DNA from: Limihaloglobus sulfuriphilus
GTDB lineage: Bacteria; Planctomycetota; Phycisphaerae; Sedimentisphaerales; Sedimentisphaeraceae
Direction: 5' to 3'
Length of the DNA: 64,000 bases
Assembly (NCBI RefSeq): GCF_001999965.1
Contig: NZ_CP019646.1
Location: 2,356,001 to 2,420,000, forward strand
A program made the position numbers and the translations under genes. The notes beneath the pieces are model-generated. The model saw only the letters and a list, made by a program, of their open reading frames with translations. It was not told where the DNA came from and did no database searches. Positions 1-64,000 of the stretch are shown one piece after another. Position 1 is the stretch's first letter. Each line of letters opens with the position of its first letter.

Positions 1-1
1 A

Positions 2-502
2 GCTGTGTTGAGAGAGGATCCGAATATTATTATGATTGGAGAGATGCGAGACGCCGAGACGGTGCATGCTGCGATTAAAGCCGCTGAAACAGGCCATCTT
101 GTGTTGACTTCACTTCATACCGCTACTGCAGCATGGACTTTTAGCCGAATTCTGAATTTCTTCAAGGAAGCTGAACATGATGCGGTAAGGCTCAATCTGA
201 GTTATAATCTCCTTGCTATTATGAACCAGATGCTGATTCCTTCTGAACAGGAATCTGTCGGGCTTATCCCTGCAACAGAAGTATTTATTAACACCCCCGG
301 TGTCAGGCAATATCTTCGGGAAAAGGAAAAGGAATCTCAAATTTCTGATGTCATCAAAGAGGGACATGATGGTATGCACAGTTTCAACATGTCTTTAGCC
401 CGATTAATTAAAGAAGGCCATATAGGGGTCACTCAGGCAGAGGCTTATTCTCATAACCCCCAGGAACTTGAGATGCTTGTTAAGATCACAGACAACAGAT
501 AA
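2..502 (+). CDS. pilT: PilT/GspE-family secretion ATPase, C-terminal part (5' end outside window)
   Basis: The C-terminal 166 residues of a hexameric type IV pilus retraction ATPase; the reading frame is open to the left edge, so the N-terminal domain and Walker A lie outside. The segment opens with LREDPNIIMIGEMRD, which covers the Walker B strand and its GEMRD signature, and continues with ETGHLVLTSLHT, the His-box. The ending (IPATEVFINTPGVRQYLREKE, then a helix-rich tail with GMHSFNMSL) follows PilT rather than GspE, which would carry a tetracysteine module. It would power pilus retraction at the inner membrane. A GspE-like role with the pseudopilins elsewhere in the window cannot be excluded because the upstream part is missing. 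Confidence 0.85.
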   Translation, partial: AVLREDPNIIMIGEMRDAETVHAAIKAAETGHLVLTSLHTATAAWTFSRILNFFKEAEHDAVRLNLSYNLLAIMNQMLIPSEQESVGLIPATEVFINTPGVRQYLREKEKESQISDVIKEGHDGMHSFNMSLARLIKEGHIGVTQAEAYSHNPQELEMLVKITDNR

Positions 503-822
503 ATAAAACCGGATCAGTAATTTTCCGGACTTCGGCGGTTTTGCTGGAGATCCTGGCGTATGAGACAAGGGGTAAAACTTACTTTCTTTGTAAAAACAAT
601 ATCAACAATTATTTACAAGACAGTGTGCCGTTAATCGGCCTTAGCAAATTCTGCTGTTACCGACCCGCGCGAACAGTATTGCCTGCTGCAATTTTAATTG
701 ACAGTAAGGCTATGTAACAATATAAGGACAGCTTCACCCCCATGCGGAAGAAAAAAGCCCCGGAAAAACATCCGGGGCCCTGGGTATCAAAATGCGAAAT
801 TATTTTGATTATTAATTTCTAA
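503..822. other. Intergenic region between pilT and hcp
   Basis: The two genes converge here. The only clear element is the hcp terminator near the right side. Just after the pilT stop there is a weak AAAACCG/CGGTTTT pairing (about 507-542) that could end the pilT transcript, but its loop is long and no good T-run follows. No ORF with coding character was seen. Confidence 0.5.
751..778 (-). terminator. Rho-independent terminator of hcp
   Basis: Read on the minus strand, an 8-bp perfect stem (GCCCCGGA / TCCGGGGC) with a 6-nt loop is followed directly by TTTTTT. It sits about 45 bp past the hcp stop codon, as expected for an intrinsic terminator of that transcript. Confidence 0.85.
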
Positions 823-2469
823 TCAGCCAAGTATCTCAGCAAGATCTTCGTCTGCTGTCTTTATAGGTGCTATGTTGAAGTTTTCAACCAGCACATTCAG
901 TACCGCGGGACTAACGAATGCCGGCAGGGTTGGGCCCAGCTTCATGTTCTTTATGCCCAGATGCAGCAGCGTCAAGAGTATGCAGACGGCCTTCTGCTCG
1001 TACCAGCTTAGTATAATCGAGAGCGGCAGGTCGTTAACGCCGCAGTCAAACGCCTCTGCCAGTGCGCCGGCGATCTTGATTGCCGAGTAGGCATCGTTGC
1101 ACTGACCAATATCCAGCAGACGCGGGATACCGCCGATATCGCCGAACTCGAGCTTGTTGAAGCGGTACTTGCCGCACGCCAGTGTCAGGATAACGCAGTC
1201 ATCGGGCACTTTCTGTGCAAACTCGGTATAGTAGTTTCTGCCGCTCTTGGCCCCGTCGCATCCGCCAACGAGGAAGAAATGGCGAATCTTGCCGGCCTTG
1301 ACCGCGTCAATAACAGTCGGAGCCACGCTCATAACCGCGTTGCGGCCGAAACCGATTGTGATTGTCTTTTCAGGGGCGTCTTCTGTGAAGCCTTCTTCTG
1401 CCAGAGCCGCCTCGATAACCGGCGTAAAGTCCTTGTCAGCGATATGGGTAACGCCCGGCCAGGCTACCAGGCCTGTTGTGAAGATACGTGCCTTGTATGT
1501 CTCGGCGGGTTTCTGGATACAGTTGGTAGTCATCAGGATAGCTCCGGGGAACTCGTCGAATTCCTTCTTCTGATCCTGCCATGCCCCGCCGTAGTTACCG
1601 GCAAGGTGCGGGTATTTTTTCAGTTCCGGATACGCCAGACACGGCAGCATCTCGCCGTGTGTATAGATGTTTATGCCCTTGTCCTTTGTCTGCTCAAGCA
1701 GGATAGCCAGGTCTTTGAGGTCATGGCCTGATACGAGGATAGCCTTGCCTTTCTTCGGTGTTACCCTGACAACTGTCGGCTCGGGATGGCCGTAGGTACC
1801 GGTGTTTGCCTCGTCGAGCATCTCCATCACTCGGAGGTTGACCTCCCCTACCTTCAGCGCCATCGCTGTAAGCGCATCTGCGTCGCGGCCTTCATCGGCT
1901 GTAAGGAAATTAAGAGCCTCGTGAATAAATTTGTAAACTTCCGGATCGCTGATTCCCAGAATCGCAGCGTGGTCAGCGTATGCAGCCATGCCTTTTAGCC
2001 CGTAAGTGATCAGCTCCTGCAATCCCGTTACATCATCACCAAGCTGCGAGAGTCTGGCAGCGATGCCGATGCCCTGCGATTCTGCAAGCATTTCCTCGTA
2101 TGTCTGGGGCGGATTCCAAGAGTCAATAACCTCGATCTTATGCGGCTGCCGGCCCTGGTCAGATGCTGCTTTTTCGTACAGGGCGCGGGCCTCTGCAAGT
2201 ATATTGTAACCTTTCTTAATAAAGTTTACAATTCTCTCAGAATCAAAATTAACATTAGTTACAGTTGTAAATAATGCCTCAACAACATAGCGGTCGATTT
2301 CTTCCTTGCGAAACCCCAGCTCGGCCGCGCGCCAGGCGTACATCGAAATTGCTTTACTCAAATATATCAAAAGATCCTGAAGATCCGACGTCTCGGGCTG
2401 CTTGCCGCAAACACCCATTTTGGTGCATCCATGACCTCCTGCGGTCTGCTCACATTGATAACAAAACAT
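823..2469 (-). CDS. hcp: Hydroxylamine reductase / hybrid cluster protein
   Basis: A 548-residue cytoplasmic Fe-S protein with a hybrid Fe-S-O cluster. Family members reduce hydroxylamine in vitro, and E. coli Hcp acts as an NO reductase. The N-terminal cysteines are at 3, 6, 15 and 21, the compact spacing of the [4Fe-4S] class typical of strict anaerobes rather than the long spacing of facultative species. The segments around GHDLKDL, YTHGEMLPC, TTNCIQ, VGGCDGAKSGRNYYTEF and LACGKYRFN correspond to hybrid-cluster ligand regions. AAAGGA precedes the ATG. It lies 55 bp after the Rrf2 regulator gene in the same direction, with no terminator visible between them, so the pair is probably one transcript controlled by that regulator. 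Confidence 0.96.
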   Translation of the reverse strand: MFCYQCEQTAGGHGCTKMGVCGKQPETSDLQDLLIYLSKAISMYAWRAAELGFRKEEIDRYVVEALFTTVTNVNFDSERIVNFIKKGYNILAEARALYEKAASDQGRQPHKIEVIDSWNPPQTYEEMLAESQGIGIAARLSQLGDDVTGLQELITYGLKGMAAYADHAAILGISDPEVYKFIHEALNFLTADEGRDADALTAMALKVGEVNLRVMEMLDEANTGTYGHPEPTVVRVTPKKGKAILVSGHDLKDLAILLEQTKDKGINIYTHGEMLPCLAYPELKKYPHLAGNYGGAWQDQKKEFDEFPGAILMTTNCIQKPAETYKARIFTTGLVAWPGVTHIADKDFTPVIEAALAEEGFTEDAPEKTITIGFGRNAVMSVAPTVIDAVKAGKIRHFFLVGGCDGAKSGRNYYTEFAQKVPDDCVILTLACGKYRFNKLEFGDIGGIPRLLDIGQCNDAYSAIKIAGALAEAFDCGVNDLPLSIILSWYEQKAVCILLTLLHLGIKNMKLGPTLPAFVSPAVLNVLVENFNIAPIKTADEDLAEILG

Positions 2470-2524
2470 ATTGGTTCCTTTCTAAAATAGAATTCTTAAC
2501 TCATAACTTATTTTATAACAAATC

Positions 2525-2935
2525 TTAACTGTGATCTGTTTCTGTCATATCCGCAAGGGTTGTCCCTGCAAAATAACTGTCTATCTCTTTTTGGAGCTCT
2601 TCGAGTTTGCCCCTGAACGGACATTTGTTTCTCAAAGGGCATCTGTGCTTTTCGCCAAAACAGGCGTTTATATTGATCCTGCCCTGTATCGTTTCAACGA
2701 CATCGCTTATTGATATTTCTTCGGGCTCTCTGGCGAGCCTGTAGCCGCCGCTTGGGCCAAGCGTACTTTTCACAATTCCAACCGAAGCCAGTTTCTGCAG
2801 CAGTTTACTTGTCAGCTGATGGGAAACAGAACACTCTTTTGCCAGTTTGCCGGCCGAGAGCGAGCCCTGTTTTTCCGCGGCAAGCGCTGCGATCAATCTC
2901 AATGAATAATCTGTATTTCGTTTTATGATATCCAT
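2525..2935 (-). CDS. Rrf2/IscR-family Fe-S transcriptional regulator
   Basis: A 136-residue winged-helix regulator. Residues 1-80 form the Rrf2 wHTH (KLAKECSVSHQLTSKLLQKL, then the GPSGGYRLAR wing). The three-cysteine loop CFGEKHRCPLRNKC follows, which in IscR and NsrR binds an Fe-S cluster that senses NO, O2 or cluster supply. It is the first gene of a probable operon with hcp. A GACTA-TTT-TAGTC palindrome overlaps the -10 of its own promoter and recurs at fprA, so autoregulation and control of fprA are likely. Function as an NO sensor is inferred from the target genes; a role in cluster homeostasis is possible. Confidence 0.9.
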   Translation of the reverse strand: MDIIKRNTDYSLRLIAALAAEKQGSLSAGKLAKECSVSHQLTSKLLQKLASVGIVKSTLGPSGGYRLAREPEEISISDVVETIQGRININACFGEKHRCPLRNKCPFRGKLEELQKEIDSYFAGTTLADMTETDHS

Positions 2936-2965
2936 AAATTATTGTTTCTAACCTGAAATATATAG

Positions 2966-2997
2966 GACTATTTTAGTCTTATATAGAATCCCGTCAA
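2966..2997 (-). promoter_or_regulatory. Promoter of rrf2-hcp with overlapping IscR-type palindrome
   Basis: On the minus strand TTGACG (2997-2992), a 16-bp spacer and TAAAAT (2975-2970) form a sigma-70-like promoter about 35 bp upstream of the regulator's ATG. The palindrome GACTA-TTT-TAGTC at 2966-2978 covers the whole -10 box, so binding there should block RNA polymerase. The same 13-bp core lies in the same place at fprA. Confidence 0.7.
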
Positions 2998-3084
2998 ACC
3001 TTTTTTTAAAAATTTTTAAATTTTTCAGCAAGCCTTTACTTAAAAGGCATATACACTCTTATGACTGTTTGAGCCTTTGCTTGT

Positions 3085-4272
3085 TTATTCAGTTGTTACC
3101 AGCTCATCTTCCTTATGGGCATTGGCAATTTTCTCTGCCAGCTCATCAAGCTGTTTATAGGTATCTTCTGTGGGAGCGCCCTTTTGGAGAATAGTCCCGA
3201 GAACATCTACCTTAAGATTTGGGATAAGCCCTGAAATCTGCTCAATCGCCTTGCTGCTCCAGCCGTATGAACCGACAATCGCGGCGTATTTGAGCTTCGG
3301 GCGAAGCATATTCGCCAGATGTGCCGCGTAGAATACGCCTGGGTGCGGGCCGATATGAACCGTAGGCGTGCCGACAACCAGTGTCGCCGCATCTACGAGG
3401 GAGATAGCGAGCTTACCGATATCTGTTACGGACAGGTCAAAAAGGTGCGTCGTAACGCCGCGGTCTGCCAGAGAATTGACAAGGTATTTGACCATCATCT
3501 CCGTACTGCCGTGCATGGTGATATACGGCAGAACGACCTCATTTTTCATTGACGGCGATACCCAGTCTTTATAGGCATCAACGATAAAATCCGGCTCATT
3601 GTAAACGGGGCCGTGGCTTGGAGCGATAACATCAATCTCCAAACCAGATAGCTTATCCAGGTTTCTGCGTATCATATTCCTGAACGGCATCATTATTTCT
3701 GCGAAATACCGTTTTGCCGCTTCATATACCAGCTCCTTGTTTGTTACGTACATATCGGAAGTAGCAACGTGTGAGCCGAAGAAGTCACAACTCAAAAGAC
3801 ACTTGTCTTGCGGAATGTAAGTACACATAGTTTCAGGCCAGTGAACCCATGGCGTATAAACAAACTGCAAGGTTTTATCGCCAAGTGAAATTTCTTCTCC
3901 GTCCTCAACAACCCGAATACGCTCTGGAGCAACATCAAGATGTGTCAATACAAGATCTTTGGCCTTGCTGCTGCATACGAGCTTGGCTTTTGGGTAGCGG
4001 GCGAGAACGTCAGGTATAGTACCCGAATGGTCCTGTTCTGAGTGCTGCGTTACCAGATAATCGATATGCTCCACAGATTCGAGCTGATCCAGCAGTTCAT
4101 GTTTCAGCTCCGGATCGGTAGTATCTACCAGAGCGGTACCCTTTGAGCCCTGAATAAGGTAAGCGTTATAGCTTGTGCCGTCGGGCAGGGGGATCAGTGA
4201 ATCGAACAATCGACGCTCCCAGTGGACTGTTGAGATGACTTTAATTCCTTTTGCTATTTCTCGTGCATTCAT
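3085..4272 (-). CDS. fprA: Flavodiiron protein (NO/O2 reductase)
   Basis: A 395-residue A-type flavodiiron protein. The N-terminal metallo-beta-lactamase-like domain carries the diiron ligands H77, E79, D81 and H82 in HSEQDHSG, with further ligand regions in the HWPETM and PSHGP segments. The C-terminal third is a flavodoxin domain that binds FMN (for example VVGTPTVHIGPHPGV). Such enzymes reduce O2 to water and/or NO to N2O using rubredoxin or F420H2; the substrate cannot be decided from sequence. The gene stands alone between rrf2-hcp and a divergent permease. It has its own promoter bearing the same palindrome as rrf2, which fits a joint nitrosative or oxidative stress response. Confidence 0.94.
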   Translation of the reverse strand: MNAREIAKGIKVISTVHWERRLFDSLIPLPDGTSYNAYLIQGSKGTALVDTTDPELKHELLDQLESVEHIDYLVTQHSEQDHSGTIPDVLARYPKAKLVCSSKAKDLVLTHLDVAPERIRVVEDGEEISLGDKTLQFVYTPWVHWPETMCTYIPQDKCLLSCDFFGSHVATSDMYVTNKELVYEAAKRYFAEIMMPFRNMIRRNLDKLSGLEIDVIAPSHGPVYNEPDFIVDAYKDWVSPSMKNEVVLPYITMHGSTEMMVKYLVNSLADRGVTTHLFDLSVTDIGKLAISLVDAATLVVGTPTVHIGPHPGVFYAAHLANMLRPKLKYAAIVGSYGWSSKAIEQISGLIPNLKVDVLGTILQKGAPTEDTYKQLDELAEKIANAHKEDELVTTE

Positions 4273-4352
4273 GATTTATCCCTTTTTTATAATTGTTGAA
4301 TTCATTAAGCGGCTGTTTCAAACCGTTATTCCAAACTATTTTTACAGTATTA

Positions 4353-4385
4353 GACTATTTTAGTCTTACATAAGAATAAAGTCAA
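4353..4385 (-). promoter_or_regulatory. Promoter of fprA with overlapping IscR-type palindrome
   Basis: On the minus strand TTGACT (4385-4380), a 17-bp spacer and TAAAAT (4362-4357) form a promoter; the GACTA-TTT-TAGTC palindrome at 4353-4365 overlaps the -10. Identity with the rrf2 site extends upstream (ATTCT..TAAGACTAAAATAGTC on the minus strand). The transcript would have a leader of roughly 80 nt. Confidence 0.7.
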
Positions 4386-4464
4386 GCAATGTTTTGATTT
4401 ATCGGGACATTTTTGTAAAATGACTGCCTTTGACTTAATTGTTTTGAATTAAAGGATTTGCTTT

Positions 4465-5241
4465 ATGTTAGCAGCGGCTGATATAACATACATGGATATA
4501 ACGGCGTGGCAGTGGGCGGTTATGTGCCTCTGCGCGGTGCTTGTAGGTTTGAGCAAAACCGGCCTGCCCGGCGTGGGAATACTAAACGTTACACTCCTGG
4601 CGGTCATCTTCGAGGCGAAGGCCTCTACGGGCATACTGCTGCCGATGCTGGCGTTCGCGGACCTGTTTGCCGTGGCGTATTATAAACGGCATGCCCAGTG
4701 GGCACATATTCTGCGCCTTCTGCCGCCGGCACTGGCGGGTATCGCTGCCGGCTCGCTGCTGATACGCCGGCTGGAAAATGCGCAGGTCGGCCCGCTGATC
4801 GGTGTTATGGTGCTGGCGATGCTGGGGCTCAACTACTGGCGGATGTACCGGCTAAAGGACCCCGAGAGCGTTCCCTCGCACTGGAGCTTCGCTGCCGGCA
4901 TGGGCTTTGCGGCGGGGCTGACAACACAGCTGGCAAACGCCGCCGGCCCGATTATGGCGATATACCTGCTGGCGATGCGATTCGACAAGAACAAGTTCAT
5001 CGGCACCGCGGCGTGGTACTTTCTCATACTCAACTGGCTAAAGCTGCCCATATTCATCTCCGAAGGCAGAATCAACGCCGAATCTTTAAAGGCCGTAGCG
5101 TTTGTGCTGCCGATGGTTATCGTCGGCGTAGTCCTGGGAATTATTCTGCTCAAAAAACTGCCGCAGAAATGGTTTAACATCAGCGTAACCGTCCTCGTCA
5201 TCGCCGCGGCAATCAAGCTGATAATAACCCCGTTTCTCTAA
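4465..5241 (+). CDS. TauE/SafE-type (TSUP) sulfite/anion permease
   Basis: A 258-residue polytopic membrane protein with about seven to eight hydrophobic segments. The first repeat has the family-typical GLSKTGLPGVGILNVTLLA stretch, and the second has GMGFAAGLTTQLANAAGPIM. TSUP proteins move sulfite, sulfoacetate or other organosulfur anions, or act in cysteine and sulfur metabolism. AAAGGA is placed eight bases before the ATG. It diverges from fprA and precedes a CoA-disulfide reductase with a rhodanese domain, so a sulfur-related substrate is plausible but not shown. Confidence 0.85.
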   Translation: MLAAADITYMDITAWQWAVMCLCAVLVGLSKTGLPGVGILNVTLLAVIFEAKASTGILLPMLAFADLFAVAYYKRHAQWAHILRLLPPALAGIAAGSLLIRRLENAQVGPLIGVMVLAMLGLNYWRMYRLKDPESVPSHWSFAAGMGFAAGLTTQLANAAGPIMAIYLLAMRFDKNKFIGTAAWYFLILNWLKLPIFISEGRINAESLKAVAFVLPMVIVGVVLGIILLKKLPQKWFNISVTVLVIAAAIKLIITPFL

Positions 5242-5413
5242 ACATCAACTGCCGCCATTTTTTGAATAAATGTATATTCATACCGTCGTAGCCGCACAAT
5301 TACAATTTAAAACATTTGACTTACAACAATACTTCCGACCTTCTATCATTATACTATATAAATAAGTGATTTACAACTTTTTTTTAATAAAAGGGGTCAG
5401 ACACCCTTTGATT

Positions 5414-7075
5414 CTATTTATCCGCTGTCGCCTGCTGATATGTCAGATATCCGCCGGTGTAGTTTCTGGCTTTGAAGCCGTTCTGATTGAGTATTTTCGT
5501 CGCGATGTAACCACGCAGGCCCATCCTGCAGGAAACGAGAACATCTTTGCCCTTATCGAGCTCATCAATCCGGTCCCGCAGCTGGTCAACCGGAATCGCG
5601 GTAGCTCCTGGAAGCGTGCCGGCCTCTATTTCTTTTGGCGTGCGTACATCCAGAAGTATCTGGCGTTCTTCATCGAGTTCGAGAATCTCGTCAGTGTGGC
5701 AGACATCCATATCCCCAATCACAACATTGTTAGCAACAAAGCCCGCGAAGTTTACCGGATCCTTTGCCGAACCGTATGGCGGGGCGTAGGAAAGCTCAAG
5801 CTCGCTGAGATCCTCCGCGGTCATGCCGGCGCGAATGGCAACGGCGATGACGTCAATACGTTTTTCGATGCCTTTGAGCCCGACCGCCTGAGCACCGAGA
5901 ACCCTGCCGTCGCACGAGTCAAAGAGCAGCTTGAGGTGCACCGGCGTTGCCCCGGGATAATAGCCGGCGTGGTTGAGAGGATGCACATAGATTTTTTCAT
6001 AGGGTATGCCGAGCTTTTTGAGCTGTTTCTCGTTGGCTCCGGTCATGGCTATTGTCTGGTCAAATATCTTACAGACCGAAGTGCCCTGCGTACCCTTGTA
6101 TGTGCTTTTACGTCCGAAAATGTTATCCGCGGCAATTCTGCCCTGCCGGTTTGCCGGCCCCGCAAGCGGTATGAGTGCCTTGGTTTTTGTAACGAAGTTT
6201 GTTACCTCTACAGCATCACCGACGGCATAAATATCAGGATCGCTGGTCTGCATATTCTCATTTACGGCAATCCCGCCGAGACCGCCGATTTCAATGCCGG
6301 CCTCTTTTGCCAGTTTTACCTCGGGCCGAACACCTACCGCCATTATAACCATGCCGCAGCGTGCCTTTGATCCGTCGTTGAGTGTTACCTCCAGCTCATC
6401 TCCGTTTTCTTTTACAGAGGTCAGTGACGTTCGCAGCCTCAGGTCAATACCGTGCTTACGCAGCTCCTTGTGCAGCGGTGCCGCCATCTCACGGTCCGCG
6501 GCGACGAACACCTGGTCGGCAAGCTCTACCAGCATCACTTCCATGCCGCGTTCACGCAGAGATTCCGCCATCTCAAGTCCTATATACCCCCCGCCTATAA
6601 CTATTGCCGGCTTATCAGCGTATTTTTCCGCGGCCAGTTTTATTCTGTCCATATCTTCCAGGTTTCGCAGCGACATAACCCGCGGGTTGTCACCGCCGGG
6701 AAGCGGCGGTCTGAAAATTTCCGCGCCGGGGCTTAGCACCAGTTTATCATACTGCTGATGGGCCTGTGTGCCGGACTCGATCTCGGTATAGGTTATTGTT
6801 TTATTTTCTCGATCGATAGAAGTTACTTCACAGCCGCACCTTACATTGACCCTGTAACGTTTTTCCATGCCGGCGATTGACTGGACATTCATCTCTTTGC
6901 GGTCAGATATAACCCCGCTAATGTAATAGGGCATACCGCAGTTGGCAAACGATATGTAGCTGTTTCTTTCGAATAAGTGAATTTCTGCCGTTTCGCTGAG
7001 CCGCCTGCAGCGTGCCGCGGTCGAAGCTCCGCCGGCAACTCCGCCGACAATTACTATCTTGAGGTTTTCAGACAT
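5414..7075 (-). CDS. CoA-disulfide reductase / NADH oxidase-like flavoprotein with C-terminal rhodanese domain
   Basis: A 553-residue fusion. Residues 1-330 form the FAD/NAD(P) two-dinucleotide fold: VGGVAGGASTAAR binds FAD, C46 in FANCGMPYY is the redox cysteine of the CoADR/Npx group, and VIGGGYIGLEMAESL binds the nucleotide. A dimerisation domain spans about 335-450, and a rhodanese domain about 465-553 carries the cysteine loop SCRMGLRGY. Such fusions (CoADR-RHD) reduce CoA persulfides or polysulfides and CoA disulfide with NAD(P)H in the cytoplasm. The gene follows an ArsR regulator in the same direction with essentially no gap, so it is probably that regulator's target. Whether it serves persulfide detoxification or sulfur respiration cannot be decided here. 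Confidence 0.92.
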   Translation of the reverse strand: MSENLKIVIVGGVAGGASTAARCRRLSETAEIHLFERNSYISFANCGMPYYISGVISDRKEMNVQSIAGMEKRYRVNVRCGCEVTSIDRENKTITYTEIESGTQAHQQYDKLVLSPGAEIFRPPLPGGDNPRVMSLRNLEDMDRIKLAAEKYADKPAIVIGGGYIGLEMAESLRERGMEVMLVELADQVFVAADREMAAPLHKELRKHGIDLRLRTSLTSVKENGDELEVTLNDGSKARCGMVIMAVGVRPEVKLAKEAGIEIGGLGGIAVNENMQTSDPDIYAVGDAVEVTNFVTKTKALIPLAGPANRQGRIAADNIFGRKSTYKGTQGTSVCKIFDQTIAMTGANEKQLKKLGIPYEKIYVHPLNHAGYYPGATPVHLKLLFDSCDGRVLGAQAVGLKGIEKRIDVIAVAIRAGMTAEDLSELELSYAPPYGSAKDPVNFAGFVANNVVIGDMDVCHTDEILELDEERQILLDVRTPKEIEAGTLPGATAIPVDQLRDRIDELDKGKDVLVSCRMGLRGYIATKILNQNGFKARNYTGGYLTYQQATADK

Positions 7076-7419
7076 TATATCTCCTGGTTTTGTTTGTTAC
7101 ATTGACAATTCGTTCTTATACAGTTTATCAGCCCGGGAAGCCTCGGGTCGGATATGGAGTAATATACACTTCGGCCGGAACGTTTACTGTTCAAAAGGCC
7201 GGCGTTTTTCATCAGACGCAGATGCCCTGTTGTCTGATGCGCCGGCAAACGGCATATACGGGCTACCTCGCCGACGGTAAACTCACCCTGCAACAGTACT
7301 TCTACAATACGGATGCGGGTAGGATGTCCCATCACGCGAAGACATTCCGATGCCAGAACCAGTGCATCATCTCCAAGTAATTCGAGAGGCTCTTTGTTGT
7401 TTGTTATTTTGGGATTCAT
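7075..7419 (-). CDS. ArsR-family transcriptional regulator
   Basis: A winged-helix repressor of 114 residues from the chosen start. The core has RVMGHPTRIRIVEVL, then the HTH (GEVARICRLPAHQTTGHLRLM) and the wing SGRSVYYSI. Several cysteines are present, one in the recognition region and three in the CIRTNCQC tail, so a thiol, persulfide or metal signal is possible. An ATG seven codons upstream (7440) lies inside a 20-bp palindrome and upstream of the predicted transcript start, so the ATG at 7419 is preferred; no Shine-Dalgarno is visible for either. The gene abuts the CoA-disulfide reductase gene, which it likely controls together with itself. Confidence 0.85.
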   Translation of the reverse strand: MNPKITNNKEPLELLGDDALVLASECLRVMGHPTRIRIVEVLLQGEFTVGEVARICRLPAHQTTGHLRLMKNAGLLNSKRSGRSVYYSISDPRLPGLINCIRTNCQCNKQNQEI

Positions 7420-7423
7420 GACA

Positions 7424-7454
7424 TTAAAATATCTAAACATTTAGATATGTCAAC
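7424..7454 (-). promoter_or_regulatory. Promoter and palindromic operator of the ArsR gene
   Basis: ATATCTAAA-CA-TTTAGATAT at 7429-7448 is a near-perfect palindrome with 9-bp half-sites. On the minus strand TTGACA lies at its upstream side and a weak -10 (TATTTT) just after it, so the operator fills the promoter spacer. The predicted start point falls within a few bases of the ATG at 7419, suggesting a leaderless or nearly leaderless message. Confidence 0.6.
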
Positions 7455-7618
7455 CTGTTTTTTGTTTTCTTCATATTTTTGCTGGATCAGCAGTTCAAAC
7501 TTTAGTGTGTTTTTTTTGATTCATAAAAATTTCGTGAATTTTGTTGATTTTCCGGTAAAATTATATTTTTAAAGGTTAATTTAATACTTCCCGTTACGGG
7601 ATACAAATTGAGGTAAAG

Positions 7619-9301
7619 ATGGCTTTCACAATCGGACTTGATTACGGCACCAATTCGGTACGGTGCTTGATAGTAGATATTTCAAACGGAAATGAACTTG
7701 GCTCAAGTGTTTACGAGTACGAAACCGGAGAAGCCGGGATTGTTCTCGACCCGGGCGACCATAATCTCGCCAGGCAGAATCCGGCTGATTATATAAAGGG
7801 AATCGAAGTAACAATCGCCGGCGCGCTCAAGGAGGCCGCGAAAACACAAGGCTTTGACCCTAAAGAAATTATAGGCATCGGCATCGACACCACCGGCTCA
7901 ACACCCATGCCCGTAGATAAAAACGGCACCCCCCTCTCGTTTGACCCGAGATTCGCCGACAACCCAAACGCCATGGCCTGGCTGTGGAAAGACCATACCG
8001 CTTACGCCGAAGCCGCCGAAATCACAGAACTTGCAAAAAAGAAACACCCCGAATACCTCACCAAATGCGGCGGCACCTACTCAAGCGAGTGGTTTTTCAG
8101 CAAAATCCTGCACTGCCTGCGAACTGACGAGGCAGTTTTCGACGCGGCTTATACCTGGTATGAATACTGCGACTGGCTGCCCGCCCTGCTGACGGGCAAC
8201 ACCTCGCCGGATAAGATAAAGATGAGCCGCTGCGCCGCCGGCCACAAGGCAATGTTTAACAATGAATGGGGCGGCCTGCCGGCAAAAGATTTCCTCGCAG
8301 AGCTGGACCCCAAACTCGGCGAGCTGAGGGACAGACTCTACGAACAGAGCTATTCTGTTGACACTGCTGCCGGCACACTGACAAACGAATGGGCCCGGAA
8401 GCTGGGAATCCCCGCCGGCATACCGGTCGCGGTTGGAGCCTTTGATGCGCACCTTGGAGCTGTTGGCTCTGGTGTGGGCCCTGGCAAGATGGTACAGGTA
8501 ATCGGCACAAGCAGCTGCGATTTGCTGGTATGGGATTCGTCAACACCGCTTGAAGATATTCCCGGCGTTTGCGGCGTGGTTGACGGTTCTGTGCTGCCGG
8601 GCTATTTCGGCATCGAAGCCGGCCAGTCCGCCGTTGGTGATATATTCAACTGGTTTGTAAGTTATATTCAGCCCGGCGGGCCGGAATCGGCTAAACACAG
8701 ATTACTCGACGAAGAAGCTGAAAAGCTAAAGCCGGGACAGACGGGCCTGCTTGCGCTTGACTGGAACAACGGCAACCGCTGCGTGCTTGTTGACCAGCGG
8801 CTTACCGGCCTTCTGGTCGGACAGACCCTGCACACCCGCGCAGTTGATATTTACCGGGCACTGGTCGAGGCAACGGCATTTGGTGCATTGACAATAATCA
8901 ACCGCATCGAAGAATACGGTGTGAAAATCAATGAGGTGATAAACTGCGGCGGCATCGCGGAGAAAAGCTCTGTGGTAATGCAGATTTACGCCGACGTAAC
9001 TAACCGTGAGATGAAGGTTTCCGGCTCATCGCAGACATGCGCACTCGGCTCGGCCATCGCGGCGGCAGTTGTCGCCGGAAGCAGCAGCGGCGGATACGAC
9101 AGCTTCGCAGACGCACAGGCTGCTATCTGCACAGTCAAGGAAAAGACCTACAAGCCAATACCTGAAAACGTTGCTGTATATGCTGATTTGTACAGACTTT
9201 ACAAGCAGCTTCATGACGGATTCGGGATCAAGGGCCACTCGGCTGATATTTCAAATGTGATGAAAGAGCTGCTGGACATAAAAGAAAGCGCCAACGCCTG
9301 A
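7619..9301 (+). CDS. araB: L-ribulokinase
   Basis: A 560-residue FGGY-family sugar kinase, close to the roughly 566 residues of E. coli AraB. It phosphorylates L-ribulose to L-ribulose 5-phosphate with ATP. The N-terminal phosphate-binding loop is GLDYGTNSVRCLIVD. CGGTYSSEWFFSKILH is typical of ribulokinases, and the C-terminal nucleotide domain has NCGGIAEKSSVVMQIYADV and ALGSAIAAAVVAG. GAGGT lies just before the ATG. It is translationally coupled to araD (one-base overlap). The isomerase araA, which would make its substrate, is not in the window. Confidence 0.95.
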   Translation: MAFTIGLDYGTNSVRCLIVDISNGNELGSSVYEYETGEAGIVLDPGDHNLARQNPADYIKGIEVTIAGALKEAAKTQGFDPKEIIGIGIDTTGSTPMPVDKNGTPLSFDPRFADNPNAMAWLWKDHTAYAEAAEITELAKKKHPEYLTKCGGTYSSEWFFSKILHCLRTDEAVFDAAYTWYEYCDWLPALLTGNTSPDKIKMSRCAAGHKAMFNNEWGGLPAKDFLAELDPKLGELRDRLYEQSYSVDTAAGTLTNEWARKLGIPAGIPVAVGAFDAHLGAVGSGVGPGKMVQVIGTSSCDLLVWDSSTPLEDIPGVCGVVDGSVLPGYFGIEAGQSAVGDIFNWFVSYIQPGGPESAKHRLLDEEAEKLKPGQTGLLALDWNNGNRCVLVDQRLTGLLVGQTLHTRAVDIYRALVEATAFGALTIINRIEEYGVKINEVINCGGIAEKSSVVMQIYADVTNREMKVSGSSQTCALGSAIAAAVVAGSSSGGYDSFADAQAAICTVKEKTYKPIPENVAVYADLYRLYKQLHDGFGIKGHSADISNVMKELLDIKESANA

Positions 9302-9996
9302 TGCTTGAGAAGCTCAAAGAAGAAGTGTTCCAGGCTAACATGCGGCTGTACCAAAGCGGCCTTGTGCTGTTCAATTGGGGCAACGTCAGCGGCATTGACC
9401 AGGAAAAGAGCCTTGTCGCGATAAAGCCCAGCGGCGTAGATTATGATACGATGCGACCGGAGGATATCGTTATCATCGATCTATGGGGCAAAGTGATTTG
9501 GGGTGAGCTTAACCCTTCTTCCGACACAGAGACACACCTGGAACTGTACAGAAACTTCGAACATATAGGCGGAATCTGCCACACACATTCAAAATCCGCA
9601 ACTGCCTGGGCACAGGCCCGCCGCGGCATACCCTGCTTCGGCACCACACACGCAGACGCATTCTACGGAGAGGTGCCGGTAACCGAACCGCTGACTGAGG
9701 AGCAGATCGCCGACGAATATGAGCTGAACACCGGCAGGGTCATCGTTGAAAAATTCAACGATGCGGATATTGGCCCATCACAGATGCCGGCAGTTCTCGT
9801 TGCTCACCACGGCCCGTTCACATGGGGCAAAAACGCTGATGATGCAGTAAAAAACGCGATTATACTCGAAGAATGCGCTGATATCGCCCTAAAGACAATC
9901 TCCCTAAACCACGCCGTGGAGCAAATTTCCCGGCCCCTGCTGGACAAACATTATCAGAGAAAACACGGCAAAAACGCCTACTACGGCCAGGGGTGA
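9301..9996 (+). CDS. araD: L-ribulose-5-phosphate 4-epimerase
   Basis: A 231-residue class II aldolase-family enzyme, the usual length for AraD. It epimerises L-ribulose 5-phosphate to D-xylulose 5-phosphate and so feeds the pentose phosphate pathway. Zinc-binding histidines are visible in CHTHSKSATAWAQ and in VAHHGPFTWG, and GTTHADAFYGEVPVT is characteristic of the family. Its ATG overlaps the araB stop (TGATG), so the two are co-translated. Confidence 0.95.
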   Translation: MLEKLKEEVFQANMRLYQSGLVLFNWGNVSGIDQEKSLVAIKPSGVDYDTMRPEDIVIIDLWGKVIWGELNPSSDTETHLELYRNFEHIGGICHTHSKSATAWAQARRGIPCFGTTHADAFYGEVPVTEPLTEEQIADEYELNTGRVIVEKFNDADIGPSQMPAVLVAHHGPFTWGKNADDAVKNAIILEECADIALKTISLNHAVEQISRPLLDKHYQRKHGKNAYYGQG

Positions 9997-10056
9997 CCAT
10001 CATTTTTGCTGCATTCTATCTGAAGTTTCAGAAGTTTAGGTCTGCTTAAAATGGAT

Positions 10057-10084
10057 TTGAAAAAAAACTGTAATGAGATATAAT
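10057..10084 (+). promoter_or_regulatory. Promoter of ilvE
   Basis: TTGAAA, a 16-bp spacer and a perfect TATAAT precede ilvE by about 90 bp. No repressor palindrome was seen around it. Confidence 0.6.
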
Positions 10085-10173
10085 TATAATGTATCCTGTT
10101 TGGAGAGAGTTTTTCTGTCCTGTCGGATTTTATTATAAAGCACTATTTCATATAAATTTACCGGAGTAACGCG

Positions 10174-11034
10174 ATGAGCTTAAAGATATGGATAAACAAC
10201 AAACTTGTTGACGAAAAAGACGCTGTAATCTCAGTTTTTGACCACGGGCTTTTATATGGTGACGGTGTTTTTGAGGGAATCCGTGTTTATAACGGCAAAA
10301 TTTTCAAGGAACAGGAGCATCTTGTGCGGCTGTACGAATCCGCCGACGCAATCAGGCTGCAGATTGCTTTAAATATTGAGGAAATGTCGAAAGCCATGAA
10401 CGAAACTGTTAAGGCCAACGGCATCAAGCAGGGATACATCCGGCTTATTATAACACGCGGCATCGGCACGCTCGGACTCGATCCGTTTATCTGCAAAGAC
10501 GCATCTATTATAATCATCGCCGACAATGTCCAGCTATACCCCAAAGAGCTCTACGACAAGGGGCTTAAGGTTATCAGCTCAAGCGTTATCCGCAACCACC
10601 CGATGAGCCTTTCGCCGCAAATAAAGAGCCTGAACTATCTCAACAATATCATGGCAAAGATCGAAGCAACAGACAGCGGAATGCTCGAGGCTATCATGTA
10701 TAACCATGAGGGCTACGTTGCCGAGGCTACCGGCGATAATATTTTTATCGTAAAAAACGGGACTATCTTTACCCCTCCGGTCTCCAGCGGCTCACTGAAC
10801 GGCATTACCAGAGCAACGGTTATCGAACTATCTGATGAGCTCGGCTATGATGTTGTTGAGCAGAATCTTACCCGCTTTGACCTCTACACAGCCGACGAGG
10901 TATTCCTCACAGGAACCGCCGCGGAGGTTATCGGAATTGTAGAGATAGACGGCCGCAAAATTGGAGACGGCGCCCCCGGCGAGATCACCAAAGAGCTCAA
11001 AGACCAGTTCTTTAAATACGCCAGCGGTGAATAA
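10174..11034 (+). CDS. ilvE: Branched-chain-amino-acid aminotransferase (class IV PLP)
   Basis: A 286-residue fold-type IV transaminase that interconverts Leu, Ile and Val with their 2-oxo acids. The PLP lysine is K151 in PQIKSLNYLNN. DHGLLYGDGVFEGIRVYNG near the N-terminus and EATGDNIFIV further on are IlvE signatures. GGAG precedes the ATG and a good promoter lies upstream, so it appears to be its own unit. D-amino-acid transaminase and aminodeoxychorismate lyase share the fold; the EGIRVY motif favours IlvE. Confidence 0.9.
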   Translation: MSLKIWINNKLVDEKDAVISVFDHGLLYGDGVFEGIRVYNGKIFKEQEHLVRLYESADAIRLQIALNIEEMSKAMNETVKANGIKQGYIRLIITRGIGTLGLDPFICKDASIIIIADNVQLYPKELYDKGLKVISSSVIRNHPMSLSPQIKSLNYLNNIMAKIEATDSGMLEAIMYNHEGYVAEATGDNIFIVKNGTIFTPPVSSGSLNGITRATVIELSDELGYDVVEQNLTRFDLYTADEVFLTGTAAEVIGIVEIDGRKIGDGAPGEITKELKDQFFKYASGE

Positions 11035-11070
11035 TCCGGCTGCCGGAGAGCTGGTTTGATAAAAGCCGGC

Positions 11071-11802
11071 CTAATCTTCCTTAAGCGATGTTCTCCCGCC
11101 GTCAATAATCAGCTCCCGGCCGGTTATGTAGTCGTTTTCGAGCAGAAAGATTACCGCCGAGACGATTTCCTCGTGTCTGCCCGGGCGAAGCATGGGAATT
11201 TTGCCGGTTAGCTCGCTAAGTGCCGCAGGGCCGGCATTATCGGGTATATCTATAAGTCCTGGTGAGACGGCATTTACCGTTACAGCCGGGGCGAAGGCTG
11301 CTGCATTCTCCACGGTATCCCGCAGAAGAATCCGTTTTGTATCAGAATAAATCCGGTAAGACGGCCAGTTCAGATGGACAGCGATATCAGTGAGATTGAC
11401 AATCTTACCCAGCGGATTTTCCCCGCTGTAAGAAGAATTAACGGCTTTTGCGAATTCAAGTGAAAGCTGCTGAGGAATTTGCGCGTTTACCCGCATCATC
11501 ATCGCGGCCCCGTTCGTGTCAAGACCGCTGTCAGGCAGAAAAAGGGATGCTGAGTTAATCAAAATCTGCGGGACAGGCTCCAGAAGCTGCAAAATTGCCT
11601 CTGAGTCAGCAAAATCACAGCAAAGAGCTCTGGCTTTTCCGCCGGCATCAGTTATCTGCCCGACCAGCCGCCGCGCCGACTCATGGGAGCTGTTATAGTG
11701 GCAGGTGCACTCCGCGCCCCTGCCGGCCAGTGCCGCGGCGATTTTCGAGCCGAGCTTTCCGGTGGCTCCCGTTATAAGGGCTTTCTTGCCTTTGATTTCC
11801 AT
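11071..11802 (-). CDS. SDR-family oxidoreductase, pteridine-reductase-like
   Basis: A 243-residue short-chain dehydrogenase. The cofactor loop is TGATGKLGSKIA (residues 11-22), the structural motif is INSASLF, and the catalytic pair is Y152 and K156 in YSDTK. The strand IVNLTDIAVH and the loop VNAVSPGLI resemble FolM/PTR1-type pteridine reductases more than FabG. It may reduce dihydropteridines, but no folate gene is nearby, so the substrate is uncertain. It converges with ilvE and diverges from pdxJ. Confidence 0.8.
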   Translation of the reverse strand: MEIKGKKALITGATGKLGSKIAAALAGRGAECTCHYNSSHESARRLVGQITDAGGKARALCCDFADSEAILQLLEPVPQILINSASLFLPDSGLDTNGAAMMMRVNAQIPQQLSLEFAKAVNSSYSGENPLGKIVNLTDIAVHLNWPSYRIYSDTKRILLRDTVENAAAFAPAVTVNAVSPGLIDIPDNAGPAALSELTGKIPMLRPGRHEEIVSAVIFLLENDYITGRELIIDGGRTSLKED

Positions 11803-11941
11803 TTTTCTATAGTAATTGATTTTTAAATGATTTGCAATATAATATGAATAGTAATAAAATGCACGTTTGCTGGAGCAAGTATGCTTCTCGGCGTTAGAAA
11901 CCGTGTAAAACTTAACAAAAACTGGAAAAACAAGTCTGAAT

Positions 11942-12679
11942 ATGGCAGTTTTGAATGTAAATATTGATCATGTTGCGACAGTTCGCCAGGCTCGAAAGGC
12001 CGATGAGCCGGACCCTGTCTGGGCAGCTGTCCAGTGCGAGCTTGCCGGAGCCAACGGCATAACAGCGCACCTTCGCCAGGACAGAAGGCACATAAACGAC
12101 CGTGACGTGGAGCTTCTCAACCGGACGGTCGCCTCGAAGTTTAACCTTGAGATGTCAGTGGCCGATGAGATTGTGCGGATTGCCGAAAAGATCGTGCCCC
12201 AGCAAGTGACCCTTGTGCCGGAAAAGCGTGAGGAGCTGACCACCGAAGGCGGACTGGACTGCATCAAAGGCCAAAAACGCTTAGCCGAGGCAATAAAAAA
12301 ACTCAAGAAAAAGAAAATAATTATCAGCGCTTTTATTGTGCCTGACCCTGACCAGATACAGGCCGCCGCTGATTTAGGCTGCCAGGCCATCGAGCTGCAT
12401 ACCGGTATGTATGCCAACGCCGTAACAGCTCGCGATATCAAAAAACAGCTTGATTGCCTTGTCAAAGGCCGCGATACAGCCGAGGCCCTCGGTCTTACCA
12501 TTCACGCAGGGCACGGCCTGACATACCGCAATATTATACCAGTTGCCAGGATTGCCCGGCTCTGCGAGTTCAACATCGGCCACAGCATTGTCGCACGCTC
12601 AACACTGGTTGGCATACACGCCGCGACACGCCAGATGATCGAACTGCTTGAAAAGGCACAATCAAGCGAAATGTATTAA
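11942..12679 (+). CDS. pdxJ: Pyridoxine 5'-phosphate synthase
   Basis: A 245-residue TIM-barrel enzyme that condenses 1-deoxyxylulose 5-phosphate with 3-amino-2-oxopropyl phosphate to give pyridoxine 5'-phosphate. The start LNVNIDHVATVRQAR and the block ITAHLRQDRRHINDRD are diagnostic, followed by LVPEKREELTTEGGLD and the phosphate-binding NIGHSIVARS near the end. dapA follows after 31 bp, so the two are probably co-transcribed. PLP made here is the cofactor of the neighbouring ilvE product. Confidence 0.97.
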   Translation: MAVLNVNIDHVATVRQARKADEPDPVWAAVQCELAGANGITAHLRQDRRHINDRDVELLNRTVASKFNLEMSVADEIVRIAEKIVPQQVTLVPEKREELTTEGGLDCIKGQKRLAEAIKKLKKKKIIISAFIVPDPDQIQAAADLGCQAIELHTGMYANAVTARDIKKQLDCLVKGRDTAEALGLTIHAGHGLTYRNIIPVARIARLCEFNIGHSIVARSTLVGIHAATRQMIELLEKAQSSEMY

Positions 12680-12710
12680 GCAGAAATTTATTAAATTTGG
12701 AGATTTTTAG

Positions 12711-13583
12711 ATGTTTAAAGGTGCATTCACAGCAATAATTACACCCTTTAAGAACGACAAAGTTGATTACGAGACGTTTGAACGTCTTATTGAGTTTCAG
12801 ATAGAAAACGGCATCGACGGTCTTGTTCCGGTAGGAACAACAGGAGAATCGCCGACCCTGAATCACCACGAGCACAAAGACGTGATCAAATTTGTAGTTG
12901 ACCGCGTCGGCGGCCGCGTGCCGGTAATCGCCGGTACAGGCTCAAACAGCACTGCCGAAGCAGTCGAGCTCACCGATTTTGCAAGAAAAGCCGGTGTAAC
13001 AGCCTCTCTGCAGGTATGCCCGTATTACAATAAACCGACACAGGAAGGTCTTTATCGGCACTTCAAAGCGATTAACGATGCTGTCGATCTGCCTATCGTT
13101 CTGTATAATATTCCGGGCCGTTGCGGCGGTGACGGGCTTGCCCCTGAGACTATCGCAAGGCTCAATGAGCTTGAGCAGGTAGTCGCTGTCAAAGAAGCTA
13201 CAGGCAGCATGGACCAGGCCAGCGAGATACTCTCAATGTGCGATATAACCATTCTCAGCGGCGACGATTCTATGACGCTTCCTCTTTGCAGCCTCGGCGG
13301 CAAGGGCGTTGTAAGCGTTGTCGCCAACATTGTGCCGGCAGATGTCAAGTCGCTGACCGATTCACTGCTGGCGGGTGATTTCGCCGCGGGGCTCGAGATG
13401 CACAGAAAGCTGTTCAGGCTGTCAAAATCACTGCTGAATATGGCGACAAACCCAATCCCGATTAAAGCCGCGATGGAGATTATGTCTATGAGCTCCGACG
13501 AGATGCGTCTGCCGATGGTGAGTCTCTCACAAGAAGAAAAAACCGTGCTCAGAGGGTATCTCCAGGATTACGGTCTTATTTAA
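12711..13583 (+). CDS. dapA: 4-hydroxy-tetrahydrodipicolinate synthase
   Basis: A 290-residue class I aldolase of the DHDPS family that condenses pyruvate with aspartate semialdehyde in lysine and diaminopimelate synthesis. PVGTTGESPTL binds pyruvate, the tyrosine region is CPYYNKPTQEGLYRHF, and the Schiff-base lysine is in VAVKEATGS. A GGAG site precedes the ATG, and the gene follows pdxJ closely. Length and motifs are standard. Confidence 0.96.
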   Translation: MFKGAFTAIITPFKNDKVDYETFERLIEFQIENGIDGLVPVGTTGESPTLNHHEHKDVIKFVVDRVGGRVPVIAGTGSNSTAEAVELTDFARKAGVTASLQVCPYYNKPTQEGLYRHFKAINDAVDLPIVLYNIPGRCGGDGLAPETIARLNELEQVVAVKEATGSMDQASEILSMCDITILSGDDSMTLPLCSLGGKGVVSVVANIVPADVKSLTDSLLAGDFAAGLEMHRKLFRLSKSLLNMATNPIPIKAAMEIMSMSSDEMRLPMVSLSQEEKTVLRGYLQDYGLI

Positions 13584-13664
13584 CAATCTATCGTCCCGCC
13601 TGTATTAAAGACGGGCTTAATAAAAATTAAAAGATTCTTTTACATACAAAGGAGCCAAACTGAG

Positions 13665-14219
13665 ATGCTTGACTTAGTTCCAACACACGTATTTCTGACC
13701 AAGGGTGTCGGAAGGCATAAATATCAGCTGAAATCATTCGAAGAAGCTCTGCGAAACGCGGGGGTTGCCGAATTAAACCTCGTGCAGGTATCCTCTATCC
13801 TGCCGCCGTACTGCAAGATTATCAGCCGTGATAAGGGCATGAAGTATCTTACACCCGGCGCGATAAGTTTCTGCGTTATGGCACGTGCTGACACCGACGA
13901 ACACGGCCGCCTTGTTGCTTCTTCGGTTGGAGTAGCAATGCCAAAAGATAAGACTAAATGGGGGTATCTCAGCGAAGTTCACGGCCACGGCATGAACCGG
14001 CTCCAGGCCTCCGACATGGCAGAAGACCTCGCGGCAGGAATGCTGGGGACGACTATGGGTATGGAATTCGACCCTGATAAGGCGTGGTCAGAAAAGGAAC
14101 AGGCTTATAAATCCAGCGGCTTGTTCATAAAGACCTCAAACATTACCCAGACAGCAAAAGGACAGAAAGACCTCTGGACAACAACAGTGGCAATAGCCAT
14201 GTTCGTCTTTGACAAATAA
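13665..14219 (+). CDS. pdaD: Pyruvoyl-dependent arginine decarboxylase
   Basis: A 184-residue proenzyme that cleaves itself to form a pyruvoyl group and decarboxylates arginine to agmatine for polyamine synthesis. The cleavage site is between S43 and S44 in LVQVSSILPP. ISFCVMARADT and YLSEVHGHGMN are further family blocks. An AGGAG site lies upstream. The enzyme is common in archaea, Chlamydiae and some Planctomycetota, so it supports the taxonomic reading. It sits between dapA and argC in the same direction. Confidence 0.94.
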   Translation: MLDLVPTHVFLTKGVGRHKYQLKSFEEALRNAGVAELNLVQVSSILPPYCKIISRDKGMKYLTPGAISFCVMARADTDEHGRLVASSVGVAMPKDKTKWGYLSEVHGHGMNRLQASDMAEDLAAGMLGTTMGMEFDPDKAWSEKEQAYKSSGLFIKTSNITQTAKGQKDLWTTTVAIAMFVFDK

Positions 14220-14391
14220 CCGAGCCGTTAATTATCTTTTTGCGCAAAATGTTTTCAGCGGGTAATCTTTATGATGTCGATTTGCTTCATATCCACCGCG
14301 GTTTGCTGCGCAGATGCGGAATAAATCGAACAAAACCTTTTTATAAATCATCTTGAATACAAGTTAAAATCATATTTAACAGGACATAACA

Positions 14392-15399
14392 ATGATAAAT
14401 GTCGCGATAATAGGTGTTACCGGCTATACTGGCCTGGATTCTATAGAAATCCTGCTTCGCCACCCGCAGGCAGAGATAACATACATAACCTCTTCGACAA
14501 AAGAGGTACTGCCCATAGAAAGCGTTCACCCCAAACTTGCCGGCCGGCTCAAGCTCGACGTTGAACCGCTGGACTTTGACGAGCTGGCAAGCCGGGCCGA
14601 TGTTGCCTTGTGCTGTCTGCCGCACAAGGTATCAATGAGTTATGTTCCCGAAATACTCAAGAGAGGGGTTAAGGTAGTTGATTTCAGCGCAGACTACCGG
14701 CTCAAAGACCTAAGTATATATGAGAAATACTATGTCCCGCACACCGACCCTGAAAATATCAAACAGGCGGTTTACGGCCTGCCGGAGCTCTACAGGGAAC
14801 AGATAAAAACCGCATCTCTGGTAGCCAATCCGGGCTGTTTCCCGACAAGCTCGACGCTTGGACTTGTGCCGCTGCTCAGGAACGGGTATGTAGAAACAGA
14901 TACTGTTATTGTGAACTCGGTCAGCGGAGCAACCGGCGCGGGCAAAAAACTCGCCGATGGTGTGCACTTTCCAAACCTCAACGAAAACATCCGCCCTTAC
15001 GGTATCGCAACGCACAGGCACGGACCGGAGATGGAACAGATTGCATCCGAGGCAGCCGGTAAGGAGGTAAGCGTGCTGTTTCAGCCGCATATCGGCAGCT
15101 TCGACCGCGGGATCCTCTCCAGCATATACTGCCGGCCGGCTAAGGAGATTTCTGCGCAAGAGCTTCTTGAGCTTTTCAATGGGTTCTACGCCGACGAGCC
15201 GTTTGTGCAGGTATTTGATTCTCCCGTCTCTGTCAAGGACGTCGCCAATACCAACCAGTGCCACATCCATCCGGCCCGGGTTAAGGGGCAGATTGTCGTC
15301 TTCGCAGCGATTGACAACCTCGTAAAAGGAGCCTCAGGCCAGGCAGTCCAGAACATGAATATAATGTCCGGTTTTGACGAGACCCTCGGCTTGAAATAG
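14392..15399 (+). CDS. argC: N-acetyl-gamma-glutamyl-phosphate reductase
   Basis: A 335-residue NADP-dependent dehydrogenase of arginine biosynthesis that makes N-acetylglutamate semialdehyde. The Rossmann start is GVTGYTGLDSIEIL, the catalytic cysteine is C149 in NPGCFPTSSTLGL, and later HRHGPEMEQI holds the catalytic histidine region. AGGA precedes the ATG. No other arg genes follow, so it is an isolated member of the pathway next to pdaD, which consumes arginine. Confidence 0.96.
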   Translation: MINVAIIGVTGYTGLDSIEILLRHPQAEITYITSSTKEVLPIESVHPKLAGRLKLDVEPLDFDELASRADVALCCLPHKVSMSYVPEILKRGVKVVDFSADYRLKDLSIYEKYYVPHTDPENIKQAVYGLPELYREQIKTASLVANPGCFPTSSTLGLVPLLRNGYVETDTVIVNSVSGATGAGKKLADGVHFPNLNENIRPYGIATHRHGPEMEQIASEAAGKEVSVLFQPHIGSFDRGILSSIYCRPAKEISAQELLELFNGFYADEPFVQVFDSPVSVKDVANTNQCHIHPARVKGQIVVFAAIDNLVKGASGQAVQNMNIMSGFDETLGLK

Positions 15400-15514
15400 C
15401 CAGTGCAGCGATAAGACAAATTTTCACGGCAATTCAAATTCCAATTGCACGAGGAATGACCAATCCGCAGACCGTGAAGGGACCCGCTTTGTTTGTATGA
15501 AATTGTTATACTCT

Positions 15515-16167
15515 TTAATACCCGCTGCCAAGTGTAATCTTTCTCTGTTTGCCGTCTCTTGGTATTTGTTGTATTTTCTTGTAAAAATCTTCACCTTTAA
15601 ACAATCCGGCGTGGGCTATTACCGGTTTGTCCTGTGATATAAACTCGCCTGCAAGAAAGGATCCATATGATCGCCATGCTCATGGCTTACAAAAAGAATA
15701 TCGCAATACTCTACCATCTCTTTTGCCAAAGCATTCACTATGCTTTTGTTCTCTTGGCTCCTAAGGCTCTCAGGCAGCCGAATTAAGTCGAACGCCGCCG
15801 TGACATCAGCAGATTTGACAATATAAGACATGTTATACACATTCCACACCGCAACTCCATTTTCAACTTCTGTTGATTTGAGTTTATCAAGGGATGTTTT
15901 GTATCTGTTCAAAAATAAATCTTTTAACGGCTTCGCATGAGGATGCGGATAGTGAGTTAAAGTATCGGCCAGAAAAAGAGCAGCTTTTCTTTGCTCACTT
16001 TGATAACCGGGCTTATGGTCTTCAAAATATGAACACAGAAACTTGCACATTACAGCATTCTGGTCTTGATAATAATCTAAATCCGCCTCGCTTAATGTTG
16101 CCTGCCGGGCAAACACATTCATGGCAAACAAAAACAGGATAGCGTTATAGATGGTTATCGAATTCAT
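15515..16167 (-). pseudogene. Frameshifted secreted metallo-beta-lactamase-fold hydrolase
   Basis: The intact 5' frame (15619-16167) encodes a signal peptide (to about residue 22), a helical region and the start of an MBL domain with the zinc motif SHEHGDHMD, then stops abruptly after DPFLQASLYHRTNR. Directly after the motif another frame continues family-like sequence (EFISQDKPVIAHAGLF and about 30 more codons) to a stop at 15515. Loss of one base near 15645-15656 explains this. The rest is still short for an UlaG-like MBL protein, so the 3' end may also be lost. It is downstream of two sulfatase genes in the same direction. A sequencing error would give the same picture. Confidence 0.6.
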
Positions 16168-16232
16168 AGTTATTCCTTTTAAGATTCAGTGGATTCAACT
16201 TTGCAGTGCAATACATCACTATAGAACCCCTT

Positions 16233-17627
16233 TCATTTGGGATACGGCCTTAAATCTTCAGGTCTCCATTTATTCCTCTCATGAAAATCTTTTTCCCATT
16301 GAGCAAACTCCATTTCCAGTTCCCTTACTAATTCGGGATTTTTTGAAGCTAAATTGTGTTGTTCTTCAAGATCAGATTTGAGATTATACAACTGAACTTT
16401 TGAGCCCTGAACAAGCAATTTCCAATCACCTTTCCTAACGGCCTTCTGCCCTCTATAACTCCAGAATAGCGTGCGCCGGCCCAGGGGTTTGTTTTCTAAT
16501 AACAAGGGCAGTAGGTTTACCCCGTCAATTTTGATTTCATCCGGTAATTGCAGATTTGCAAGTTTCAGCAGAGTGGGAAATAAATCCATAGACATAGAAG
16601 TTTCGTCTGATGTAACATCAGCCTTAATTTTACCCTGCCAACAGGCAATAGCCGGAACTCGATGCCCACCCTCTGAAAGCCTTGATTTGCAGCCCCTCAA
16701 GGGGCCGTTTGAACCTGATATCCAGGAGGCAGCGCCGTTATCTGAACAAAAGAAAACAAACGTGTTCTTTGCCAAACCGAGCTTTTCTAATACAGTGTTT
16801 ATCCTCCCGATACCTTCATCCATGATTTCAATCATCTCTTTATAGATTTGATCCGTATTTATTTCAGCCGTATGCTCCGGCGGTTTGCCTTTTGTGCGTT
16901 GAGCTTTTGAACTGCGTATCTGCAAAGGATAATGGGGAGCCTCATGTGAGACAAGGACACAGAACGGCTTGTCCGCATTTTCCTTAATAAAACTGACAGT
17001 GTCTTCGGTTATCAAATCGGTTGAATAACCTTCTCTTACAACCTTGCTGCCATTGTGCCGCCAGTCTTCATTGCCTTCCTGGTCGATGTGTGAAATATAA
17101 TCAATATTTCCGCTTAAATACCCCTTAAACTCATCAAAACCCTGTTTAGTTGGATTCAAGTCATCTGGTATTCCAAGGTGCCATTTACCAAACAATGCGG
17201 TCTTGTATCCATTATCCTTGAGCAGCTCAGCGAAGGTCGTTTCCCCTAAAGGAAGTCCCTGGTACGGCGGGGTCCCCCAGGGTGAAACACAGATATCAAT
17301 GCCGGTACGCTGCTGATAACGCCCCGTAAGAAGCGAGGCGCGGGTAGGGCTGCATACCGCACCATTTGAATGATAATCTGTAAACTTCATGCCGCGTTTG
17401 GCCATTGCATCAAGATTTGGTGTCCTGATTTTTTTATTTCCATAACAGCCTATATCTCCATAGCCCAAATCATCTGCCATGATAAGAACAATATTGGGCT
17501 TATCATGATTCACTCTATCAAGCCGGTCTGATCTGGAAAAATTGAGGCAACCCTCAAAGGCTGTTGCGGAAGTAAGTAAACCAATACTTCCTAAGAAACT
17601 GCGCCGAGTCATATGTACTGTCTTCAT
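16233..17627 (-). CDS. S1-family (formylglycine) sulfatase, Tat-exported
   Basis: A 464-residue arylsulfatase-type enzyme acting outside the cytoplasm on sulfate esters of a glycan. The Tat motif TRRSFLG and a following cysteine (AFEGC) suggest export, possibly as a lipoprotein. The formylglycine site is C92 in VCSPTRASLLTGRYQQR, with metal aspartates in MADDLGYGD. The open frame reaches 17699, but the ATG at 17627 has AGGA upstream and starts directly before the Tat signal, so it is preferred. Cysteine-type sulfatases need an anaerobic maturase (anSME), which is not in the window. It lies 34 bp after a paralogous sulfatase gene in the same operon. Confidence 0.92.
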   Translation of the reverse strand: MKTVHMTRRSFLGSIGLLTSATAFEGCLNFSRSDRLDRVNHDKPNIVLIMADDLGYGDIGCYGNKKIRTPNLDAMAKRGMKFTDYHSNGAVCSPTRASLLTGRYQQRTGIDICVSPWGTPPYQGLPLGETTFAELLKDNGYKTALFGKWHLGIPDDLNPTKQGFDEFKGYLSGNIDYISHIDQEGNEDWRHNGSKVVREGYSTDLITEDTVSFIKENADKPFCVLVSHEAPHYPLQIRSSKAQRTKGKPPEHTAEINTDQIYKEMIEIMDEGIGRINTVLEKLGLAKNTFVFFCSDNGAASWISGSNGPLRGCKSRLSEGGHRVPAIACWQGKIKADVTSDETSMSMDLFPTLLKLANLQLPDEIKIDGVNLLPLLLENKPLGRRTLFWSYRGQKAVRKGDWKLLVQGSKVQLYNLKSDLEEQHNLASKNPELVRELEMEFAQWEKDFHERNKWRPEDLRPYPK

Positions 17628-17661
17628 TTTGGATCCTATACGCATCAGGGAGAATAAAAAC

Positions 17662-19092
17662 TCAAGAGTCTGAGTCCACGTCTTTTTCCCATTGAACAAG
17701 CTCTTCGAGCAGGCTATTCACGATTTCTGGTTCCATAGCTGAGATGTCTTTACTTTCACTAATGTCGTGATCAAGGTTGTAAAGGCTGACATAGTCACCT
17801 CTTTCATTTTGGAGCTTATTTGTATCCGGATTTTTTCTGATACCTTTTATCAATTTCCAGGGCCCTTTTCGTACTGCCTTTTGATCTGCATATCTCCAGA
17901 AAAGTGTTCTTGGGGCCAGATGCTTATTCTCAAACAGCACAGGTGTAAGATCGGCTCCATCGAATTCCAATCCGCCGGAAGGTTTAATACCGGTTATTGA
18001 CAACAATGTTGGAAAGACATCCATTGACATCGCTGTCTGATGAGTGAGACCAGGTTTAATTTTGCCGGGCCAGCATGCAATAGCCGGAACTCTATGTCCG
18101 CCTTCAAAGACCTCTCCTTTGATCCCGCCCAGAGCTCCATTAGAGCCTGCTCCTGCAAGTGGCCAGGCGCCGTTATCTGAACAGAAGAAAATAAAAGTGT
18201 TTTTCTCTATATTTAATTGTCTGAGTTTGGCCGATATCTCCCCTATATAAGAATCCAGCTCTTCAATCATTTCTTTGATTGCCATGTCGGTATCCTGGCG
18301 ATCTCCTAATGGCTTGGGTACATTGCCAGGCCGCGGCTCGGGCTTCTCTTGACGCTGATAGCCGTCATAATCGCCGGGTGACTGATAGGGATAGTGAGGT
18401 ATCTCGTAAGGCAGGTACAAAAAGAAAGGATCGTCTTTATGCTGTTCAATGAATTTAAGACTGTAATCCGTCAGCAGCCGGTCTGTGTAACCTTCTTCCC
18501 TGACATTTTCACAGCCATGCCACCAGTCATGCCTGCCTTCCTGGCTTACATGTGAAAAGAAATCTATGTTTCCAGACTTGAAGCCGATAAATTTCTCAAA
18601 ACCCCGTTTGGTGGGATTAAAGTGAGCTGATGAGCCAAGATGCCATTTACCAAACATTGCCGTCGAGTAATGTTTATTTAACACATCAGCGATGGTTGTT
18701 TCTGACTCCATTAGTCCATCGTTTCGCTGATAATTATCCGGATTCGCAGGAAATTCAGGAACTACCCGCTCAATGCCGCAGCGCTGCTGGTACCGCCCCG
18801 TCAGCAAAGCAGCTCTGGTCGGGCTGCAGACCACACCGTTAGAGTGATAATCAGTAAAACTCACGCCGCGTGCGGCAAGATTATCAATATTGGGAGTTTT
18901 GATATAATCATTGCCGTAGCAGCTCAGGTCTCCATAACCCAGATCATCTGCCATAATTAAAATTATATTGGGCCTTTTGGTTCCTGCTCCTCTATTTCCC
19001 GTATTTCTTCGGATGCAGCCGGAAATATACAGATTCAGTGTGCCGGCCCCTATAACCTTCAAAAATGTCCGCCTATTGTGTTTATTATGCAT
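17662..19092 (-). CDS. S1-family (formylglycine) sulfatase, Tat-exported
   Basis: A 476-residue paralogue of the next sulfatase. The N-terminus has NRRTFLKVIG (Tat) and LYISGC, which could be a lipobox. The active-site cysteine is C89 in VCSPTRAALLTGRYQQR, and metal ligands are in MADDLGYGD. The two enzymes share the order of all blocks (DYHSNG, FGKWHLG, FFCSDNGA) but differ in the substrate-facing loops, so they probably remove sulfate from different positions of one glycan. It follows the GH42-like gene by 18 bp, in an apparent operon. Confidence 0.92.
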   Translation of the reverse strand: MHNKHNRRTFLKVIGAGTLNLYISGCIRRNTGNRGAGTKRPNIILIMADDLGYGDLSCYGNDYIKTPNIDNLAARGVSFTDYHSNGVVCSPTRAALLTGRYQQRCGIERVVPEFPANPDNYQRNDGLMESETTIADVLNKHYSTAMFGKWHLGSSAHFNPTKRGFEKFIGFKSGNIDFFSHVSQEGRHDWWHGCENVREEGYTDRLLTDYSLKFIEQHKDDPFFLYLPYEIPHYPYQSPGDYDGYQRQEKPEPRPGNVPKPLGDRQDTDMAIKEMIEELDSYIGEISAKLRQLNIEKNTFIFFCSDNGAWPLAGAGSNGALGGIKGEVFEGGHRVPAIACWPGKIKPGLTHQTAMSMDVFPTLLSITGIKPSGGLEFDGADLTPVLFENKHLAPRTLFWRYADQKAVRKGPWKLIKGIRKNPDTNKLQNERGDYVSLYNLDHDISESKDISAMEPEIVNSLLEELVQWEKDVDSDS

Positions 19093-19110
19093 CTTGTTAT
19101 TTCCTGCAGT

Positions 19111-22100
19111 TTATCGTTTAAGTGTGACAATACATACGTCACTGAAAGATGGAATTTCTATAACACCTTTCTCAGAAGATTCTACTGCTATTTTCTGGTC
19201 AAAATCTAACCATATTTCAGCCTTTGTATTTTCATTAATATAGTCAGAAGCAACCTTTACATCACGGGTCCTTCCCTCATGCTGATTAAGCAGGAAGAGC
19301 AGCTGAGATGAAGGGTTTTGATAACAGGCAAAATGAACCGTATTCTTCGAAGAAATCAGTTCCGCGGCAAAACCCGGCTGAGTCTCATCAACAACTTTCT
19401 TTAGCCCCAAACGAATTGCTCGGCGTAAAGACTTAGCATCTCTGGAATTATCGAGACGCATCAGCGGCGGCGGAGTATTGCCGGCCTCTGTCCAGCGTCT
19501 CACCGGCCCCATATACTTTTCTCCAAGCATACTGTTTATCCATGTAACCCGGCCGTTACCTGCCTTAATTGAATATGGCTGTTCAAGGCTTGATATTACG
19601 TTTTCAAAACTTTTATCCGGATTTATCAAAAGCTGTTCAAGTTTCTCATAAGTAAGGTTTTCTCGCGGAACCCGTCCGCTGCCGATAATATGGCCGCCGC
19701 TGGATACAAATTGACAAAGCAAATTATTGGCCTTTTCGCCAAGCACCGGGCAGTCCGGCATAAATATTACCTTATAATCTCGTATCAGCTCGAATCCTGT
19801 TTTTTCCAACTCATACGGAGTGAAAACATCAGGCAGATATCCACTGTCAAGCACCAGATGGTAGGCCCCGGCCATATCCACCCAGTCTGATTTATAGCCG
19901 CCCTTATCTGCAAGTGAATATGACATTACCGGCAGGAGAAAAGCCGCATCTGTCTCAAGCGTATAACCCTTGAGCAGCTCAACAGAAGTCTTTACATCCT
20001 GTGTAAACTTATCAAGCTGCCAGTCCGTAAAAGTTGAAAAGTTGTAATCAGGCACTACCGGATCAAACCAGCTGTAGCAGAACATGCCATCCATACCATG
20101 CTGAACGCCGGCCATAACAGCCCTGTATGCCGGGCCAAAACCGGAATAAAGCCCGTAAGGGAAATCCACCATATCAGTAGCATATATATCCTTGCCGTAT
20201 TTTCGGGCAATATCGATTGGGCATGTAGTACAGGTAACATCATCCCCGGCAAAGGAGAGCTGAATGCCGTTAACATCGATCGCCGGCGAGTTGGCCAGGC
20301 TTATATCAAGCCTCTGCCAGTACGTATTGAAGTCACCCAGATAATGTGTACTGGATGCGGCTCCAATATATGAAACGACTTTACGGTCGGGATCGCGATC
20401 TTTTATGTGTTCAGCGCATATATTCAGCCAGTGAGCCATCTGCTCATAGCAGAAGGTGATCCAATATTCCCATGCCAGTGAAGTATTTATATACGGCATA
20501 TCCAATTGCGGAACTTCGACTACAAACATGGCGTTTTCAGGATCCTGTGTGCATGAAACTATCTTACCTGTTCCAATATTATTCTCAGCAGTGAATTCCC
20601 ATAACCCTGAGGCTCTCTGCATCGTGTTAACACCGTCAGCCAGCAGCTGCCTGCCTGCCAAATCAGACACCGAGACATCCTTAAACTCAGCTCTGCCCGG
20701 GGCGTTTATTAACAGCTCAAGTGTGGCTTTTACCGCATTGGCAGGAGTACGACAGGTCTCGTTAATCATGTCCCATTGGCCATCCTCTGCCCAAGTCCAG
20801 TAAAACTGGCCGTCCAGTACATATTTTATTTCTGCTCCGGCTTCATTATAACACTTTAGCCTCACTGCACAAAGCCCTTCTGGAATACCGAACTGTCTCA
20901 CCTTAACCTGTATTTTATAGTCCCTGCCTCCCTGAATCTCAATCGGTTCGGAACTCCAGCAGGCTTTAATCGATTTCGTATCAAAACCGGCTGTGCGTAT
21001 GCCGGTATAATCGTAACCGAGCAGTGTCCCTCTTGGCGGATCAACCTGATCCCAGCTTTCAAAATCCGCTCCCCATTTTCGGTTCAACATTTCAAGAGAA
21101 CCGTATTTTTCCTTGAGCCGGTCTTTAAAGATAGAAATGCCAAGCGGATTATAATCTACCGTCGCAGGCATAAACCATTCAGCGCCATTTAAGTATCCGG
21201 GAATCCGATGGTCATGGTCATTGACTTTTATCCAGTCAATCAGCTGATCAATGTAGTTGAAGACCGACTCACGGAAAATGGGTGAATACAGAGAAGACCA
21301 TCTGCTTCTACTCCCGTCGGGCTGTTTGAATTCCCAGATTTTGCCGTCGGAGCCCGTCAAAAATTGACCCGCTTCAGTTGTCTTCTCAGCCCTCCAGCCG
21401 CCAGAATGAAAAACAGATGTATCAAGTATCGGATAGGCCTGGCGACCGGACTCATAGACTCCTTTGAGCCAGTCAACGAATGCCTCGGTATCGACAACCA
21501 GATTGTCACGGTCAAGCATCCTCCACAGGAAGATATTGCTGAGTTCTGCATTTACGCAGAGCGCATCGAGCCGATCTTCGAAGGCCTTGTGGTTTGGGTG
21601 GATAACAAAACCGACGGGCTTGCCTGTTCTCAGCGGTTTACCCTGAAGTTTAGGAGTAATGACGCCCACTCCGTTCTCGTTATAGATGTAATTACTCTCA
21701 CCGGCAGGAACTGCCTTTACTAAAGTGCTCTTTCCATCCCACTCTATATCTATTTTGTAGTCTTTGCTGCCGCCATGGGCAACAAGTTTACGCTCTCTGA
21801 TAAGCCGGCGGATCTCTGTACCCATGTCCCTGCCTCTAAGCTCCAGAACACCATTTGCAATGTCGATTTTCCCCTGCTTGCCAACCCCTATTGAGCCGCA
21901 GGTTATTTTACCGCCTTCAAGAAACGCCCGGGCATTTGAGCTTTCGTGCTGGCCAACAACAAACCACTGGCTTACGTGTATTTCTCCGCTTTTGATCTTG
22001 AGCAGGCCTTGCCCCCTGTCACCAACACAAAGATGTTTTCCAACTGCTAAAGACCCCGAATCAAGTGTTAGAATACCGCTGAAACCGGAATCATTAGAAA

Positions 22101-22410
22101 TTGTAAAATTTTCTGCGACATTGAGACTGCCGCCCTTCAACATCAGCTCGTATCCATTTTTTGAGCCGAGGGTTATACTCTCTGCTGCTGCATTTGTCTC
22201 GTTTGCAATCGTAAGTCTATCTTCAGTGCTGTCCCGGCTGGGAATAACCGCCGCTGTAATCTTATCCGGCAGCATATTTGACTGGCCGTCCCACCAGCCG
22301 CTTTTGTCTGACCAGTATGGACTATCGCCTTTAAAACGAACCAAATCAGATGCCTGGGCATTGATTATAAAAATAAACGAGAAAACCATAAATTTAACAA
22401 ATATTCGCAT
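19111..22410 (-). CDS. Secreted GH42-like glycosidase with N-terminal beta-solenoid
   Basis: A 1099-residue multidomain protein. Residues 1-20 are a signal peptide. Residues 21-235 are short GG-S-L/V repeats that form a beta-solenoid, homologous to the N-termini of the proteins at 25553 and 26419. From about 265 a GH42-type barrel begins; GAEW with E411 lies where GH42 has its acid/base Asn-Glu, followed by the GH42-like KEKYGSLEMLNRKWG. A beta-rich insert (about 470-590, CBM-like) interrupts the barrel, which resumes with WEYWITFCYEQMAHWL. A GH42-like flavodoxin-fold domain (about 830-930) and a beta domain end the protein. I cannot place a nucleophile glutamate; that region reads IYATDMVDFP. 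The call is family-level, so activity is uncertain. Confidence 0.7.
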   Translation of the reverse strand: MRIFVKFMVFSFIFIINAQASDLVRFKGDSPYWSDKSGWWDGQSNMLPDKITAAVIPSRDSTEDRLTIANETNAAAESITLGSKNGYELMLKGGSLNVAENFTISNDSGFSGILTLDSGSLAVGKHLCVGDRGQGLLKIKSGEIHVSQWFVVGQHESSNARAFLEGGKITCGSIGVGKQGKIDIANGVLELRGRDMGTEIRRLIRERKLVAHGGSKDYKIDIEWDGKSTLVKAVPAGESNYIYNENGVGVITPKLQGKPLRTGKPVGFVIHPNHKAFEDRLDALCVNAELSNIFLWRMLDRDNLVVDTEAFVDWLKGVYESGRQAYPILDTSVFHSGGWRAEKTTEAGQFLTGSDGKIWEFKQPDGSRSRWSSLYSPIFRESVFNYIDQLIDWIKVNDHDHRIPGYLNGAEWFMPATVDYNPLGISIFKDRLKEKYGSLEMLNRKWGADFESWDQVDPPRGTLLGYDYTGIRTAGFDTKSIKACWSSEPIEIQGGRDYKIQVKVRQFGIPEGLCAVRLKCYNEAGAEIKYVLDGQFYWTWAEDGQWDMINETCRTPANAVKATLELLINAPGRAEFKDVSVSDLAGRQLLADGVNTMQRASGLWEFTAENNIGTGKIVSCTQDPENAMFVVEVPQLDMPYINTSLAWEYWITFCYEQMAHWLNICAEHIKDRDPDRKVVSYIGAASSTHYLGDFNTYWQRLDISLANSPAIDVNGIQLSFAGDDVTCTTCPIDIARKYGKDIYATDMVDFPYGLYSGFGPAYRAVMAGVQHGMDGMFCYSWFDPVVPDYNFSTFTDWQLDKFTQDVKTSVELLKGYTLETDAAFLLPVMSYSLADKGGYKSDWVDMAGAYHLVLDSGYLPDVFTPYELEKTGFELIRDYKVIFMPDCPVLGEKANNLLCQFVSSGGHIIGSGRVPRENLTYEKLEQLLINPDKSFENVISSLEQPYSIKAGNGRVTWINSMLGEKYMGPVRRWTEAGNTPPPLMRLDNSRDAKSLRRAIRLGLKKVVDETQPGFAAELISSKNTVHFACYQNPSSQLLFLLNQHEGRTRDVKVASDYINENTKAEIWLDFDQKIAVESSEKGVIEIPSFSDVCIVTLKR

Positions 22411-22446
22411 GGAAACCCTTTCTTAAAGTGTCAGACTGTATTGATT

Positions 22447-25400
22447 TTACCCCTTGTTTACCCAAACCGGTGAAGCCCATGCAACCTGTCCATTCTGCTG
22501 GATGATTCGCATGTAATAATAGCTTTTCCGGGAAAACTCTCTGTCTTCAAATTCAAATTTATAATTTAATAGCCCTTTTAACTCGCCGGCGGCTTTATGG
22601 AATACGATCTTGTCATTTCGGAACACCACTAATTCCTTTACCTGGTCTGCGGCACTGAATTGACCGGTAATAACAGGCGAGGTTTCAGTAATAATTTCAG
22701 AACCCATAAAAGAATCGTTGACTGCGAAATCCAGAATTATTTTATCACCCGTTGTTGCATAGCAACGACGTTTTAAAAGGGCCTCAACAATTGCTTCAGA
22801 ACTGACATCCGAACCTTCCACATAAACACATGCCAGCCCATCACCCATTCCATTATGATCGCCGCTGGCGACAAAACCAAATTTATAGCCGCGTTTTAAA
22901 GCATGCCTTACGCTTTTATCTCCCAGGCTTGTCAAATTTGTTGTCTCAAGGGGACAGCCAGGGTATTCACTTGATCCTCTGCATTGGTATATCTCCAACG
23001 CAGATTGATAGTGTTCATCATGATAGTCCCAATCCATCGGGTGATGTTTATCTGTAATATGATGGGGAATAGTTACCGCTCTAACCTTCTTATGCCGCAT
23101 CAGCTCCCACAGTTTATCCGGCCGGTTGCTTCTGGGATTTTCGCGGCTTTCATAGATATTATTAACGTCATTATCTACAAACTTCAAAGCCTCTTTTTCA
23201 TTTGCAAAAATTATATTTCTATGCCCGTTGCCCGGTACAGTTTTATCCGGCAATCCAGCAGTAAGGGTCCATTCAAAACCATTGAGTCCTATAAAAAACG
23301 GTTCTGAAGTGTAAAACTGAGCTGTTCTGAAGGTCTTGCGGCAATTGACCTCATGCATATCATAACCATGGTCTGTAATCGCCACAAAATCATAGCCCTC
23401 GACATCAATACCAAAACGGTAATTCTCATCGAGACTGCCGTCACTGCAGTTTGCCCAGCATCTTGAGATATCACTATGTTCGTGAAGATTACCCATTAGC
23501 AAAGTATATACTTTGCCGTTATATGAGACTCTATGCCGGTTCTCCGGTTTTATTTTCCCCCTGTAATGACACGGTTTGGCAGTTGAATTTGATTTTTTGA
23601 AATCTCTAAACTTTACTGAACTTATTCTGGCGGCATCTTTTTTGTTCAGACGCAGCCTGGAAACATTAACAGTGCTGAGTTTTTCGTATAAAAGTGTTGT
23701 GTAGCAAGCTGAGAGTATGTTATCGCTTTGCCAACAGACCCAGACATGTTCATCATCGCATTTACAGACAGATGTTACATCCATTCGTCCCGCGGCAATC
23801 TCTCCCAGAACATTTACGCTTTGAGCCCAGCCGTCATTCGTTAGAACTGACGCACTGATCCGCCATTGTCTGCGATCACTGTATGACTGCCGTGAAAAAA
23901 GCCACATCTTATTATCATCAGTGAGATAGATTTGCGGATGACGGTTATTTGCCATTGACATCGGACGGTTTCCGCTGAAATGGCCGCCGCTGGAAGCTAT
24001 TTTTTGCAGTTTGCCGTCAATGAGACAGCCGCATAAACATTCAACATTCTCAAAGATACATTCGTCGCGTTTGTTCTCACTCACCTGCTCCCAGGCTGCC
24101 CAGATACGATTGTCACCGTCACAGGACAAAGCTGGATTGCCGTTAAGATAACTGCGGCTGGAATTTCTGTAAACCAGTTTTTCATTATTAACTATCGCTG
24201 TCTTTCCAGAAAAATCGCAACTTATAATATAAATATTTTTTTCACCATTTTCAGCCTTTGCGTAAGCTGCCCATACAATACCGTTTCCATCCTCTACAAC
24301 CGCGGGGCTGTAGCAGTTTCTCTGACTGTCACTTACGGTTACGGGCGGACTCCATTCGTTATCCTCCGGTTTGTATTTGCTTAGCTGAATGTAGAATCTG
24401 CCGCCGCTGTACTGCTCCCACGCGGCAACAAACCCACCATCGCTGCATGCCTGAAGAACGGGATTCTTTACCTTGCCCCCGCAGATTTTTTTTGCTGCTG
24501 AAAATTGGCTCCCGTTATACACCTTTGCCTTAAGAAGCCACTGCTCATCTTTGATCTCCACCCAAACCACAGCAGGGCTGTGCTTACCTTTACAGGCTAT
24601 TCTCGGGGTTTCATATTTCCCGTCAAAGAAATTGAGAGATTTGCTCTGGGACCATTTGCCGTCTTTAAATTCATTGTATTTTATTGATTCACGGCTGTCA
24701 TCTTTTCGCTCCAGCCAAAGACACCATGCCCTGCCGTCATCGCTGGAGGCCAGCGTCGGTGACTCAGCAAACTTTTCCTGATCTGAGAGGGGCTTACAGT
24801 CAACCAGCTCAGCTGCCGTGACATTCTGCCTCCGTGGTTCATCCATATGCTTCTCCGCAATGACATCCAGAGAAACATTCTGCATGTTTCGATTTAGTTG
24901 TACCGAAAACTCATCCGGATCACATCTGGGTACAATATTGATAACTACATTATCATTTCGAGTAAGCCGGATATTTCTCAGGAAAGCACAATACCTGCCG
25001 GCAGAAGCATCTTTACAGCTCATTGCTGCCAGGAATCTTTTAATTTTTTTGCCTGCAAATTTGTCAAGCCTGAAACTGCGATGATACCATTTATCAACAG
25101 CATTATTTCCTGTATCAGCCATCGGATGGGCAGAAAAATCATTCTGATCCGGAATCTTTGAATCCCGTAATATTGAACCGTCCTCACACTCAAAATCTAC
25201 CACACCAGAGCGTATAGAAGAGAAAGATGGAACAAAAACATCATATTCCAGAACATCCCCATTCTGAATGTGGAAATCGTATTGAAAGAAGTTTAAATAG
25301 ATAGATGCAGGCTCGCCGGTGTGTTCAGCTTTCGCATGAAATCGCAATACCATAGCATCTTTTTCTAACCCTGCAAAGACCTGATTGAGTAAAAGGTCGT

Positions 25401-25470
25401 ATCCAAGAGCCGCACTTCCGCCGGCTGTTAGAATCTTGATAAATGAACGTCGGTTTAGTGTGTTATTCAT
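22447..25470 (-). CDS. Tat-exported protein with beta-propeller and PHP/DUF3604-like metal hydrolase domain
   Basis: A 1007-residue protein with Tat signal NRRSFIKILTAGG. A jelly-roll-like domain spans about 40-185. Then come repeats of about 45-60 residues (about 215-600) with recurrent blocks such as GRAWCLWLE and GIVWAAYAKAE that look like propeller blades. A PHP-type domain (about 655-950) carries metal motifs: GNLHEHSDISRCW, AITDHGYDMHE, TIPHHITDKHHP and ASGDHNGMGDG. A beta domain closes it. PHP domains hydrolyse phosphoesters; DUF3604 members occur in sulfatase-rich glycan loci. Its place between sulfatase/GH genes and a PEP-CTERM gene suggests extracellular glycan work, but the reaction is unknown. 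Confidence 0.7.
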   Translation of the reverse strand: MNNTLNRRSFIKILTAGGSAALGYDLLLNQVFAGLEKDAMVLRFHAKAEHTGEPASIYLNFFQYDFHIQNGDVLEYDVFVPSFSSIRSGVVDFECEDGSILRDSKIPDQNDFSAHPMADTGNNAVDKWYHRSFRLDKFAGKKIKRFLAAMSCKDASAGRYCAFLRNIRLTRNDNVVINIVPRCDPDEFSVQLNRNMQNVSLDVIAEKHMDEPRRQNVTAAELVDCKPLSDQEKFAESPTLASSDDGRAWCLWLERKDDSRESIKYNEFKDGKWSQSKSLNFFDGKYETPRIACKGKHSPAVVWVEIKDEQWLLKAKVYNGSQFSAAKKICGGKVKNPVLQACSDGGFVAAWEQYSGGRFYIQLSKYKPEDNEWSPPVTVSDSQRNCYSPAVVEDGNGIVWAAYAKAENGEKNIYIISCDFSGKTAIVNNEKLVYRNSSRSYLNGNPALSCDGDNRIWAAWEQVSENKRDECIFENVECLCGCLIDGKLQKIASSGGHFSGNRPMSMANNRHPQIYLTDDNKMWLFSRQSYSDRRQWRISASVLTNDGWAQSVNVLGEIAAGRMDVTSVCKCDDEHVWVCWQSDNILSACYTTLLYEKLSTVNVSRLRLNKKDAARISSVKFRDFKKSNSTAKPCHYRGKIKPENRHRVSYNGKVYTLLMGNLHEHSDISRCWANCSDGSLDENYRFGIDVEGYDFVAITDHGYDMHEVNCRKTFRTAQFYTSEPFFIGLNGFEWTLTAGLPDKTVPGNGHRNIIFANEKEALKFVDNDVNNIYESRENPRSNRPDKLWELMRHKKVRAVTIPHHITDKHHPMDWDYHDEHYQSALEIYQCRGSSEYPGCPLETTNLTSLGDKSVRHALKRGYKFGFVASGDHNGMGDGLACVYVEGSDVSSEAIVEALLKRRCYATTGDKIILDFAVNDSFMGSEIITETSPVITGQFSAADQVKELVVFRNDKIVFHKAAGELKGLLNYKFEFEDREFSRKSYYYMRIIQQNGQVAWASPVWVNKG

Positions 25471-25482
25471 AAGATAAAAATC

Positions 25483-25508
25483 AGTGCCGGAATTTTACTT
25501 CCGGCACT
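25483..25508 (-). terminator. Terminator after the PEP-CTERM gene
   Basis: A perfect 10-bp stem (AGTGCCGGAA / TTCCGGCACT) with a 6-nt loop, followed on the minus strand by GATTTTTATC. It lies 45 bp past the stop of the PEP-CTERM gene and only 13 bp before the start codon of the PHP gene, so transcription of the latter must pass it or start very close by. Confidence 0.7.
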
Positions 25509-25552
25509 ATGGATTTATTTTATATAAATGATTTGACTAATACTTTAATTTT

Positions 25553-26341
25553 CTATTTACGTTTTATGAGCAATGATAATGAACCTATGCCCAGCATAAC
25601 CAAAACCGTCGGCTCAGGAACTGCTGTCATAGTTGTCTTGGTTCCGTCAAATGTATATTCAAATGAGGCATTTGGGTCACCATTATAAGCAATTATATCT
25701 CCAGCAGCAGCCATTGCCTGTAAACCTGACCGTTTATCCGCCGTCTGATTGATAACCAGTGTACCGCCTGCCAGATTGAGCACGCCTTCGCCGCCGAGCC
25801 AGCTACAACCAAGCTCACCGCCGTTTACATTTACAACACTGCCTGAGGAAGAAGCGAATTGACCTATTACAAGCCAGCCGCCTACATTGAGTGAACCGCC
25901 GTAAATGTTTGTCGTTGCGGCACCGTACCAGCCGCCGTAGTAATTCCCGCCGACATTCATCACTCCGCTGTTTAGATTGATTGTGCCTGTACTGTCATTT
26001 GCCTGTATAGCCATTTTCACAGTTGTTGTAACATCAAGCTGCCCGCCGTCAATAAACAAATAACCGTTGGCATCCTTCCTGCCGGTCAGCCCCACTTCAA
26101 GACTGTCTGCCAAAGCAGTTACACCACTATTAACATGAGGACCTGTGCCCGGCCACCAGTTACCATCACGTATAAGCACTCTATCTGACTGTGTCGGGGC
26201 GAGATTGGCTGTGCCATTCCACCAGTTGGAGTCAGTATCCCAGCTTTTATCAGCCTCACTGCCGCTCCAGCCAACATCAAGGGCCTGTGCAGTGAACGTA
26301 GTAACCGCAACTAATACTAATAATAAAACAGCATTTTTCAT
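25553..26341 (-). CDS. PEP-CTERM beta-solenoid surface protein
   Basis: A 262-residue secreted protein: signal peptide (1-20), then a beta-solenoid of GG-x-L-x-V repeats (GGQLDV, SGVMNVGGN, GGSLNVGGW, GGELGC, GGTLVI). The C-terminal tag is AVPEPTVLVMLGIGSLSLLIKRK, read as PEP motif, hydrophobic segment and basic end. Exosortase should cut and anchor it; none is in the window. The solenoid matches the N-terminal domains of its two large neighbours, so this is the stand-alone version of the shared module. No catalytic motif is visible. Confidence 0.85.
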   Translation of the reverse strand: MKNAVLLLVLVAVTTFTAQALDVGWSGSEADKSWDTDSNWWNGTANLAPTQSDRVLIRDGNWWPGTGPHVNSGVTALADSLEVGLTGRKDANGYLFIDGGQLDVTTTVKMAIQANDSTGTINLNSGVMNVGGNYYGGWYGAATTNIYGGSLNVGGWLVIGQFASSSGSVVNVNGGELGCSWLGGEGVLNLAGGTLVINQTADKRSGLQAMAAAGDIIAYNGDPNASFEYTFDGTKTTMTAVPEPTVLVMLGIGSLSLLIKRK

Positions 26342-26379
26342 AACAATCGTCCTTTCGTAATTATACCACTAATTTTAAA

Positions 26380-26403
26380 TTTCTGACTGCCATCAGCCAG
26401 AAA
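26380..26403 (-). terminator. Possible terminator after the LamG/dockerin-like gene
   Basis: TTTCTGGCTG / CAGTCAGAAA can pair on the minus strand (10 bp including one G-U) around a 4-nt loop. The pairing is better on the minus than on the plus strand, in line with the direction of the gene ending at 26419. The T-run that follows is weak. Confidence 0.4.
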
Positions 26404-26418
26404 TCAGTTTTTCTAATA

Positions 26419-29400
26419 TCAATTGAGCCAGTTCTGCGCAATCATCATGAAATCTTCAACACCAACGGAACAGTCACCATTGAGGTCGCCCGAAGCGATA
26501 ATACCGGTAACCTGGCATACATCTGGTTCATTAACCGTGAATGTATCGTTGATACTGCGTTCGAAGAAGCCTTCAAAACCTCCCATATAAACCATATATC
26601 CTATATGCTTGCTAACTGCTCTGGCAACGGGAACCCATTGTCCGTCTTCCTTGTGGTGTTCGTCCCAGCGAACAAGTCCAAGGTAAGTATCACCTGAACG
26701 GCCATAGAAATAACGCTCACGGACATTCTGGTTATCACGCAGCTGATTAAGCACAATAACCTCATCCAGGTTACGCATAACATCATCCACAGGCCAGCCG
26801 TCACAACCGCCGTCAAACTCTACATCGAACGGACCGTATCTTTCAAGAAAGGCATATCTGCTGTCGATGTCCTGCCATTTCAAACCGGTACCGTTGTTGA
26901 GATCATCAAAACTGTTGCATATATAAGTATCATACGGCGCCGTGCTTACCCATTCAGTGTCTGCGTTAACAGGCGCAAAAACCTTTCCAAGGCCCCAATC
27001 GAGTTCACCTCCGTCATCATTTACAAATAAACGAAAACGATCAATCCTCGAATCAAATACCGGCTGGGTAAGGGGTTCAATTTCATCTACACGCTGACCA
27101 AAAGATTCAGTATGCAGACGGATTAAGCCGTCTGCTCCGATAGTAAATATTTCTCCGTGAAAATTCTGAGTCCATGTATCTTTTCGCCAGTAAGCACGGT
27201 TCCATGCCATATTCACTTTACTGCTGAAAAGTCCGTGGGTTTGGGTATTGGCAGTCCATTCGGCTCCATTCCAGACTTCGCTGTGAAAGGCCAGAACCCT
27301 GTCTTGAGGAAGTGTTGAATTCATAAACAACAGCATATCCTCACTGCCGTCAGAGGCAATTTCATACCCGCCCTTATCAAGCCAGGCGTTGTCGTTTTCA
27401 AGCCACTGGCCGGCGGTTTCTGAAGCGTCTAAAAGATTAACCATACCGTCCTGATTGACATCTCCCGGGTTATACCAGCCGTAACGCCCGTCCTCGGGTG
27501 AGCTGTAGGCACGCGGAACGCTTGAGATGCGAACCTCACCTATAGAACCGTCAAAATTAAATATCGTCCAGTATGGGCTGTTGCCTATATAAACCTTACC
27601 GGTGTCGTTTGGAGGAAGCGGACGGAGTGCTTTTTCAAGCATCCCCTCGAGCTGTCCATTGACATAGACCTCAAGGTGTGTTTCATAGTTCCAACCGGAC
27701 GCTCCTTGTTTTAAAGCTCTTTTGACGCCGGCAATGTGATACCATCTGTCAAGCTCAAGCTCTGTAGTGCCCACTGCTTCACGCCATACCCAGTCTGTGC
27801 CGCAGTATGACATAACAGCTTTCCTGTCGGGATTTACAAAAAGCTGCCAGTGGTATCCCTGCTCACCATTCTGAGCAATAACATATTTGTTATAATTCTG
27901 ATTGCCGGCTATCGGATAGCTGGCTAACTTTATCCACGCCTCTACACTTATCGCACCTGCGTGAAAACGGCTTTCAAGAAAACTCTGGTCAATTTCCACT
28001 ATTGGCTGATGCTGGCCGCTGCCCGGCTGAGCGGTCTCATCCGCGTCGATGGTGATATAACCCGCCCGCCGGCTGATGCCTTCAGACTGCATAACAGCGA
28101 ATGGAGCCTCAAGCTCGCTTGCTGTACTCTGAGCATAATAGTTTGCCGGATCCGCATCGAAATGCACCAGAAGATCTGTACCCAAAGCCAGACGTGTGTA
28201 AGGAGAAGATGGATCTTCGAGGACAGGCTCAAAATTCTTAGCATAGCCGCAGAATTGGAGCTCATCAACGCATCCGTTAAAATGGTTAGAATCCCCTCTG
28301 TCTTTGCCTATCATAACGTTCTGATCAACCCAGTTTGTATGCCCGGGAAGCTCTGAGAACAGAACTGTCTCACTGTCAAAGACACCGTTGATAAAACTTC
28401 GGCAAACCGCTCTGTGCGGATAATACTCATCGTAATCAGGATCATCTTCATCCATTAGTTCTATACTTCGCGTAAAGGCTATATGGTACCACTGTCCCGG
28501 CGTAAGAAAAGCTGAACTGTTCGCCCTGAAATATTCCCAGCCATCCTGGTATTCGAGATAAGCATGCCCCATGGTGTCAATACCTAACCGCCAGGTTGCA
28601 TACGAATTTTCGCCGTAAACAGCTATTGTCTGGGTTCTTGTTGAATAGATTTCATTTACTTTAACATAACATTCAACTGTCATCTCGCCGTTGAGAAAAA
28701 GCTCTGTCAGCTGTGGAACCAGCATGTAGTCACTCGCTCCATTAAAACTGGCCGCCAGTCCGAAATTATCCATTGAGTCAACAAAAGCTGCTCCATAATT
28801 TTCACCAGAGAGCACTGAAACGCCTTCGGGATTGACACCTGTCACGTCAGAATTGTCAAAATTGAAAAGAGCCCTTACCCCCCTGTCTGTACCACTGTAC
28901 TGATTAACCGGTGCAGAATAAGTTTGTGTCTCATAAGTTTCAAACGGTCCCTCAGCATAAATATTAACTGCATAGACCCTGTTATCAATACCGTCAAAAC
29001 TCATCTCAAGCTCATAGTCCGGATTACCCCCATAGGCAACAATATCTCCGGCATCTATTTTAGCCTGAAGATCCGGGCGTTTATCAGCAGACTGGGCAAT
29101 AATCAGCGTCCCGCCGGCAATGTTTATTGTCCCCTGACCGCCAATCCAGTTAGCTTCGAGTTCACCGCCATAGATATTCACATTGCACTGATCGTTAAAT
29201 TGTCCGGCTGTCAGCCAACCGTCGATTGAAAGCAGACCGCCATAAACATTAACCTCTGAGCTGCCGTGCCAGCCGGACAAGCTGCCGCCAACGCTCATCG
29301 TTCCGCTGTTTACCGTAAGTGTGCCGCTGCAAAGATCTTCTACTCCAATTTTAACTTCACCGGCGACATCCAGCTCGCCGCCGTCTATTACCAGATATCC

Positions 29401-29685
29401 ATTGCCGTCTTTTCTGGTCAATCCAATTTCAAGACTGGCTGCATGCGCACTGGTTCCGGCATATACAGACGGGCCGGTATCCGGATACCAGTTGCCGTCG
29501 CGAATAATCACCCTGTCTGATGCAGTTGGTATGGAATTGCCTGTTCCGTTCCACCAAGCGGCAGTATTCTCCCAGCTGAAATTATCAGGTTCTGTCTCAA
29601 CAGGACCAGACCAACTCACATCTAATGCCGCGGTACTATAAATAAGAAATGTATAGACTGCTAAAATAACCAAACATTTTTTCAT
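26419..29685 (-). CDS. Secreted beta-solenoid / two-LamG / dockerin-like protein
   Basis: A 1088-residue surface protein. Signal peptide 1-20; a beta-solenoid (about 21-245) homologous to the PEP-CTERM neighbour; LamG-type lectin domains at about 260-490 (MTVECYVKVNE, WYHIAFTR) and 510-730 (ISVEAWIKLAS, WYHIAGVKR). A calcium-binding dockerin-like repeat GDVNQDGMVNLLDASETAGQ is at about 735. An unrecognised domain of roughly 300 residues follows, and a second repeat GDLNGDCSVGVEDFMMIAQN ends the protein. The two repeats that normally sit side by side are split here. The LamG domains suggest glycan binding. It is preceded by a pseudopilin gene in the same direction. Confidence 0.8.
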   Translation of the reverse strand: MKKCLVILAVYTFLIYSTAALDVSWSGPVETEPDNFSWENTAAWWNGTGNSIPTASDRVIIRDGNWYPDTGPSVYAGTSAHAASLEIGLTRKDGNGYLVIDGGELDVAGEVKIGVEDLCSGTLTVNSGTMSVGGSLSGWHGSSEVNVYGGLLSIDGWLTAGQFNDQCNVNIYGGELEANWIGGQGTINIAGGTLIIAQSADKRPDLQAKIDAGDIVAYGGNPDYELEMSFDGIDNRVYAVNIYAEGPFETYETQTYSAPVNQYSGTDRGVRALFNFDNSDVTGVNPEGVSVLSGENYGAAFVDSMDNFGLAASFNGASDYMLVPQLTELFLNGEMTVECYVKVNEIYSTRTQTIAVYGENSYATWRLGIDTMGHAYLEYQDGWEYFRANSSAFLTPGQWYHIAFTRSIELMDEDDPDYDEYYPHRAVCRSFINGVFDSETVLFSELPGHTNWVDQNVMIGKDRGDSNHFNGCVDELQFCGYAKNFEPVLEDPSSPYTRLALGTDLLVHFDADPANYYAQSTASELEAPFAVMQSEGISRRAGYITIDADETAQPGSGQHQPIVEIDQSFLESRFHAGAISVEAWIKLASYPIAGNQNYNKYVIAQNGEQGYHWQLFVNPDRKAVMSYCGTDWVWREAVGTTELELDRWYHIAGVKRALKQGASGWNYETHLEVYVNGQLEGMLEKALRPLPPNDTGKVYIGNSPYWTIFNFDGSIGEVRISSVPRAYSSPEDGRYGWYNPGDVNQDGMVNLLDASETAGQWLENDNAWLDKGGYEIASDGSEDMLLFMNSTLPQDRVLAFHSEVWNGAEWTANTQTHGLFSSKVNMAWNRAYWRKDTWTQNFHGEIFTIGADGLIRLHTESFGQRVDEIEPLTQPVFDSRIDRFRLFVNDDGGELDWGLGKVFAPVNADTEWVSTAPYDTYICNSFDDLNNGTGLKWQDIDSRYAFLERYGPFDVEFDGGCDGWPVDDVMRNLDEVIVLNQLRDNQNVRERYFYGRSGDTYLGLVRWDEHHKEDGQWVPVARAVSKHIGYMVYMGGFEGFFERSINDTFTVNEPDVCQVTGIIASGDLNGDCSVGVEDFMMIAQNWLN

Positions 29686-29739
29686 AATATCTTTTCCTTT
29701 TTTTCTCGTTAGTAGTTAACAAATAAACACTTAAAAAGA

Positions 29740-30624
29740 TTAATGCCAGCCGATCCGGGTACCTTCCACCCACTGAACACTGCCATCTGCGAATGTTGCT
29801 ACCGTTCCCCCGTATCTTCCTTTCTTATGGCTGCCGTAATTGACTATACCCCCGCCGCTTGTTGACCAGCTGTCCCATTGTCCGGCATTGCAGAAGAATG
29901 CGATATTCTCACTGGCGCTTCGGCTGCCGGTATGCTGGGCCAGGTTTGGAGACCATCTTATCCTTTTAAGTTTTAGGTATTCAGCGTTGCCTGAGCGGCT
30001 GCCCCAGCCCCTGGCAAGATCACTGTCGTCAAACCATCGGTAGGAACCATATTTAGCTGTGCCATGAGGTTCCCCGTATGGATGGTTTTTCGTATATTCC
30101 CAATCCTGTTTAAGCCACCAGAGGGAAGGTTCGTAACTTTCCCGCTTTCCTTCATAAACAAGCGACTTGAAAGTATGAGAACCTGCACTGCCTTTAAGTG
30201 TTATACTGCCGATTTCTTTGATTCCGGTAGTGTTTGTCGTTTCACTGGCTTTATTGCGGACAAAAGGACAGGCATAATAATCTTTGATGTGAGAGTTGAA
30301 ATATTCATCAAGCTGCGCCGGCCCCCAGAAGCCTTCCGGATCCAGGCTGTCACCTAACTGCACGTGGTCACGAAGTGCCAATGATAAAAATCTCGACTTT
30401 GCGGGAACTTGCGAATGCTGATTTAATAGAATGGGCACGTAATCCGAGTTTTCCGCCTTGAAAACCATTAGAACGGTTCCTATCTGCTTACTATTGGCCA
30501 TGTCAATAACCAATTTCGCCTGGTTCCGTGCTTTGCTAAGCGCCGGCATAAGTATTGCCATCAGCAGCGCGATTATAGAAATCACAACAAGAAGCTCTAT
30601 TAGCGTAAAACCTTTTTTTCGCAT
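29740..30624 (-). CDS. GspG-like pseudopilin with C-terminal DGSVxW motif
   Basis: A 294-residue class III prepilin: MRKKG followed by FTLIELLVVISIIALLMAIL, so prepilin peptidase would cut after the glycine and the helix would insert or assemble. The C-terminal globular part ends with TFADGSVQWVEGT, the mark of the very large DUF1559-type pseudopilin families of Planctomycetota. AAGGA precedes the ATG. It sits between the GntR-type regulator and the LamG/dockerin-like gene, so it is probably expressed with the glycan genes. A role in surface display or substrate capture is inference. Confidence 0.85.
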   Translation of the reverse strand: MRKKGFTLIELLVVISIIALLMAILMPALSKARNQAKLVIDMANSKQIGTVLMVFKAENSDYVPILLNQHSQVPAKSRFLSLALRDHVQLGDSLDPEGFWGPAQLDEYFNSHIKDYYACPFVRNKASETTNTTGIKEIGSITLKGSAGSHTFKSLVYEGKRESYEPSLWWLKQDWEYTKNHPYGEPHGTAKYGSYRWFDDSDLARGWGSRSGNAEYLKLKRIRWSPNLAQHTGSRSASENIAFFCNAGQWDSWSTSGGGIVNYGSHKKGRYGGTVATFADGSVQWVEGTRIGWH

Positions 30625-30637
30625 TTTTTTCCTTTTG

Positions 30638-31765
30638 TTAAATACCTTTACTGCTCTCTCTTATGCACAGCCTGGCGGGAAGGACACGCTGTATCCGCCC
30701 CGTCATCTCACCCGTACATATTGTCTCCATAAATTTCGCGGCCTCATAACCGACAAGCTCGTTGGACTGATTAACGCTGCTCAGCGGCACCGTAAGCCTT
30801 TCACAAAACGCACTGTCACCAAAGCCTACAACAAACACATCTTTGCCGATCTGCAGGCCCTTCCGCTCTGCTGCTTTGTAAACTCCCATAGCTACAAGGT
30901 CTGCGCAGCAAAGTATGCTGTACTTATCCTGGGGATTTTCCGTAAACAGCTTCTCGGCAATCTGTGTGAAATGCCTGAGCTGTTCTTCATCTGAAAGCTC
31001 AGAAAGATCGCTGCCGCATATTTCGTAAACATCATAGGTATATTTACTGCAATCAAGAATCCCGTATTCCCCCATCGCCGTACGCCAGCCTGAATACCTG
31101 TTATAAGCCGATGAGGGGGATCTTGTTAAACCTATGTAATATACCGGTGACTTCTGCACCTCAAACAAATGTACTGCCGCTTCATGAGCGCCGGCTACAT
31201 TGTCCATCGAAACTGAACTTGCATTAACCCCTGGCAGATTCCTGTCAATAAGAACGACGTTTACTCCGCCTTCTATATGCTTATTGATAATATCCTCACA
31301 ACCCTTTCCCTCAAAAGGCATTACAATAACACCTTTAATATTTTCCGCCAGATGATTCATTGCCTCTATGTAGGCATCGTACGACCTGTGGGCATCAACT
31401 ACCAGACATTCTATGTCACTTTCAGCCAGATACTGATTGATTCCCCTGGTAAAAGCCAAGGACATTGAATCGTGGTCCCAGCGAATATAGGAGATCACCA
31501 ACCTTTTCGTGCCGCCTTGAATAACTATGGGCCCGTGAGCGCGTTTGCCGTCAATCTTGATCAGATTTCGATTACCAAGCTCCTCGAGGGCAAACATGAC
31601 AGTCCGGTAATCAACATCAAAATCCTTTACCATCTGTGAAACTGACGGCAGACGCTGACCTTCAACATACACTCCTGACATTATGCTGTTTGAAAGATAC
31701 TGCGATATCTGCTGATACAGCGGCTTAGCCTTCCCTTTACGCCTATCTAACTGAATAACACTCAC
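30638..31765 (-). CDS. GntR-type regulator with LacI-like sugar-binding domain
   Basis: A 375-residue hybrid regulator, the architecture of AraR. Residues 1-80 are a GntR wHTH (PLYQQISQYLSNSIMSGVY, RLPSVSQMVKDFDVDYRTV). From about 90 a periplasmic-binding-protein-like domain follows, with DRNLPGVNASSVSMDN and VVGFGDSAFCERLTVPLSSV as in LacI proteins. It probably senses a sugar released by the locus and represses the minus arm until induced. It has its own promoter and lies 13 bp upstream of the pseudopilin gene, likely co-transcribed. Confidence 0.9.
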   Translation of the reverse strand: MSVIQLDRRKGKAKPLYQQISQYLSNSIMSGVYVEGQRLPSVSQMVKDFDVDYRTVMFALEELGNRNLIKIDGKRAHGPIVIQGGTKRLVISYIRWDHDSMSLAFTRGINQYLAESDIECLVVDAHRSYDAYIEAMNHLAENIKGVIVMPFEGKGCEDIINKHIEGGVNVVLIDRNLPGVNASSVSMDNVAGAHEAAVHLFEVQKSPVYYIGLTRSPSSAYNRYSGWRTAMGEYGILDCSKYTYDVYEICGSDLSELSDEEQLRHFTQIAEKLFTENPQDKYSILCCADLVAMGVYKAAERKGLQIGKDVFVVGFGDSAFCERLTVPLSSVNQSNELVGYEAAKFMETICTGEMTGRIQRVLPARLCIRESSKGI

Positions 31766-31811
31766 AAATCAAACACTTTCGATTAAAACATTCAACTATT
31801 TGTTTATTCTA

Positions 31812-31840
31812 ATTATAGCCTTCACAGCAGCACGTATCAA
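31812..31840 (-). promoter_or_regulatory. Promoter of the GntR/LacI-hybrid regulator
   Basis: On the minus strand TTGATA, a 17-bp spacer and a perfect TATAAT, about 47 bp before the start codon. This is the best-matching promoter in the minus arm and could drive regulator, pseudopilin and LamG/dockerin-like genes together. Confidence 0.65.
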
Positions 31841-32291
31841 CTAAAATCTATTTTTTTTCATAATTTCAAGAATTTTATTCATGTTTACTTGAATTATATA
31901 CAAAAAAAAAGTGCGATTGCCAATGCGGGGTGGTACACCCATGCACACATGTTTATCTCATTGAAAAACAGTCACTTATGACTTCAGCAACATAATTTGC
32001 GTTTTCGGGTAGATTAACTATAATTCAGCTCTTGTTTTATGAAAAATCACACCTTTGTTAAGCATTATGAGCAGAAAAACAGGTCCCAAAATATCGACAT
32101 TATCAACTTTTCTGTGAGATTTATGTGAAAGCTGCGATACTTGCGCCGGCTTTTCCGGCCGGATACGACAACCCAGTCTCAAATCACTTGCAGAGATGGA
32201 TATTGACGAAAAAGATAAAAAGACTATTGGGTTAACTTGTGATAGAGCAAATGCAACTAAATCTGCGGTTTTATAATGGTCTCACGGCCGC
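31841..32291. other. Non-coding stretch between regulator and ABC ATPase genes
   Basis: AT-rich, without a convincing ORF. It holds an inverted repeat GGGTG-GTA-CACCC at 31928-31940, about 90 bp upstream of the regulator promoter, which could be an operator. A GCCGG/CCGGC pairing near 32150 has no T-run. No terminator for the ATPase gene ending at 32292 was recognised. Confidence 0.4.
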
Positions 32292-33398
32292 TTAACAACG
32301 ACAGATATTTTTTCCTGTTTCGCCCGGCTCAAAGAGATGTATTCTGGAAGTATCAAAGTAAACATCGATAATCTCGTCAACTGCTATTTTGGTATGCGGG
32401 TCAAGATTAGCTATGAATCTCACTGAGGCTGTTGTGTCGAAATAAACATCCTTGCGGTCGCCCAATGGTTCTATGACTTTCGCGGCGGCTTTAATCGGGC
32501 TCAAGTGAGAGCTTTTATCCGGATCGCAGTATATGTGTTCGGGCCTGATTCCAAGAGTTACAGACTTGCCGTCGTACTCTTTGCCGATTTTGACCGCATC
32601 GGGTATTTCAATACTGCCCGAGGGTGAAACAAAGCTGAATCTGCCGTCTTTAAATTCAATTTTGCCGTCAAAAAAGTTCATAGGCGGAGTTCCGAGAAAA
32701 CCCGCTACAAAACGGTTAACAGGATTATCATATACCTTCATAGGGGCATCGACCTGTTGAATCTCGCCATTGTACATGACGCAGATACGGTCTCCAAGGG
32801 TCATTGCCTCTGCCTGGTCATGGGTTACGTATATTGAGGTTGTCTGGAGCCTTTGGTGGAGTGCCTTGAGCTCGGCTCGTGTTGTTACCCTTAGTTTGGC
32901 GTCGAGATTGCTCAACGGCTCATCAAAGAGGAATGCCTTTGGGTTTCGCACAATAGCTCTGCCCAGTGCCACCCGCTGGCGCTGTCCGCCGGAAAGTGCC
33001 TTGGGTTTGCGTTTGAGCAGTTCTTTTATTCCAAGCATATCAGCCGCCTGGTCAACACGTTTTTGTATTTCATCCTTAGGGTATTTGCGAAGTTTAAGCC
33101 CGAAAGCCATGTTTTGAAACACGGTCATGTGGGGATACAGGGCGTAATTCTGAAAAACCATGGCGATGTCGCGGTCTTTTGGCGGGATATCATTAACCAC
33201 CCTGTCTGCGATACTTAGTTTGCCAAAGGTGACGTCTTCAAGGCCGGCAATCATTCGCAGTGTTGTGCTCTTTCCGCAGCCGGAAGGGCCGACGATAACC
33301 ATAAACTCCTTGTCTTTTATATTTAGGTCGGCATCTTTAACTGCCTCGACGCCTCCATCGTAAACTTTAGAAACTTTCTCTAATAAAACCTGTGCCAT
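32292..33398 (-). CDS. MsmX/UgpC/MalK-type carbohydrate ABC transporter ATPase
   Basis: A 368-residue cytoplasmic ATPase of the CUT1 importer class. Walker A is GPSGCGKST, the Q-loop MVFQNYALYPHMTV, the signature LSGGQRQRVALGRAI, Walker B AFLFDEPLSNLD and the H-loop YVTHDQAEAMT. A C-terminal TOBE/OB domain (from about 240, with GIRPEHIYC) completes it. No permease or binding protein is beside it. The CUT1 permeases of the window lie more than 20 kb away on the other strand without an ATPase, so this subunit probably energises them, as shared MsmX-type ATPases do. Confidence 0.93.
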   Translation of the reverse strand: MAQVLLEKVSKVYDGGVEAVKDADLNIKDKEFMVIVGPSGCGKSTTLRMIAGLEDVTFGKLSIADRVVNDIPPKDRDIAMVFQNYALYPHMTVFQNMAFGLKLRKYPKDEIQKRVDQAADMLGIKELLKRKPKALSGGQRQRVALGRAIVRNPKAFLFDEPLSNLDAKLRVTTRAELKALHQRLQTTSIYVTHDQAEAMTLGDRICVMYNGEIQQVDAPMKVYDNPVNRFVAGFLGTPPMNFFDGKIEFKDGRFSFVSPSGSIEIPDAVKIGKEYDGKSVTLGIRPEHIYCDPDKSSHLSPIKAAAKVIEPLGDRKDVYFDTTASVRFIANLDPHTKIAVDEIIDVYFDTSRIHLFEPGETGKNICRC

Positions 33399-33523
33399 AA
33401 ATACCTCGCTTTTTTAATTATTGGCAGAGATGGTAATACATCTTTAAAATAGTAAGTTTAAAAACTCTTTTGTCCAAAAAATACTTGTCAATCATTCTAA
33501 ATAACAGGCAAATTGAGATTTGC

Positions 33524-35476
33524 TCAAGCTGACTTTTCGTTAGCTTTGAAAATTTCAGCCAGCTCAATAGCCGCCGGTTTTGGATTTCCTTCGAAATCAA
33601 CAATAGAAGTGTTTGCGGTGCATGGGAAACAGTCATGCCCCATCCAGACGATGAATCCGCCGCATTTTGGAAATCTATTCTTACAGCTCGCCGCGGCAAC
33701 CGCAAGCGCTTTGGCCTGACGCTGCTGCGACCATTCTACATATTCAACCAGACTTTCAGGTTCGCGGCCGTTTTCGTCAATGAATTGTTTCCACTCAACC
33801 CACCAGCCTGTACGCCGCCAGAGCGGGTTTTCCGTGCTTGTCGGCATGGGGTTCTGGCCGCCTTTGTATTTCTCGATTATATCTGCCGAAGAAGCGCCCG
33901 GACAGCCGGTTTCCGATCTCAAAAGTGAATCGTCATCGTTCCAGTACTGCTGCCACTGCTCAAAAGTACCGGGCAGTTTCCACGGACCGTGAACGTCCCA
34001 GTGCAGACCCTTGCCGTAATTCTTTTCATTGGCGAAAAATTTAGGCCCCAGCGGTGAGGTCGCCGCGAAACGCCTGTTGGGGTCATACTTCATAACTGTT
34101 TTGTTGAGCTCATTTAGAAGTTTATGTGAGTTGGAAGCGGGGATAAGCTCATTCTTACTGCCGGAAAGCTCGTTGCCGCCGCACCACATAAGCAGTGAAA
34201 CATGATGTTTACGCCTTTGTATGTAGGACTTTGCGACGCTGATCATCTCTTCGGCATAATCCTCATCGTCGGGTGGATAGTTCTCTATCCCTGAAGAAGA
34301 GATGGGAAATTCCTGCCAGACCATTATTCCAAGTTCGTCGCATATCTCATAGAAAATATCTTTTTCCAGTGGTGCCCCGCCCCAGACTCTGACAATGTTT
34401 ACTCCAATTTCTTTATAGATTTCGAGCCTTTTACGGTATTCGTGCCCGGCAGTCTCTACGTAGTTTTGATGTATTGGCGTCCAGTTTATGCCCTGCATGA
34501 AAAGGTCTCTGCCGTTTATGCAGCATATCCACGGATCTGCTGCTGCCGGCGCGTCCAGGCAGTTTTTCCACTGGACATTTTTGAATCCGACGCGTCTTTC
34601 TATTTTATCGTGCAGGCAACCGTTTGCGTCGCATAATTTTATCTCAAGATTGTAAAGCGGCTGCTGGCCGTGTCCGTTAGGGTACCAGGGTTTTGCTTGA
34701 ATCTTTTCGAATGAGAAAGATACACCGTTTTGGGAGATTTGTTTAGTTTCTTCTGCGACAGTGCGGTCCTCTTGGGTAAGTTTTACGGCTGCTATGAATT
34801 GGTCGCAATTTTGCGCAGTAAGTTTGATATCAAGTTGGCCGGAATCAGTATCTGTATCGTAAGAGCTCTCTAAATCGGACGATACAATAAAAGGCCCGTC
34901 TATTTCTTCTATATAGATATCGCCCGAGATTCCAATTTGAACCATCCTGCATGTCCAGTCCCATGAGTAGTTGTACCTGGGTTTGAAATCTCTCATTTGA
35001 GAAGTAAAGCCGAGCTGACCCAGCCAGCGCGGGATGTCCTGGAATACTATCCGCAGTACATTTTTGTCATTCTTTAGATGGGGCGTAAGTTCAATATTGT
35101 GAGGGATATGCGAGTTTTTAAAAGAGTAAATTTCCTTCTTGTTCAGAAATATAGAGCCGCAGTAATCCAGCCCTCTGCATACAAGCCTGTACTCTTTTTC
35201 GCAGGATATCCAATTATCGGGAATGGTCGTCTCATAGATCCAGTGGCGGTTTTCGACCCATTCACATTTGAACGAGTTAAGACCGTGATTCCAATCTTCT
35301 ATAAGTCCGGCGTCTAAAAGGGTTTTCTGAACAGAGCCCGGAACTTTCGCGGGCATGGGTGGTGTTTCTGCGTTTACAGCGTCCTGCACTTCCAGTCCGG
35401 ATTCTCTTCGCCACTCATGGGGTTTAAAGCCTGCGAGCTGCCACTTGAGATTTCCAAGGCTGCGGATGTTTCTCAT
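33524..35476 (-). CDS. GH2-family beta-mannosidase-like glycosidase
   Basis: A 650-residue glycoside hydrolase without a signal peptide, thus cytoplasmic. A sugar-binding jelly roll and an Ig-like domain precede the TIM barrel (from about 310). The acid/base is E436 in LMWCGGNELSG and the nucleophile E522 in LLRSETGCPG. VNIVRVWGGAPLEKDIFYEICDELGIMVWQEF is represented by the family-typical RVWGG and MVWQEF blocks. It is shorter than most beta-mannosidases (over 800), lacking the C-terminal Ig domains. The frame is open to 35512, but the ATG at 35476 has AAGGA at good spacing. It likely trims imported oligosaccharides; exo-glucosaminidase activity is an alternative. Confidence 0.85.
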   Translation of the reverse strand: MRNIRSLGNLKWQLAGFKPHEWRRESGLEVQDAVNAETPPMPAKVPGSVQKTLLDAGLIEDWNHGLNSFKCEWVENRHWIYETTIPDNWISCEKEYRLVCRGLDYCGSIFLNKKEIYSFKNSHIPHNIELTPHLKNDKNVLRIVFQDIPRWLGQLGFTSQMRDFKPRYNYSWDWTCRMVQIGISGDIYIEEIDGPFIVSSDLESSYDTDTDSGQLDIKLTAQNCDQFIAAVKLTQEDRTVAEETKQISQNGVSFSFEKIQAKPWYPNGHGQQPLYNLEIKLCDANGCLHDKIERRVGFKNVQWKNCLDAPAAADPWICCINGRDLFMQGINWTPIHQNYVETAGHEYRKRLEIYKEIGVNIVRVWGGAPLEKDIFYEICDELGIMVWQEFPISSSGIENYPPDDEDYAEEMISVAKSYIQRRKHHVSLLMWCGGNELSGSKNELIPASNSHKLLNELNKTVMKYDPNRRFAATSPLGPKFFANEKNYGKGLHWDVHGPWKLPGTFEQWQQYWNDDDSLLRSETGCPGASSADIIEKYKGGQNPMPTSTENPLWRRTGWWVEWKQFIDENGREPESLVEYVEWSQQRQAKALAVAAASCKNRFPKCGGFIVWMGHDCFPCTANTSIVDFEGNPKPAAIELAEIFKANEKSA

Positions 35477-35764
35477 TGAGTATTCCTTATTTATATTGAA
35501 ATCGTATATCAAAAATAATGCTGTATCAAATTTATTGTTTACTCGTATAACAAAATTTTAAAATTTCAGCAAGCAAAAAAAATATTTTAACTCTAAAGAA
35601 AAAAATGATAGTTTTGTGACAGAATTACACGTTATTTATATCTGTATCTTTAAAGTCCTCATATGAAAAGTTTTACAGACACAAACCCTGTCGCGTCAGT
35701 GCCTGTATTTGCTTTTGAGGCAGTTTAAAATACAGTCTTTCAATTATAAATTTCGTTTTTTGGC
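35477..35764. other. Divergent intergenic region between GH2 and LacI genes
   Basis: Very AT-rich spacer separating the two arms of the glycan locus. A weak dyad TTACTCGTATAA at about 35539-35550 partly resembles the half-sites of the LacI operator candidate further right. AAATTTTAAAATTT near 35555 is a low-complexity palindrome. No ORF is supported. Confidence 0.35.
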
Positions 35765-35808
35765 TTGACATCAGCAAGGGTCTAAAGTAGATTGATACTC
35801 GAGTATCA
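35765..35808 (+). promoter_or_regulatory. lacI-type gene promoter with perfect 16-bp operator palindrome
   Basis: TTGACA, a 17-bp spacer and TAGATT (35788-35793) form a promoter. The perfect palindrome TGATACTCGAGTATCA at 35793-35808 covers the predicted transcription start. LacI-family operators are typically such CG-centred palindromes of this size, so the downstream regulator probably represses itself here. Confidence 0.7.
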
Positions 35809-35837
35809 TAAATAGTAGATATAAGAGAGAGCGATTA

Positions 35838-36869
35838 TTGGTAACGGTTAATGACATAAGCAAGGCTTGTAATGTTTCGCGGATAACAGTTATCCGGGCG
35901 CTGAACAACCATGAATCTGTGGCTGAAAAGACCAGAAAAAGGGTTGTTAACGTATCCCGTCAGCTCGGATATGCTCCTAATGCGATAGCTAAGCAGCTGC
36001 AAAGCGGCCGGAGCAGGACAATTGCTGTTGTTTTGAATAAATGTGTAACCGCCCATATTGGTAAGATGCTTGAGGGTGTTCAAAGAGAGCTCAGTGAAAA
36101 TGGCTATGACAGCTTGACTTATGAATGGGGCCAGCTCAGAGACGGGAGTGTGCCTCTTGCTAGAAAAATAGCACAGAACAGGGTTGAGGGCGTTGTTATG
36201 ATACAGTGGTCTCATGATTATGAGATTGATTTTTTCGCTGAGCTTGCCCGTTATAAAATCTGCGTGATTGCTATAGACCGCGAAGCTGATTACGGCGGGG
36301 TTAAGTGTGTTGTTTATGATGATCAGCAGGGTGCAAAACTTGCCATAGACTATCTGGTTTCAATGGGCCACACAGAAATTGGTCACATTGGCGGACTCCC
36401 GGAACACAGCTCGGCAAAAGAGCGTCTTATGGGTTTTTACGTTTCTATGGCCGCTCACAACCTGCCTGTGAGGTCGGACTGGGTGATCCAGGGTGACTAC
36501 AGGTACCAGGGAGCAGTTAATACCGTAGAGAGATTCTTTGAACAGAATAGAGATAATCTGCCGACAGCGATTTTTGCCGGCAGTGATGTAATCGGAGCAA
36601 CTATTATACAGGCGGCACAGAGAAGAGGCATTCGCGTTCCTGATGATATTTCTATCGTGGGGTTTTGTGACGAAGTATTCGCTGAATTTCTGACGCCCGC
36701 ACTCACTACTATCCGCCAGCATCCCTATGAAGTTTCCAAAAAGGGAGCTGAGATGATAGTGGGTATGATAGAGGCCAAGTACAGCGGGGAAGAATTTATC
36801 TGCCCCAAAAAAACCGTCACACCTGTTAGTTTTGTAGAGAGAGACTCGGTTCGAAGGCTGAGCCGTTAA
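35838..36869 (+). CDS. LacI-family transcriptional regulator
   Basis: A 343-residue repressor: HTH VNDISKACNVSRITVIRALNN and hinge GYAPNAIAKQLQSGR, then the sugar-binding core with IFAGSDVIGATIIQAAQRRG and ISIVGFCDEVFAEFLTPALTT. The start is a TTG preceded by GAGAG, which places the HTH at the very N-terminus as usual. It leads the plus arm of the locus and is followed at 30 bp by a LamG protein gene. A perfect palindrome in its promoter suggests autoregulation. The inducer is probably a sugar from the target glycan. Confidence 0.93.
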   Translation: MVTVNDISKACNVSRITVIRALNNHESVAEKTRKRVVNVSRQLGYAPNAIAKQLQSGRSRTIAVVLNKCVTAHIGKMLEGVQRELSENGYDSLTYEWGQLRDGSVPLARKIAQNRVEGVVMIQWSHDYEIDFFAELARYKICVIAIDREADYGGVKCVVYDDQQGAKLAIDYLVSMGHTEIGHIGGLPEHSSAKERLMGFYVSMAAHNLPVRSDWVIQGDYRYQGAVNTVERFFEQNRDNLPTAIFAGSDVIGATIIQAAQRRGIRVPDDISIVGFCDEVFAEFLTPALTTIRQHPYEVSKKGAEMIVGMIEAKYSGEEFICPKKTVTPVSFVERDSVRRLSR

Positions 36870-36899
36870 CTTAAATTTTTGTTGTACGGAGGTATAATA

Positions 36900-37877
36900 A
36901 TGAAGCAATTTATAGTTGTAGTATTCTTTATTTCGTTTTTTGCCCTTATTTTTCCCGCAGCGGCTGTTTTGCCGGAACCGATAATTTACCTGCCTTTTGA
37001 CGCGGACTGGGCAAATGCCGGTTCTGCCGGCTATGAAGAGCCTGTAGTTACAGAGCAAAACGGTATTTCGCCACAGCTGAATTATAAGGGCGGAATTATT
37101 GGCGGCTGTCTTGACCAGAGCGGTTTTCCTGCGAGCGGTCACCCTGTTTTAGATGAAAATTTACAGCCGGGCCAGGTGATTTTCGGCACATCGGACGATC
37201 AGGATACACCCATGGAGATGGCGATGGACGATATGGTGTCTTTTACCATTGTCGGCTGGTTCAAAGGAAAGATTGGCAGCGGCTCGGGCGCCAGACTGAT
37301 TGCCCGGCCTTATGATGAAGCAAACCCGGAAAGCAACAACTTTCAGCTGCTTGCCGACCGTTATTACAGCGGCAAGATGGAGCTTATCGTCAACGGCAAC
37401 AGCTCAACTCAAATGCAGGAAAGTTTTTATGACAACAGCCCGAATGAGTGGACTTTCTTTGCTGTTACCTATGACGGAACAAGTTCTTTTAACAATGTTC
37501 AATGGTTCAAAGGATATGATGACGGAACAAACGAAGTAATACAGTCCAGCGGTTTCTGCAGCCTGTATTCCGGTACGTCAACCCACGGAAAGCACTGCCG
37601 CATACATATAGGTAACAGCGGTGATTCCGGGGCGTGGCCATTCAGCGGAATGCTCGATGAGATTCGCGTCTATGCCAGCTATACAGATACCAGCGGAGTT
37701 TTGAGCCTTGAACAGCTTGAGGCGATTAAATCCCTGGCTAACGAACCCAAGTGCGGAGACGATGAACATCCCTATCCCGCAGGCGATTTTAATGGCGATT
37801 GTGTCGTTGGATTTGAAGATCTTCGCATTTTATGCGATAATTGGCTCATGGCCACAAATTTCGACCTTCCAGAATAA
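36900..37877 (+). CDS. Secreted LamG protein with single dockerin-like C-terminus
   Basis: A 325-residue secreted protein: signal peptide (1-23), one LamG/concanavalin-like domain (about 28-275; LPFDADW, WTFFAVTYDGT, FSGMLDEIRVYASY), and a C-terminal calcium-loop repeat GDFNGDCVVGFEDLRILCDN preceded by CGDDEHP. The ATG at 36900 has GGAGGT six bases upstream; a TTG start seven codons earlier is unlikely. Its LamG domain is related to those of the proteins at 38759 and 40623. It probably binds glycan or displays itself on the cell surface; no catalytic residues are seen. Confidence 0.8.
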   Translation: MKQFIVVVFFISFFALIFPAAAVLPEPIIYLPFDADWANAGSAGYEEPVVTEQNGISPQLNYKGGIIGGCLDQSGFPASGHPVLDENLQPGQVIFGTSDDQDTPMEMAMDDMVSFTIVGWFKGKIGSGSGARLIARPYDEANPESNNFQLLADRYYSGKMELIVNGNSSTQMQESFYDNSPNEWTFFAVTYDGTSSFNNVQWFKGYDDGTNEVIQSSGFCSLYSGTSTHGKHCRIHIGNSGDSGAWPFSGMLDEIRVYASYTDTSGVLSLEQLEAIKSLANEPKCGDDEHPYPAGDFNGDCVVGFEDLRILCDNWLMATNFDLPE

Positions 37878-37894
37878 TATAAACGGAGTTTAGT

Positions 37895-38707
37895 ATGATT
37901 TTAAAAAGAAAAAAAGCGTTTACTCTTATAGAGCTGCTTGTAGTTATATCGATAATAGCTCTGTTGATGGCGATTATCATGCCGGCGCTGAATAAGGCGC
38001 GGGCCCAGGCACGAAAGGTTGTCTGCGGTTCTAATTTCAGGCAGCTGGGCAGTGTGTATCATATGTATGCCAATGATCACAGGCAATGGATACCGCGGTT
38101 TGTGCCCAAGTCGCAGCAGGACAAGACGTTTACGCTCGGCAAAGAGGTATCAAATGTTTTGCCGTATGCTCTTTCTGATCCAATGTATCAGCTTCTTCGC
38201 AACAGCTACAAGCTCAAGCCGGAATTTCTTGTCTGTCCGACAAAGATAAAGTCGAGAGGAACCGATGTTACCTATTTCCGCAAAGACGGCGAGATTGAGC
38301 TTGGAGATCCGGAAGGCGGATACTGGATGCCTTATCGGTGGATTGGAATTGCCAGGCTTAACGGCCTTGTAAATATGACAAACACGATTCCCAAAACAGT
38401 AGAGGAGTCAGCGGCCAGGATAGATGATCCGTCCTGGAAACTGCTGGCGGCAGATGAGAACGTTGTGTGGAATATGAATCTTGAGTTCCACCGCACACGC
38501 CTTGCACACAGAGGAAGAGGCGGTCTGCCCGAAGGTGCCAACCGTCTGCACGTTGACGGTTCAGTTAACTGGGTAAACACATCTATGATGGCGGCGGACG
38601 ATAAGCCGCTGGATACAGCCGACGGTTACCCGACCGGCGTAGATCCCTCTAAGTCTCCCCCGAGGTATGACCACAGGGGCGATTATACAAGAATGTACTA
38701 CTGGTAG
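37895..38707 (+). CDS. GspG-like pseudopilin with C-terminal DGSVxW motif
   Basis: A 270-residue prepilin: basic leader MILKRKKA, then FTLIELLVVISIIALLMAII, nearly the same helix as in the pseudopilin at 29740, and a C-terminal RLHVDGSVNWVNTS. The leader ends in KKA rather than the usual glycine before FTLIE, which may affect cleavage. GGAG precedes the ATG. It lies 17 bp after the LamG/dockerin-like gene. The pairing of a pseudopilin with a LamG/dockerin-like gene is thus found in both arms of the locus. Confidence 0.85.
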   Translation: MILKRKKAFTLIELLVVISIIALLMAIIMPALNKARAQARKVVCGSNFRQLGSVYHMYANDHRQWIPRFVPKSQQDKTFTLGKEVSNVLPYALSDPMYQLLRNSYKLKPEFLVCPTKIKSRGTDVTYFRKDGEIELGDPEGGYWMPYRWIGIARLNGLVNMTNTIPKTVEESAARIDDPSWKLLAADENVVWNMNLEFHRTRLAHRGRGGLPEGANRLHVDGSVNWVNTSMMAADDKPLDTADGYPTGVDPSKSPPRYDHRGDYTRMYYW

Positions 38708-38758
38708 TTTCAGCGTTTGGTTTGATAAAAATAACATTGTCTTTTTTGAGGTTATAAC

Positions 38759-40549
38759 ATGAAAAAGCTAACATTTACAATTATTTTATCTTTGATATTT
38801 ACAGCTGCTGCTTTAGAGGCAGGCCAGCTGTTGTGGCATCTGCCTTTTGATGTTGATACGGCCGAGGCTGTGAGCGGCGAATTGGCCCGCGAGGTCAAGA
38901 CTAACGACAATGCCGTATCGCCATATAACAAACAGGCACCGGGTATCGGCCCTGTCGGCGTTAACGGCAAAGGACGCTGCCTTGATATGAGTGTCAGCAT
39001 GGCGCAGATGGGCTCGGGCGATGGTTCAAATTACGGCGGCTGGGTTACTTATGGTGCTAACGATGTCGGCGGCGGCAACGTGGACGATGTCTTTAACGGT
39101 TTGCAGTCGTTTACACTTATGGGATGGATAAATACCGGCGATCCGAACATCACTCCTGCCGAAAACGCAAGGATTCTGCTCCGTGATGACAATGCCAACG
39201 GTTTGACTGTCCTGCTCAATGAGGGCGGCAGGCTTAAGGTCGCTGTCAACGGAAACTGGCACGCGATGCCGTATGCCGCGAGCTATCCGTTTGACTGTAC
39301 TGATAAGTGGGTATTTGTCGCCATCACTTACGACGGCACAGCTTCTGCGGGCAATCTGAAGTTTTACAGAGGTTTTAAGGATACCGCATCTGTAACACTT
39401 GAAGATACCGGCGACATACCTGCCGGCGCTCTTGCCTCTAATGACAGGCAGCTGGTGATCGGAAACAACGGCGGAATGAACGATACTGCCGACAAAGGCT
39501 TTAAAGGCCTTATAGACGAATTGCGGCTTTACGGCAGTTACTCTGACGCAACAGGTGTTTTAAGTTCATCGGAAATAACTAATTACAAGAATCAGGACGT
39601 AGAGAAGCCCTGGCAGGATACGCCGATTGCCGACCCGCTTTGGCACCTGCCCTTTGATGCTGATATGTCAGACATTATCAGCGGAGAGACCCCTTCTCTG
39701 GTACTGACAAACCCCTCTGCTCCGGCACCTTATAACGAGCAGCCGCCGGTTGTTACAGCCGAGGCGGGCGTAAGGTACAAAGGCGGCGCCCTTGACCTTC
39801 GCAACACCATGGCTTTTATGGGTGCTGTCAGCGGCGAAAACTGCTACGGCGGCGCAGTGCGTTACGGAACGAAAGATTCCGGCAGCGGCGCGGTAGATGA
39901 TGTTTTGAGTGATTTAAAATCATTTACGCTCATGGGCTGGCTCAATACAGGCGACCCTTTGGTGAGCCTGAGCGGAATGAGCAGCCCGGCAAGGCTTTGT
40001 CTGCGTGAGGATTACGCCAACACGTTCGCCGTAACTATGAATAACGGCGGCAGGCTCGGCATCGCTGTCAATGGGCAATGGAAAATACTGCCTTATTCGA
40101 ATACATATCCCTATACCTGTACGGACGAGTGGGTATATTTCGCAATCACATACGACAGCACCGCAGCGGATAATAATCTAAAATTCTACAGCGCACGCAG
40201 AAATGACGGCTATCCTGTAATGGAATATGCCGCGAATTTTAATCAGGGCCCGATAAGTTATTCAGAACGTCAGTTTGTCGTGGGCAACAACGGTTCGGAA
40301 TCCACATCTGCCGACAAAGGTTTCAAGGGCCTTATGGACGAGCTGCGTCTTTTCGGCAGTTATGATGACGGCAGCGGTGCTTTGCCGCCGACGGCAATAG
40401 CCCAGTTCAAACAGGATGACTGGAACGTTAAGTGCGGTGATTACGGCTTTATGCCGCCGGAAGGTGACATAAACGGCGACTGTATTGTTGACGCGGCAGA
40501 CTTTGCTGAAATGGCCGCTGTATGGCTGATGGATAACAGGCCGCAGTAA
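38759..40549 (+). CDS. Secreted tandem LamG protein with dockerin-like C-terminus
   Basis: A 596-residue protein: signal peptide (1-21), then two similar LamG domains of about 265 residues each (about 22-280 and 295-550). Both copies carry LPFD(V/A)D, FTLMGW(I/L)NTGDP, W(V)xFxAITYD and DKGFKGL(I/M)DELRL(Y/F)GSY, so the gene arose by internal duplication. The end has CGD, then GDINGDCIVDAADFAEMAAV, a single calcium-loop repeat. GAGGT precedes the ATG. A glycan-binding role fits the LamG fold; the ligand is unknown. Confidence 0.82.
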   Translation: MKKLTFTIILSLIFTAAALEAGQLLWHLPFDVDTAEAVSGELAREVKTNDNAVSPYNKQAPGIGPVGVNGKGRCLDMSVSMAQMGSGDGSNYGGWVTYGANDVGGGNVDDVFNGLQSFTLMGWINTGDPNITPAENARILLRDDNANGLTVLLNEGGRLKVAVNGNWHAMPYAASYPFDCTDKWVFVAITYDGTASAGNLKFYRGFKDTASVTLEDTGDIPAGALASNDRQLVIGNNGGMNDTADKGFKGLIDELRLYGSYSDATGVLSSSEITNYKNQDVEKPWQDTPIADPLWHLPFDADMSDIISGETPSLVLTNPSAPAPYNEQPPVVTAEAGVRYKGGALDLRNTMAFMGAVSGENCYGGAVRYGTKDSGSGAVDDVLSDLKSFTLMGWLNTGDPLVSLSGMSSPARLCLREDYANTFAVTMNNGGRLGIAVNGQWKILPYSNTYPYTCTDEWVYFAITYDSTAADNNLKFYSARRNDGYPVMEYAANFNQGPISYSERQFVVGNNGSESTSADKGFKGLMDELRLFGSYDDGSGALPPTAIAQFKQDDWNVKCGDYGFMPPEGDINGDCIVDAADFAEMAAVWLMDNRPQ

Positions 40550-40622
40550 TATTTGTATAATGACTGTCCGACGGCAGTTAATAGTGGTATCAATATAATT
40601 CAGTTTAATTAGGAGAAAAATC

Positions 40623-41546
40623 ATGAGAAAGTACCAAATTATTGTAATCGCATTGATGATGGTTTCATACGCCGGTGCCGCGGAGCTTCTGTGGTATCTG
40701 CCCTACGATGCAAACATGAATGAAGCGGTAAACGGCGAGGCGCCAACCCAGGTTAACGCAAACCCGCTTGCGGATGAGCCTTACGCAAGCACAGCGCCCT
40801 CTCTGAGTGCCGGGCTGACCAGCGGCGGCTCCGGAGCGGAAAGCGGCAACGCGCTTGATATGAGAGATACCATGGCAAACATGGGTCAAACCACTCCAAC
40901 TAACTATGGCGGCTGGGTAAGATACGGCTCTCCCGAAAATAAATCCTCGATGGAACTATCGATGAAGGGTTTAAGCTCATTTACAGTGATGGGCTGGCTC
41001 AACACAAAGGATTCGTCAATTGCCATCGGCAATAATACGCGGGTTTTTGCAAGCTCTGACAACAGTTTCTCCCTTTTGTTCAATAATGGCTCAGTGCCGG
41101 GAAGGATGCAATTTGCTTTAGAAGGCAACTGGTATAACTCTGGATATGCTGTGACAAATTGGGGCCTGGCAGATGAATGGGTTTTCTTTGCCGCTTCCTA
41201 TGACGGCACAACCAGTACTGAAAACCTGAAGTATTATATGGGCGGGCTTGACACAAATGATGTTGAACTGGTAGTTACGCTTGACAGCAATGTCGGCACT
41301 TTCAATTATTCCGGTGATTGGTTTGTTGTCGGCAATAATGGAGCTGATAACACAGCCGCTGACAAGGGTTTCAAAGGTCTCATCGATGAGCTGCGTATGT
41401 TCGGAAGCACTGCTGACGCTTCGGGCGCACTCGATGCGGCGGATATAACTCTGTATAAAAATGATGTCTTTACCGCTGTTCCCGAACCAGCAACCATCGG
41501 GCTGCTGGCGATTGGCGGGCTGGCATTTGTTCGCCGCAAAAAGTAA
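40623..41546 (+). CDS. PEP-CTERM LamG protein
   Basis: A 307-residue secreted protein with the same LamG domain as the two copies in the preceding gene (LPYDANMNEAVNGE, FTVMGWLNTKD, DKGFKGLIDELRMFGS). It ends in a PEP-CTERM tag (AVPEPATIGLLAIGGLAFVRRKK) instead of a dockerin-like repeat. AGGAG precedes the ATG. It shows the same binding module joined to a different anchoring signal: this copy should go to exosortase, the neighbours to whatever holds the dockerin-like tail. Confidence 0.85.
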   Translation: MRKYQIIVIALMMVSYAGAAELLWYLPYDANMNEAVNGEAPTQVNANPLADEPYASTAPSLSAGLTSGGSGAESGNALDMRDTMANMGQTTPTNYGGWVRYGSPENKSSMELSMKGLSSFTVMGWLNTKDSSIAIGNNTRVFASSDNSFSLLFNNGSVPGRMQFALEGNWYNSGYAVTNWGLADEWVFFAASYDGTTSTENLKYYMGGLDTNDVELVVTLDSNVGTFNYSGDWFVVGNNGADNTAADKGFKGLIDELRMFGSTADASGALDAADITLYKNDVFTAVPEPATIGLLAIGGLAFVRRKK

Positions 41547-41586
41547 CAAACTTTAAATAACCATAAATCTACTTTATATAACAAAG

Positions 41587-41620
41587 AGGGGGAAGGGAAA
41601 CACAACGTTCTCTTCCCCCT
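41587..41620 (+). other. Long hairpin between PEP-CTERM and BNR genes
   Basis: AGGGGGAAGGGAA pairs with TTCTCTTCCCCCT over 13 positions (one G-U) around an 8-nt loop, ending 11 bp before the next ATG. There is no T-run after it and no Shine-Dalgarno between hairpin and ATG. It may be a processing or stabilising hairpin within the operon, or an imperfect terminator. Confidence 0.55.
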
Positions 41621-41631
41621 TATGATAAACT

Positions 41632-43422
41632 ATGAGCAACAGCAGCAATAAAATCAGACAGACAGTTCTCTGTGCGTTATTTATATCCGCACTGACGGCG
41701 AAGGCACAATTTCGCAGTTATGAAATTTATCAGCCCCAGGTAACACGAGGCTTTATCGTGGATACATCGCAGAACGAGCTGAAATATAACCACTGCACAT
41801 CTATACAGCGATACCGCGGCAGGTTTTACTGCTTCTGGAATGCAAATACGGTTTATAAAGAGGGTGAGCCGGGCCAGCTTCTTTACATGGCAACCAGTCT
41901 TGACGGTATGAACTGGTCAGAACCTGTTAACTGGACTCCGGACAACGGCAGAAAGCAGTGGCAGCCGTGCACGATCAATATTGATGATGAGAGTCTGTGG
42001 GTGTTCTGGCAGGAGACCGGCGGGCCGTTCTGGTTTTCTAAACTGACAGATCCCGAGGGTGCCTGGACACACCGAATGATCTTTACAAAGACCATGATGC
42101 CCGATGGGCTTGAGTATAACCCCGCCGCCACACAGGATCCGCTTCGCCTTTCAAACGGGCGTATCTGCCAGACAGTTACCTGGGTTCAGATATCCGGCGG
42201 GCCGAATAAATTTTCCGGTATTGTTTATACGAATAACGGCGGTCAGAGCTTCAATATGGACACGAGCTCATTTGTCTGGGATCCGATTGATGGAACTAAA
42301 TCTTTCGAATCTATGCTGGTCGAACAGTATGATGGCAATATCAGGATGTTTATCCGCAATTTAGACCGGACAAGTCAGCAGGACGAGCTTTTTATGACTT
42401 CTCTGGGCGATGAAAACGCGGAGAATTTTTACTCTCCGGCACAGTTCAGCAAGACACGTACAGTATCGAGCAGGTGTTGGGTGAAAACTATCGGCCAACG
42501 CAAAATCATGCTGCTCAACGACAGTGCAAACGGAACACCAGAGCTTGCCGGTCATGACCGCAAGAATATAGCGATGTTTTTCAGCCGCAGCGGGATGGAC
42601 GATTTCGCCGCCGGTGTACCGGTAGTAGATTATGAGCCGGAGCTGGCGTATCCCCAGGCAGTTGAGCACGATAACAAGCTGTATTTTACATACAGCCACG
42701 AAAACTCGAAAAATATCCGGTGGGGAATTGTAGATCCCCTGCCGGCGGACGATAAGTACTATATCTTTCCAAGAGGAACCGACAGGCGTCTGACCGACCA
42801 TGATGACGGGCCGGTTGAAGTCAGGGTTGAGAAGTTTAATCTTAACGGTGATTCAATGCTAAGGTTCTACGGTAATGCCTCGGCCGGTGTAGATATTGAT
42901 ATCTGTGAACCGCAGAATGATGTGCTGAAAATACGCCTGCCGGTCTTTCTTGAAAGTACGCCTGCGGATAAACGAATGAGACTGCTCTGTGTCGGTGACG
43001 GAGAGGTGCAGCTTGGGTATGATGCGGCGACGCCGTACAGATATCAGGTTTTGATTGATGATACATGGTATGACGCAGGAGCGTTTGATCCGGCTAAATG
43101 GAATGATATTCTGCTGATTATCAGCTCAAACGGAGTCGCGACACAGAATATGGGTTCTGCTCTCTATCATCCCGCTCCATCAGGTTTCAATGGCCGTGTT
43201 TATATAGGTGACGGATATCCGGAAGAGTTTCTTGATGAGACAAGCCGTTTTATCGTAAACATCGAGCGGTTTGGAAGTTTAGTAGAAGCCGCGTCAGAAT
43301 CTGGATTCTGCGGCGACAATGAACATCCGATAATCAGTCCAGACCTGAATTATGACTGTATTATAGATTTGTATGATTTTAGTATCATGGCCAAATCATG
43401 GCTGAAAGACGCTGATAAGTAA
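41632..43422 (+). CDS. Secreted BNR-propeller (sialidase-like) protein with dockerin-like C-terminus
   Basis: A 596-residue secreted protein: signal peptide to about residue 25 (LTAKA), then a sialidase-type propeller (about 30-395) opening with YEIYQPQVTRGF, with Asp-box-like turns (TSLDGMNWSEP, YTNNGGQSF) and the block RKQWQP. A beta domain (about 400-560) and a single calcium-loop repeat (CGDNEHP, then PDLNYDCIIDLYDFSIMAKS) end it. Paralogues are at 43471 and 47424. GH33 catalytic residues cannot be assigned, so hydrolysis of sialic acid is not claimed; glycan binding or another exo-hydrolase activity is possible. Confidence 0.75.
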   Translation: MSNSSNKIRQTVLCALFISALTAKAQFRSYEIYQPQVTRGFIVDTSQNELKYNHCTSIQRYRGRFYCFWNANTVYKEGEPGQLLYMATSLDGMNWSEPVNWTPDNGRKQWQPCTINIDDESLWVFWQETGGPFWFSKLTDPEGAWTHRMIFTKTMMPDGLEYNPAATQDPLRLSNGRICQTVTWVQISGGPNKFSGIVYTNNGGQSFNMDTSSFVWDPIDGTKSFESMLVEQYDGNIRMFIRNLDRTSQQDELFMTSLGDENAENFYSPAQFSKTRTVSSRCWVKTIGQRKIMLLNDSANGTPELAGHDRKNIAMFFSRSGMDDFAAGVPVVDYEPELAYPQAVEHDNKLYFTYSHENSKNIRWGIVDPLPADDKYYIFPRGTDRRLTDHDDGPVEVRVEKFNLNGDSMLRFYGNASAGVDIDICEPQNDVLKIRLPVFLESTPADKRMRLLCVGDGEVQLGYDAATPYRYQVLIDDTWYDAGAFDPAKWNDILLIISSNGVATQNMGSALYHPAPSGFNGRVYIGDGYPEEFLDETSRFIVNIERFGSLVEAASESGFCGDNEHPIISPDLNYDCIIDLYDFSIMAKSWLKDADK

Positions 43423-43470
43423 TATACGAGATTTATTATAAGACAATAAGAAAGGCAGAAAATATATAGA

Positions 43471-45888
43471 ATGCAGCGAATTGTATTTTTAGCTCTAATG
43501 TGTGATTGTTTAGTTCAATCTGCGGTATTTGGTTCCTGGCGTACTTATGAAGTTTATCAGCCTGTGATTGAACGTCTTTCTGTATCTGACTCCGCCGGGG
43601 GTGAGCTGCTTTACAATCACGGTACTGCGATTGCATGGTATCAGAATAGATGGTTCTATTTATGGAACGCCAATGAGCTTCCGGGTGAGGCAAAGCCGAA
43701 CCAGCTTATTTATCAGTCCACAAGCCGTGACGGCCAAGACTGGAGTGAACCATCTCCTGCGTTTGCGAGCAGCAGCAACAGCATTTTGCCTGTTACTCCG
43801 GACGGCGGAACGCAGTGGCAGCCGGCTGTTGGTGTTGTCGATGATGAGTTATGGGTTTTTTGGAATCAATGGGGTTCTGAAGAAGTTCGCGGCAGTTTCT
43901 TCTCTCGCCTTGACAGTCCCGATGGAAAATGGCAGACCAACCGGCTCAAGTGGGGGGTAAATGTTTCAGGTCCCAAAGAGGTTGAGGGTTGGCGGATTTA
44001 CCCGTCTCAAAATTTGTATCGTTTGCGTAACGGTCGGATTTTGGTGTCGGTTATTATGATAGATCAAAGCGGCCCTGCCGGGGATGCCCCCGAGGGGGTT
44101 GAAGGCTGGTGGGCTTTAGAAAAACGCAACAGTGTGCTTTATACAGATGACGGCGGAAAGACCTGGCGTGTTTCTGCAGGCTGGACGCTTCCGGATGAAT
44201 CATGGACAGGTTGGGAGCCGACAATGTGGGAGCAAAGCGACGGGAGTGTTCGAATGTTTGCCCGCCATAACGTTCATCCGAAATATGTTCAGGGGGCCGG
44301 CCTGCCTCCTTCTCAAACTTTGACCGTATCGGTAAGCCATGACAGTGGAGAGACCTGGTCTAAAGGAGAGCTGGTTCCGTTAGACTCGACAGTTTCTATG
44401 ATGCATGTAATTCCCCAGGACGGCCGTGGAATATGGCAAACTCCAGCGGCAGACGATGATCTGGGCGGGCGGCGTTATTTCATGGTTCATAATGATGTTT
44501 CAGAGCCCGGCTGGGGCATAGCCAGAAAAAATATAACACTATACTTTAAGCGGGGAGACGGCTTTGAGTTTACTGCCGGTGTAGGCCTGACCGATCACGA
44601 ACGTCTTGTTTCCTATCCTCGGCTATGGTCCCGCGGCGATGCTCTGTACATGTCTTATACCAGGGGCCCTGCCTATGGCAGTTCCGCGAGATTAGCACGT
44701 ATCTCACCTCTGCCCGACCCGAAAAAATATTATATACTGCCCCGTAATAACATGCCCGCAAGCCCTCGCCCTGAGATAAATGATTCTAATCTATGCTTTG
44801 AAGGCCGCCAACATGTTGAAGCAATGAGCAGTCTAAATTTTAATGATAACGGCATGTCCCTGGGTGCGTTTGTTAATATGATTGAGGGTGACGTGTTGAT
44901 TGATACACGCGGTTCGGGCGGCGGCTTTGTGTTTATGCTCGTTAACGGTGAAGGCGGTCTTTTGTACCCTCGTCTTTTATTCGATGGTTACGGAGGCGCC
45001 GGCCCTCGTTCATCGCTTGGATTAAAAAGAAGTGAGTGGGCTTATACCGGTTTCACCTTAGACGCTGATGCGGTTGAAGTTACTTTCTATGTTAACGGCC
45101 GGCAGGAGAGGCTGCCTGTAGATATAGGCGGCCCGGTTCCTTCATTGAGCGGATCGCGGGCGTATGTTGGCAATAGCCGGCCGGGCAGTGAATTGCAGGG
45201 TATGGTTGGGCGTATGCGTTTTATGTCAATATATGATGGAATGGCACTTGATGCTTCCGGGCATACCTGGCTGTGTGGTCAGTTTAAAGACGAGCCTGGT
45301 ATTATTGACGCTTCCGAAGGTGCAGAGCCGCAAGCTGAGCCTGTACTTGTATTAGACCCCGCAAACACAGTCGATTTTGAAAATAATTTTCAGCTTCCGC
45401 AGGATCTGAAAGATTTGGGGGTTAGTTGTGAAATCGAGAGCGGTGTTGAGCTGCTCACATTTTCAGGAGCCGGCTCTGCCGGAGTTGAGCTGGACGAAAA
45501 TCATCGCTCAAAAGGCGATGCAGTAGAACTAAAAATGAATTTTCGAATCGAAAGCGAAGAACCCGTTACCCTATTAACCATTGGTGATGCAGTTAGTCCT
45601 GCACGCATACATGCCATACCCTCCGGCTCTTTAATGGATATTCTAATTACAAGTTCCAAAGGGTCGAAACTTATCGGTACTGTAACTAAAAACAGCTGGA
45701 ATGAGATATTTGTTTTCAGCAGTGATGATATCACTCGTGTGCGAATTTCTGATGGAGAATGGAAAGAGGCGTCTCACGAACCTCGCGGCAGCTGGGTGTA
45801 TATCGGCGAGGGTTTTCCAGGGGAACGCCCCTCTAAAACGGGAAAGTTTTCAGTAAAGGTCAATTCAATATTGTCCAGGGTTAACTAA
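43471..45888 (+). CDS. Secreted BNR-propeller (sialidase-like) protein with LamG-like C-terminal part
   Basis: An 805-residue secreted paralogue. Signal peptide to about residue 20; propeller (about 23-430) starting with YEVYQPVIERLSV, with the shared TQWQP block and two good Asp boxes (YTDDGGKTWRV, SHDSGETWSKG). A LamG-like domain follows (about 445-600; FTLDADAVEVTFYVNGRQE), then a further beta domain that in paralogues is also C-terminal (ELDENHRSKGDAVELKMNF). There is no dockerin-like or PEP-CTERM tail, unlike its upstream paralogue. AAGG lies somewhat far from the ATG. Enzymatic activity is unproven. Confidence 0.75.
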   Translation: MQRIVFLALMCDCLVQSAVFGSWRTYEVYQPVIERLSVSDSAGGELLYNHGTAIAWYQNRWFYLWNANELPGEAKPNQLIYQSTSRDGQDWSEPSPAFASSSNSILPVTPDGGTQWQPAVGVVDDELWVFWNQWGSEEVRGSFFSRLDSPDGKWQTNRLKWGVNVSGPKEVEGWRIYPSQNLYRLRNGRILVSVIMIDQSGPAGDAPEGVEGWWALEKRNSVLYTDDGGKTWRVSAGWTLPDESWTGWEPTMWEQSDGSVRMFARHNVHPKYVQGAGLPPSQTLTVSVSHDSGETWSKGELVPLDSTVSMMHVIPQDGRGIWQTPAADDDLGGRRYFMVHNDVSEPGWGIARKNITLYFKRGDGFEFTAGVGLTDHERLVSYPRLWSRGDALYMSYTRGPAYGSSARLARISPLPDPKKYYILPRNNMPASPRPEINDSNLCFEGRQHVEAMSSLNFNDNGMSLGAFVNMIEGDVLIDTRGSGGGFVFMLVNGEGGLLYPRLLFDGYGGAGPRSSLGLKRSEWAYTGFTLDADAVEVTFYVNGRQERLPVDIGGPVPSLSGSRAYVGNSRPGSELQGMVGRMRFMSIYDGMALDASGHTWLCGQFKDEPGIIDASEGAEPQAEPVLVLDPANTVDFENNFQLPQDLKDLGVSCEIESGVELLTFSGAGSAGVELDENHRSKGDAVELKMNFRIESEEPVTLLTIGDAVSPARIHAIPSGSLMDILITSSKGSKLIGTVTKNSWNEIFVFSSDDITRVRISDGEWKEASHEPRGSWVYIGEGFPGERPSKTGKFSVKVNSILSRVN

Positions 45889-45904
45889 AGGATAAACAGA
45901 TTTT

Positions 45905-47395
45905 ATGAAGACAATGGAAACAACGGCGGCACGGGATTTATCTAAATTCATAGTGCCTTCAATTAAATCTTTTGAAAAGCACCATGGCAGTTTTGCTTTT
46001 AAGGCTAAAATATTGTTTTACGCGGACAGCAGTCATTATAAGACTGCGAAGAATCTGTGTAAGGTGTTTAAAGACATCTTTGGTCTGGAAGCTGAAGTTG
46101 TCTCATCAGAAGAATCTTCTCAGGCCGATATCGTACTGAAAACAGATTCTGCCGGCGGCAATCCCGAATCGTACAGCATTCTTGTCCGGCCGGAGATGAT
46201 AACAATAAGCTCGCCGAGCGGCCGCGGATTGTTCTATGGCCTCAATACGCTGATTCAACTTATCGAACGGGACAAAAACGGTTCGGCATTTTCTGTGCCG
46301 TGTTGTAGAATCGAAGATCAGCCCGAATACCAATGGCGAGGCTTCATGCTTGATGTCTGCCGGCATTTCATGTCAATCGACTGTATAAAAAGATACATTG
46401 ATATACTCTCATTTTACAAGTTCAACCGGCTTCATCTGCATCTTACAGAAGATCAGGGCTGGCGGATAGAAAGCCGCAAATACCCCCTTCTTACAGAAAT
46501 TGGCGCTTACCGCGGCAAAAGTAATTACGGAGGTTATTATACTCTCGAGCAGCTCAGGGATATTATGGATTATGCCGCCGCAAGGTTTGTAACCGTAGTG
46601 CCGGAGATTGACCTGCCCGGGCATTGTCAGGCCGCATTGGCCGCCTATCCGGAGCTAAGCTGTACGGGCGGGCCGTTTGAAGTCTCAGAGAAAGTTCATG
46701 TCATACATGAAGAGGCTTTTTGCGCAGGCAATGAGAAATGTTTTGAATTTCTTCAGGATGTCTTTGGTGAGATAATAGATGCCCTTGAGCCGAAATATAT
46801 ACATATCGGAGCGGATGAGTGTCTGAAAAACCGCTGGAAGGCCTGTTCCAGATGTCAGCAGAGAATTAAAGATGAGGTACTTGCGGACGAAAATGAGCTT
46901 CAGGCGTATTTTGTAAGGCGTATAGCTTCTTTTCTGAAGTCAAAAGGCGTAACTGTCATCGGCTGGGAGGAAATCCTCGAAGGCGGCGGTGACAGAGATA
47001 CGATTATACAGGTCTGGAAAGGCTGCCGCGAAGTTGCAAAAGAGTGTATCTCCAACGGCTACAGAGTGATCTTGTCACCGACCAGCAACTGTTACCTTGA
47101 CTACGTGCCCGCCAGGATAGACCTGGAGAAGGCCTCTCAATTCGATCTGAATATAGCCGATTCGCCGGCAGAGAAAGAGCTTGTCCTTGGCGGCGAGGCG
47201 TGCATGTGGACAGAGGATACGCCGCAGGAAATACTCGATTCGAAGGTTTTTCCGCGGCTTCTGGCAATATGCGAATCGCTCTGGCACGGCGCCGCCGTGG
47301 AAAATTATCAAGAGTTTGCCAACAGGCTCAGAAGCCATTATAATGCTGTTTCAGAATACGGCATTGAGTATAATTGCAGTTTTCCAGAGTCATGA
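45905..47395 (+). CDS. GH20 beta-N-acetylhexosaminidase
   Basis: A 496-residue enzyme removing terminal GlcNAc or GalNAc by substrate-assisted catalysis. A GH20b-type alpha/beta domain (1-135) precedes the barrel; the catalytic pair is D304-E305 in YIHIGADECLKNRW, and further family blocks are RGFMLDVCRHF, LHLHLTEDQGWRIE and VVPEIDLPGHCQAALAAYP. No signal peptide is present, so it acts in the cytoplasm on imported oligosaccharides. It is embedded between BNR genes in the plus-arm operon. It shows that the target glycan contains N-acetylhexosamine. Confidence 0.93.
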   Translation: MKTMETTAARDLSKFIVPSIKSFEKHHGSFAFKAKILFYADSSHYKTAKNLCKVFKDIFGLEAEVVSSEESSQADIVLKTDSAGGNPESYSILVRPEMITISSPSGRGLFYGLNTLIQLIERDKNGSAFSVPCCRIEDQPEYQWRGFMLDVCRHFMSIDCIKRYIDILSFYKFNRLHLHLTEDQGWRIESRKYPLLTEIGAYRGKSNYGGYYTLEQLRDIMDYAAARFVTVVPEIDLPGHCQAALAAYPELSCTGGPFEVSEKVHVIHEEAFCAGNEKCFEFLQDVFGEIIDALEPKYIHIGADECLKNRWKACSRCQQRIKDEVLADENELQAYFVRRIASFLKSKGVTVIGWEEILEGGGDRDTIIQVWKGCREVAKECISNGYRVILSPTSNCYLDYVPARIDLEKASQFDLNIADSPAEKELVLGGEACMWTEDTPQEILDSKVFPRLLAICESLWHGAAVENYQEFANRLRSHYNAVSEYGIEYNCSFPES

Positions 47396-47423
47396 ATAAT
47401 TTTAATGTTAAAGATAAAGAGCT

Positions 47424-50345
47424 ATGTATTTAAGAAAAATGTTTGCCGCGATAGCGTTAATTCTTGTTTTTACTGTAGTAATGCCATCAATGCTTGAAGC
47501 ATCCCAATATGAAGTTTATCAGCCTCAGATAACAAAAGGCTTTGTCTATAACCCTGAATACGGCGAGCTTAAGTACAACCACGATTCGTCAATTGAGTAT
47601 TTCCAGGGCAGGTTTTACGCCGCGTGGAACGGAAATACAAACTGGTGGGAAGGCAGGCCCGGGCAGAAGAATTACTGGGCGTTCAGTGATGACGGTATTC
47701 ACTGGAGCGGATACAGGGAGTTTGAGGATACGCCGGTTTTCGGCTCGCCTTCGTGGCAGACAGAGTGGCAGCCAAATCTGCTCAACTATAAGGATAAAGA
47801 ACTTTGGGCGCTCTGGACAAAGGCCGGAGGGTTTATCGTTTCAAAACTTACTGACCCTGCAGAGGGTTGGACTCACCGTGTAATTTTTGAGGTAATAGAA
47901 TATGACGGGGCCGAGTATTTCATCTTCCCCAGCCAGGAATGCACGGTACTTGAAGACGGTTCGGTGCTGGTGCCGGTAATTCTCCGTGAGAAGTCGGATC
48001 TGCCCCAGGATCAGCGTAAATGGTTCTGCACGTTTTTGAAGTCTTCTGACGCGGGCGAAACATGGCAGTATTACCCGCAGGCCTTTGTAGCTCACCCGCA
48101 TGGCCCTTATCATCGCAGCTGGGAGCCTATGGGGATCGTTCAGGATGATAAAAATGTCAGGATGTTTGTCCGCGATATGCACGGCGATCTTCTTGAGCCC
48201 GATAAGACCTTTTTCACGGCTCTGGGCAACAGGGGCGGAACTGCATTCGCAGACCCTGTTTACAGCGCTATCCGGACAGTCAGCAGCCGCATGTGGCTGG
48301 GAAATATCGGCAGCAGAAAGATAATGGTACAGCATGACAGCGCTGCAAACCGCAATACCGGCGACAGGATAAACATAGCCCTGTTTTCATCGAGAACAGG
48401 CAGGGATGATTTTGTCGCCGGCACAAGTATCATTGATGATGAGCTGGGTATATGCTATCCGCAGGCGGTGTTGAAAGATGAAGACCTCTACGTTGTCTAT
48501 ACAAGCGGCCACACTCCCAGAGCGATTAAAACCGCAAGGGTCAGCCCGGCGCCCCGCAATGATAAATACTACATAATGCCGCGGTCGCGGGATCGGGCCC
48601 TTACGTCAAACGATCTGCCGCGTTTTAACCCTTCGTTTATACGGATCGATCAGTATAACAGTTTTGATACCGGCGGGGATATTGACATAAAGGACGCATT
48701 TTCGTTTACATGTTGGCTTCGGCCCGACGGCGGCGAGGGTGTTCTGTATCAGCTAAGCGGCCCTGATGGAAGTAAATTTTTTGTTGAACAGGACAAACAA
48801 GGCAGTCTGTTTGTGAATTTTGCCGGCGAAAAGGTCAAAAGCAATGTATCTCTGCCCGCTGACGGCAGATGGAGTATGCTAAGCGGTATGTTTGACCTCA
48901 AAACGGGAACGGGTTGTCTGAAAGTCAACTGCGGCGAGGAAGCCGGCCTGAAATTCGACGCGGCCGATTTTGCCCGCGGTACATACAGGCTCGTGCTTGG
49001 TGATTTCCTCCGCGGAGCAGGTTTTGATTCCGCCGATATGAGGATTTACGAGAGCAGAATCACTGCCCAACAGGCAGAGGCGTATTTTTCACTAACGGCA
49101 AAGAGGCACGGCAGCAGCGGTACAACAGATATCGCTGCGGTGAAAGCCGCGTCTTTGGAGATATCGCCTCTTGATTATACGGCAAAACAGGACATTGCCA
49201 ACGTTGTTCCCGGCGAGATTACATGCTATGCGGGACATAACGATATTGTATCCAGAGATGTAAATGACCTTGGTCAAAAGTCTGTGACAATTACCGGCTG
49301 GATACGGCAGAAGCCGCATAATAACGGCGTTATCTTCGATGCTCTTGATTCCGAGGGAGACGGAGGCTTCTCAATCCGGCATGATTTCTTCCCCAAAATA
49401 TATGTGAGAATCGGCGATAAAGATTACCCCCTGGGACACCGTTACCGTGAAGGTGAACGGGTTTATATGAAGGGCTTCAATCAGCCGCTAAACGATGAGT
49501 ATTACTTTTTTTGCGTGGTGATTGATAACAGTGAAAAAAAGATTCTATTTTGGGAAGATAATAAACTCTCCGATGAGCAGATAAACTTTGATGCGGAGAG
49601 CCTCAGCTCCGATGAGCCGGTGGCGTTTTTCAGGTACTGCGGAAAAGAAAGGGCGAAAAACCATTTTCCCTTTTACGGCGGAGTTTTTAACGTAAATGTG
49701 TATGACAGAAAATTGAGCGAGCCGGAAATACGTTTTGACCATAACAGGTTTGCCGATATGTTCGGCTTCGATGAATTGTCCGGAGACATCAAAGCCGCAC
49801 CAGAGGCCAGATGGAGTGTTGGCGCAGATAACTATGATTCTTTACGGTTCATAGACTCAGAGGCTCCGGTTGCCGCGGGCGTAAAACACGAGGAATACAT
49901 GGGCAGGCAGTGCCTGCTTCTCAGCGGCAGCAGCTCATGCGGCGTGGATATGGACGGTTTTGATCCGGATAAAAGCCGTATTGAAATGGACCTTCCCATC
50001 AGGATTGATTACCCGATTGTCAGTGAGGAACTGCGGATAATGTCCTTTGGAGACGACGGGCAGATAATCCTGGGCATGTTAAACGGCGATTCGGATAACC
50101 TGCATATCAGGATTGATGGCAAGTGGCACCGGGCTGCCGCGTTTGAGCTGGGAAAATGGTCGCAGATAAAACTTATATTTGAAGACGGCAAAGTCGCAAT
50201 TAAAAACGGCGATTCCCGGAATGTGTTCGACACAGGCAGACTCACGCCGCGGCTGTATCTTGGCGACGGCTATCCGCACGGATATATCGCGCCGGCGGAT
50301 AAATTCCGTCTTGACGTTGACGAGTTTGAATTAAAAGTACAATAA
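47424..50345 (+). CDS. Secreted BNR-propeller (sialidase-like) protein with two LamG-like domains
   Basis: A 973-residue secreted paralogue: signal peptide to about residue 26 (LEAS), propeller (about 28-400) starting YEVYQPQITKGFVYNPEYGELKYNH, Asp boxes FSDDGIHWSG and SSDAGETWQYY, and SSRMW..IG.RKIM..DSA shared with the first paralogue. LamG-like domains follow at about 410-560 (FSFTCWLRPDG) and 620-780 (VTITGWIRQKP). The C-terminal beta domain (about 820-973, with LLSGSSSCGVDMDGF) is common to the three paralogues. No sorting tail is seen. It may be an exo-hydrolase or a binding protein for the same glycan. Confidence 0.75.
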   Translation: MYLRKMFAAIALILVFTVVMPSMLEASQYEVYQPQITKGFVYNPEYGELKYNHDSSIEYFQGRFYAAWNGNTNWWEGRPGQKNYWAFSDDGIHWSGYREFEDTPVFGSPSWQTEWQPNLLNYKDKELWALWTKAGGFIVSKLTDPAEGWTHRVIFEVIEYDGAEYFIFPSQECTVLEDGSVLVPVILREKSDLPQDQRKWFCTFLKSSDAGETWQYYPQAFVAHPHGPYHRSWEPMGIVQDDKNVRMFVRDMHGDLLEPDKTFFTALGNRGGTAFADPVYSAIRTVSSRMWLGNIGSRKIMVQHDSAANRNTGDRINIALFSSRTGRDDFVAGTSIIDDELGICYPQAVLKDEDLYVVYTSGHTPRAIKTARVSPAPRNDKYYIMPRSRDRALTSNDLPRFNPSFIRIDQYNSFDTGGDIDIKDAFSFTCWLRPDGGEGVLYQLSGPDGSKFFVEQDKQGSLFVNFAGEKVKSNVSLPADGRWSMLSGMFDLKTGTGCLKVNCGEEAGLKFDAADFARGTYRLVLGDFLRGAGFDSADMRIYESRITAQQAEAYFSLTAKRHGSSGTTDIAAVKAASLEISPLDYTAKQDIANVVPGEITCYAGHNDIVSRDVNDLGQKSVTITGWIRQKPHNNGVIFDALDSEGDGGFSIRHDFFPKIYVRIGDKDYPLGHRYREGERVYMKGFNQPLNDEYYFFCVVIDNSEKKILFWEDNKLSDEQINFDAESLSSDEPVAFFRYCGKERAKNHFPFYGGVFNVNVYDRKLSEPEIRFDHNRFADMFGFDELSGDIKAAPEARWSVGADNYDSLRFIDSEAPVAAGVKHEEYMGRQCLLLSGSSSCGVDMDGFDPDKSRIEMDLPIRIDYPIVSEELRIMSFGDDGQIILGMLNGDSDNLHIRIDGKWHRAAAFELGKWSQIKLIFEDGKVAIKNGDSRNVFDTGRLTPRLYLGDGYPHGYIAPADKFRLDVDEFELKVQ

Positions 50346-50363
50346 CTATAACAGGAGCCTAAA

Positions 50364-51719
50364 TTGGAATTTAAATCATTAAAGTTCCCCAAAGAGTTTA
50401 TATTCGGCGCTTCTACCGCCGCGTATCAGATTGAAGGCGGGGCATACGAGGACGGCAAAGGACTGTCGATATGGGACACTTTCTGCAAGCAGCCCGGCCG
50501 CATACTCAACGGCGACACCGGAGATGAGGCCTGTGATTTTTACCACAGGTACAAAGACGACATAAAGATCATGAAAGAGATGGGGCTTGATTCTTTCCGG
50601 TTTTCTATATCATGGCCCAGAGTCTTTCCCGAGGGCACGGGAAAAGTAAACCAGAAGGGTCTTGATTTCTACAATTCGCTTGTTGACGAGCTTCGGGCGG
50701 CATCTATTGAGCCGTATCTCACTCTAAACCACTGGGATATGCCCCAGAGCCTCCAGGATCAGGGCGGCTGGCTTAATAAGGATACCGCGAAACATTTTGC
50801 GGATTATTCACGCTTTATGTGTGAAAATCTCTCTGACCGTGTGAAATTCTGGACAACCCACAATGAGCCTCACTGTGTGGCCTCGGCAGGGCATGTTGCC
50901 GGTATTTTCGCACCCGGCCATAAAGATATAAAGGAAGGCTTGCAGGTTACGCATAACCTGAATCTGGCCCACGGTCTGGCCGTACAGGCTATGCGTCAAA
51001 GCGGCTCTGCCGGGAATAAATATGGTATTGTGCTGGCGGTTTTCCCCTATTATCCGGCTACGGCTTCAATACATGACCATCGCGCAGCCCAGCGATGGGA
51101 CGGTTATTTCAGCAGATGTTTCCTCGATCCTATATTCAAAGGCAGCTATCCGGAGGATATGGTAGAATATTTCGGCGATAAATTTCCCGAAGTCACTGAA
51201 CAGGAGCTGTCCGTAATTTCAGAGCCGATTGACATGCTGGGCATAAACTGTTATTTCCGCAGAATTATTGAGAATGACCCCAAAAATGCGTTTATCGGCG
51301 GTCGGGAATTCAAGCCCCGTGATGCCGCATATACACAGATGGACTGGCCGATTTATCCGGAATGTCTCTTCGAGGTTTTATCCATGCTGGACAAAGACTA
51401 CGATATTCCCGAACTCTATATAATCGAGAACGGCGCGGCATTTCATGACGAAGTATCACCTGACGGGAAAGTGCACGATGCCAGACGCACCAGATATCTT
51501 CATGCTCATATAGAACAGGCAAAACGGGCCGTAGAGCAGGGAATAAATCTCAAGGGGTATTTTGTCTGGTCGTTTCTTGATAATTTTGAATGGGCGCTGG
51601 GCTATTCCCGAAGATTCGGGATTGTCTATGTTGACTACCCGACGCAGAAAAGAATAGTCAAAGACAGCGGCAAATGGTATTCAGAGCTGCTAAGATACAA
51701 TCAAAGCCTGCGAGACTGA
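50364..51719 (+). CDS. GH1-family beta-glycosidase
   Basis: A 451-residue retaining glycosidase, standard GH1 length. Signature FIFGASTAAYQIEGG is at the N-terminus, the acid/base is E168 in TTHNEPHCV and the nucleophile E355 in YIIENGAAF. The start is TTG, chosen because AGGAG lies six bases before it and no in-frame ATG precedes the conserved N-terminus. No signal peptide, so cytoplasmic. It removes beta-linked glucose, galactose or related sugars; the exact sugar is not decidable. The TPR lipoprotein gene starts 3 bp after its stop. Confidence 0.94.
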   Translation: MEFKSLKFPKEFIFGASTAAYQIEGGAYEDGKGLSIWDTFCKQPGRILNGDTGDEACDFYHRYKDDIKIMKEMGLDSFRFSISWPRVFPEGTGKVNQKGLDFYNSLVDELRAASIEPYLTLNHWDMPQSLQDQGGWLNKDTAKHFADYSRFMCENLSDRVKFWTTHNEPHCVASAGHVAGIFAPGHKDIKEGLQVTHNLNLAHGLAVQAMRQSGSAGNKYGIVLAVFPYYPATASIHDHRAAQRWDGYFSRCFLDPIFKGSYPEDMVEYFGDKFPEVTEQELSVISEPIDMLGINCYFRRIIENDPKNAFIGGREFKPRDAAYTQMDWPIYPECLFEVLSMLDKDYDIPELYIIENGAAFHDEVSPDGKVHDARRTRYLHAHIEQAKRAVEQGINLKGYFVWSFLDNFEWALGYSRRFGIVYVDYPTQKRIVKDSGKWYSELLRYNQSLRD

Positions 51720-51722
51720 ATC

Positions 51723-52577
51723 ATGAGTCATTTGTGCAAAAGTAAAAAATTGTTTTTTCCTGCGGCATTTCTGCTTATGTTTTTTTGCGGCTGCGGCGGC
51801 GATGACCCTGCCGCTGTTTCAGAAGAACTGAATATCTCGCAGGTGCTTAAGTCTGCCTGGAGGCAATTCAGTATTAAGGATACGGAAAGTTCCATTCAAA
51901 ATTTCACTCACGTTCTTAACGATGAAAACGCCCGTGCAGACAAAAAGGTTCAGGCTCTATACGGGCTTGGCCTCTCATATAAGTTTGCAGCACCTAAACC
52001 GGATCTTGAGATGTCGCGAGAGTATTTCAATAGTATTCTTCAGGAGTATCCGGATGACGATTCTGTTCCATGGGTAATGCTTGAACTTGGGAATATAGCG
52101 GCAAAAACGGGCGAGAGAACAAAGGCCCGTTCGCTGTATCAGAGGGTAATCAGTGAAAAGAAAAATACTGATGCCGCAGACGAGGCTGTGCTGCGGCTTG
52201 CGCAAGTGTATTTTACAGACTACGATTCAGATGAAGATTATAAGGGTGTGGATATTCTCAAGCAATACCTCGAGGAAAAGCCGGACAATCCGCTTGCAAG
52301 GGTGATGCTGTTCCGTGTCGTTTACCGGCTCGGAGAAACCTATCAGAAATATATGGAATCCCTTCCGTATGCCGAGAGACTCGGAGAGATGAAAATGTTT
52401 GATCCCTTTAGATGGGGTCAGCAGTTCTGGTACCTTGGCCAGGTTTACCGGCTGATAGCCGGCAATGAAGAGCGGGCAGCCTATTGGTATCAAAAGATTT
52501 TAGACGAATGTGAGTTTGACCAGCGAAGGTATTCGAGCAGGCAGATGCTTGAAAAAATAAGAGAGGATTCTGAATAA
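51723..52577 (+). CDS. TPR-containing lipoprotein
   Basis: A 284-residue protein with a basic, hydrophobic N-terminus ending in FFCGCGGD, a lipobox-like site. The body is alpha-helical with TPR-like pairs (ALYGLGLSYKFA, PWVMLELGNIAAKTGERTKARSLYQRVI, RVVYRLGETYQKYMESLPYAERL, represented here by short blocks). TPR lipoproteins scaffold protein contacts at the membrane. It lies tightly between the GH1 gene (3 bp) and the solute-binding protein gene (one-base overlap), so it may assist the importer, for example by docking or handing over substrate; this is inference. Confidence 0.75.
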   Translation: MSHLCKSKKLFFPAAFLLMFFCGCGGDDPAAVSEELNISQVLKSAWRQFSIKDTESSIQNFTHVLNDENARADKKVQALYGLGLSYKFAAPKPDLEMSREYFNSILQEYPDDDSVPWVMLELGNIAAKTGERTKARSLYQRVISEKKNTDAADEAVLRLAQVYFTDYDSDEDYKGVDILKQYLEEKPDNPLARVMLFRVVYRLGETYQKYMESLPYAERLGEMKMFDPFRWGQQFWYLGQVYRLIAGNEERAAYWYQKILDECEFDQRRYSSRQMLEKIREDSE

Positions 52578-54235
52578 TGTTTAGAGTTTTCAAAATAATA
52601 TGGCGGTTTACGGGCCTGATTTTTCTGTTAGTTTTCTTTTTATGGGCGGCCGTCTGGGTGTTTCTTGTCAGCAGCGGCGGCGGAGTGCCCGATGCCGCAG
52701 ATAAAACTATAGTCAGGCTTGTGCACAGCGTTTCAGACGAAGGTGTTCAGGCGGCATTTGACAGTGCGGCTGCTGAATATGAAAAAATTAACCCCGATGT
52801 CAAGGTTGTAATCCAGAGTATCCCCGAAAAGGCTTACCTGCAGTGGACTAATGTTCAGCTTATAGGCGGCAAGGCTCCGGATATCATTCAGACACTTAAT
52901 CGCGGCGACCAGATGTGGGAAATGCTGGCTACAAGATTTTTCCTGCCGCTGACCCCTCATGTCAATGAGATTAACCCGCATAACAAAGGTACAGACCTTG
53001 AAAATACCATCTGGCGGGATACCTATGTTGACGGTATGAAGGGAGGCTACTGGTTTCACCTGATGGAATATTACAGTGTGCCGCTGACTATAGAGCTAAG
53101 CCGGATTTTTTACAACAAGGATTTGTTCCGCCAGGTAAAAGGCGATGACCTGCCCCCGGAGAATTTTCAAGAATGGATGGATATTTGCAGACAGATAAAA
53201 GATTACTCGAAAGAGAATGATTTGCAGGTATCACCGCTGGCGACTTTTTATTCGCCGGCATCGCTTTACGGTTTCTTTAACAGCTATTTTCCAGTTATGA
53301 CCGGCGGCATGATTGATGAATACGACAGGGGTTATAACGGGATTCCCGATGCGACGTTTATTTTGTTTGGTCTTATTAAAGGTGATTTTACCCTGGTCAA
53401 TGAGCGTTTTGAAGCGGCACTGGCTCTGCTAAGAGAGCTCTCAGAAAATTTTCAGCCGGGTTTCGTTTCCGCTCAGTCATCACAGTCGCGTTTCATGTTT
53501 ATACAGAACAAGGCGGCTATGATCAAGGGTTCGGTTAAAGATGCACGCATCTTCCAGGAAAACTGTAATTTTGAGGTAGGTGTCTTTGATTATCCGATAC
53601 CGCGGCGGGATCACCCCGTTTACGGAAAATATGTAGCCGGTCCGGTTGCTGAGTCGCCTGTGGGCCAGTTCCATTTCGGCGTATCAAAGGTCAGCAAAAA
53701 CCCTGAACTTGCGATTGATTTTTTGCGTTTTTTGAGCAGCCGCAGGATAAACGAAGAGTTTAATCAGTCGCTTGTCTGGTATCCGGTTATAAGCGGCGCC
53801 CGCCCTCACGATTTTCTCAAGGCGTTCAAACCTAACTATGAGGGTGTTTACCGTTATCCTCAGTTGTGGCAGGGAGGTAATGTCAAGCTGTGGTGGGATC
53901 AGTTCTATCCCCGGTATCTCGTGGGAGATCTATCGTTCGAGAATTTCATGAAAGAATATGAAAATATATGGCTGACAAAGGGTGTCAGGGATTTTATAAG
54001 ACGAGATGTACTCTATGAAAATATGCTTTCTCAAAGTGAGTTCGGCCTGGCCCAGGCAAGGTCAAAGATAATCTTCCCGGAGGCCGGAGAGCTCGAAAAA
54101 GGCTCAATCGTCGGCGAGGGAACTTCTTATCAGCTTGGTATGGAAGTACTGAACCTCATGCAGCACGGAATAAGCAACAGAAGATACATCTGGAATAAAC
54201 TTCAGCAGGAATACAACGTTGTCTCGGATGAGTAA
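52577..54235 (+). CDS. Membrane-anchored ABC solute-binding protein (family 1)
   Basis: A 552-residue extracytoplasmic sugar-binding protein, longer than the usual 400-450. A hydrophobic anchor at about 8-32 (GLIFLLVFFLWAAVWVFLV) lacks a lipobox. Family-1 features follow: AAAEYEKINPDVKVV, the lobe-1 loop GGKAPDII and, later, the KVSKNPELAIDFLRFLSS block. It overlaps the TPR lipoprotein gene by one base (TAATG) and precedes two permeases, so it is the receptor of the importer. Ligand is probably an oligosaccharide produced by the secreted enzymes. Confidence 0.88.
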   Translation: MFRVFKIIWRFTGLIFLLVFFLWAAVWVFLVSSGGGVPDAADKTIVRLVHSVSDEGVQAAFDSAAAEYEKINPDVKVVIQSIPEKAYLQWTNVQLIGGKAPDIIQTLNRGDQMWEMLATRFFLPLTPHVNEINPHNKGTDLENTIWRDTYVDGMKGGYWFHLMEYYSVPLTIELSRIFYNKDLFRQVKGDDLPPENFQEWMDICRQIKDYSKENDLQVSPLATFYSPASLYGFFNSYFPVMTGGMIDEYDRGYNGIPDATFILFGLIKGDFTLVNERFEAALALLRELSENFQPGFVSAQSSQSRFMFIQNKAAMIKGSVKDARIFQENCNFEVGVFDYPIPRRDHPVYGKYVAGPVAESPVGQFHFGVSKVSKNPELAIDFLRFLSSRRINEEFNQSLVWYPVISGARPHDFLKAFKPNYEGVYRYPQLWQGGNVKLWWDQFYPRYLVGDLSFENFMKEYENIWLTKGVRDFIRRDVLYENMLSQSEFGLAQARSKIIFPEAGELEKGSIVGEGTSYQLGMEVLNLMQHGISNRRYIWNKLQQEYNVVSDE

Positions 54236-54264
54236 TGTTAACGGTTTAACGAGAATCAGAGTCT

Positions 54265-55221
54265 ATGGTTAAAGAAAAATTTTCAAATAATATTCAGCGG
54301 ATCAGCAAAGACTGGCGGGCTTACCTCTTTGTTCTTCCAAGTCTTCTGCTGGTGCTTGTCTTTTCGTATTTCCCCGCTTACAGTGCCATTTATCACTCTT
54401 TTTATGACTGGAACGGAGCGGATATTGAAAAATTCATCGGACTGGACAACTTTCGAAGGGCCTTTACTGATGGAGTTTTAGGCCGCTCATTTATCGTTAT
54501 ACTGATACTGGTTCTGGCGAATTTTGTAAAGATGGTTCCTTCGATTGCCGTTTCAGTAGTCATACACAGACTAAAAAGAGAAAACTGGCAATACCTCTAC
54601 AGGGTACTCTTCGTAATACCGATGATTATACCTGGAATAGTGTGGCTTTTGATATGGAAATTTTTCTTTGACCCGACTTTCGGGATTCTCAACAAGGTTC
54701 TTGAGGTTACGGGTGTGATGTCTCTTCTGCAATGGATAGACTCACTGGCCGGCTGGGGATTGTTTGTTGAGGGTGTAGATCCTGCCTGGCTGAGCACGCC
54801 GCAGCTTATCGTGCCGGCGCTGATAATATGGGGTTTCCCGTGGGTTGGAGTTGTTGGAGTGCTGATATATCTGGCAGGGCTGTCTTCGATTGGGACGGAG
54901 GTATATGAGGCGGCGGAAATTGACGGGATAGGCTGGTTCAGGAAATTCCTTAATATAGAACTGCCGCTTATAATGACTCAGGTCAGGCTCAACGCGGCCC
55001 TTATGATTATCAATACTCTCAAAAGCTACGGGCTTGTCCTTGTGCTGCTCGGCGTCAGCGGAGGCCCCGCCGGCGCGGGTATGGTTCCCGGGCTGTATAT
55101 GTTCAGAAAGGCCTTTGTTGACCAGGAGGCCGGCTATGCCTGCGCGATAGGCTTGCTGATATTTGCGCTGATACTGGTTTTAACATGGATAAACAATAAA
55201 TATATGAGGGTTGATCATTAA
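54265..55221 (+). CDS. CUT1 ABC transporter permease (MalF/UgpA type)
   Basis: A 318-residue inner-membrane permease with six or more transmembrane segments. The cytoplasmic EAA loop, which contacts the ATPase, is YEAAEIDGIGWFRKFLNIELP. The N-terminal SYFPAYSAIYHSFYDWNG is typical of MalF-type subunits. It follows the binding-protein gene by 29 bp and overlaps the next permease by one base. No ATPase gene is in this operon. Confidence 0.92.
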   Translation: MVKEKFSNNIQRISKDWRAYLFVLPSLLLVLVFSYFPAYSAIYHSFYDWNGADIEKFIGLDNFRRAFTDGVLGRSFIVILILVLANFVKMVPSIAVSVVIHRLKRENWQYLYRVLFVIPMIIPGIVWLLIWKFFFDPTFGILNKVLEVTGVMSLLQWIDSLAGWGLFVEGVDPAWLSTPQLIVPALIIWGFPWVGVVGVLIYLAGLSSIGTEVYEAAEIDGIGWFRKFLNIELPLIMTQVRLNAALMIINTLKSYGLVLVLLGVSGGPAGAGMVPGLYMFRKAFVDQEAGYACAIGLLIFALILVLTWINNKYMRVDH

Positions 55222-56060
55222 TGTACTCAATCGGAAAAAAGAAGCGGTCTTTCGTCTCGGAATCTGTTAAACACCTGTTTATATGGCTGATCCTGGGCTT
55301 TTCGTTATTTCCATTGTACATGGTATTTAATATAAGTTTCAAGGATAACACCCAGTTTTACAATCAGCCCTGGCTGCCGACACTGCCGCTGAATTTTGAG
55401 AACTGGGCCAAGGGCTGGGACAACATCGGCCAGACGATTGCAAACTCAATCTTTCTCTCGGTTTCTGCCACTGCGATGGCATTGGCTTTTGGTATAAGTG
55501 CGGCATATTTCTTCGCCAGATGCAAGATGCCCGGCTGGAAAATATTCTGGGCAATCTTTATGATCCTTATGCTCATGCCGGGAGTTGCGAATCTGATACC
55601 GCTGTTTTCTCTGCTAAAAAATCTAAACCTGCTCAACACGTATTTTGCCCTTATAATCCTGGGCACCTCAGGCGGGCAGGTCGTTACAATATACATCCTG
55701 CGTAATTTCATTGAAGAGATTCCCAAGGACCTTTTTGAGTCGGCACAGATGGACGGAGCAGGTCATCTTCAGCAGATTCTGCATATCGTTATACCTTTCA
55801 GCGGCTCAATCATATCAACCTTGGCAATACTTAGATTTATCTTTGAGTGGAACAGTTTCATTCTCCCTCTTGTAGTTCTTCGTGATGAGACGAGGCTGCC
55901 CATGGCAGTTAAGCTATATCAGATCGAGGGAGCTTATGTTCAGCAGTGGGGGCCTATGATGGCGTCTTACGCGATAGCGTCTATCCCGCTGATTCTTCTG
56001 TTCCTGTTCACTATGCAGTTTTTCATCAAGGGCCTCAGCTCTGGAGCGGTAAAGGGCTGA
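55221..56060 (+). CDS. CUT1 ABC transporter permease (MalG/UgpE type)
   Basis: A 279-residue partner permease. The EAA loop is FESAQMDGAGHLQQILHIVIP; LFPLYMVFNISFKDN at the N-terminus and PGVANLIPLFSLLKNLNLLNT are typical for MalG-type subunits. Its ATG overlaps the stop of the first permease (TAATG), so they are made together. With the binding protein and the distant MsmX-type ATPase it would form the oligosaccharide importer of the locus. Confidence 0.92.
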   Translation: MYSIGKKKRSFVSESVKHLFIWLILGFSLFPLYMVFNISFKDNTQFYNQPWLPTLPLNFENWAKGWDNIGQTIANSIFLSVSATAMALAFGISAAYFFARCKMPGWKIFWAIFMILMLMPGVANLIPLFSLLKNLNLLNTYFALIILGTSGGQVVTIYILRNFIEEIPKDLFESAQMDGAGHLQQILHIVIPFSGSIISTLAILRFIFEWNSFILPLVVLRDETRLPMAVKLYQIEGAYVQQWGPMMASYAIASIPLILLFLFTMQFFIKGLSSGAVKG

Positions 56061-56094
56061 TATATTTTTTATTTTTAATAAGCGGAGTTTTAGA

Positions 56095-57915
56095 ATGTCT
56101 CAAATACCGGATGCCAGAAATATTCTCAATGGTTTTGATATCCCGGCAGGCGAAGGCTATGCCGACCAGCCGTATGTCGTAATAACAAAAGATGGCGACT
56201 GGCTTTGCGTCATAACTACCGGTGCGGGCGAAGAGGGCCAGTCCGGCCAGCATATCATATCAACGATAAGCAGTGATAAAGGCCGCAGCTGGAGCCTGCC
56301 CGTAAAGATTGAATCGCCGGAGGGACCGGAGGCGTCCTGGGCATTGCCGGTCATTGTGCCCTCGGGAAGGATCTATGTCTTCTATAATTACAACAAGGAA
56401 AACATTCGAAAGGTTGTATGTGATACAAACTTCCGAAAAGAAGGATATACCACGCGTGTTGATTCGCTTGGAGTGATGGCTTACAAGTATTCTGATGACA
56501 GCGGCAAAAGCTGGTCAGAACAGCGGTGGGAAATACCAATAAGAAAAATGAAATGCGATTATGAGAATCCCTACAAGGGTCAAATCCAGTTTTTCTGGGG
56601 CGTTGGCAAACCTATTGTGCATGACGGCGCGGTTTATATAGGATTTGCCAAAATTGAGCGTTTCGGCAAGGGATTTATGTACAAGAGCCAAGGCTGCTTC
56701 CTCAAGAGCAAAAATATTCTCACAGAAACCGAACCGGACAAAATAACATGGCAGACACTGCCGGACGGCGATTGTGGTTTGAAATCTCCCGTCGGGCCGG
56801 TCTCTGACGAGGCCAATCTGGCAGGACTTTCAGACGGCTCATTGTACTGCACATACAGAACTATTGACGGCCACCCCTGCCACGCATACAGCAGAGACGG
56901 CGGCCATACCTGGACAGGGCCGGAGTTTATGACATACACCCCCGGCGGCAGAAAGATTAAGCACCCCAGAGCCGCCAACTTTGTCTGGAGGTGCAGTAAC
57001 GGCAAACTGCTTTACTGGTTCCACAATCACGGCATAACCGGCGGCAGATGGGCAGGTCCGAGACCGGATGCATACAGAGACAGAAACCCCGTATGGCTTT
57101 CTGCCGGCACTGAAAAAGACTCGCCCGAGGGCAAGGTCATTCACTGGAGTCAGCCGGAAATTGTTATCTATGATGATGATCCGTTAGTTAGAATGAGCTA
57201 CCCGTCTCTAATTGAGGATAGCGGAAGTTTCTATCTGACAGAAACACAGAAAAAGACTGCCAGAGTGCACAAAATACCTGATTATATAATCGAAAAACTT
57301 TTCAGCCAGGACACTGTGAACCAACAGGCCAAAGACGGAGTAATACTTGAGCTTGAGGATTCCCGCGGCTTACGCGGCACGTTTGATATGCCGCCTCTGC
57401 CGGAATTTGGCGAATATAATTTCTCTCAACTTATGTACCCGACAAAAGACACCCGCGCCGGGTTCACCGTGGAATTTACCGCCGCTGTGAACTCGTTGCA
57501 GCCCGGGCAGATATTGCTTGATACGCGTTCGAAGGCTCAAATAGGTTTAACTGTAAGCGTAGGCGAGCAGGCTAATTACGTCTTTAGAATGTTCGACGGC
57601 AGAAACGCGGCGTATTGGAGCAGTGACCCGAATACCATACAGCAGGGCAAACAGCAGCATGTTGTAATTATCGTTGACGGCGGACCCAAAATAATAAGCT
57701 ATATCATCGACGGCCGGCTAAACGACGGCGGCGAAGACCGGCAGTTCGGCTGGGGAAGATTTAACAAATACTTTTATAGCCTCAACCATTCTGATAAATT
57801 GAACATAAGTGAAAGTTCTGACTTAAAACTAACTCTGCTAAGGTTTTACAACCGGCATCTCCTCACCGGCGAGGCCGTCGGAAATTATAGGTCAGAACAA
57901 AAACGTATGTCCTAG
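56095..57915 (+). CDS. BNR-propeller (sialidase-like) protein without signal peptide
   Basis: A 606-residue protein that starts directly with MSQIPDARNILNGFDIPAGEGYADQP, so it appears cytoplasmic. The first 420 residues form a propeller with three clear Asp boxes (SSDKGRSWSLP, YSDDSGKSWSEQ, YSRDGGHTWTGP). The rest is a LamG-like beta domain (VTIIV-like strands, FNKYFYSLN). GGAG precedes the ATG. It is the last gene of the plus arm, 34 bp after the permease, in line with a hydrolase acting on imported sugars. It is distant from the three secreted BNR paralogues. An exo-sialidase or another exo-glycosidase is possible. Confidence 0.7.
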   Translation: MSQIPDARNILNGFDIPAGEGYADQPYVVITKDGDWLCVITTGAGEEGQSGQHIISTISSDKGRSWSLPVKIESPEGPEASWALPVIVPSGRIYVFYNYNKENIRKVVCDTNFRKEGYTTRVDSLGVMAYKYSDDSGKSWSEQRWEIPIRKMKCDYENPYKGQIQFFWGVGKPIVHDGAVYIGFAKIERFGKGFMYKSQGCFLKSKNILTETEPDKITWQTLPDGDCGLKSPVGPVSDEANLAGLSDGSLYCTYRTIDGHPCHAYSRDGGHTWTGPEFMTYTPGGRKIKHPRAANFVWRCSNGKLLYWFHNHGITGGRWAGPRPDAYRDRNPVWLSAGTEKDSPEGKVIHWSQPEIVIYDDDPLVRMSYPSLIEDSGSFYLTETQKKTARVHKIPDYIIEKLFSQDTVNQQAKDGVILELEDSRGLRGTFDMPPLPEFGEYNFSQLMYPTKDTRAGFTVEFTAAVNSLQPGQILLDTRSKAQIGLTVSVGEQANYVFRMFDGRNAAYWSSDPNTIQQGKQQHVVIIVDGGPKIISYIIDGRLNDGGEDRQFGWGRFNKYFYSLNHSDKLNISESSDLKLTLLRFYNRHLLTGEAVGNYRSEQKRMS

Positions 57916-57974
57916 TCAAGCGGCAATCAGACCACCCGCCTCATGAGACTTGTTAAACAATAATTATCCTTACC

Positions 57975-57982
57975 GTCCGGCG
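57975..57982. repeat. Left 8-bp target duplication of the IS66 element
   Basis: GTCCGGCG, repeated at 63175-63182 on the other side of the element. Eight bp is the duplication size known for IS66. Confidence 0.85.
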
Positions 57983-58040
57983 GTAAGGTTTCGAGGAACT
58001 GCACCCTTGAAAAAAATAGCTGGGGCAAGCTGGTGGTTCG

Positions 58041-59231
58041 TCAGGAGGCTTTCAATATCTGTTCTTTGACAATTTTGCCTTCTTCAGTGTTAGACTCAGG
58101 TTTCTTCCAGTTGCTGGGGAGAAGCTCGTCTATTTTGTGTCCCGGGTGGGTGCTCACTCTTCTCAGTACATCGTTGAAGTAGGCGAACGGGTCGTGGCCC
58201 ATCAATTTACAGCTTGCTACCAGGCTGTAGATAATCGATGCTCGCCAGGCTCCGGCCTCACTTCCGGCAAACATATAGTTTTTTCGACCTATGACGACCA
58301 TACGCAGTGTACGTTCGGCCAGATTGTTATCAATATCCAGAATTGGATCTTCCGTATATCTGCACAGAGCATCCCACTGGTTCAAAGCGTAGGTTACCGC
58401 CTTGCCTATCGGGGTCTTTGGCAGCACTTGAGCCTTGTATTCGTCAAGAAGGCTCTTTATTTCTTCGAGTATCGGCACAGCCTCTTTCTGTCGGGCTTCC
58501 AACAGCTGCTCATCGGAGTACTCTTCGCGTTTAGCCCTGCTTTCAATCGCATATAGCCTGCCCCATAATACCGTCATACGGGTACCCCTGAGGGGATCGT
58601 CATCTATAGCATACTCGAACTTTCTTCGCGCATGGGCGTTGCAGCCAATTTCCGTGGCCTTACCTTTATTAAAAAACTCATCATATCCGCTGTATGCATC
58701 GGCCTGAACCTTGCCGGCATAATCACCAAGGAATTCCAGCGGCCCTTGTCTTGATCTTGTGGGCGTAAAATCAAACACCACATTACTCTTATCATCAATA
58801 TAGGTCCACAAATAACCGTTATAGGTGGAACCTTTACGTTTTCTGCTCTTTATTGGGATACGGGTGTCATCGGTATTAATCTTTGGAGACTCAAGAATCT
58901 TCCTGTGCATCCTTTTAACCAGGGGCTCCAGCAGATCAGCACATTTATCGACCCAACCACACATTGTGGATACATTTATATCAACACCATGCCGCTTGAG
59001 GATGCTTTCCAGTCTGTTCAAGGGTGCATGATCACAATACTTACTCGTTATTATATGAGCCAGCAGTCCCTCGCCGGCGATACCCTTGTCTATCGCCCTT
59101 GGGGGAAGCGGACCAATAGATATCTCTGATTCGCAAGCCTTGCAGCAAAATTTCTTCCTGACATACTCTTTGACGTAAAACGATGCCGGTGTTAAGCGGC
59201 GCTGAAAACAGGTCAGTAATGAGCGGGTCAA
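58041..59231 (-). pseudogene. tnpC: IS66 TnpC transposase, C-terminal fragment
   Basis: Native sequence runs from 59189 to 58041; the ORF's first 14 codons (from a TTG at 59231) are read from the IS21 end. It contains the second half of the zinc finger (FCCKAC), the catalytic DDE core (INTDDTRIP; VQADAYSGYDEF; NNLAERTLR) and the IS66-typical C-terminus (NYMFAGSEAGAWRASIIYSL). The protein is severed from its N-terminus by the IS21 insertion, so it should be inactive. Confidence 0.92.
59185..59189. repeat. Left 5-bp target duplication of the IS21 element
   Basis: GCCGG; the second copy is at 61864-61868. Both lie within tnpC codons for Pro-Ala. Confidence 0.8.
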
Positions 59232-59310
59232 AATAGGTCATTTTGAAAGGAAGTTTTTGCCTTAGAGTCGTTATATTATCGATATTATCGAAAATATAAC
59301 GGAGGTCTTT

Positions 59311-60810
59311 ATGGCGAACTATCTAAAAATGACTAAAAGAAGTGTAATACAGACATTAAGAGAGCGTAACTGGTCTTGCAGGCGTATATCCAGAGAGCTT
59401 GGCATCCACCTGGATACGGTGCGTAAGTATGCAAAATCAGACAATGATAATTCAAAACAGGTCACTAACGCGCCTCCCGGGTCGGTGGCCCAAAGCTCAA
59501 CCGGTCCGGTAAGCAATTGTGAGCCTTACCGTGAAATAATTAAGAACAAGCTGGATATGGGGCTCAGCCGCCGGCGTATATGGCAGGATCTTCGTGACGA
59601 CCACGGCTCTGATGTCAGCTACCACAGCGTTCGCAGGTTTGTCAACCGCCTCAGTAAAAATTCGCCTGTTCCGTTCAGGCGTCTTGAATGCAGGCCCGGT
59701 GAAGAGGCTCAGATAGATTTTGGTACGGGTGCACCGGTAATAACGAAAGATGGCAGACGAAAAAGAACTCATGTAATACGGGTAGTGCTTAGCTTCTCCC
59801 GTAAATCCTACAGCGAGGCAGTTTTCAGGCAGACCGGCGATAACTTTATAAATTGCCTGGAAAACGCTTTTCACCACTTTGGCGGTGTTCCGCAAACACT
59901 GATAATAGATAATCTTAAAGCTGCTGTAAACAAAGCTGACTGGTATGATCCTGAGATACACCCAAAAATAGTGTCATTCTGCCGTCATTACGGTACCGCC
60001 ATTTTACCCTGTAAGCCGTATACCCCAAGACACAAGGGTAAGGTTGAAAAAGCAGTAGCATATGTCAAAAATAACGCCCTCAAGGGCCGCAGCTTTAAGA
60101 GCCTCTCAGAGCAGAATCAGTTTCTTCTCAGCTGGGAGAGCCGTATTGCCGATACCCGTATTCACGGCACTACCCGCAAGCAGGTAGGCAAATTGTTCAC
60201 AGAACAGGAAAAGCCTGCTTTATTGAGGCTTCCGGTTGGAAGGTTTCCTTCATTTACAGAAGCTCAGCGGTCCGTTCACAGGGACGGCCATATAGAGGTA
60301 GAGAGGACCTATTACTCGGTGCCTCCGGAATATACCGGCCGCAAGGTATGGGCAAGATGGGACGGCCATATGGTAAGAGTATTTAACCGCAGCATGGAGC
60401 AGATTGTTGTTCACGCTAAAGTTGAGCCGGGCAGATTCCAGACTCAGGACGGACATATTCATTCAGAGAAAAGAACAAAGATAGAAAACGGCGTTGTATG
60501 GATGCTTGAACGAGTCAGTCTGATAGGTGACAATGCCGAGAGATGGGCCCTGCAGATGCTTGAGGCCAGAGGAATACCTGGTATCCGCGTACTTCTGGGC
60601 TTGCTGAATATGACCAATACCTATAAAGGTAACAAAATCGATAATGCATGTAAAATAGCGTTAAGCCACAATGCTTTTCGATTGAAGACCATCAGGAGTA
60701 TTATTAAACACGGCGGTGACAGGCAGCTCCAGATGGAATTTATAGATGAGCACCCTATTATCAGAGATATCTCCAGTTACGGAGAATTCGTAAGAGAGGT
60801 TCTGGGCTGA
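59311..60810 (+). CDS. istA: IS21-family transposase IstA
   Basis: A 499-residue DDE transposase. An N-terminal HTH (WSCRRISRELGIHLDTVRKY) binds the ends; the catalytic residues are D136 (AQIDFG), D200 (LIIDNLK) and E246 (GKVEKAVAYVKNNAL). GGAGG lies before the ATG, and an inverted repeat (GTTATATT / AATATAAC, 59270-59301) sits just upstream. Full length, no disruption seen. It works with IstB for target capture. Confidence 0.95.
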   Translation: MANYLKMTKRSVIQTLRERNWSCRRISRELGIHLDTVRKYAKSDNDNSKQVTNAPPGSVAQSSTGPVSNCEPYREIIKNKLDMGLSRRRIWQDLRDDHGSDVSYHSVRRFVNRLSKNSPVPFRRLECRPGEEAQIDFGTGAPVITKDGRRKRTHVIRVVLSFSRKSYSEAVFRQTGDNFINCLENAFHHFGGVPQTLIIDNLKAAVNKADWYDPEIHPKIVSFCRHYGTAILPCKPYTPRHKGKVEKAVAYVKNNALKGRSFKSLSEQNQFLLSWESRIADTRIHGTTRKQVGKLFTEQEKPALLRLPVGRFPSFTEAQRSVHRDGHIEVERTYYSVPPEYTGRKVWARWDGHMVRVFNRSMEQIVVHAKVEPGRFQTQDGHIHSEKRTKIENGVVWMLERVSLIGDNAERWALQMLEARGIPGIRVLLGLLNMTNTYKGNKIDNACKIALSHNAFRLKTIRSIIKHGGDRQLQMEFIDEHPIIRDISSYGEFVREVLG

Positions 60811-60844
60811 ACAATAATCATAACTTATTCAGGAGCAGATTATT

Positions 60845-61612
60845 ATGAACAATTCACTGCATAACACATTAAAATCACTAAGGTTGTCAGGTATGCTTGA
60901 GACACTTGAAGTTCGATTGCAGGAGGCAGCCGGCAACAGCCTCACTCATGCTGAGTTTTTAGAACTGATCCTGCAGGATGAGATGCTGGTCAGAAAGCAT
61001 CGCCAGATCCAAAGGGGTATTAAGGCTGCCGGGTTTAGAGAACTCAAGACACTGGAGGAGTTTGACTGGCAGTTCAATACTTCGATTAAAAGAAGCCGGA
61101 TATTTGATATGGCCACATGCCGCTTTATCAGTGAGGGCGTTGATGTTCTGCTGCTTGGCCCTCCGGGTGTGGGCAAGAGTCATTTGTGTCAGGCGATAGG
61201 CTATCAGGCAGTCAAGGCAGGCATGGCTGTGCGGTACCGCTCGATATTTGATGTTGCCAGGGATTTTCTGCACGAAGATGCCTTTGCCTGTCAGGATAAG
61301 GTAATGAACAGATATCTCAAGCCGGAGCTGCTGATAATCGATGACATGGGCATCAAGCATCTGCCAAAACGCTGCGGCGAGTATCTGCTGGAGATCATTA
61401 TGCGGCGATATGAAAACAAATCCACGATGATGACCTCCAACAGGCCGCTGGAAGACTGGGGCAAGCTCATTGGTGATGTACCATCGGCAACCGCAATCCT
61501 GGACAGGTTTTTGCATCATGCTGAGATCATCAACATCACAGGCCGCAGCTACCGTCTCAAGGACCGTGCCGAGCATGGTGCCTGTGAGAAAAGAGCCGGC
61601 CATGAAGGCTGA
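60845..61612 (+). CDS. istB: IS21-family helper ATPase IstB
   Basis: A 255-residue AAA+ ATPase of the DnaC/IstB type that remodels target DNA and activates IstA. Walker A is GPPGVGKSH (105-113), Walker B LLIIDDMGI, and the arginine-rich end follows ILDRFLHHAEIINITGRSYRL. It starts 34 bp after istA with AGGAG upstream. Intact. Confidence 0.95.
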   Translation: MNNSLHNTLKSLRLSGMLETLEVRLQEAAGNSLTHAEFLELILQDEMLVRKHRQIQRGIKAAGFRELKTLEEFDWQFNTSIKRSRIFDMATCRFISEGVDVLLLGPPGVGKSHLCQAIGYQAVKAGMAVRYRSIFDVARDFLHEDAFACQDKVMNRYLKPELLIIDDMGIKHLPKRCGEYLLEIIMRRYENKSTMMTSNRPLEDWGKLIGDVPSATAILDRFLHHAEIINITGRSYRLKDRAEHGACEKRAGHEG

Positions 61613-61781
61613 CTCAGTCTTAACCGGCCTGTCCCGCCCGGCTTGCGGCGGCCAGGTTCCGACGAGCTTTTTGGGTGGCCCATTCTCACCCGGCCGCCGG
61701 TCCGGGCGAAACAGGCCTGGCGTATCTGCCCAATAACGTCGAAAATAATCGTTTTATCCAAATCCAACTTGACAAATGAAA

Positions 61782-62294
61782 CTAAAAATAGTAAATAACA
61801 ACTGGTTTAACTGACCCATTTTGAACGCGCTCATAGTGACCTAATTTAAAGCGCCGATTGACAGCCGGGACATATTCGAGTACCTCTGTTGTCTCAGAGC
61901 CGATTACTTCCTTAGGCGTATTGCATACAGGACAGATCTTTTCTTCTTCGGAGGGTTCTATCTTGATGGTCTCTCTCGGAAGGTCAGCCGGCAGAGGGTT
62001 ACGGCCATTATGTTTTTTCTTTCTGCCGGTCTTCTTGACGGGTTCAGCCTTTTCTTCTCTCTGCTGCTCTACCTTGGCCTTAACCTCTTCGTACATATCT
62101 TCAAACAAAAGCCTTTGGGCGGGATCAAGTTTCTCGCTCTTTTTGCCGAACAGCTGACGCTTGAGATAATGCAGCTGGCCGGTAAGATCATCTATTTGTT
62201 CAAGCAGCGTGAGCACCATACTCTTAAGAGTCTCCACATTGGAGGGTAACTCTTCTTTAGATGTTTCAGCTGTTATTTTTGTTTCTTTTGCCAT
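61782..62294 (-). pseudogene. tnpC: IS66 TnpC transposase, N-terminal fragment
   Basis: Native sequence covers 62294 to 61864; the last 27 codons of the ORF are read through the IS21 end. The fragment has the leucine-rich coiled region (LLEQIDDLTGQLHYLKRQLFG), a basic linker and the first half of the zinc finger (CPVC). It joins in frame to the C-terminal fragment (EYVPA to SFYVKEY) once the IS21 and one GCCGG copy are removed, giving 524 residues. Confidence 0.92.
61864..61868. repeat. Right 5-bp target duplication of the IS21 element
   Basis: GCCGG directly after the IS21 right end; matches 59185-59189. Confidence 0.8.
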
Positions 62295-62404
62295 TTGATA
62301 AGACGAAATAGTATTGTTCTTAACGATGAAATAAGTATATCAGAAACAGCTGAAAAAGCAAGAAAAAATAAGAAAATAAATGCAGTATTTTTAACTTTCA
62401 GGGC

Positions 62405-62764
62405 CTATGGAGGCGTTTTACGCTCATAACGCTTTCTTCTTCTCGCCTTGAAAAGATCTATCCCCTCGAGTATCCATGTAAGCTTTGAAATGTCAACCTC
62501 AATTGAGGGTTGTTTTGATGGGTTTTTCAGTTTTTCAAAAGTTCCCTCTTCAAGACGTTTATACCAGATGGCAAAACCTGTCCTGTCCCAGAAGAGTATC
62601 TTGCACTTGTCCCCATGCTTGTTGAAGAACACGAACAGATGGCCGCTCAACGGATCCTTGAGCATAAAACTTTCGGTCAGCATCGAGAGCTTATTGAATC
62701 CGCATCGCATGTCGGTAGGTTGAGTGTATATGAATATCCTGACCGATGATGGAAGTGTCAGCAT
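62405..62764 (-). CDS. tnpB: IS66 TnpB (IS66 Orf2-like protein)
   Basis: A 119-residue accessory protein of IS66 transposition. The blocks RIFIYTQPTDMRCGFNKLS, GHLFVFFNKHGDKCKILFWD and GFAIWYKRLEEGTF are diagnostic. Its start overlaps the tnpA stop by seven bases, so the two are translationally coupled. The gene is intact although the element's tnpC is broken. Its exact role in transposition is not known. Confidence 0.95.
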   Translation of the reverse strand: MLTLPSSVRIFIYTQPTDMRCGFNKLSMLTESFMLKDPLSGHLFVFFNKHGDKCKILFWDRTGFAIWYKRLEEGTFEKLKNPSKQPSIEVDISKLTWILEGIDLFKARRRKRYERKTPP

Positions 62765-63093
62765 AACCCGGCCTCACGCAGAACACCGACCACGCGGGCC
62801 AGCAATTCACTCTCGGTTGAAGGGCTGATACGCAGAACGCTGCCGGAGCTTAGGATAAGTTCCAGTGGTGTTGGATTACCGGCGGGCAATGTAACCTCGA
62901 CAAAACCGGATTTCTCCGGCACTTTCGTCGGCTTGTCAGGACTGAGCTTCTTTCGCCAGCTGTAAAATGTCGGCTCAGATAACCCTTCCTGTTTGCAGAA
63001 CTGCCGGACCGGCAACCCGCTTGAACGCCAGGTCTCAATTACCATCTCCCAGAACCTGCGTTGTTCCAGGTCTGAATGTTTTTCAATGCTCAT
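62758..63093 (-). CDS. tnpA: IS66 TnpA (helix-turn-helix protein)
   Basis: A 111-residue protein with an N-terminal HTH (SGLPVRQFCKQEGLSEPTF, then YSWRKKL) and a C-terminal beta part, as in IS66 TnpA/Orf1. The ATG at 63093 (MSIEKHS) has GGAG seven bases upstream and is preferred over an ATG ten codons earlier. It is the first gene of tnpABC and lies about 80 bp from the right end of the element. Confidence 0.9.
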   Translation of the reverse strand: MSIEKHSDLEQRRFWEMVIETWRSSGLPVRQFCKQEGLSEPTFYSWRKKLSPDKPTKVPEKSGFVEVTLPAGNPTPLELILSSGSVLRISPSTESELLARVVGVLREAGLC

Positions 63094-63174
63094 GATTTGT
63101 CTCCAGTAATTATCATGAGCCAAATTATCAACTTTTCAAAGATCAATACAAGATGGACTTGCTCGAGACCTTAC

Positions 63175-63182
63175 GTCCGGCG
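63175..63182. repeat. Right 8-bp target duplication of the IS66 element
   Basis: GTCCGGCG immediately outside the IS66 right end; matches 57975-57982. Confidence 0.85.
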
Positions 63183-63433
63183 GCGATTAAAATTACTGGA
63201 AAATGCTGAATATAGGTTAAACTATCTGAAATCTTGTTCATCATGTTAATCATGTCTAATTCCTTACCCGGCAAAGCCGGAACCATTTTTTACCACAGAG
63301 CACATTGAGGAAACGGAGTTTGCATCTTGCTGCTGCAATTCCTAATTCCTAATTTTAATCCATTCGACAGGATTTACACGATCTACAGGATCAGTTTTAA
63401 TCATTGAAATTTTGCATCTTGCCGTTTCAATTC
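63183..63433. repeat. Intergenic stretch with a direct repeat containing TTCCTAA units
   Basis: Two copies of a roughly 36-43-bp repeat (63319-63354 and 63411-63453; the second runs into the end of the GNAT gene) share TTTGCATCTTGC, then AATTCCTAATTCCTAATT. Copy 2 has one more 7-bp unit. Between them lies a degenerate ACAGGATTTACACGATCTAC stretch of the kind found dispersed in intergenic DNA. No gene is seen. Confidence 0.55.
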
Positions 63434-64000
63434 CTAATTCCTAATTCCTAATTCTACGACATAAACATTGCTCAAAACCCCATGGCTTTCAATTTGTGAA
63501 TGAAACTTAAAGCCGACTTTCTGGTACAAACGATTCGCCGGCTCATTATCAGCGGCAACAAGAACCTTAACACGGTTGATGCCTCGTCTGCGGCACTCAT
63601 CAAAACCGGCCCGGGTTAATTCTGATGCAACACCTCTGCCGCGGCCCTCAGGCGCCACAACAATAGAAAGCAGTTCCGCATCCGGCAAATCCATCTTCGA
63701 CATCTTGGAAGGGTAAAGAAGATTAGCCACAACCTTTTTAAATGTAGTAAAGTTGAGCATACGAAATGCAATTTTAGGAGCAAAACGAAAGAATTTTCTT
63801 TTAAGCACATATTTATATAGCTTGCCCAGATTGCACGAGAAAGCAACAAATCCCAAAACCTGCTCATCTTCCTGAGCAACAAAACAAAAACTATTCTGAT
63901 CCTCAGAAATAGCCTCATAAAGCGCAGTTACAAACCCCACCCCCAGCGAACTTATAAAGCCAGTAGATATGCCACTAATATGGAGATGTGCGACTATGCC
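63434..64000 (-). CDS. GNAT-family N-acetyltransferase, 5' end outside window
   Basis: At least 189 residues, open to the right edge; an internal GTG at 63940 should not be taken as the start because the frame continues with family-like HISGISTGFISSLGVGFVTAL. The acetyl-CoA site is IVVAPEGRGRGVASELTRAG, followed by NEPANRLYQKVGF. A poorly conserved basic segment (YKYVLKRKFFRFAPK) lies between strands. Such GNATs acetylate small molecules or sugars; the substrate is not evident. The C-terminal codons overlap copy 2 of a local direct repeat. Confidence 0.8.
   Translation of the reverse strand, partial: GIVAHLHISGISTGFISSLGVGFVTALYEAISEDQNSFCFVAQEDEQVLGFVAFSCNLGKLYKYVLKRKFFRFAPKIAFRMLNFTTFKKVVANLLYPSKMSKMDLPDAELLSIVVAPEGRGRGVASELTRAGFDECRRRGINRVKVLVAADNEPANRLYQKVGFKFHSQIESHGVLSNVYVVELGIRN

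Follow-up and report, generated by a model that had tools for sequence, protein, structure and literature searches.

Genes and Modular Proteins of the Locus

The window (the whole stretch of 64,000 nucleotides of Limihaloglobus sulfuriphilus DNA analyzed here) contains a run of consecutive genes on the same strand, reading from 31765 to 16233 and separated by gaps of 13–82 bases or overlapping, which likely forms one operon. The order is a GntR-type regulator, a pseudopilin, a module-LamG-dockerin protein, a module-PEP-CTERM protein, a CehA/McbA-like protein, a module-GH42-like protein, and two sulfatases. The three ORFs that carry the module (19111, 25553, and 26419) are all on the minus strand. 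The predicted features are as follows:

30638..31765, minus strand, GntR-type regulator with a LacI-like sensor, first gene of the run (Pfam)
29740..30624, minus strand, type IV pilin-like/pseudopilin protein, immediately upstream of the module genes (N_methyl, 33.7 bits, cut-off 21.2)
26419..29685, minus strand, protein of 1088 aa with the module, two LamG domains, and dockerin-type half repeats (Pfam)
28954..29622, minus strand, solenoid module of the LamG/dockerin protein, residues 22–244 (BLASTP, leave-out profile)
25607..26278, minus strand, solenoid module of the PEP-CTERM protein, residues 22–245 (BLASTP, leave-out profile, AlphaFold2 model)
25556..25624, minus strand, PEP-CTERM sorting tail of the 25553 protein, residues 240–262 (TIGR02595, 17.4 bits, cut-off 16)
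22447..25470, minus strand, CehA/McbA-like metallohydrolase with a beta-propeller-like front and a Tat-type signal (DUF3604, 27.9 bits, over cut-off)
19111..22410, minus strand, protein of 1099 aa with the module and a GH42-like part
21697..22344, minus strand, solenoid module of the GH42-like protein, residues 23–238 (BLASTP, leave-out profile, AlphaFold2 model)
about 21025–21321, Glyco_hydro_42 match in the 19111 protein, residues 364–462 (26.5 bits, cut-off 21)
near residues 863–927 of the 19111 protein, trimerization-domain-like match
17662..19092, minus strand, sulfatase (PF00884, 202 bits)
16233..17699, minus strand, sulfatase (PF00884, 211 bits)

The initial annotation had described one N-terminal unit that stands alone with a PEP-CTERM tag (25553), precedes two LamG domains and dockerin-like repeats (26419), or precedes a GH42-like barrel (19111), and profile matches agree with these architectures. 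The tail of the 25553 protein exceeds the TIGR02595 cut-off, scores slightly under that of Pfam PF07589 (20.5 vs. 20.7 bits), and has a PEP motif, a hydrophobic stretch, and a basic tail. The 26419 protein matches Laminin_G_3 with 106.9 bits in two stretches, the second LamG lying at residues 573–723, and its dockerin-type half repeats (Dockerin_1, 22.6 bits vs. a cut-off of 22.9) are located near residue 740 and at the C-terminus, about 300 residues apart; the intervening ~300 residues (26419–27414) had no Pfam match and no similar ORF among the regions compared. In the 19111 protein, the GH42 profile is over cut-off but covers residues 364–462 only; this protein also has a weak PDB match to a GH42-related beta-1,2-glucosyltransferase (E-value 2e-5) and a candidate acid/base residue within NGAEW. 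The CehA/McbA-like gene (NF038032, 60.1 bits, below the cut-off of 80) sits among the module genes and does not itself encode a module.

Homology of the Three N-Termini

As had been proposed from the sequence, the N-terminal blocks of the three proteins align in the same order, over a shared module of about 215 residues and with BLASTP E-values from 5e-15 to 2e-74. The 25553 and 26419 N-termini are 51–54% identical (51% over 245 aa in BLASTP, E-value 2e-74), and the 19111 N-terminus is only 28% identical to each of them (E-values 5e-15 with 25553 and 3e-20 with 26419), so that the 19111 module is a much more distant copy than the other two. One detail of the proposed consensus stood in part: the D.R motif of the closing block is present in two proteins and absent from the 19111 protein, which has GRDMGTEIRRLI.

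To avoid circularity and the effects of repeat composition, we built a profile from 21 modules taken solely from other genomes. This leave-out profile retrieved the three window modules with E-values of 8e-39, 4e-36, and 9e-30, and the best score among 229 ORFs without the module corresponded to an E-value of 0.02. The closing block, which is not repetitive, links all three proteins when used alone (E-values 8e-5, 1e-8, and 6e-5; best nonmodule ORF 0.65). The N-cap alone was significant in two of the three window proteins, the exception being the 19111 protein, whose N-cap is the weakest element of the homology case. On these tests the three N-termini are homologous, and the presence of a shared module is confirmed. 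The other possibility is that low-complexity Gly/Thr/Val solenoid repeats converged: the sequences are rich in repeats and partially match other solenoids. Such an origin seems very improbable, given the link provided by the nonrepeat closing block, the 51% identity of the 25553/26419 pair, module boundaries that match in position with respect to the signal peptide, and other-genome profile E-values at or below 9e-30 as against 0.02 for the best ORF without the module. We rejected chance or low-complexity resemblance for the family as a whole on the leave-out profile and closing-block tests, the rejection being weaker for the 19111 N-cap.

Predicted Fold of the Module

A beta-solenoid had been suggested for this unit, with differing predicted folds as the outcome that would speak against it. 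Two confident AlphaFold2 models, of the 19111 module (pLDDT 92.4, pTM 0.89) and of the 25553 module (pLDDT 92.0, pTM 0.90), agree with the suggestion and have a common layout, in which an N-terminal strand with a cap is followed by solenoid strands, then by a helix of 9–10 residues and three further strands. The two were compared by secondary structure only and are not fully independent, because the same 13 sequences were used for both. The 26419 module is related to the modeled ones by sequence, through its 51–54% identity to one of them. The solenoid turn is about 24 residues long in the models, and hydrophobic and glycine patterns repeat every 23–25 residues in 88 aligned modules. The module is thus supported, at the level of prediction, as a capped beta-solenoid made of an N-cap, repeats, and a closing helix and strands. 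A Foldseek search of the PDB gave no match at E ≤ 0.001 for either model; the weak matches include many beta-helices (autotransporter Ssp, pertactin, the glutamate synthase GXGXG domain, tapirin, and pectate lyase PelI) and also unrelated folds.

Relationship to Known Systems

Neither Pfam nor NCBIfam contains a model covering the module. The nearest existing model is TIGR04393 (T5SS/PEP-CTERM-associated repeat; NCBIfam, 49 positions), which likewise describes a secreted beta-solenoid repeat on PEP-CTERM proteins. It gave no match for the three window proteins; one repeat-rich paralog in this genome (an ORF of L038) is over the cut-off of 23 bits with 25.2 bits, and two relatives score 15.0 and 11.3 bits, below it. 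TIGR04393 covers repeats only, whereas the module has caps and a fixed length, and the model is silent on partners and on matching within loci. As judged from these comparisons, the module is an undescribed variant of known PEP-CTERM-associated solenoids.

Cthe_2159 (PF14262; PDB 4peu and 4phb), a cellulose and polygalacturonate binder, has parallel beta-helix repeats, as the module does, and is the only PDB sequence match of the module (E-value 3.6e-5 over 84 positions, repeat turns only). Caps are not shared, however, and the fold comparison did not retrieve Cthe_2159. Three of 28 module sequences match PF14262 (best E-value 0.0013), and we rejected membership in this family because the score, 15.4 bits for the 26419 protein, is under the Pfam gathering cut-off of 25.8. 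The C-terminal domain of tapirin (PDB 6n2b and 4wa0), a cellulose-binding adhesin encoded beside pilus genes, is also a surface beta-helix, and its neighboring pilus genes recall the pseudopilin genes near the module; Foldseek E-values of 1.6–5.5 and a TM-score of at most 0.43 give no support for kinship.

Many module proteins end in dockerin-type repeats, as in dockerin–cohesin or cellulosome-like systems. Such systems as described do not include the solenoid module, and this genome has just one scaffold protein, with two cohesins and dockerin repeats; L. sulfuriphilus was rated unlikely to make conventional cellulosomes in a published survey (PMC11557425). The gene run also resembles the CAZyme gene clusters or polysaccharide utilization loci of Planctomycetota, in which regulator, sulfatases, glycoside hydrolases, and surface proteins similarly lie in one run. 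A 2024 survey presents these clusters as lacking any functional characterization; dockerins, cohesins, and pilins are absent from its text, as is any shared surface module (PMC11131199).

Distribution and Partners of the Module

In the genome containing the window (3.87 Mb, one contig), we found 59 module matches in 34 ORFs, with at least eight kinds of partner. According to Pfam, these are LamG, dockerin-type repeats, GH42-like (two), GH5, pectate-lyase-like, GH141-like beta-helix, DUF3604/CehA-McbA, FG-GAP, and Ig-like domains, and about eight of the 34 are small proteins with a C-terminal PEP-CTERM. The mix-and-match use inferred earlier from three neighboring proteins thus extends far past the limits of the window. 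The module unit is always at or near the protein N-terminus. Module ORFs are also clustered: 12 lie less than 4 kb from the previous one, with 1.6 expected and a maximum of 7 in 5,000 random placements. A scan of genome contigs with the three diverse window modules returned no match, and an alignment of 12 diverse modules contained no stretch conserved enough for searching; a closer module set returned eight named loci.

The module is likewise present in other Planctomycetota. At E ≤ 1e-10, it was matched in 61 of 297 genomes sampled from the class, mostly of the same order, and it was found across Sedimentisphaerales. Matches also occurred in 12 of 292 genomes of a phylum sample and in 38 of 146 genomes from the class of a Pontiella metagenome-assembled genome, these last being mostly partial solenoid matches; a plasmid collection yielded none. 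Many loci of relatives repeat the theme of a bare module-PEP-CTERM gene next to the gene of a large module protein, and runs reach up to six module genes.

Module Sequences Follow the Locus

We compared 88 full-length modules from this genome and its relatives. Modules of different proteins within the same locus have a median identity of 39% (n = 74), and those of different loci in the same genome one of 23% (n = 274). Because module pairs are not independent, changes were also counted on a tree: locus labels required 35 changes, whereas shuffled labels required 58 on average and never fewer than 52; with shuffling restricted to single genomes, the count was 54 compared with 64 (minimum 59). 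The label "ends in PEP-CTERM" required 15 changes against 14.9 by chance: the bare companions do not form a separate lineage, and each goes with its neighbor, locus by locus. The module sequence follows the locus rather than the partner domain. The PEP-CTERM and LamG modules of the window are sisters (support 99); its GH42-like module had no resolved place and is nearest by path to this pair. Matching is not universal, since the GH42-like module is just 28–29% identical to its neighbors and the two module genes of L110/L111 share 21% identity with each other and 83–91% with their respective orthologs.

In L121, a locus of a relative from the same family (G002), two module-PEP-CTERM genes are each found beside a large module protein. 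Here, 71 consecutive informative sites (codons 58–190) join each PEP-CTERM gene with its neighbor, and nearly all later sites join the two PEP-CTERM genes together and the two large ones together, with two switches in all (0 of 10,000 permutations). One pair is 97–100% identical over most of the body, and the PEP-CTERM ends of the companions are 95–100% identical. The orthologous loci L091 (G002) and L093 (a second relative, G004) have ortholog-type sites at both ends and neighbor-type sites in the solenoid body; the companion copy in L093 is a mosaic, as part of its body is about 50% like all others. In these two relatives, the sequence of the solenoid body was replaced through gene conversion, with type-specific C-termini kept. 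The PEP-CTERM/LamG pair of the window had no recent conversion tract, its identity being even at 50–70%. New here, and unexpected for a specialist, are the conversion tracts and the within-locus matching, which the initial annotation had not noted.

Predicted Surface Anchoring

The genome encodes one exosortase, of EpsH type (E-value 7e-57, 193 bits), and two cohesins in one ORF (E-values 5e-13 and 4e-10). From the signal peptides, the PEP-CTERM tails with a single exosortase, and the dockerins with a two-cohesin protein, we infer that the module proteins are located at the surface. The two-cohesin protein has dockerin repeats between its cohesins, in agreement with the single Coh2-Doc1-Coh1 protein published for L. 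sulfuriphilus (PMC11557425). Its ORF (C1:1003222-1008960, or L084:7223-12961) encodes about 1,900 aa with dockerin repeats and a start resembling a protease prodomain. About 25 or more dockerin matches in the genome are over cut-off, against 13 dockerin proteins reported for the species.

Possible Function of the Module

Our preferred reading, which we hold tentatively, at somewhat less than even odds, is that the module is a shared, locus-specific surface/glycan adaptor of an anchored companion and its enzymes. The capped, right-handed-type beta-solenoid of about 215 residues would be the common outer-surface adaptor of one glycan-utilization locus, each such locus having its own version. The single exosortase would process the PEP-CTERM tail of the bare copy, which would stay on the cell surface or within the exopolysaccharide, and the copies fused to LamG domains, glycoside hydrolases, and metallohydrolases would bring those activities to the same site. 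Fusions and bare copy may bind the same putative ligand, most likely the polysaccharide of the locus; a glycan is the ligand we infer. The run holds a regulator, two sulfatases, and a GH42-like protein, and the 34 module ORFs have glycan-type partners; module ORFs are adjacent and matched within loci, and conversion in L121 and L091/L093 is confined to the solenoid body. The role in assembly or glycan adherence first envisaged for the module would fit this setting of sulfatases, glycoside hydrolase, and LamG domains, and the interpretation first offered is supported in part. Against the adaptor reading are the lack of a significant Foldseek neighbor in the PDB, the restriction of the Cthe_2159 match to repeat turns and its score under the Pfam cut-off, the unlike modules of some loci, and the window pair without recent conversion; conversion between nearby repeats also need not reflect selection.

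The same patterns could arise if the solenoids bind each other, the anchored bare module being a receptor for proteins with a cognate module, and within-locus matching would then keep partners compatible. Neighboring modules are indeed kept alike whatever the partner domain, the tracts span the solenoid body but spare the type-specific C-terminal part, a receptor would resemble a bare module with an anchor only, and the weak fold matches include self-associating passenger solenoids. We nevertheless regard homotypic assembly as somewhat unlikely, as some loci have unlike modules (L110/L111, 21%; window GH42-like, 29%), and dockerin repeats already give another assembly route. A shared ligand was ranked above self-association because of the glycan-active partners and neighbors and because Cthe_2159 binds polysaccharides. 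In a third view, the module serves as a passive spacer or a leader for export; local duplication would have multiplied this stable stalk, and its within-locus likeness would reflect duplication and neutral conversion. Recombination occurs readily between direct repeats that lie some hundreds of bases from each other, the unit is confined to the N-terminal region, within-locus similarity declines with age, and the window pair has no tract. This reading is unlikely in our view: the caps at both ends and the 24-residue period have been retained across the order and beyond, the PEP-CTERM companion arose separately in many loci, more than simple leftovers predict, and the layout is kept in spite of very diverse sequence between loci. 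The data do not separate a shared ligand from self-association, and a passive stalk with neutral conversion is possible.

Planctomycetota degrade complex and sulfated polysaccharides, and a module common to the anchored and enzymatic proteins of one locus offers a handle on how enzymes and substrate are held at the surface, as well as a means of annotating numerous hypothetical proteins. If the within-locus matching reflects selection, it would represent a simple, testable sorting code for surface enzymes. On a further reading, which we consider quite doubtful, each locus would have a private self-recognizing solenoid, kept alike by conversion and acting as an address tag that sorts enzymes and lectins onto their own companion; these would then avoid the companions of the twenty or so other loci in the genome.

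Pseudopilins and Other Features

In the whole genome, 67 genes of pseudopilin type exceed the Pfam cut-off (69 matches altogether), and their neighbor is frequently a LamG or module protein. In this genome, 13 of 22 module clusters are within 4 kb of a pseudopilin gene, with 3.0 expected and none of 5,000 shifts as high. We rejected the pseudopilin as an obligatory partner, since about 10 of 40 regions of relatives have one near and Sedimentisphaera-like loci of G002 and G004 occur without one. As an analogy only, gold-labeled dextran was observed on pili-like fibers in other planctomycetes (PMC5394234).

Elsewhere in the window, a 182-aa ORF without Pfam match (15619–16167) ends just past a HEHGDH metallo-beta-lactamase-like motif and resembles a gene truncated by a stop codon or frameshift. 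A second pseudopilin (37895–38707) precedes a LamG protein (38759–40549). On the plus strand, a LacI-type regulator at 35838 leads a second run (43471–50345) with BNR/LamG proteins and a GH20 enzyme and without the module, which is probably another glycan locus.
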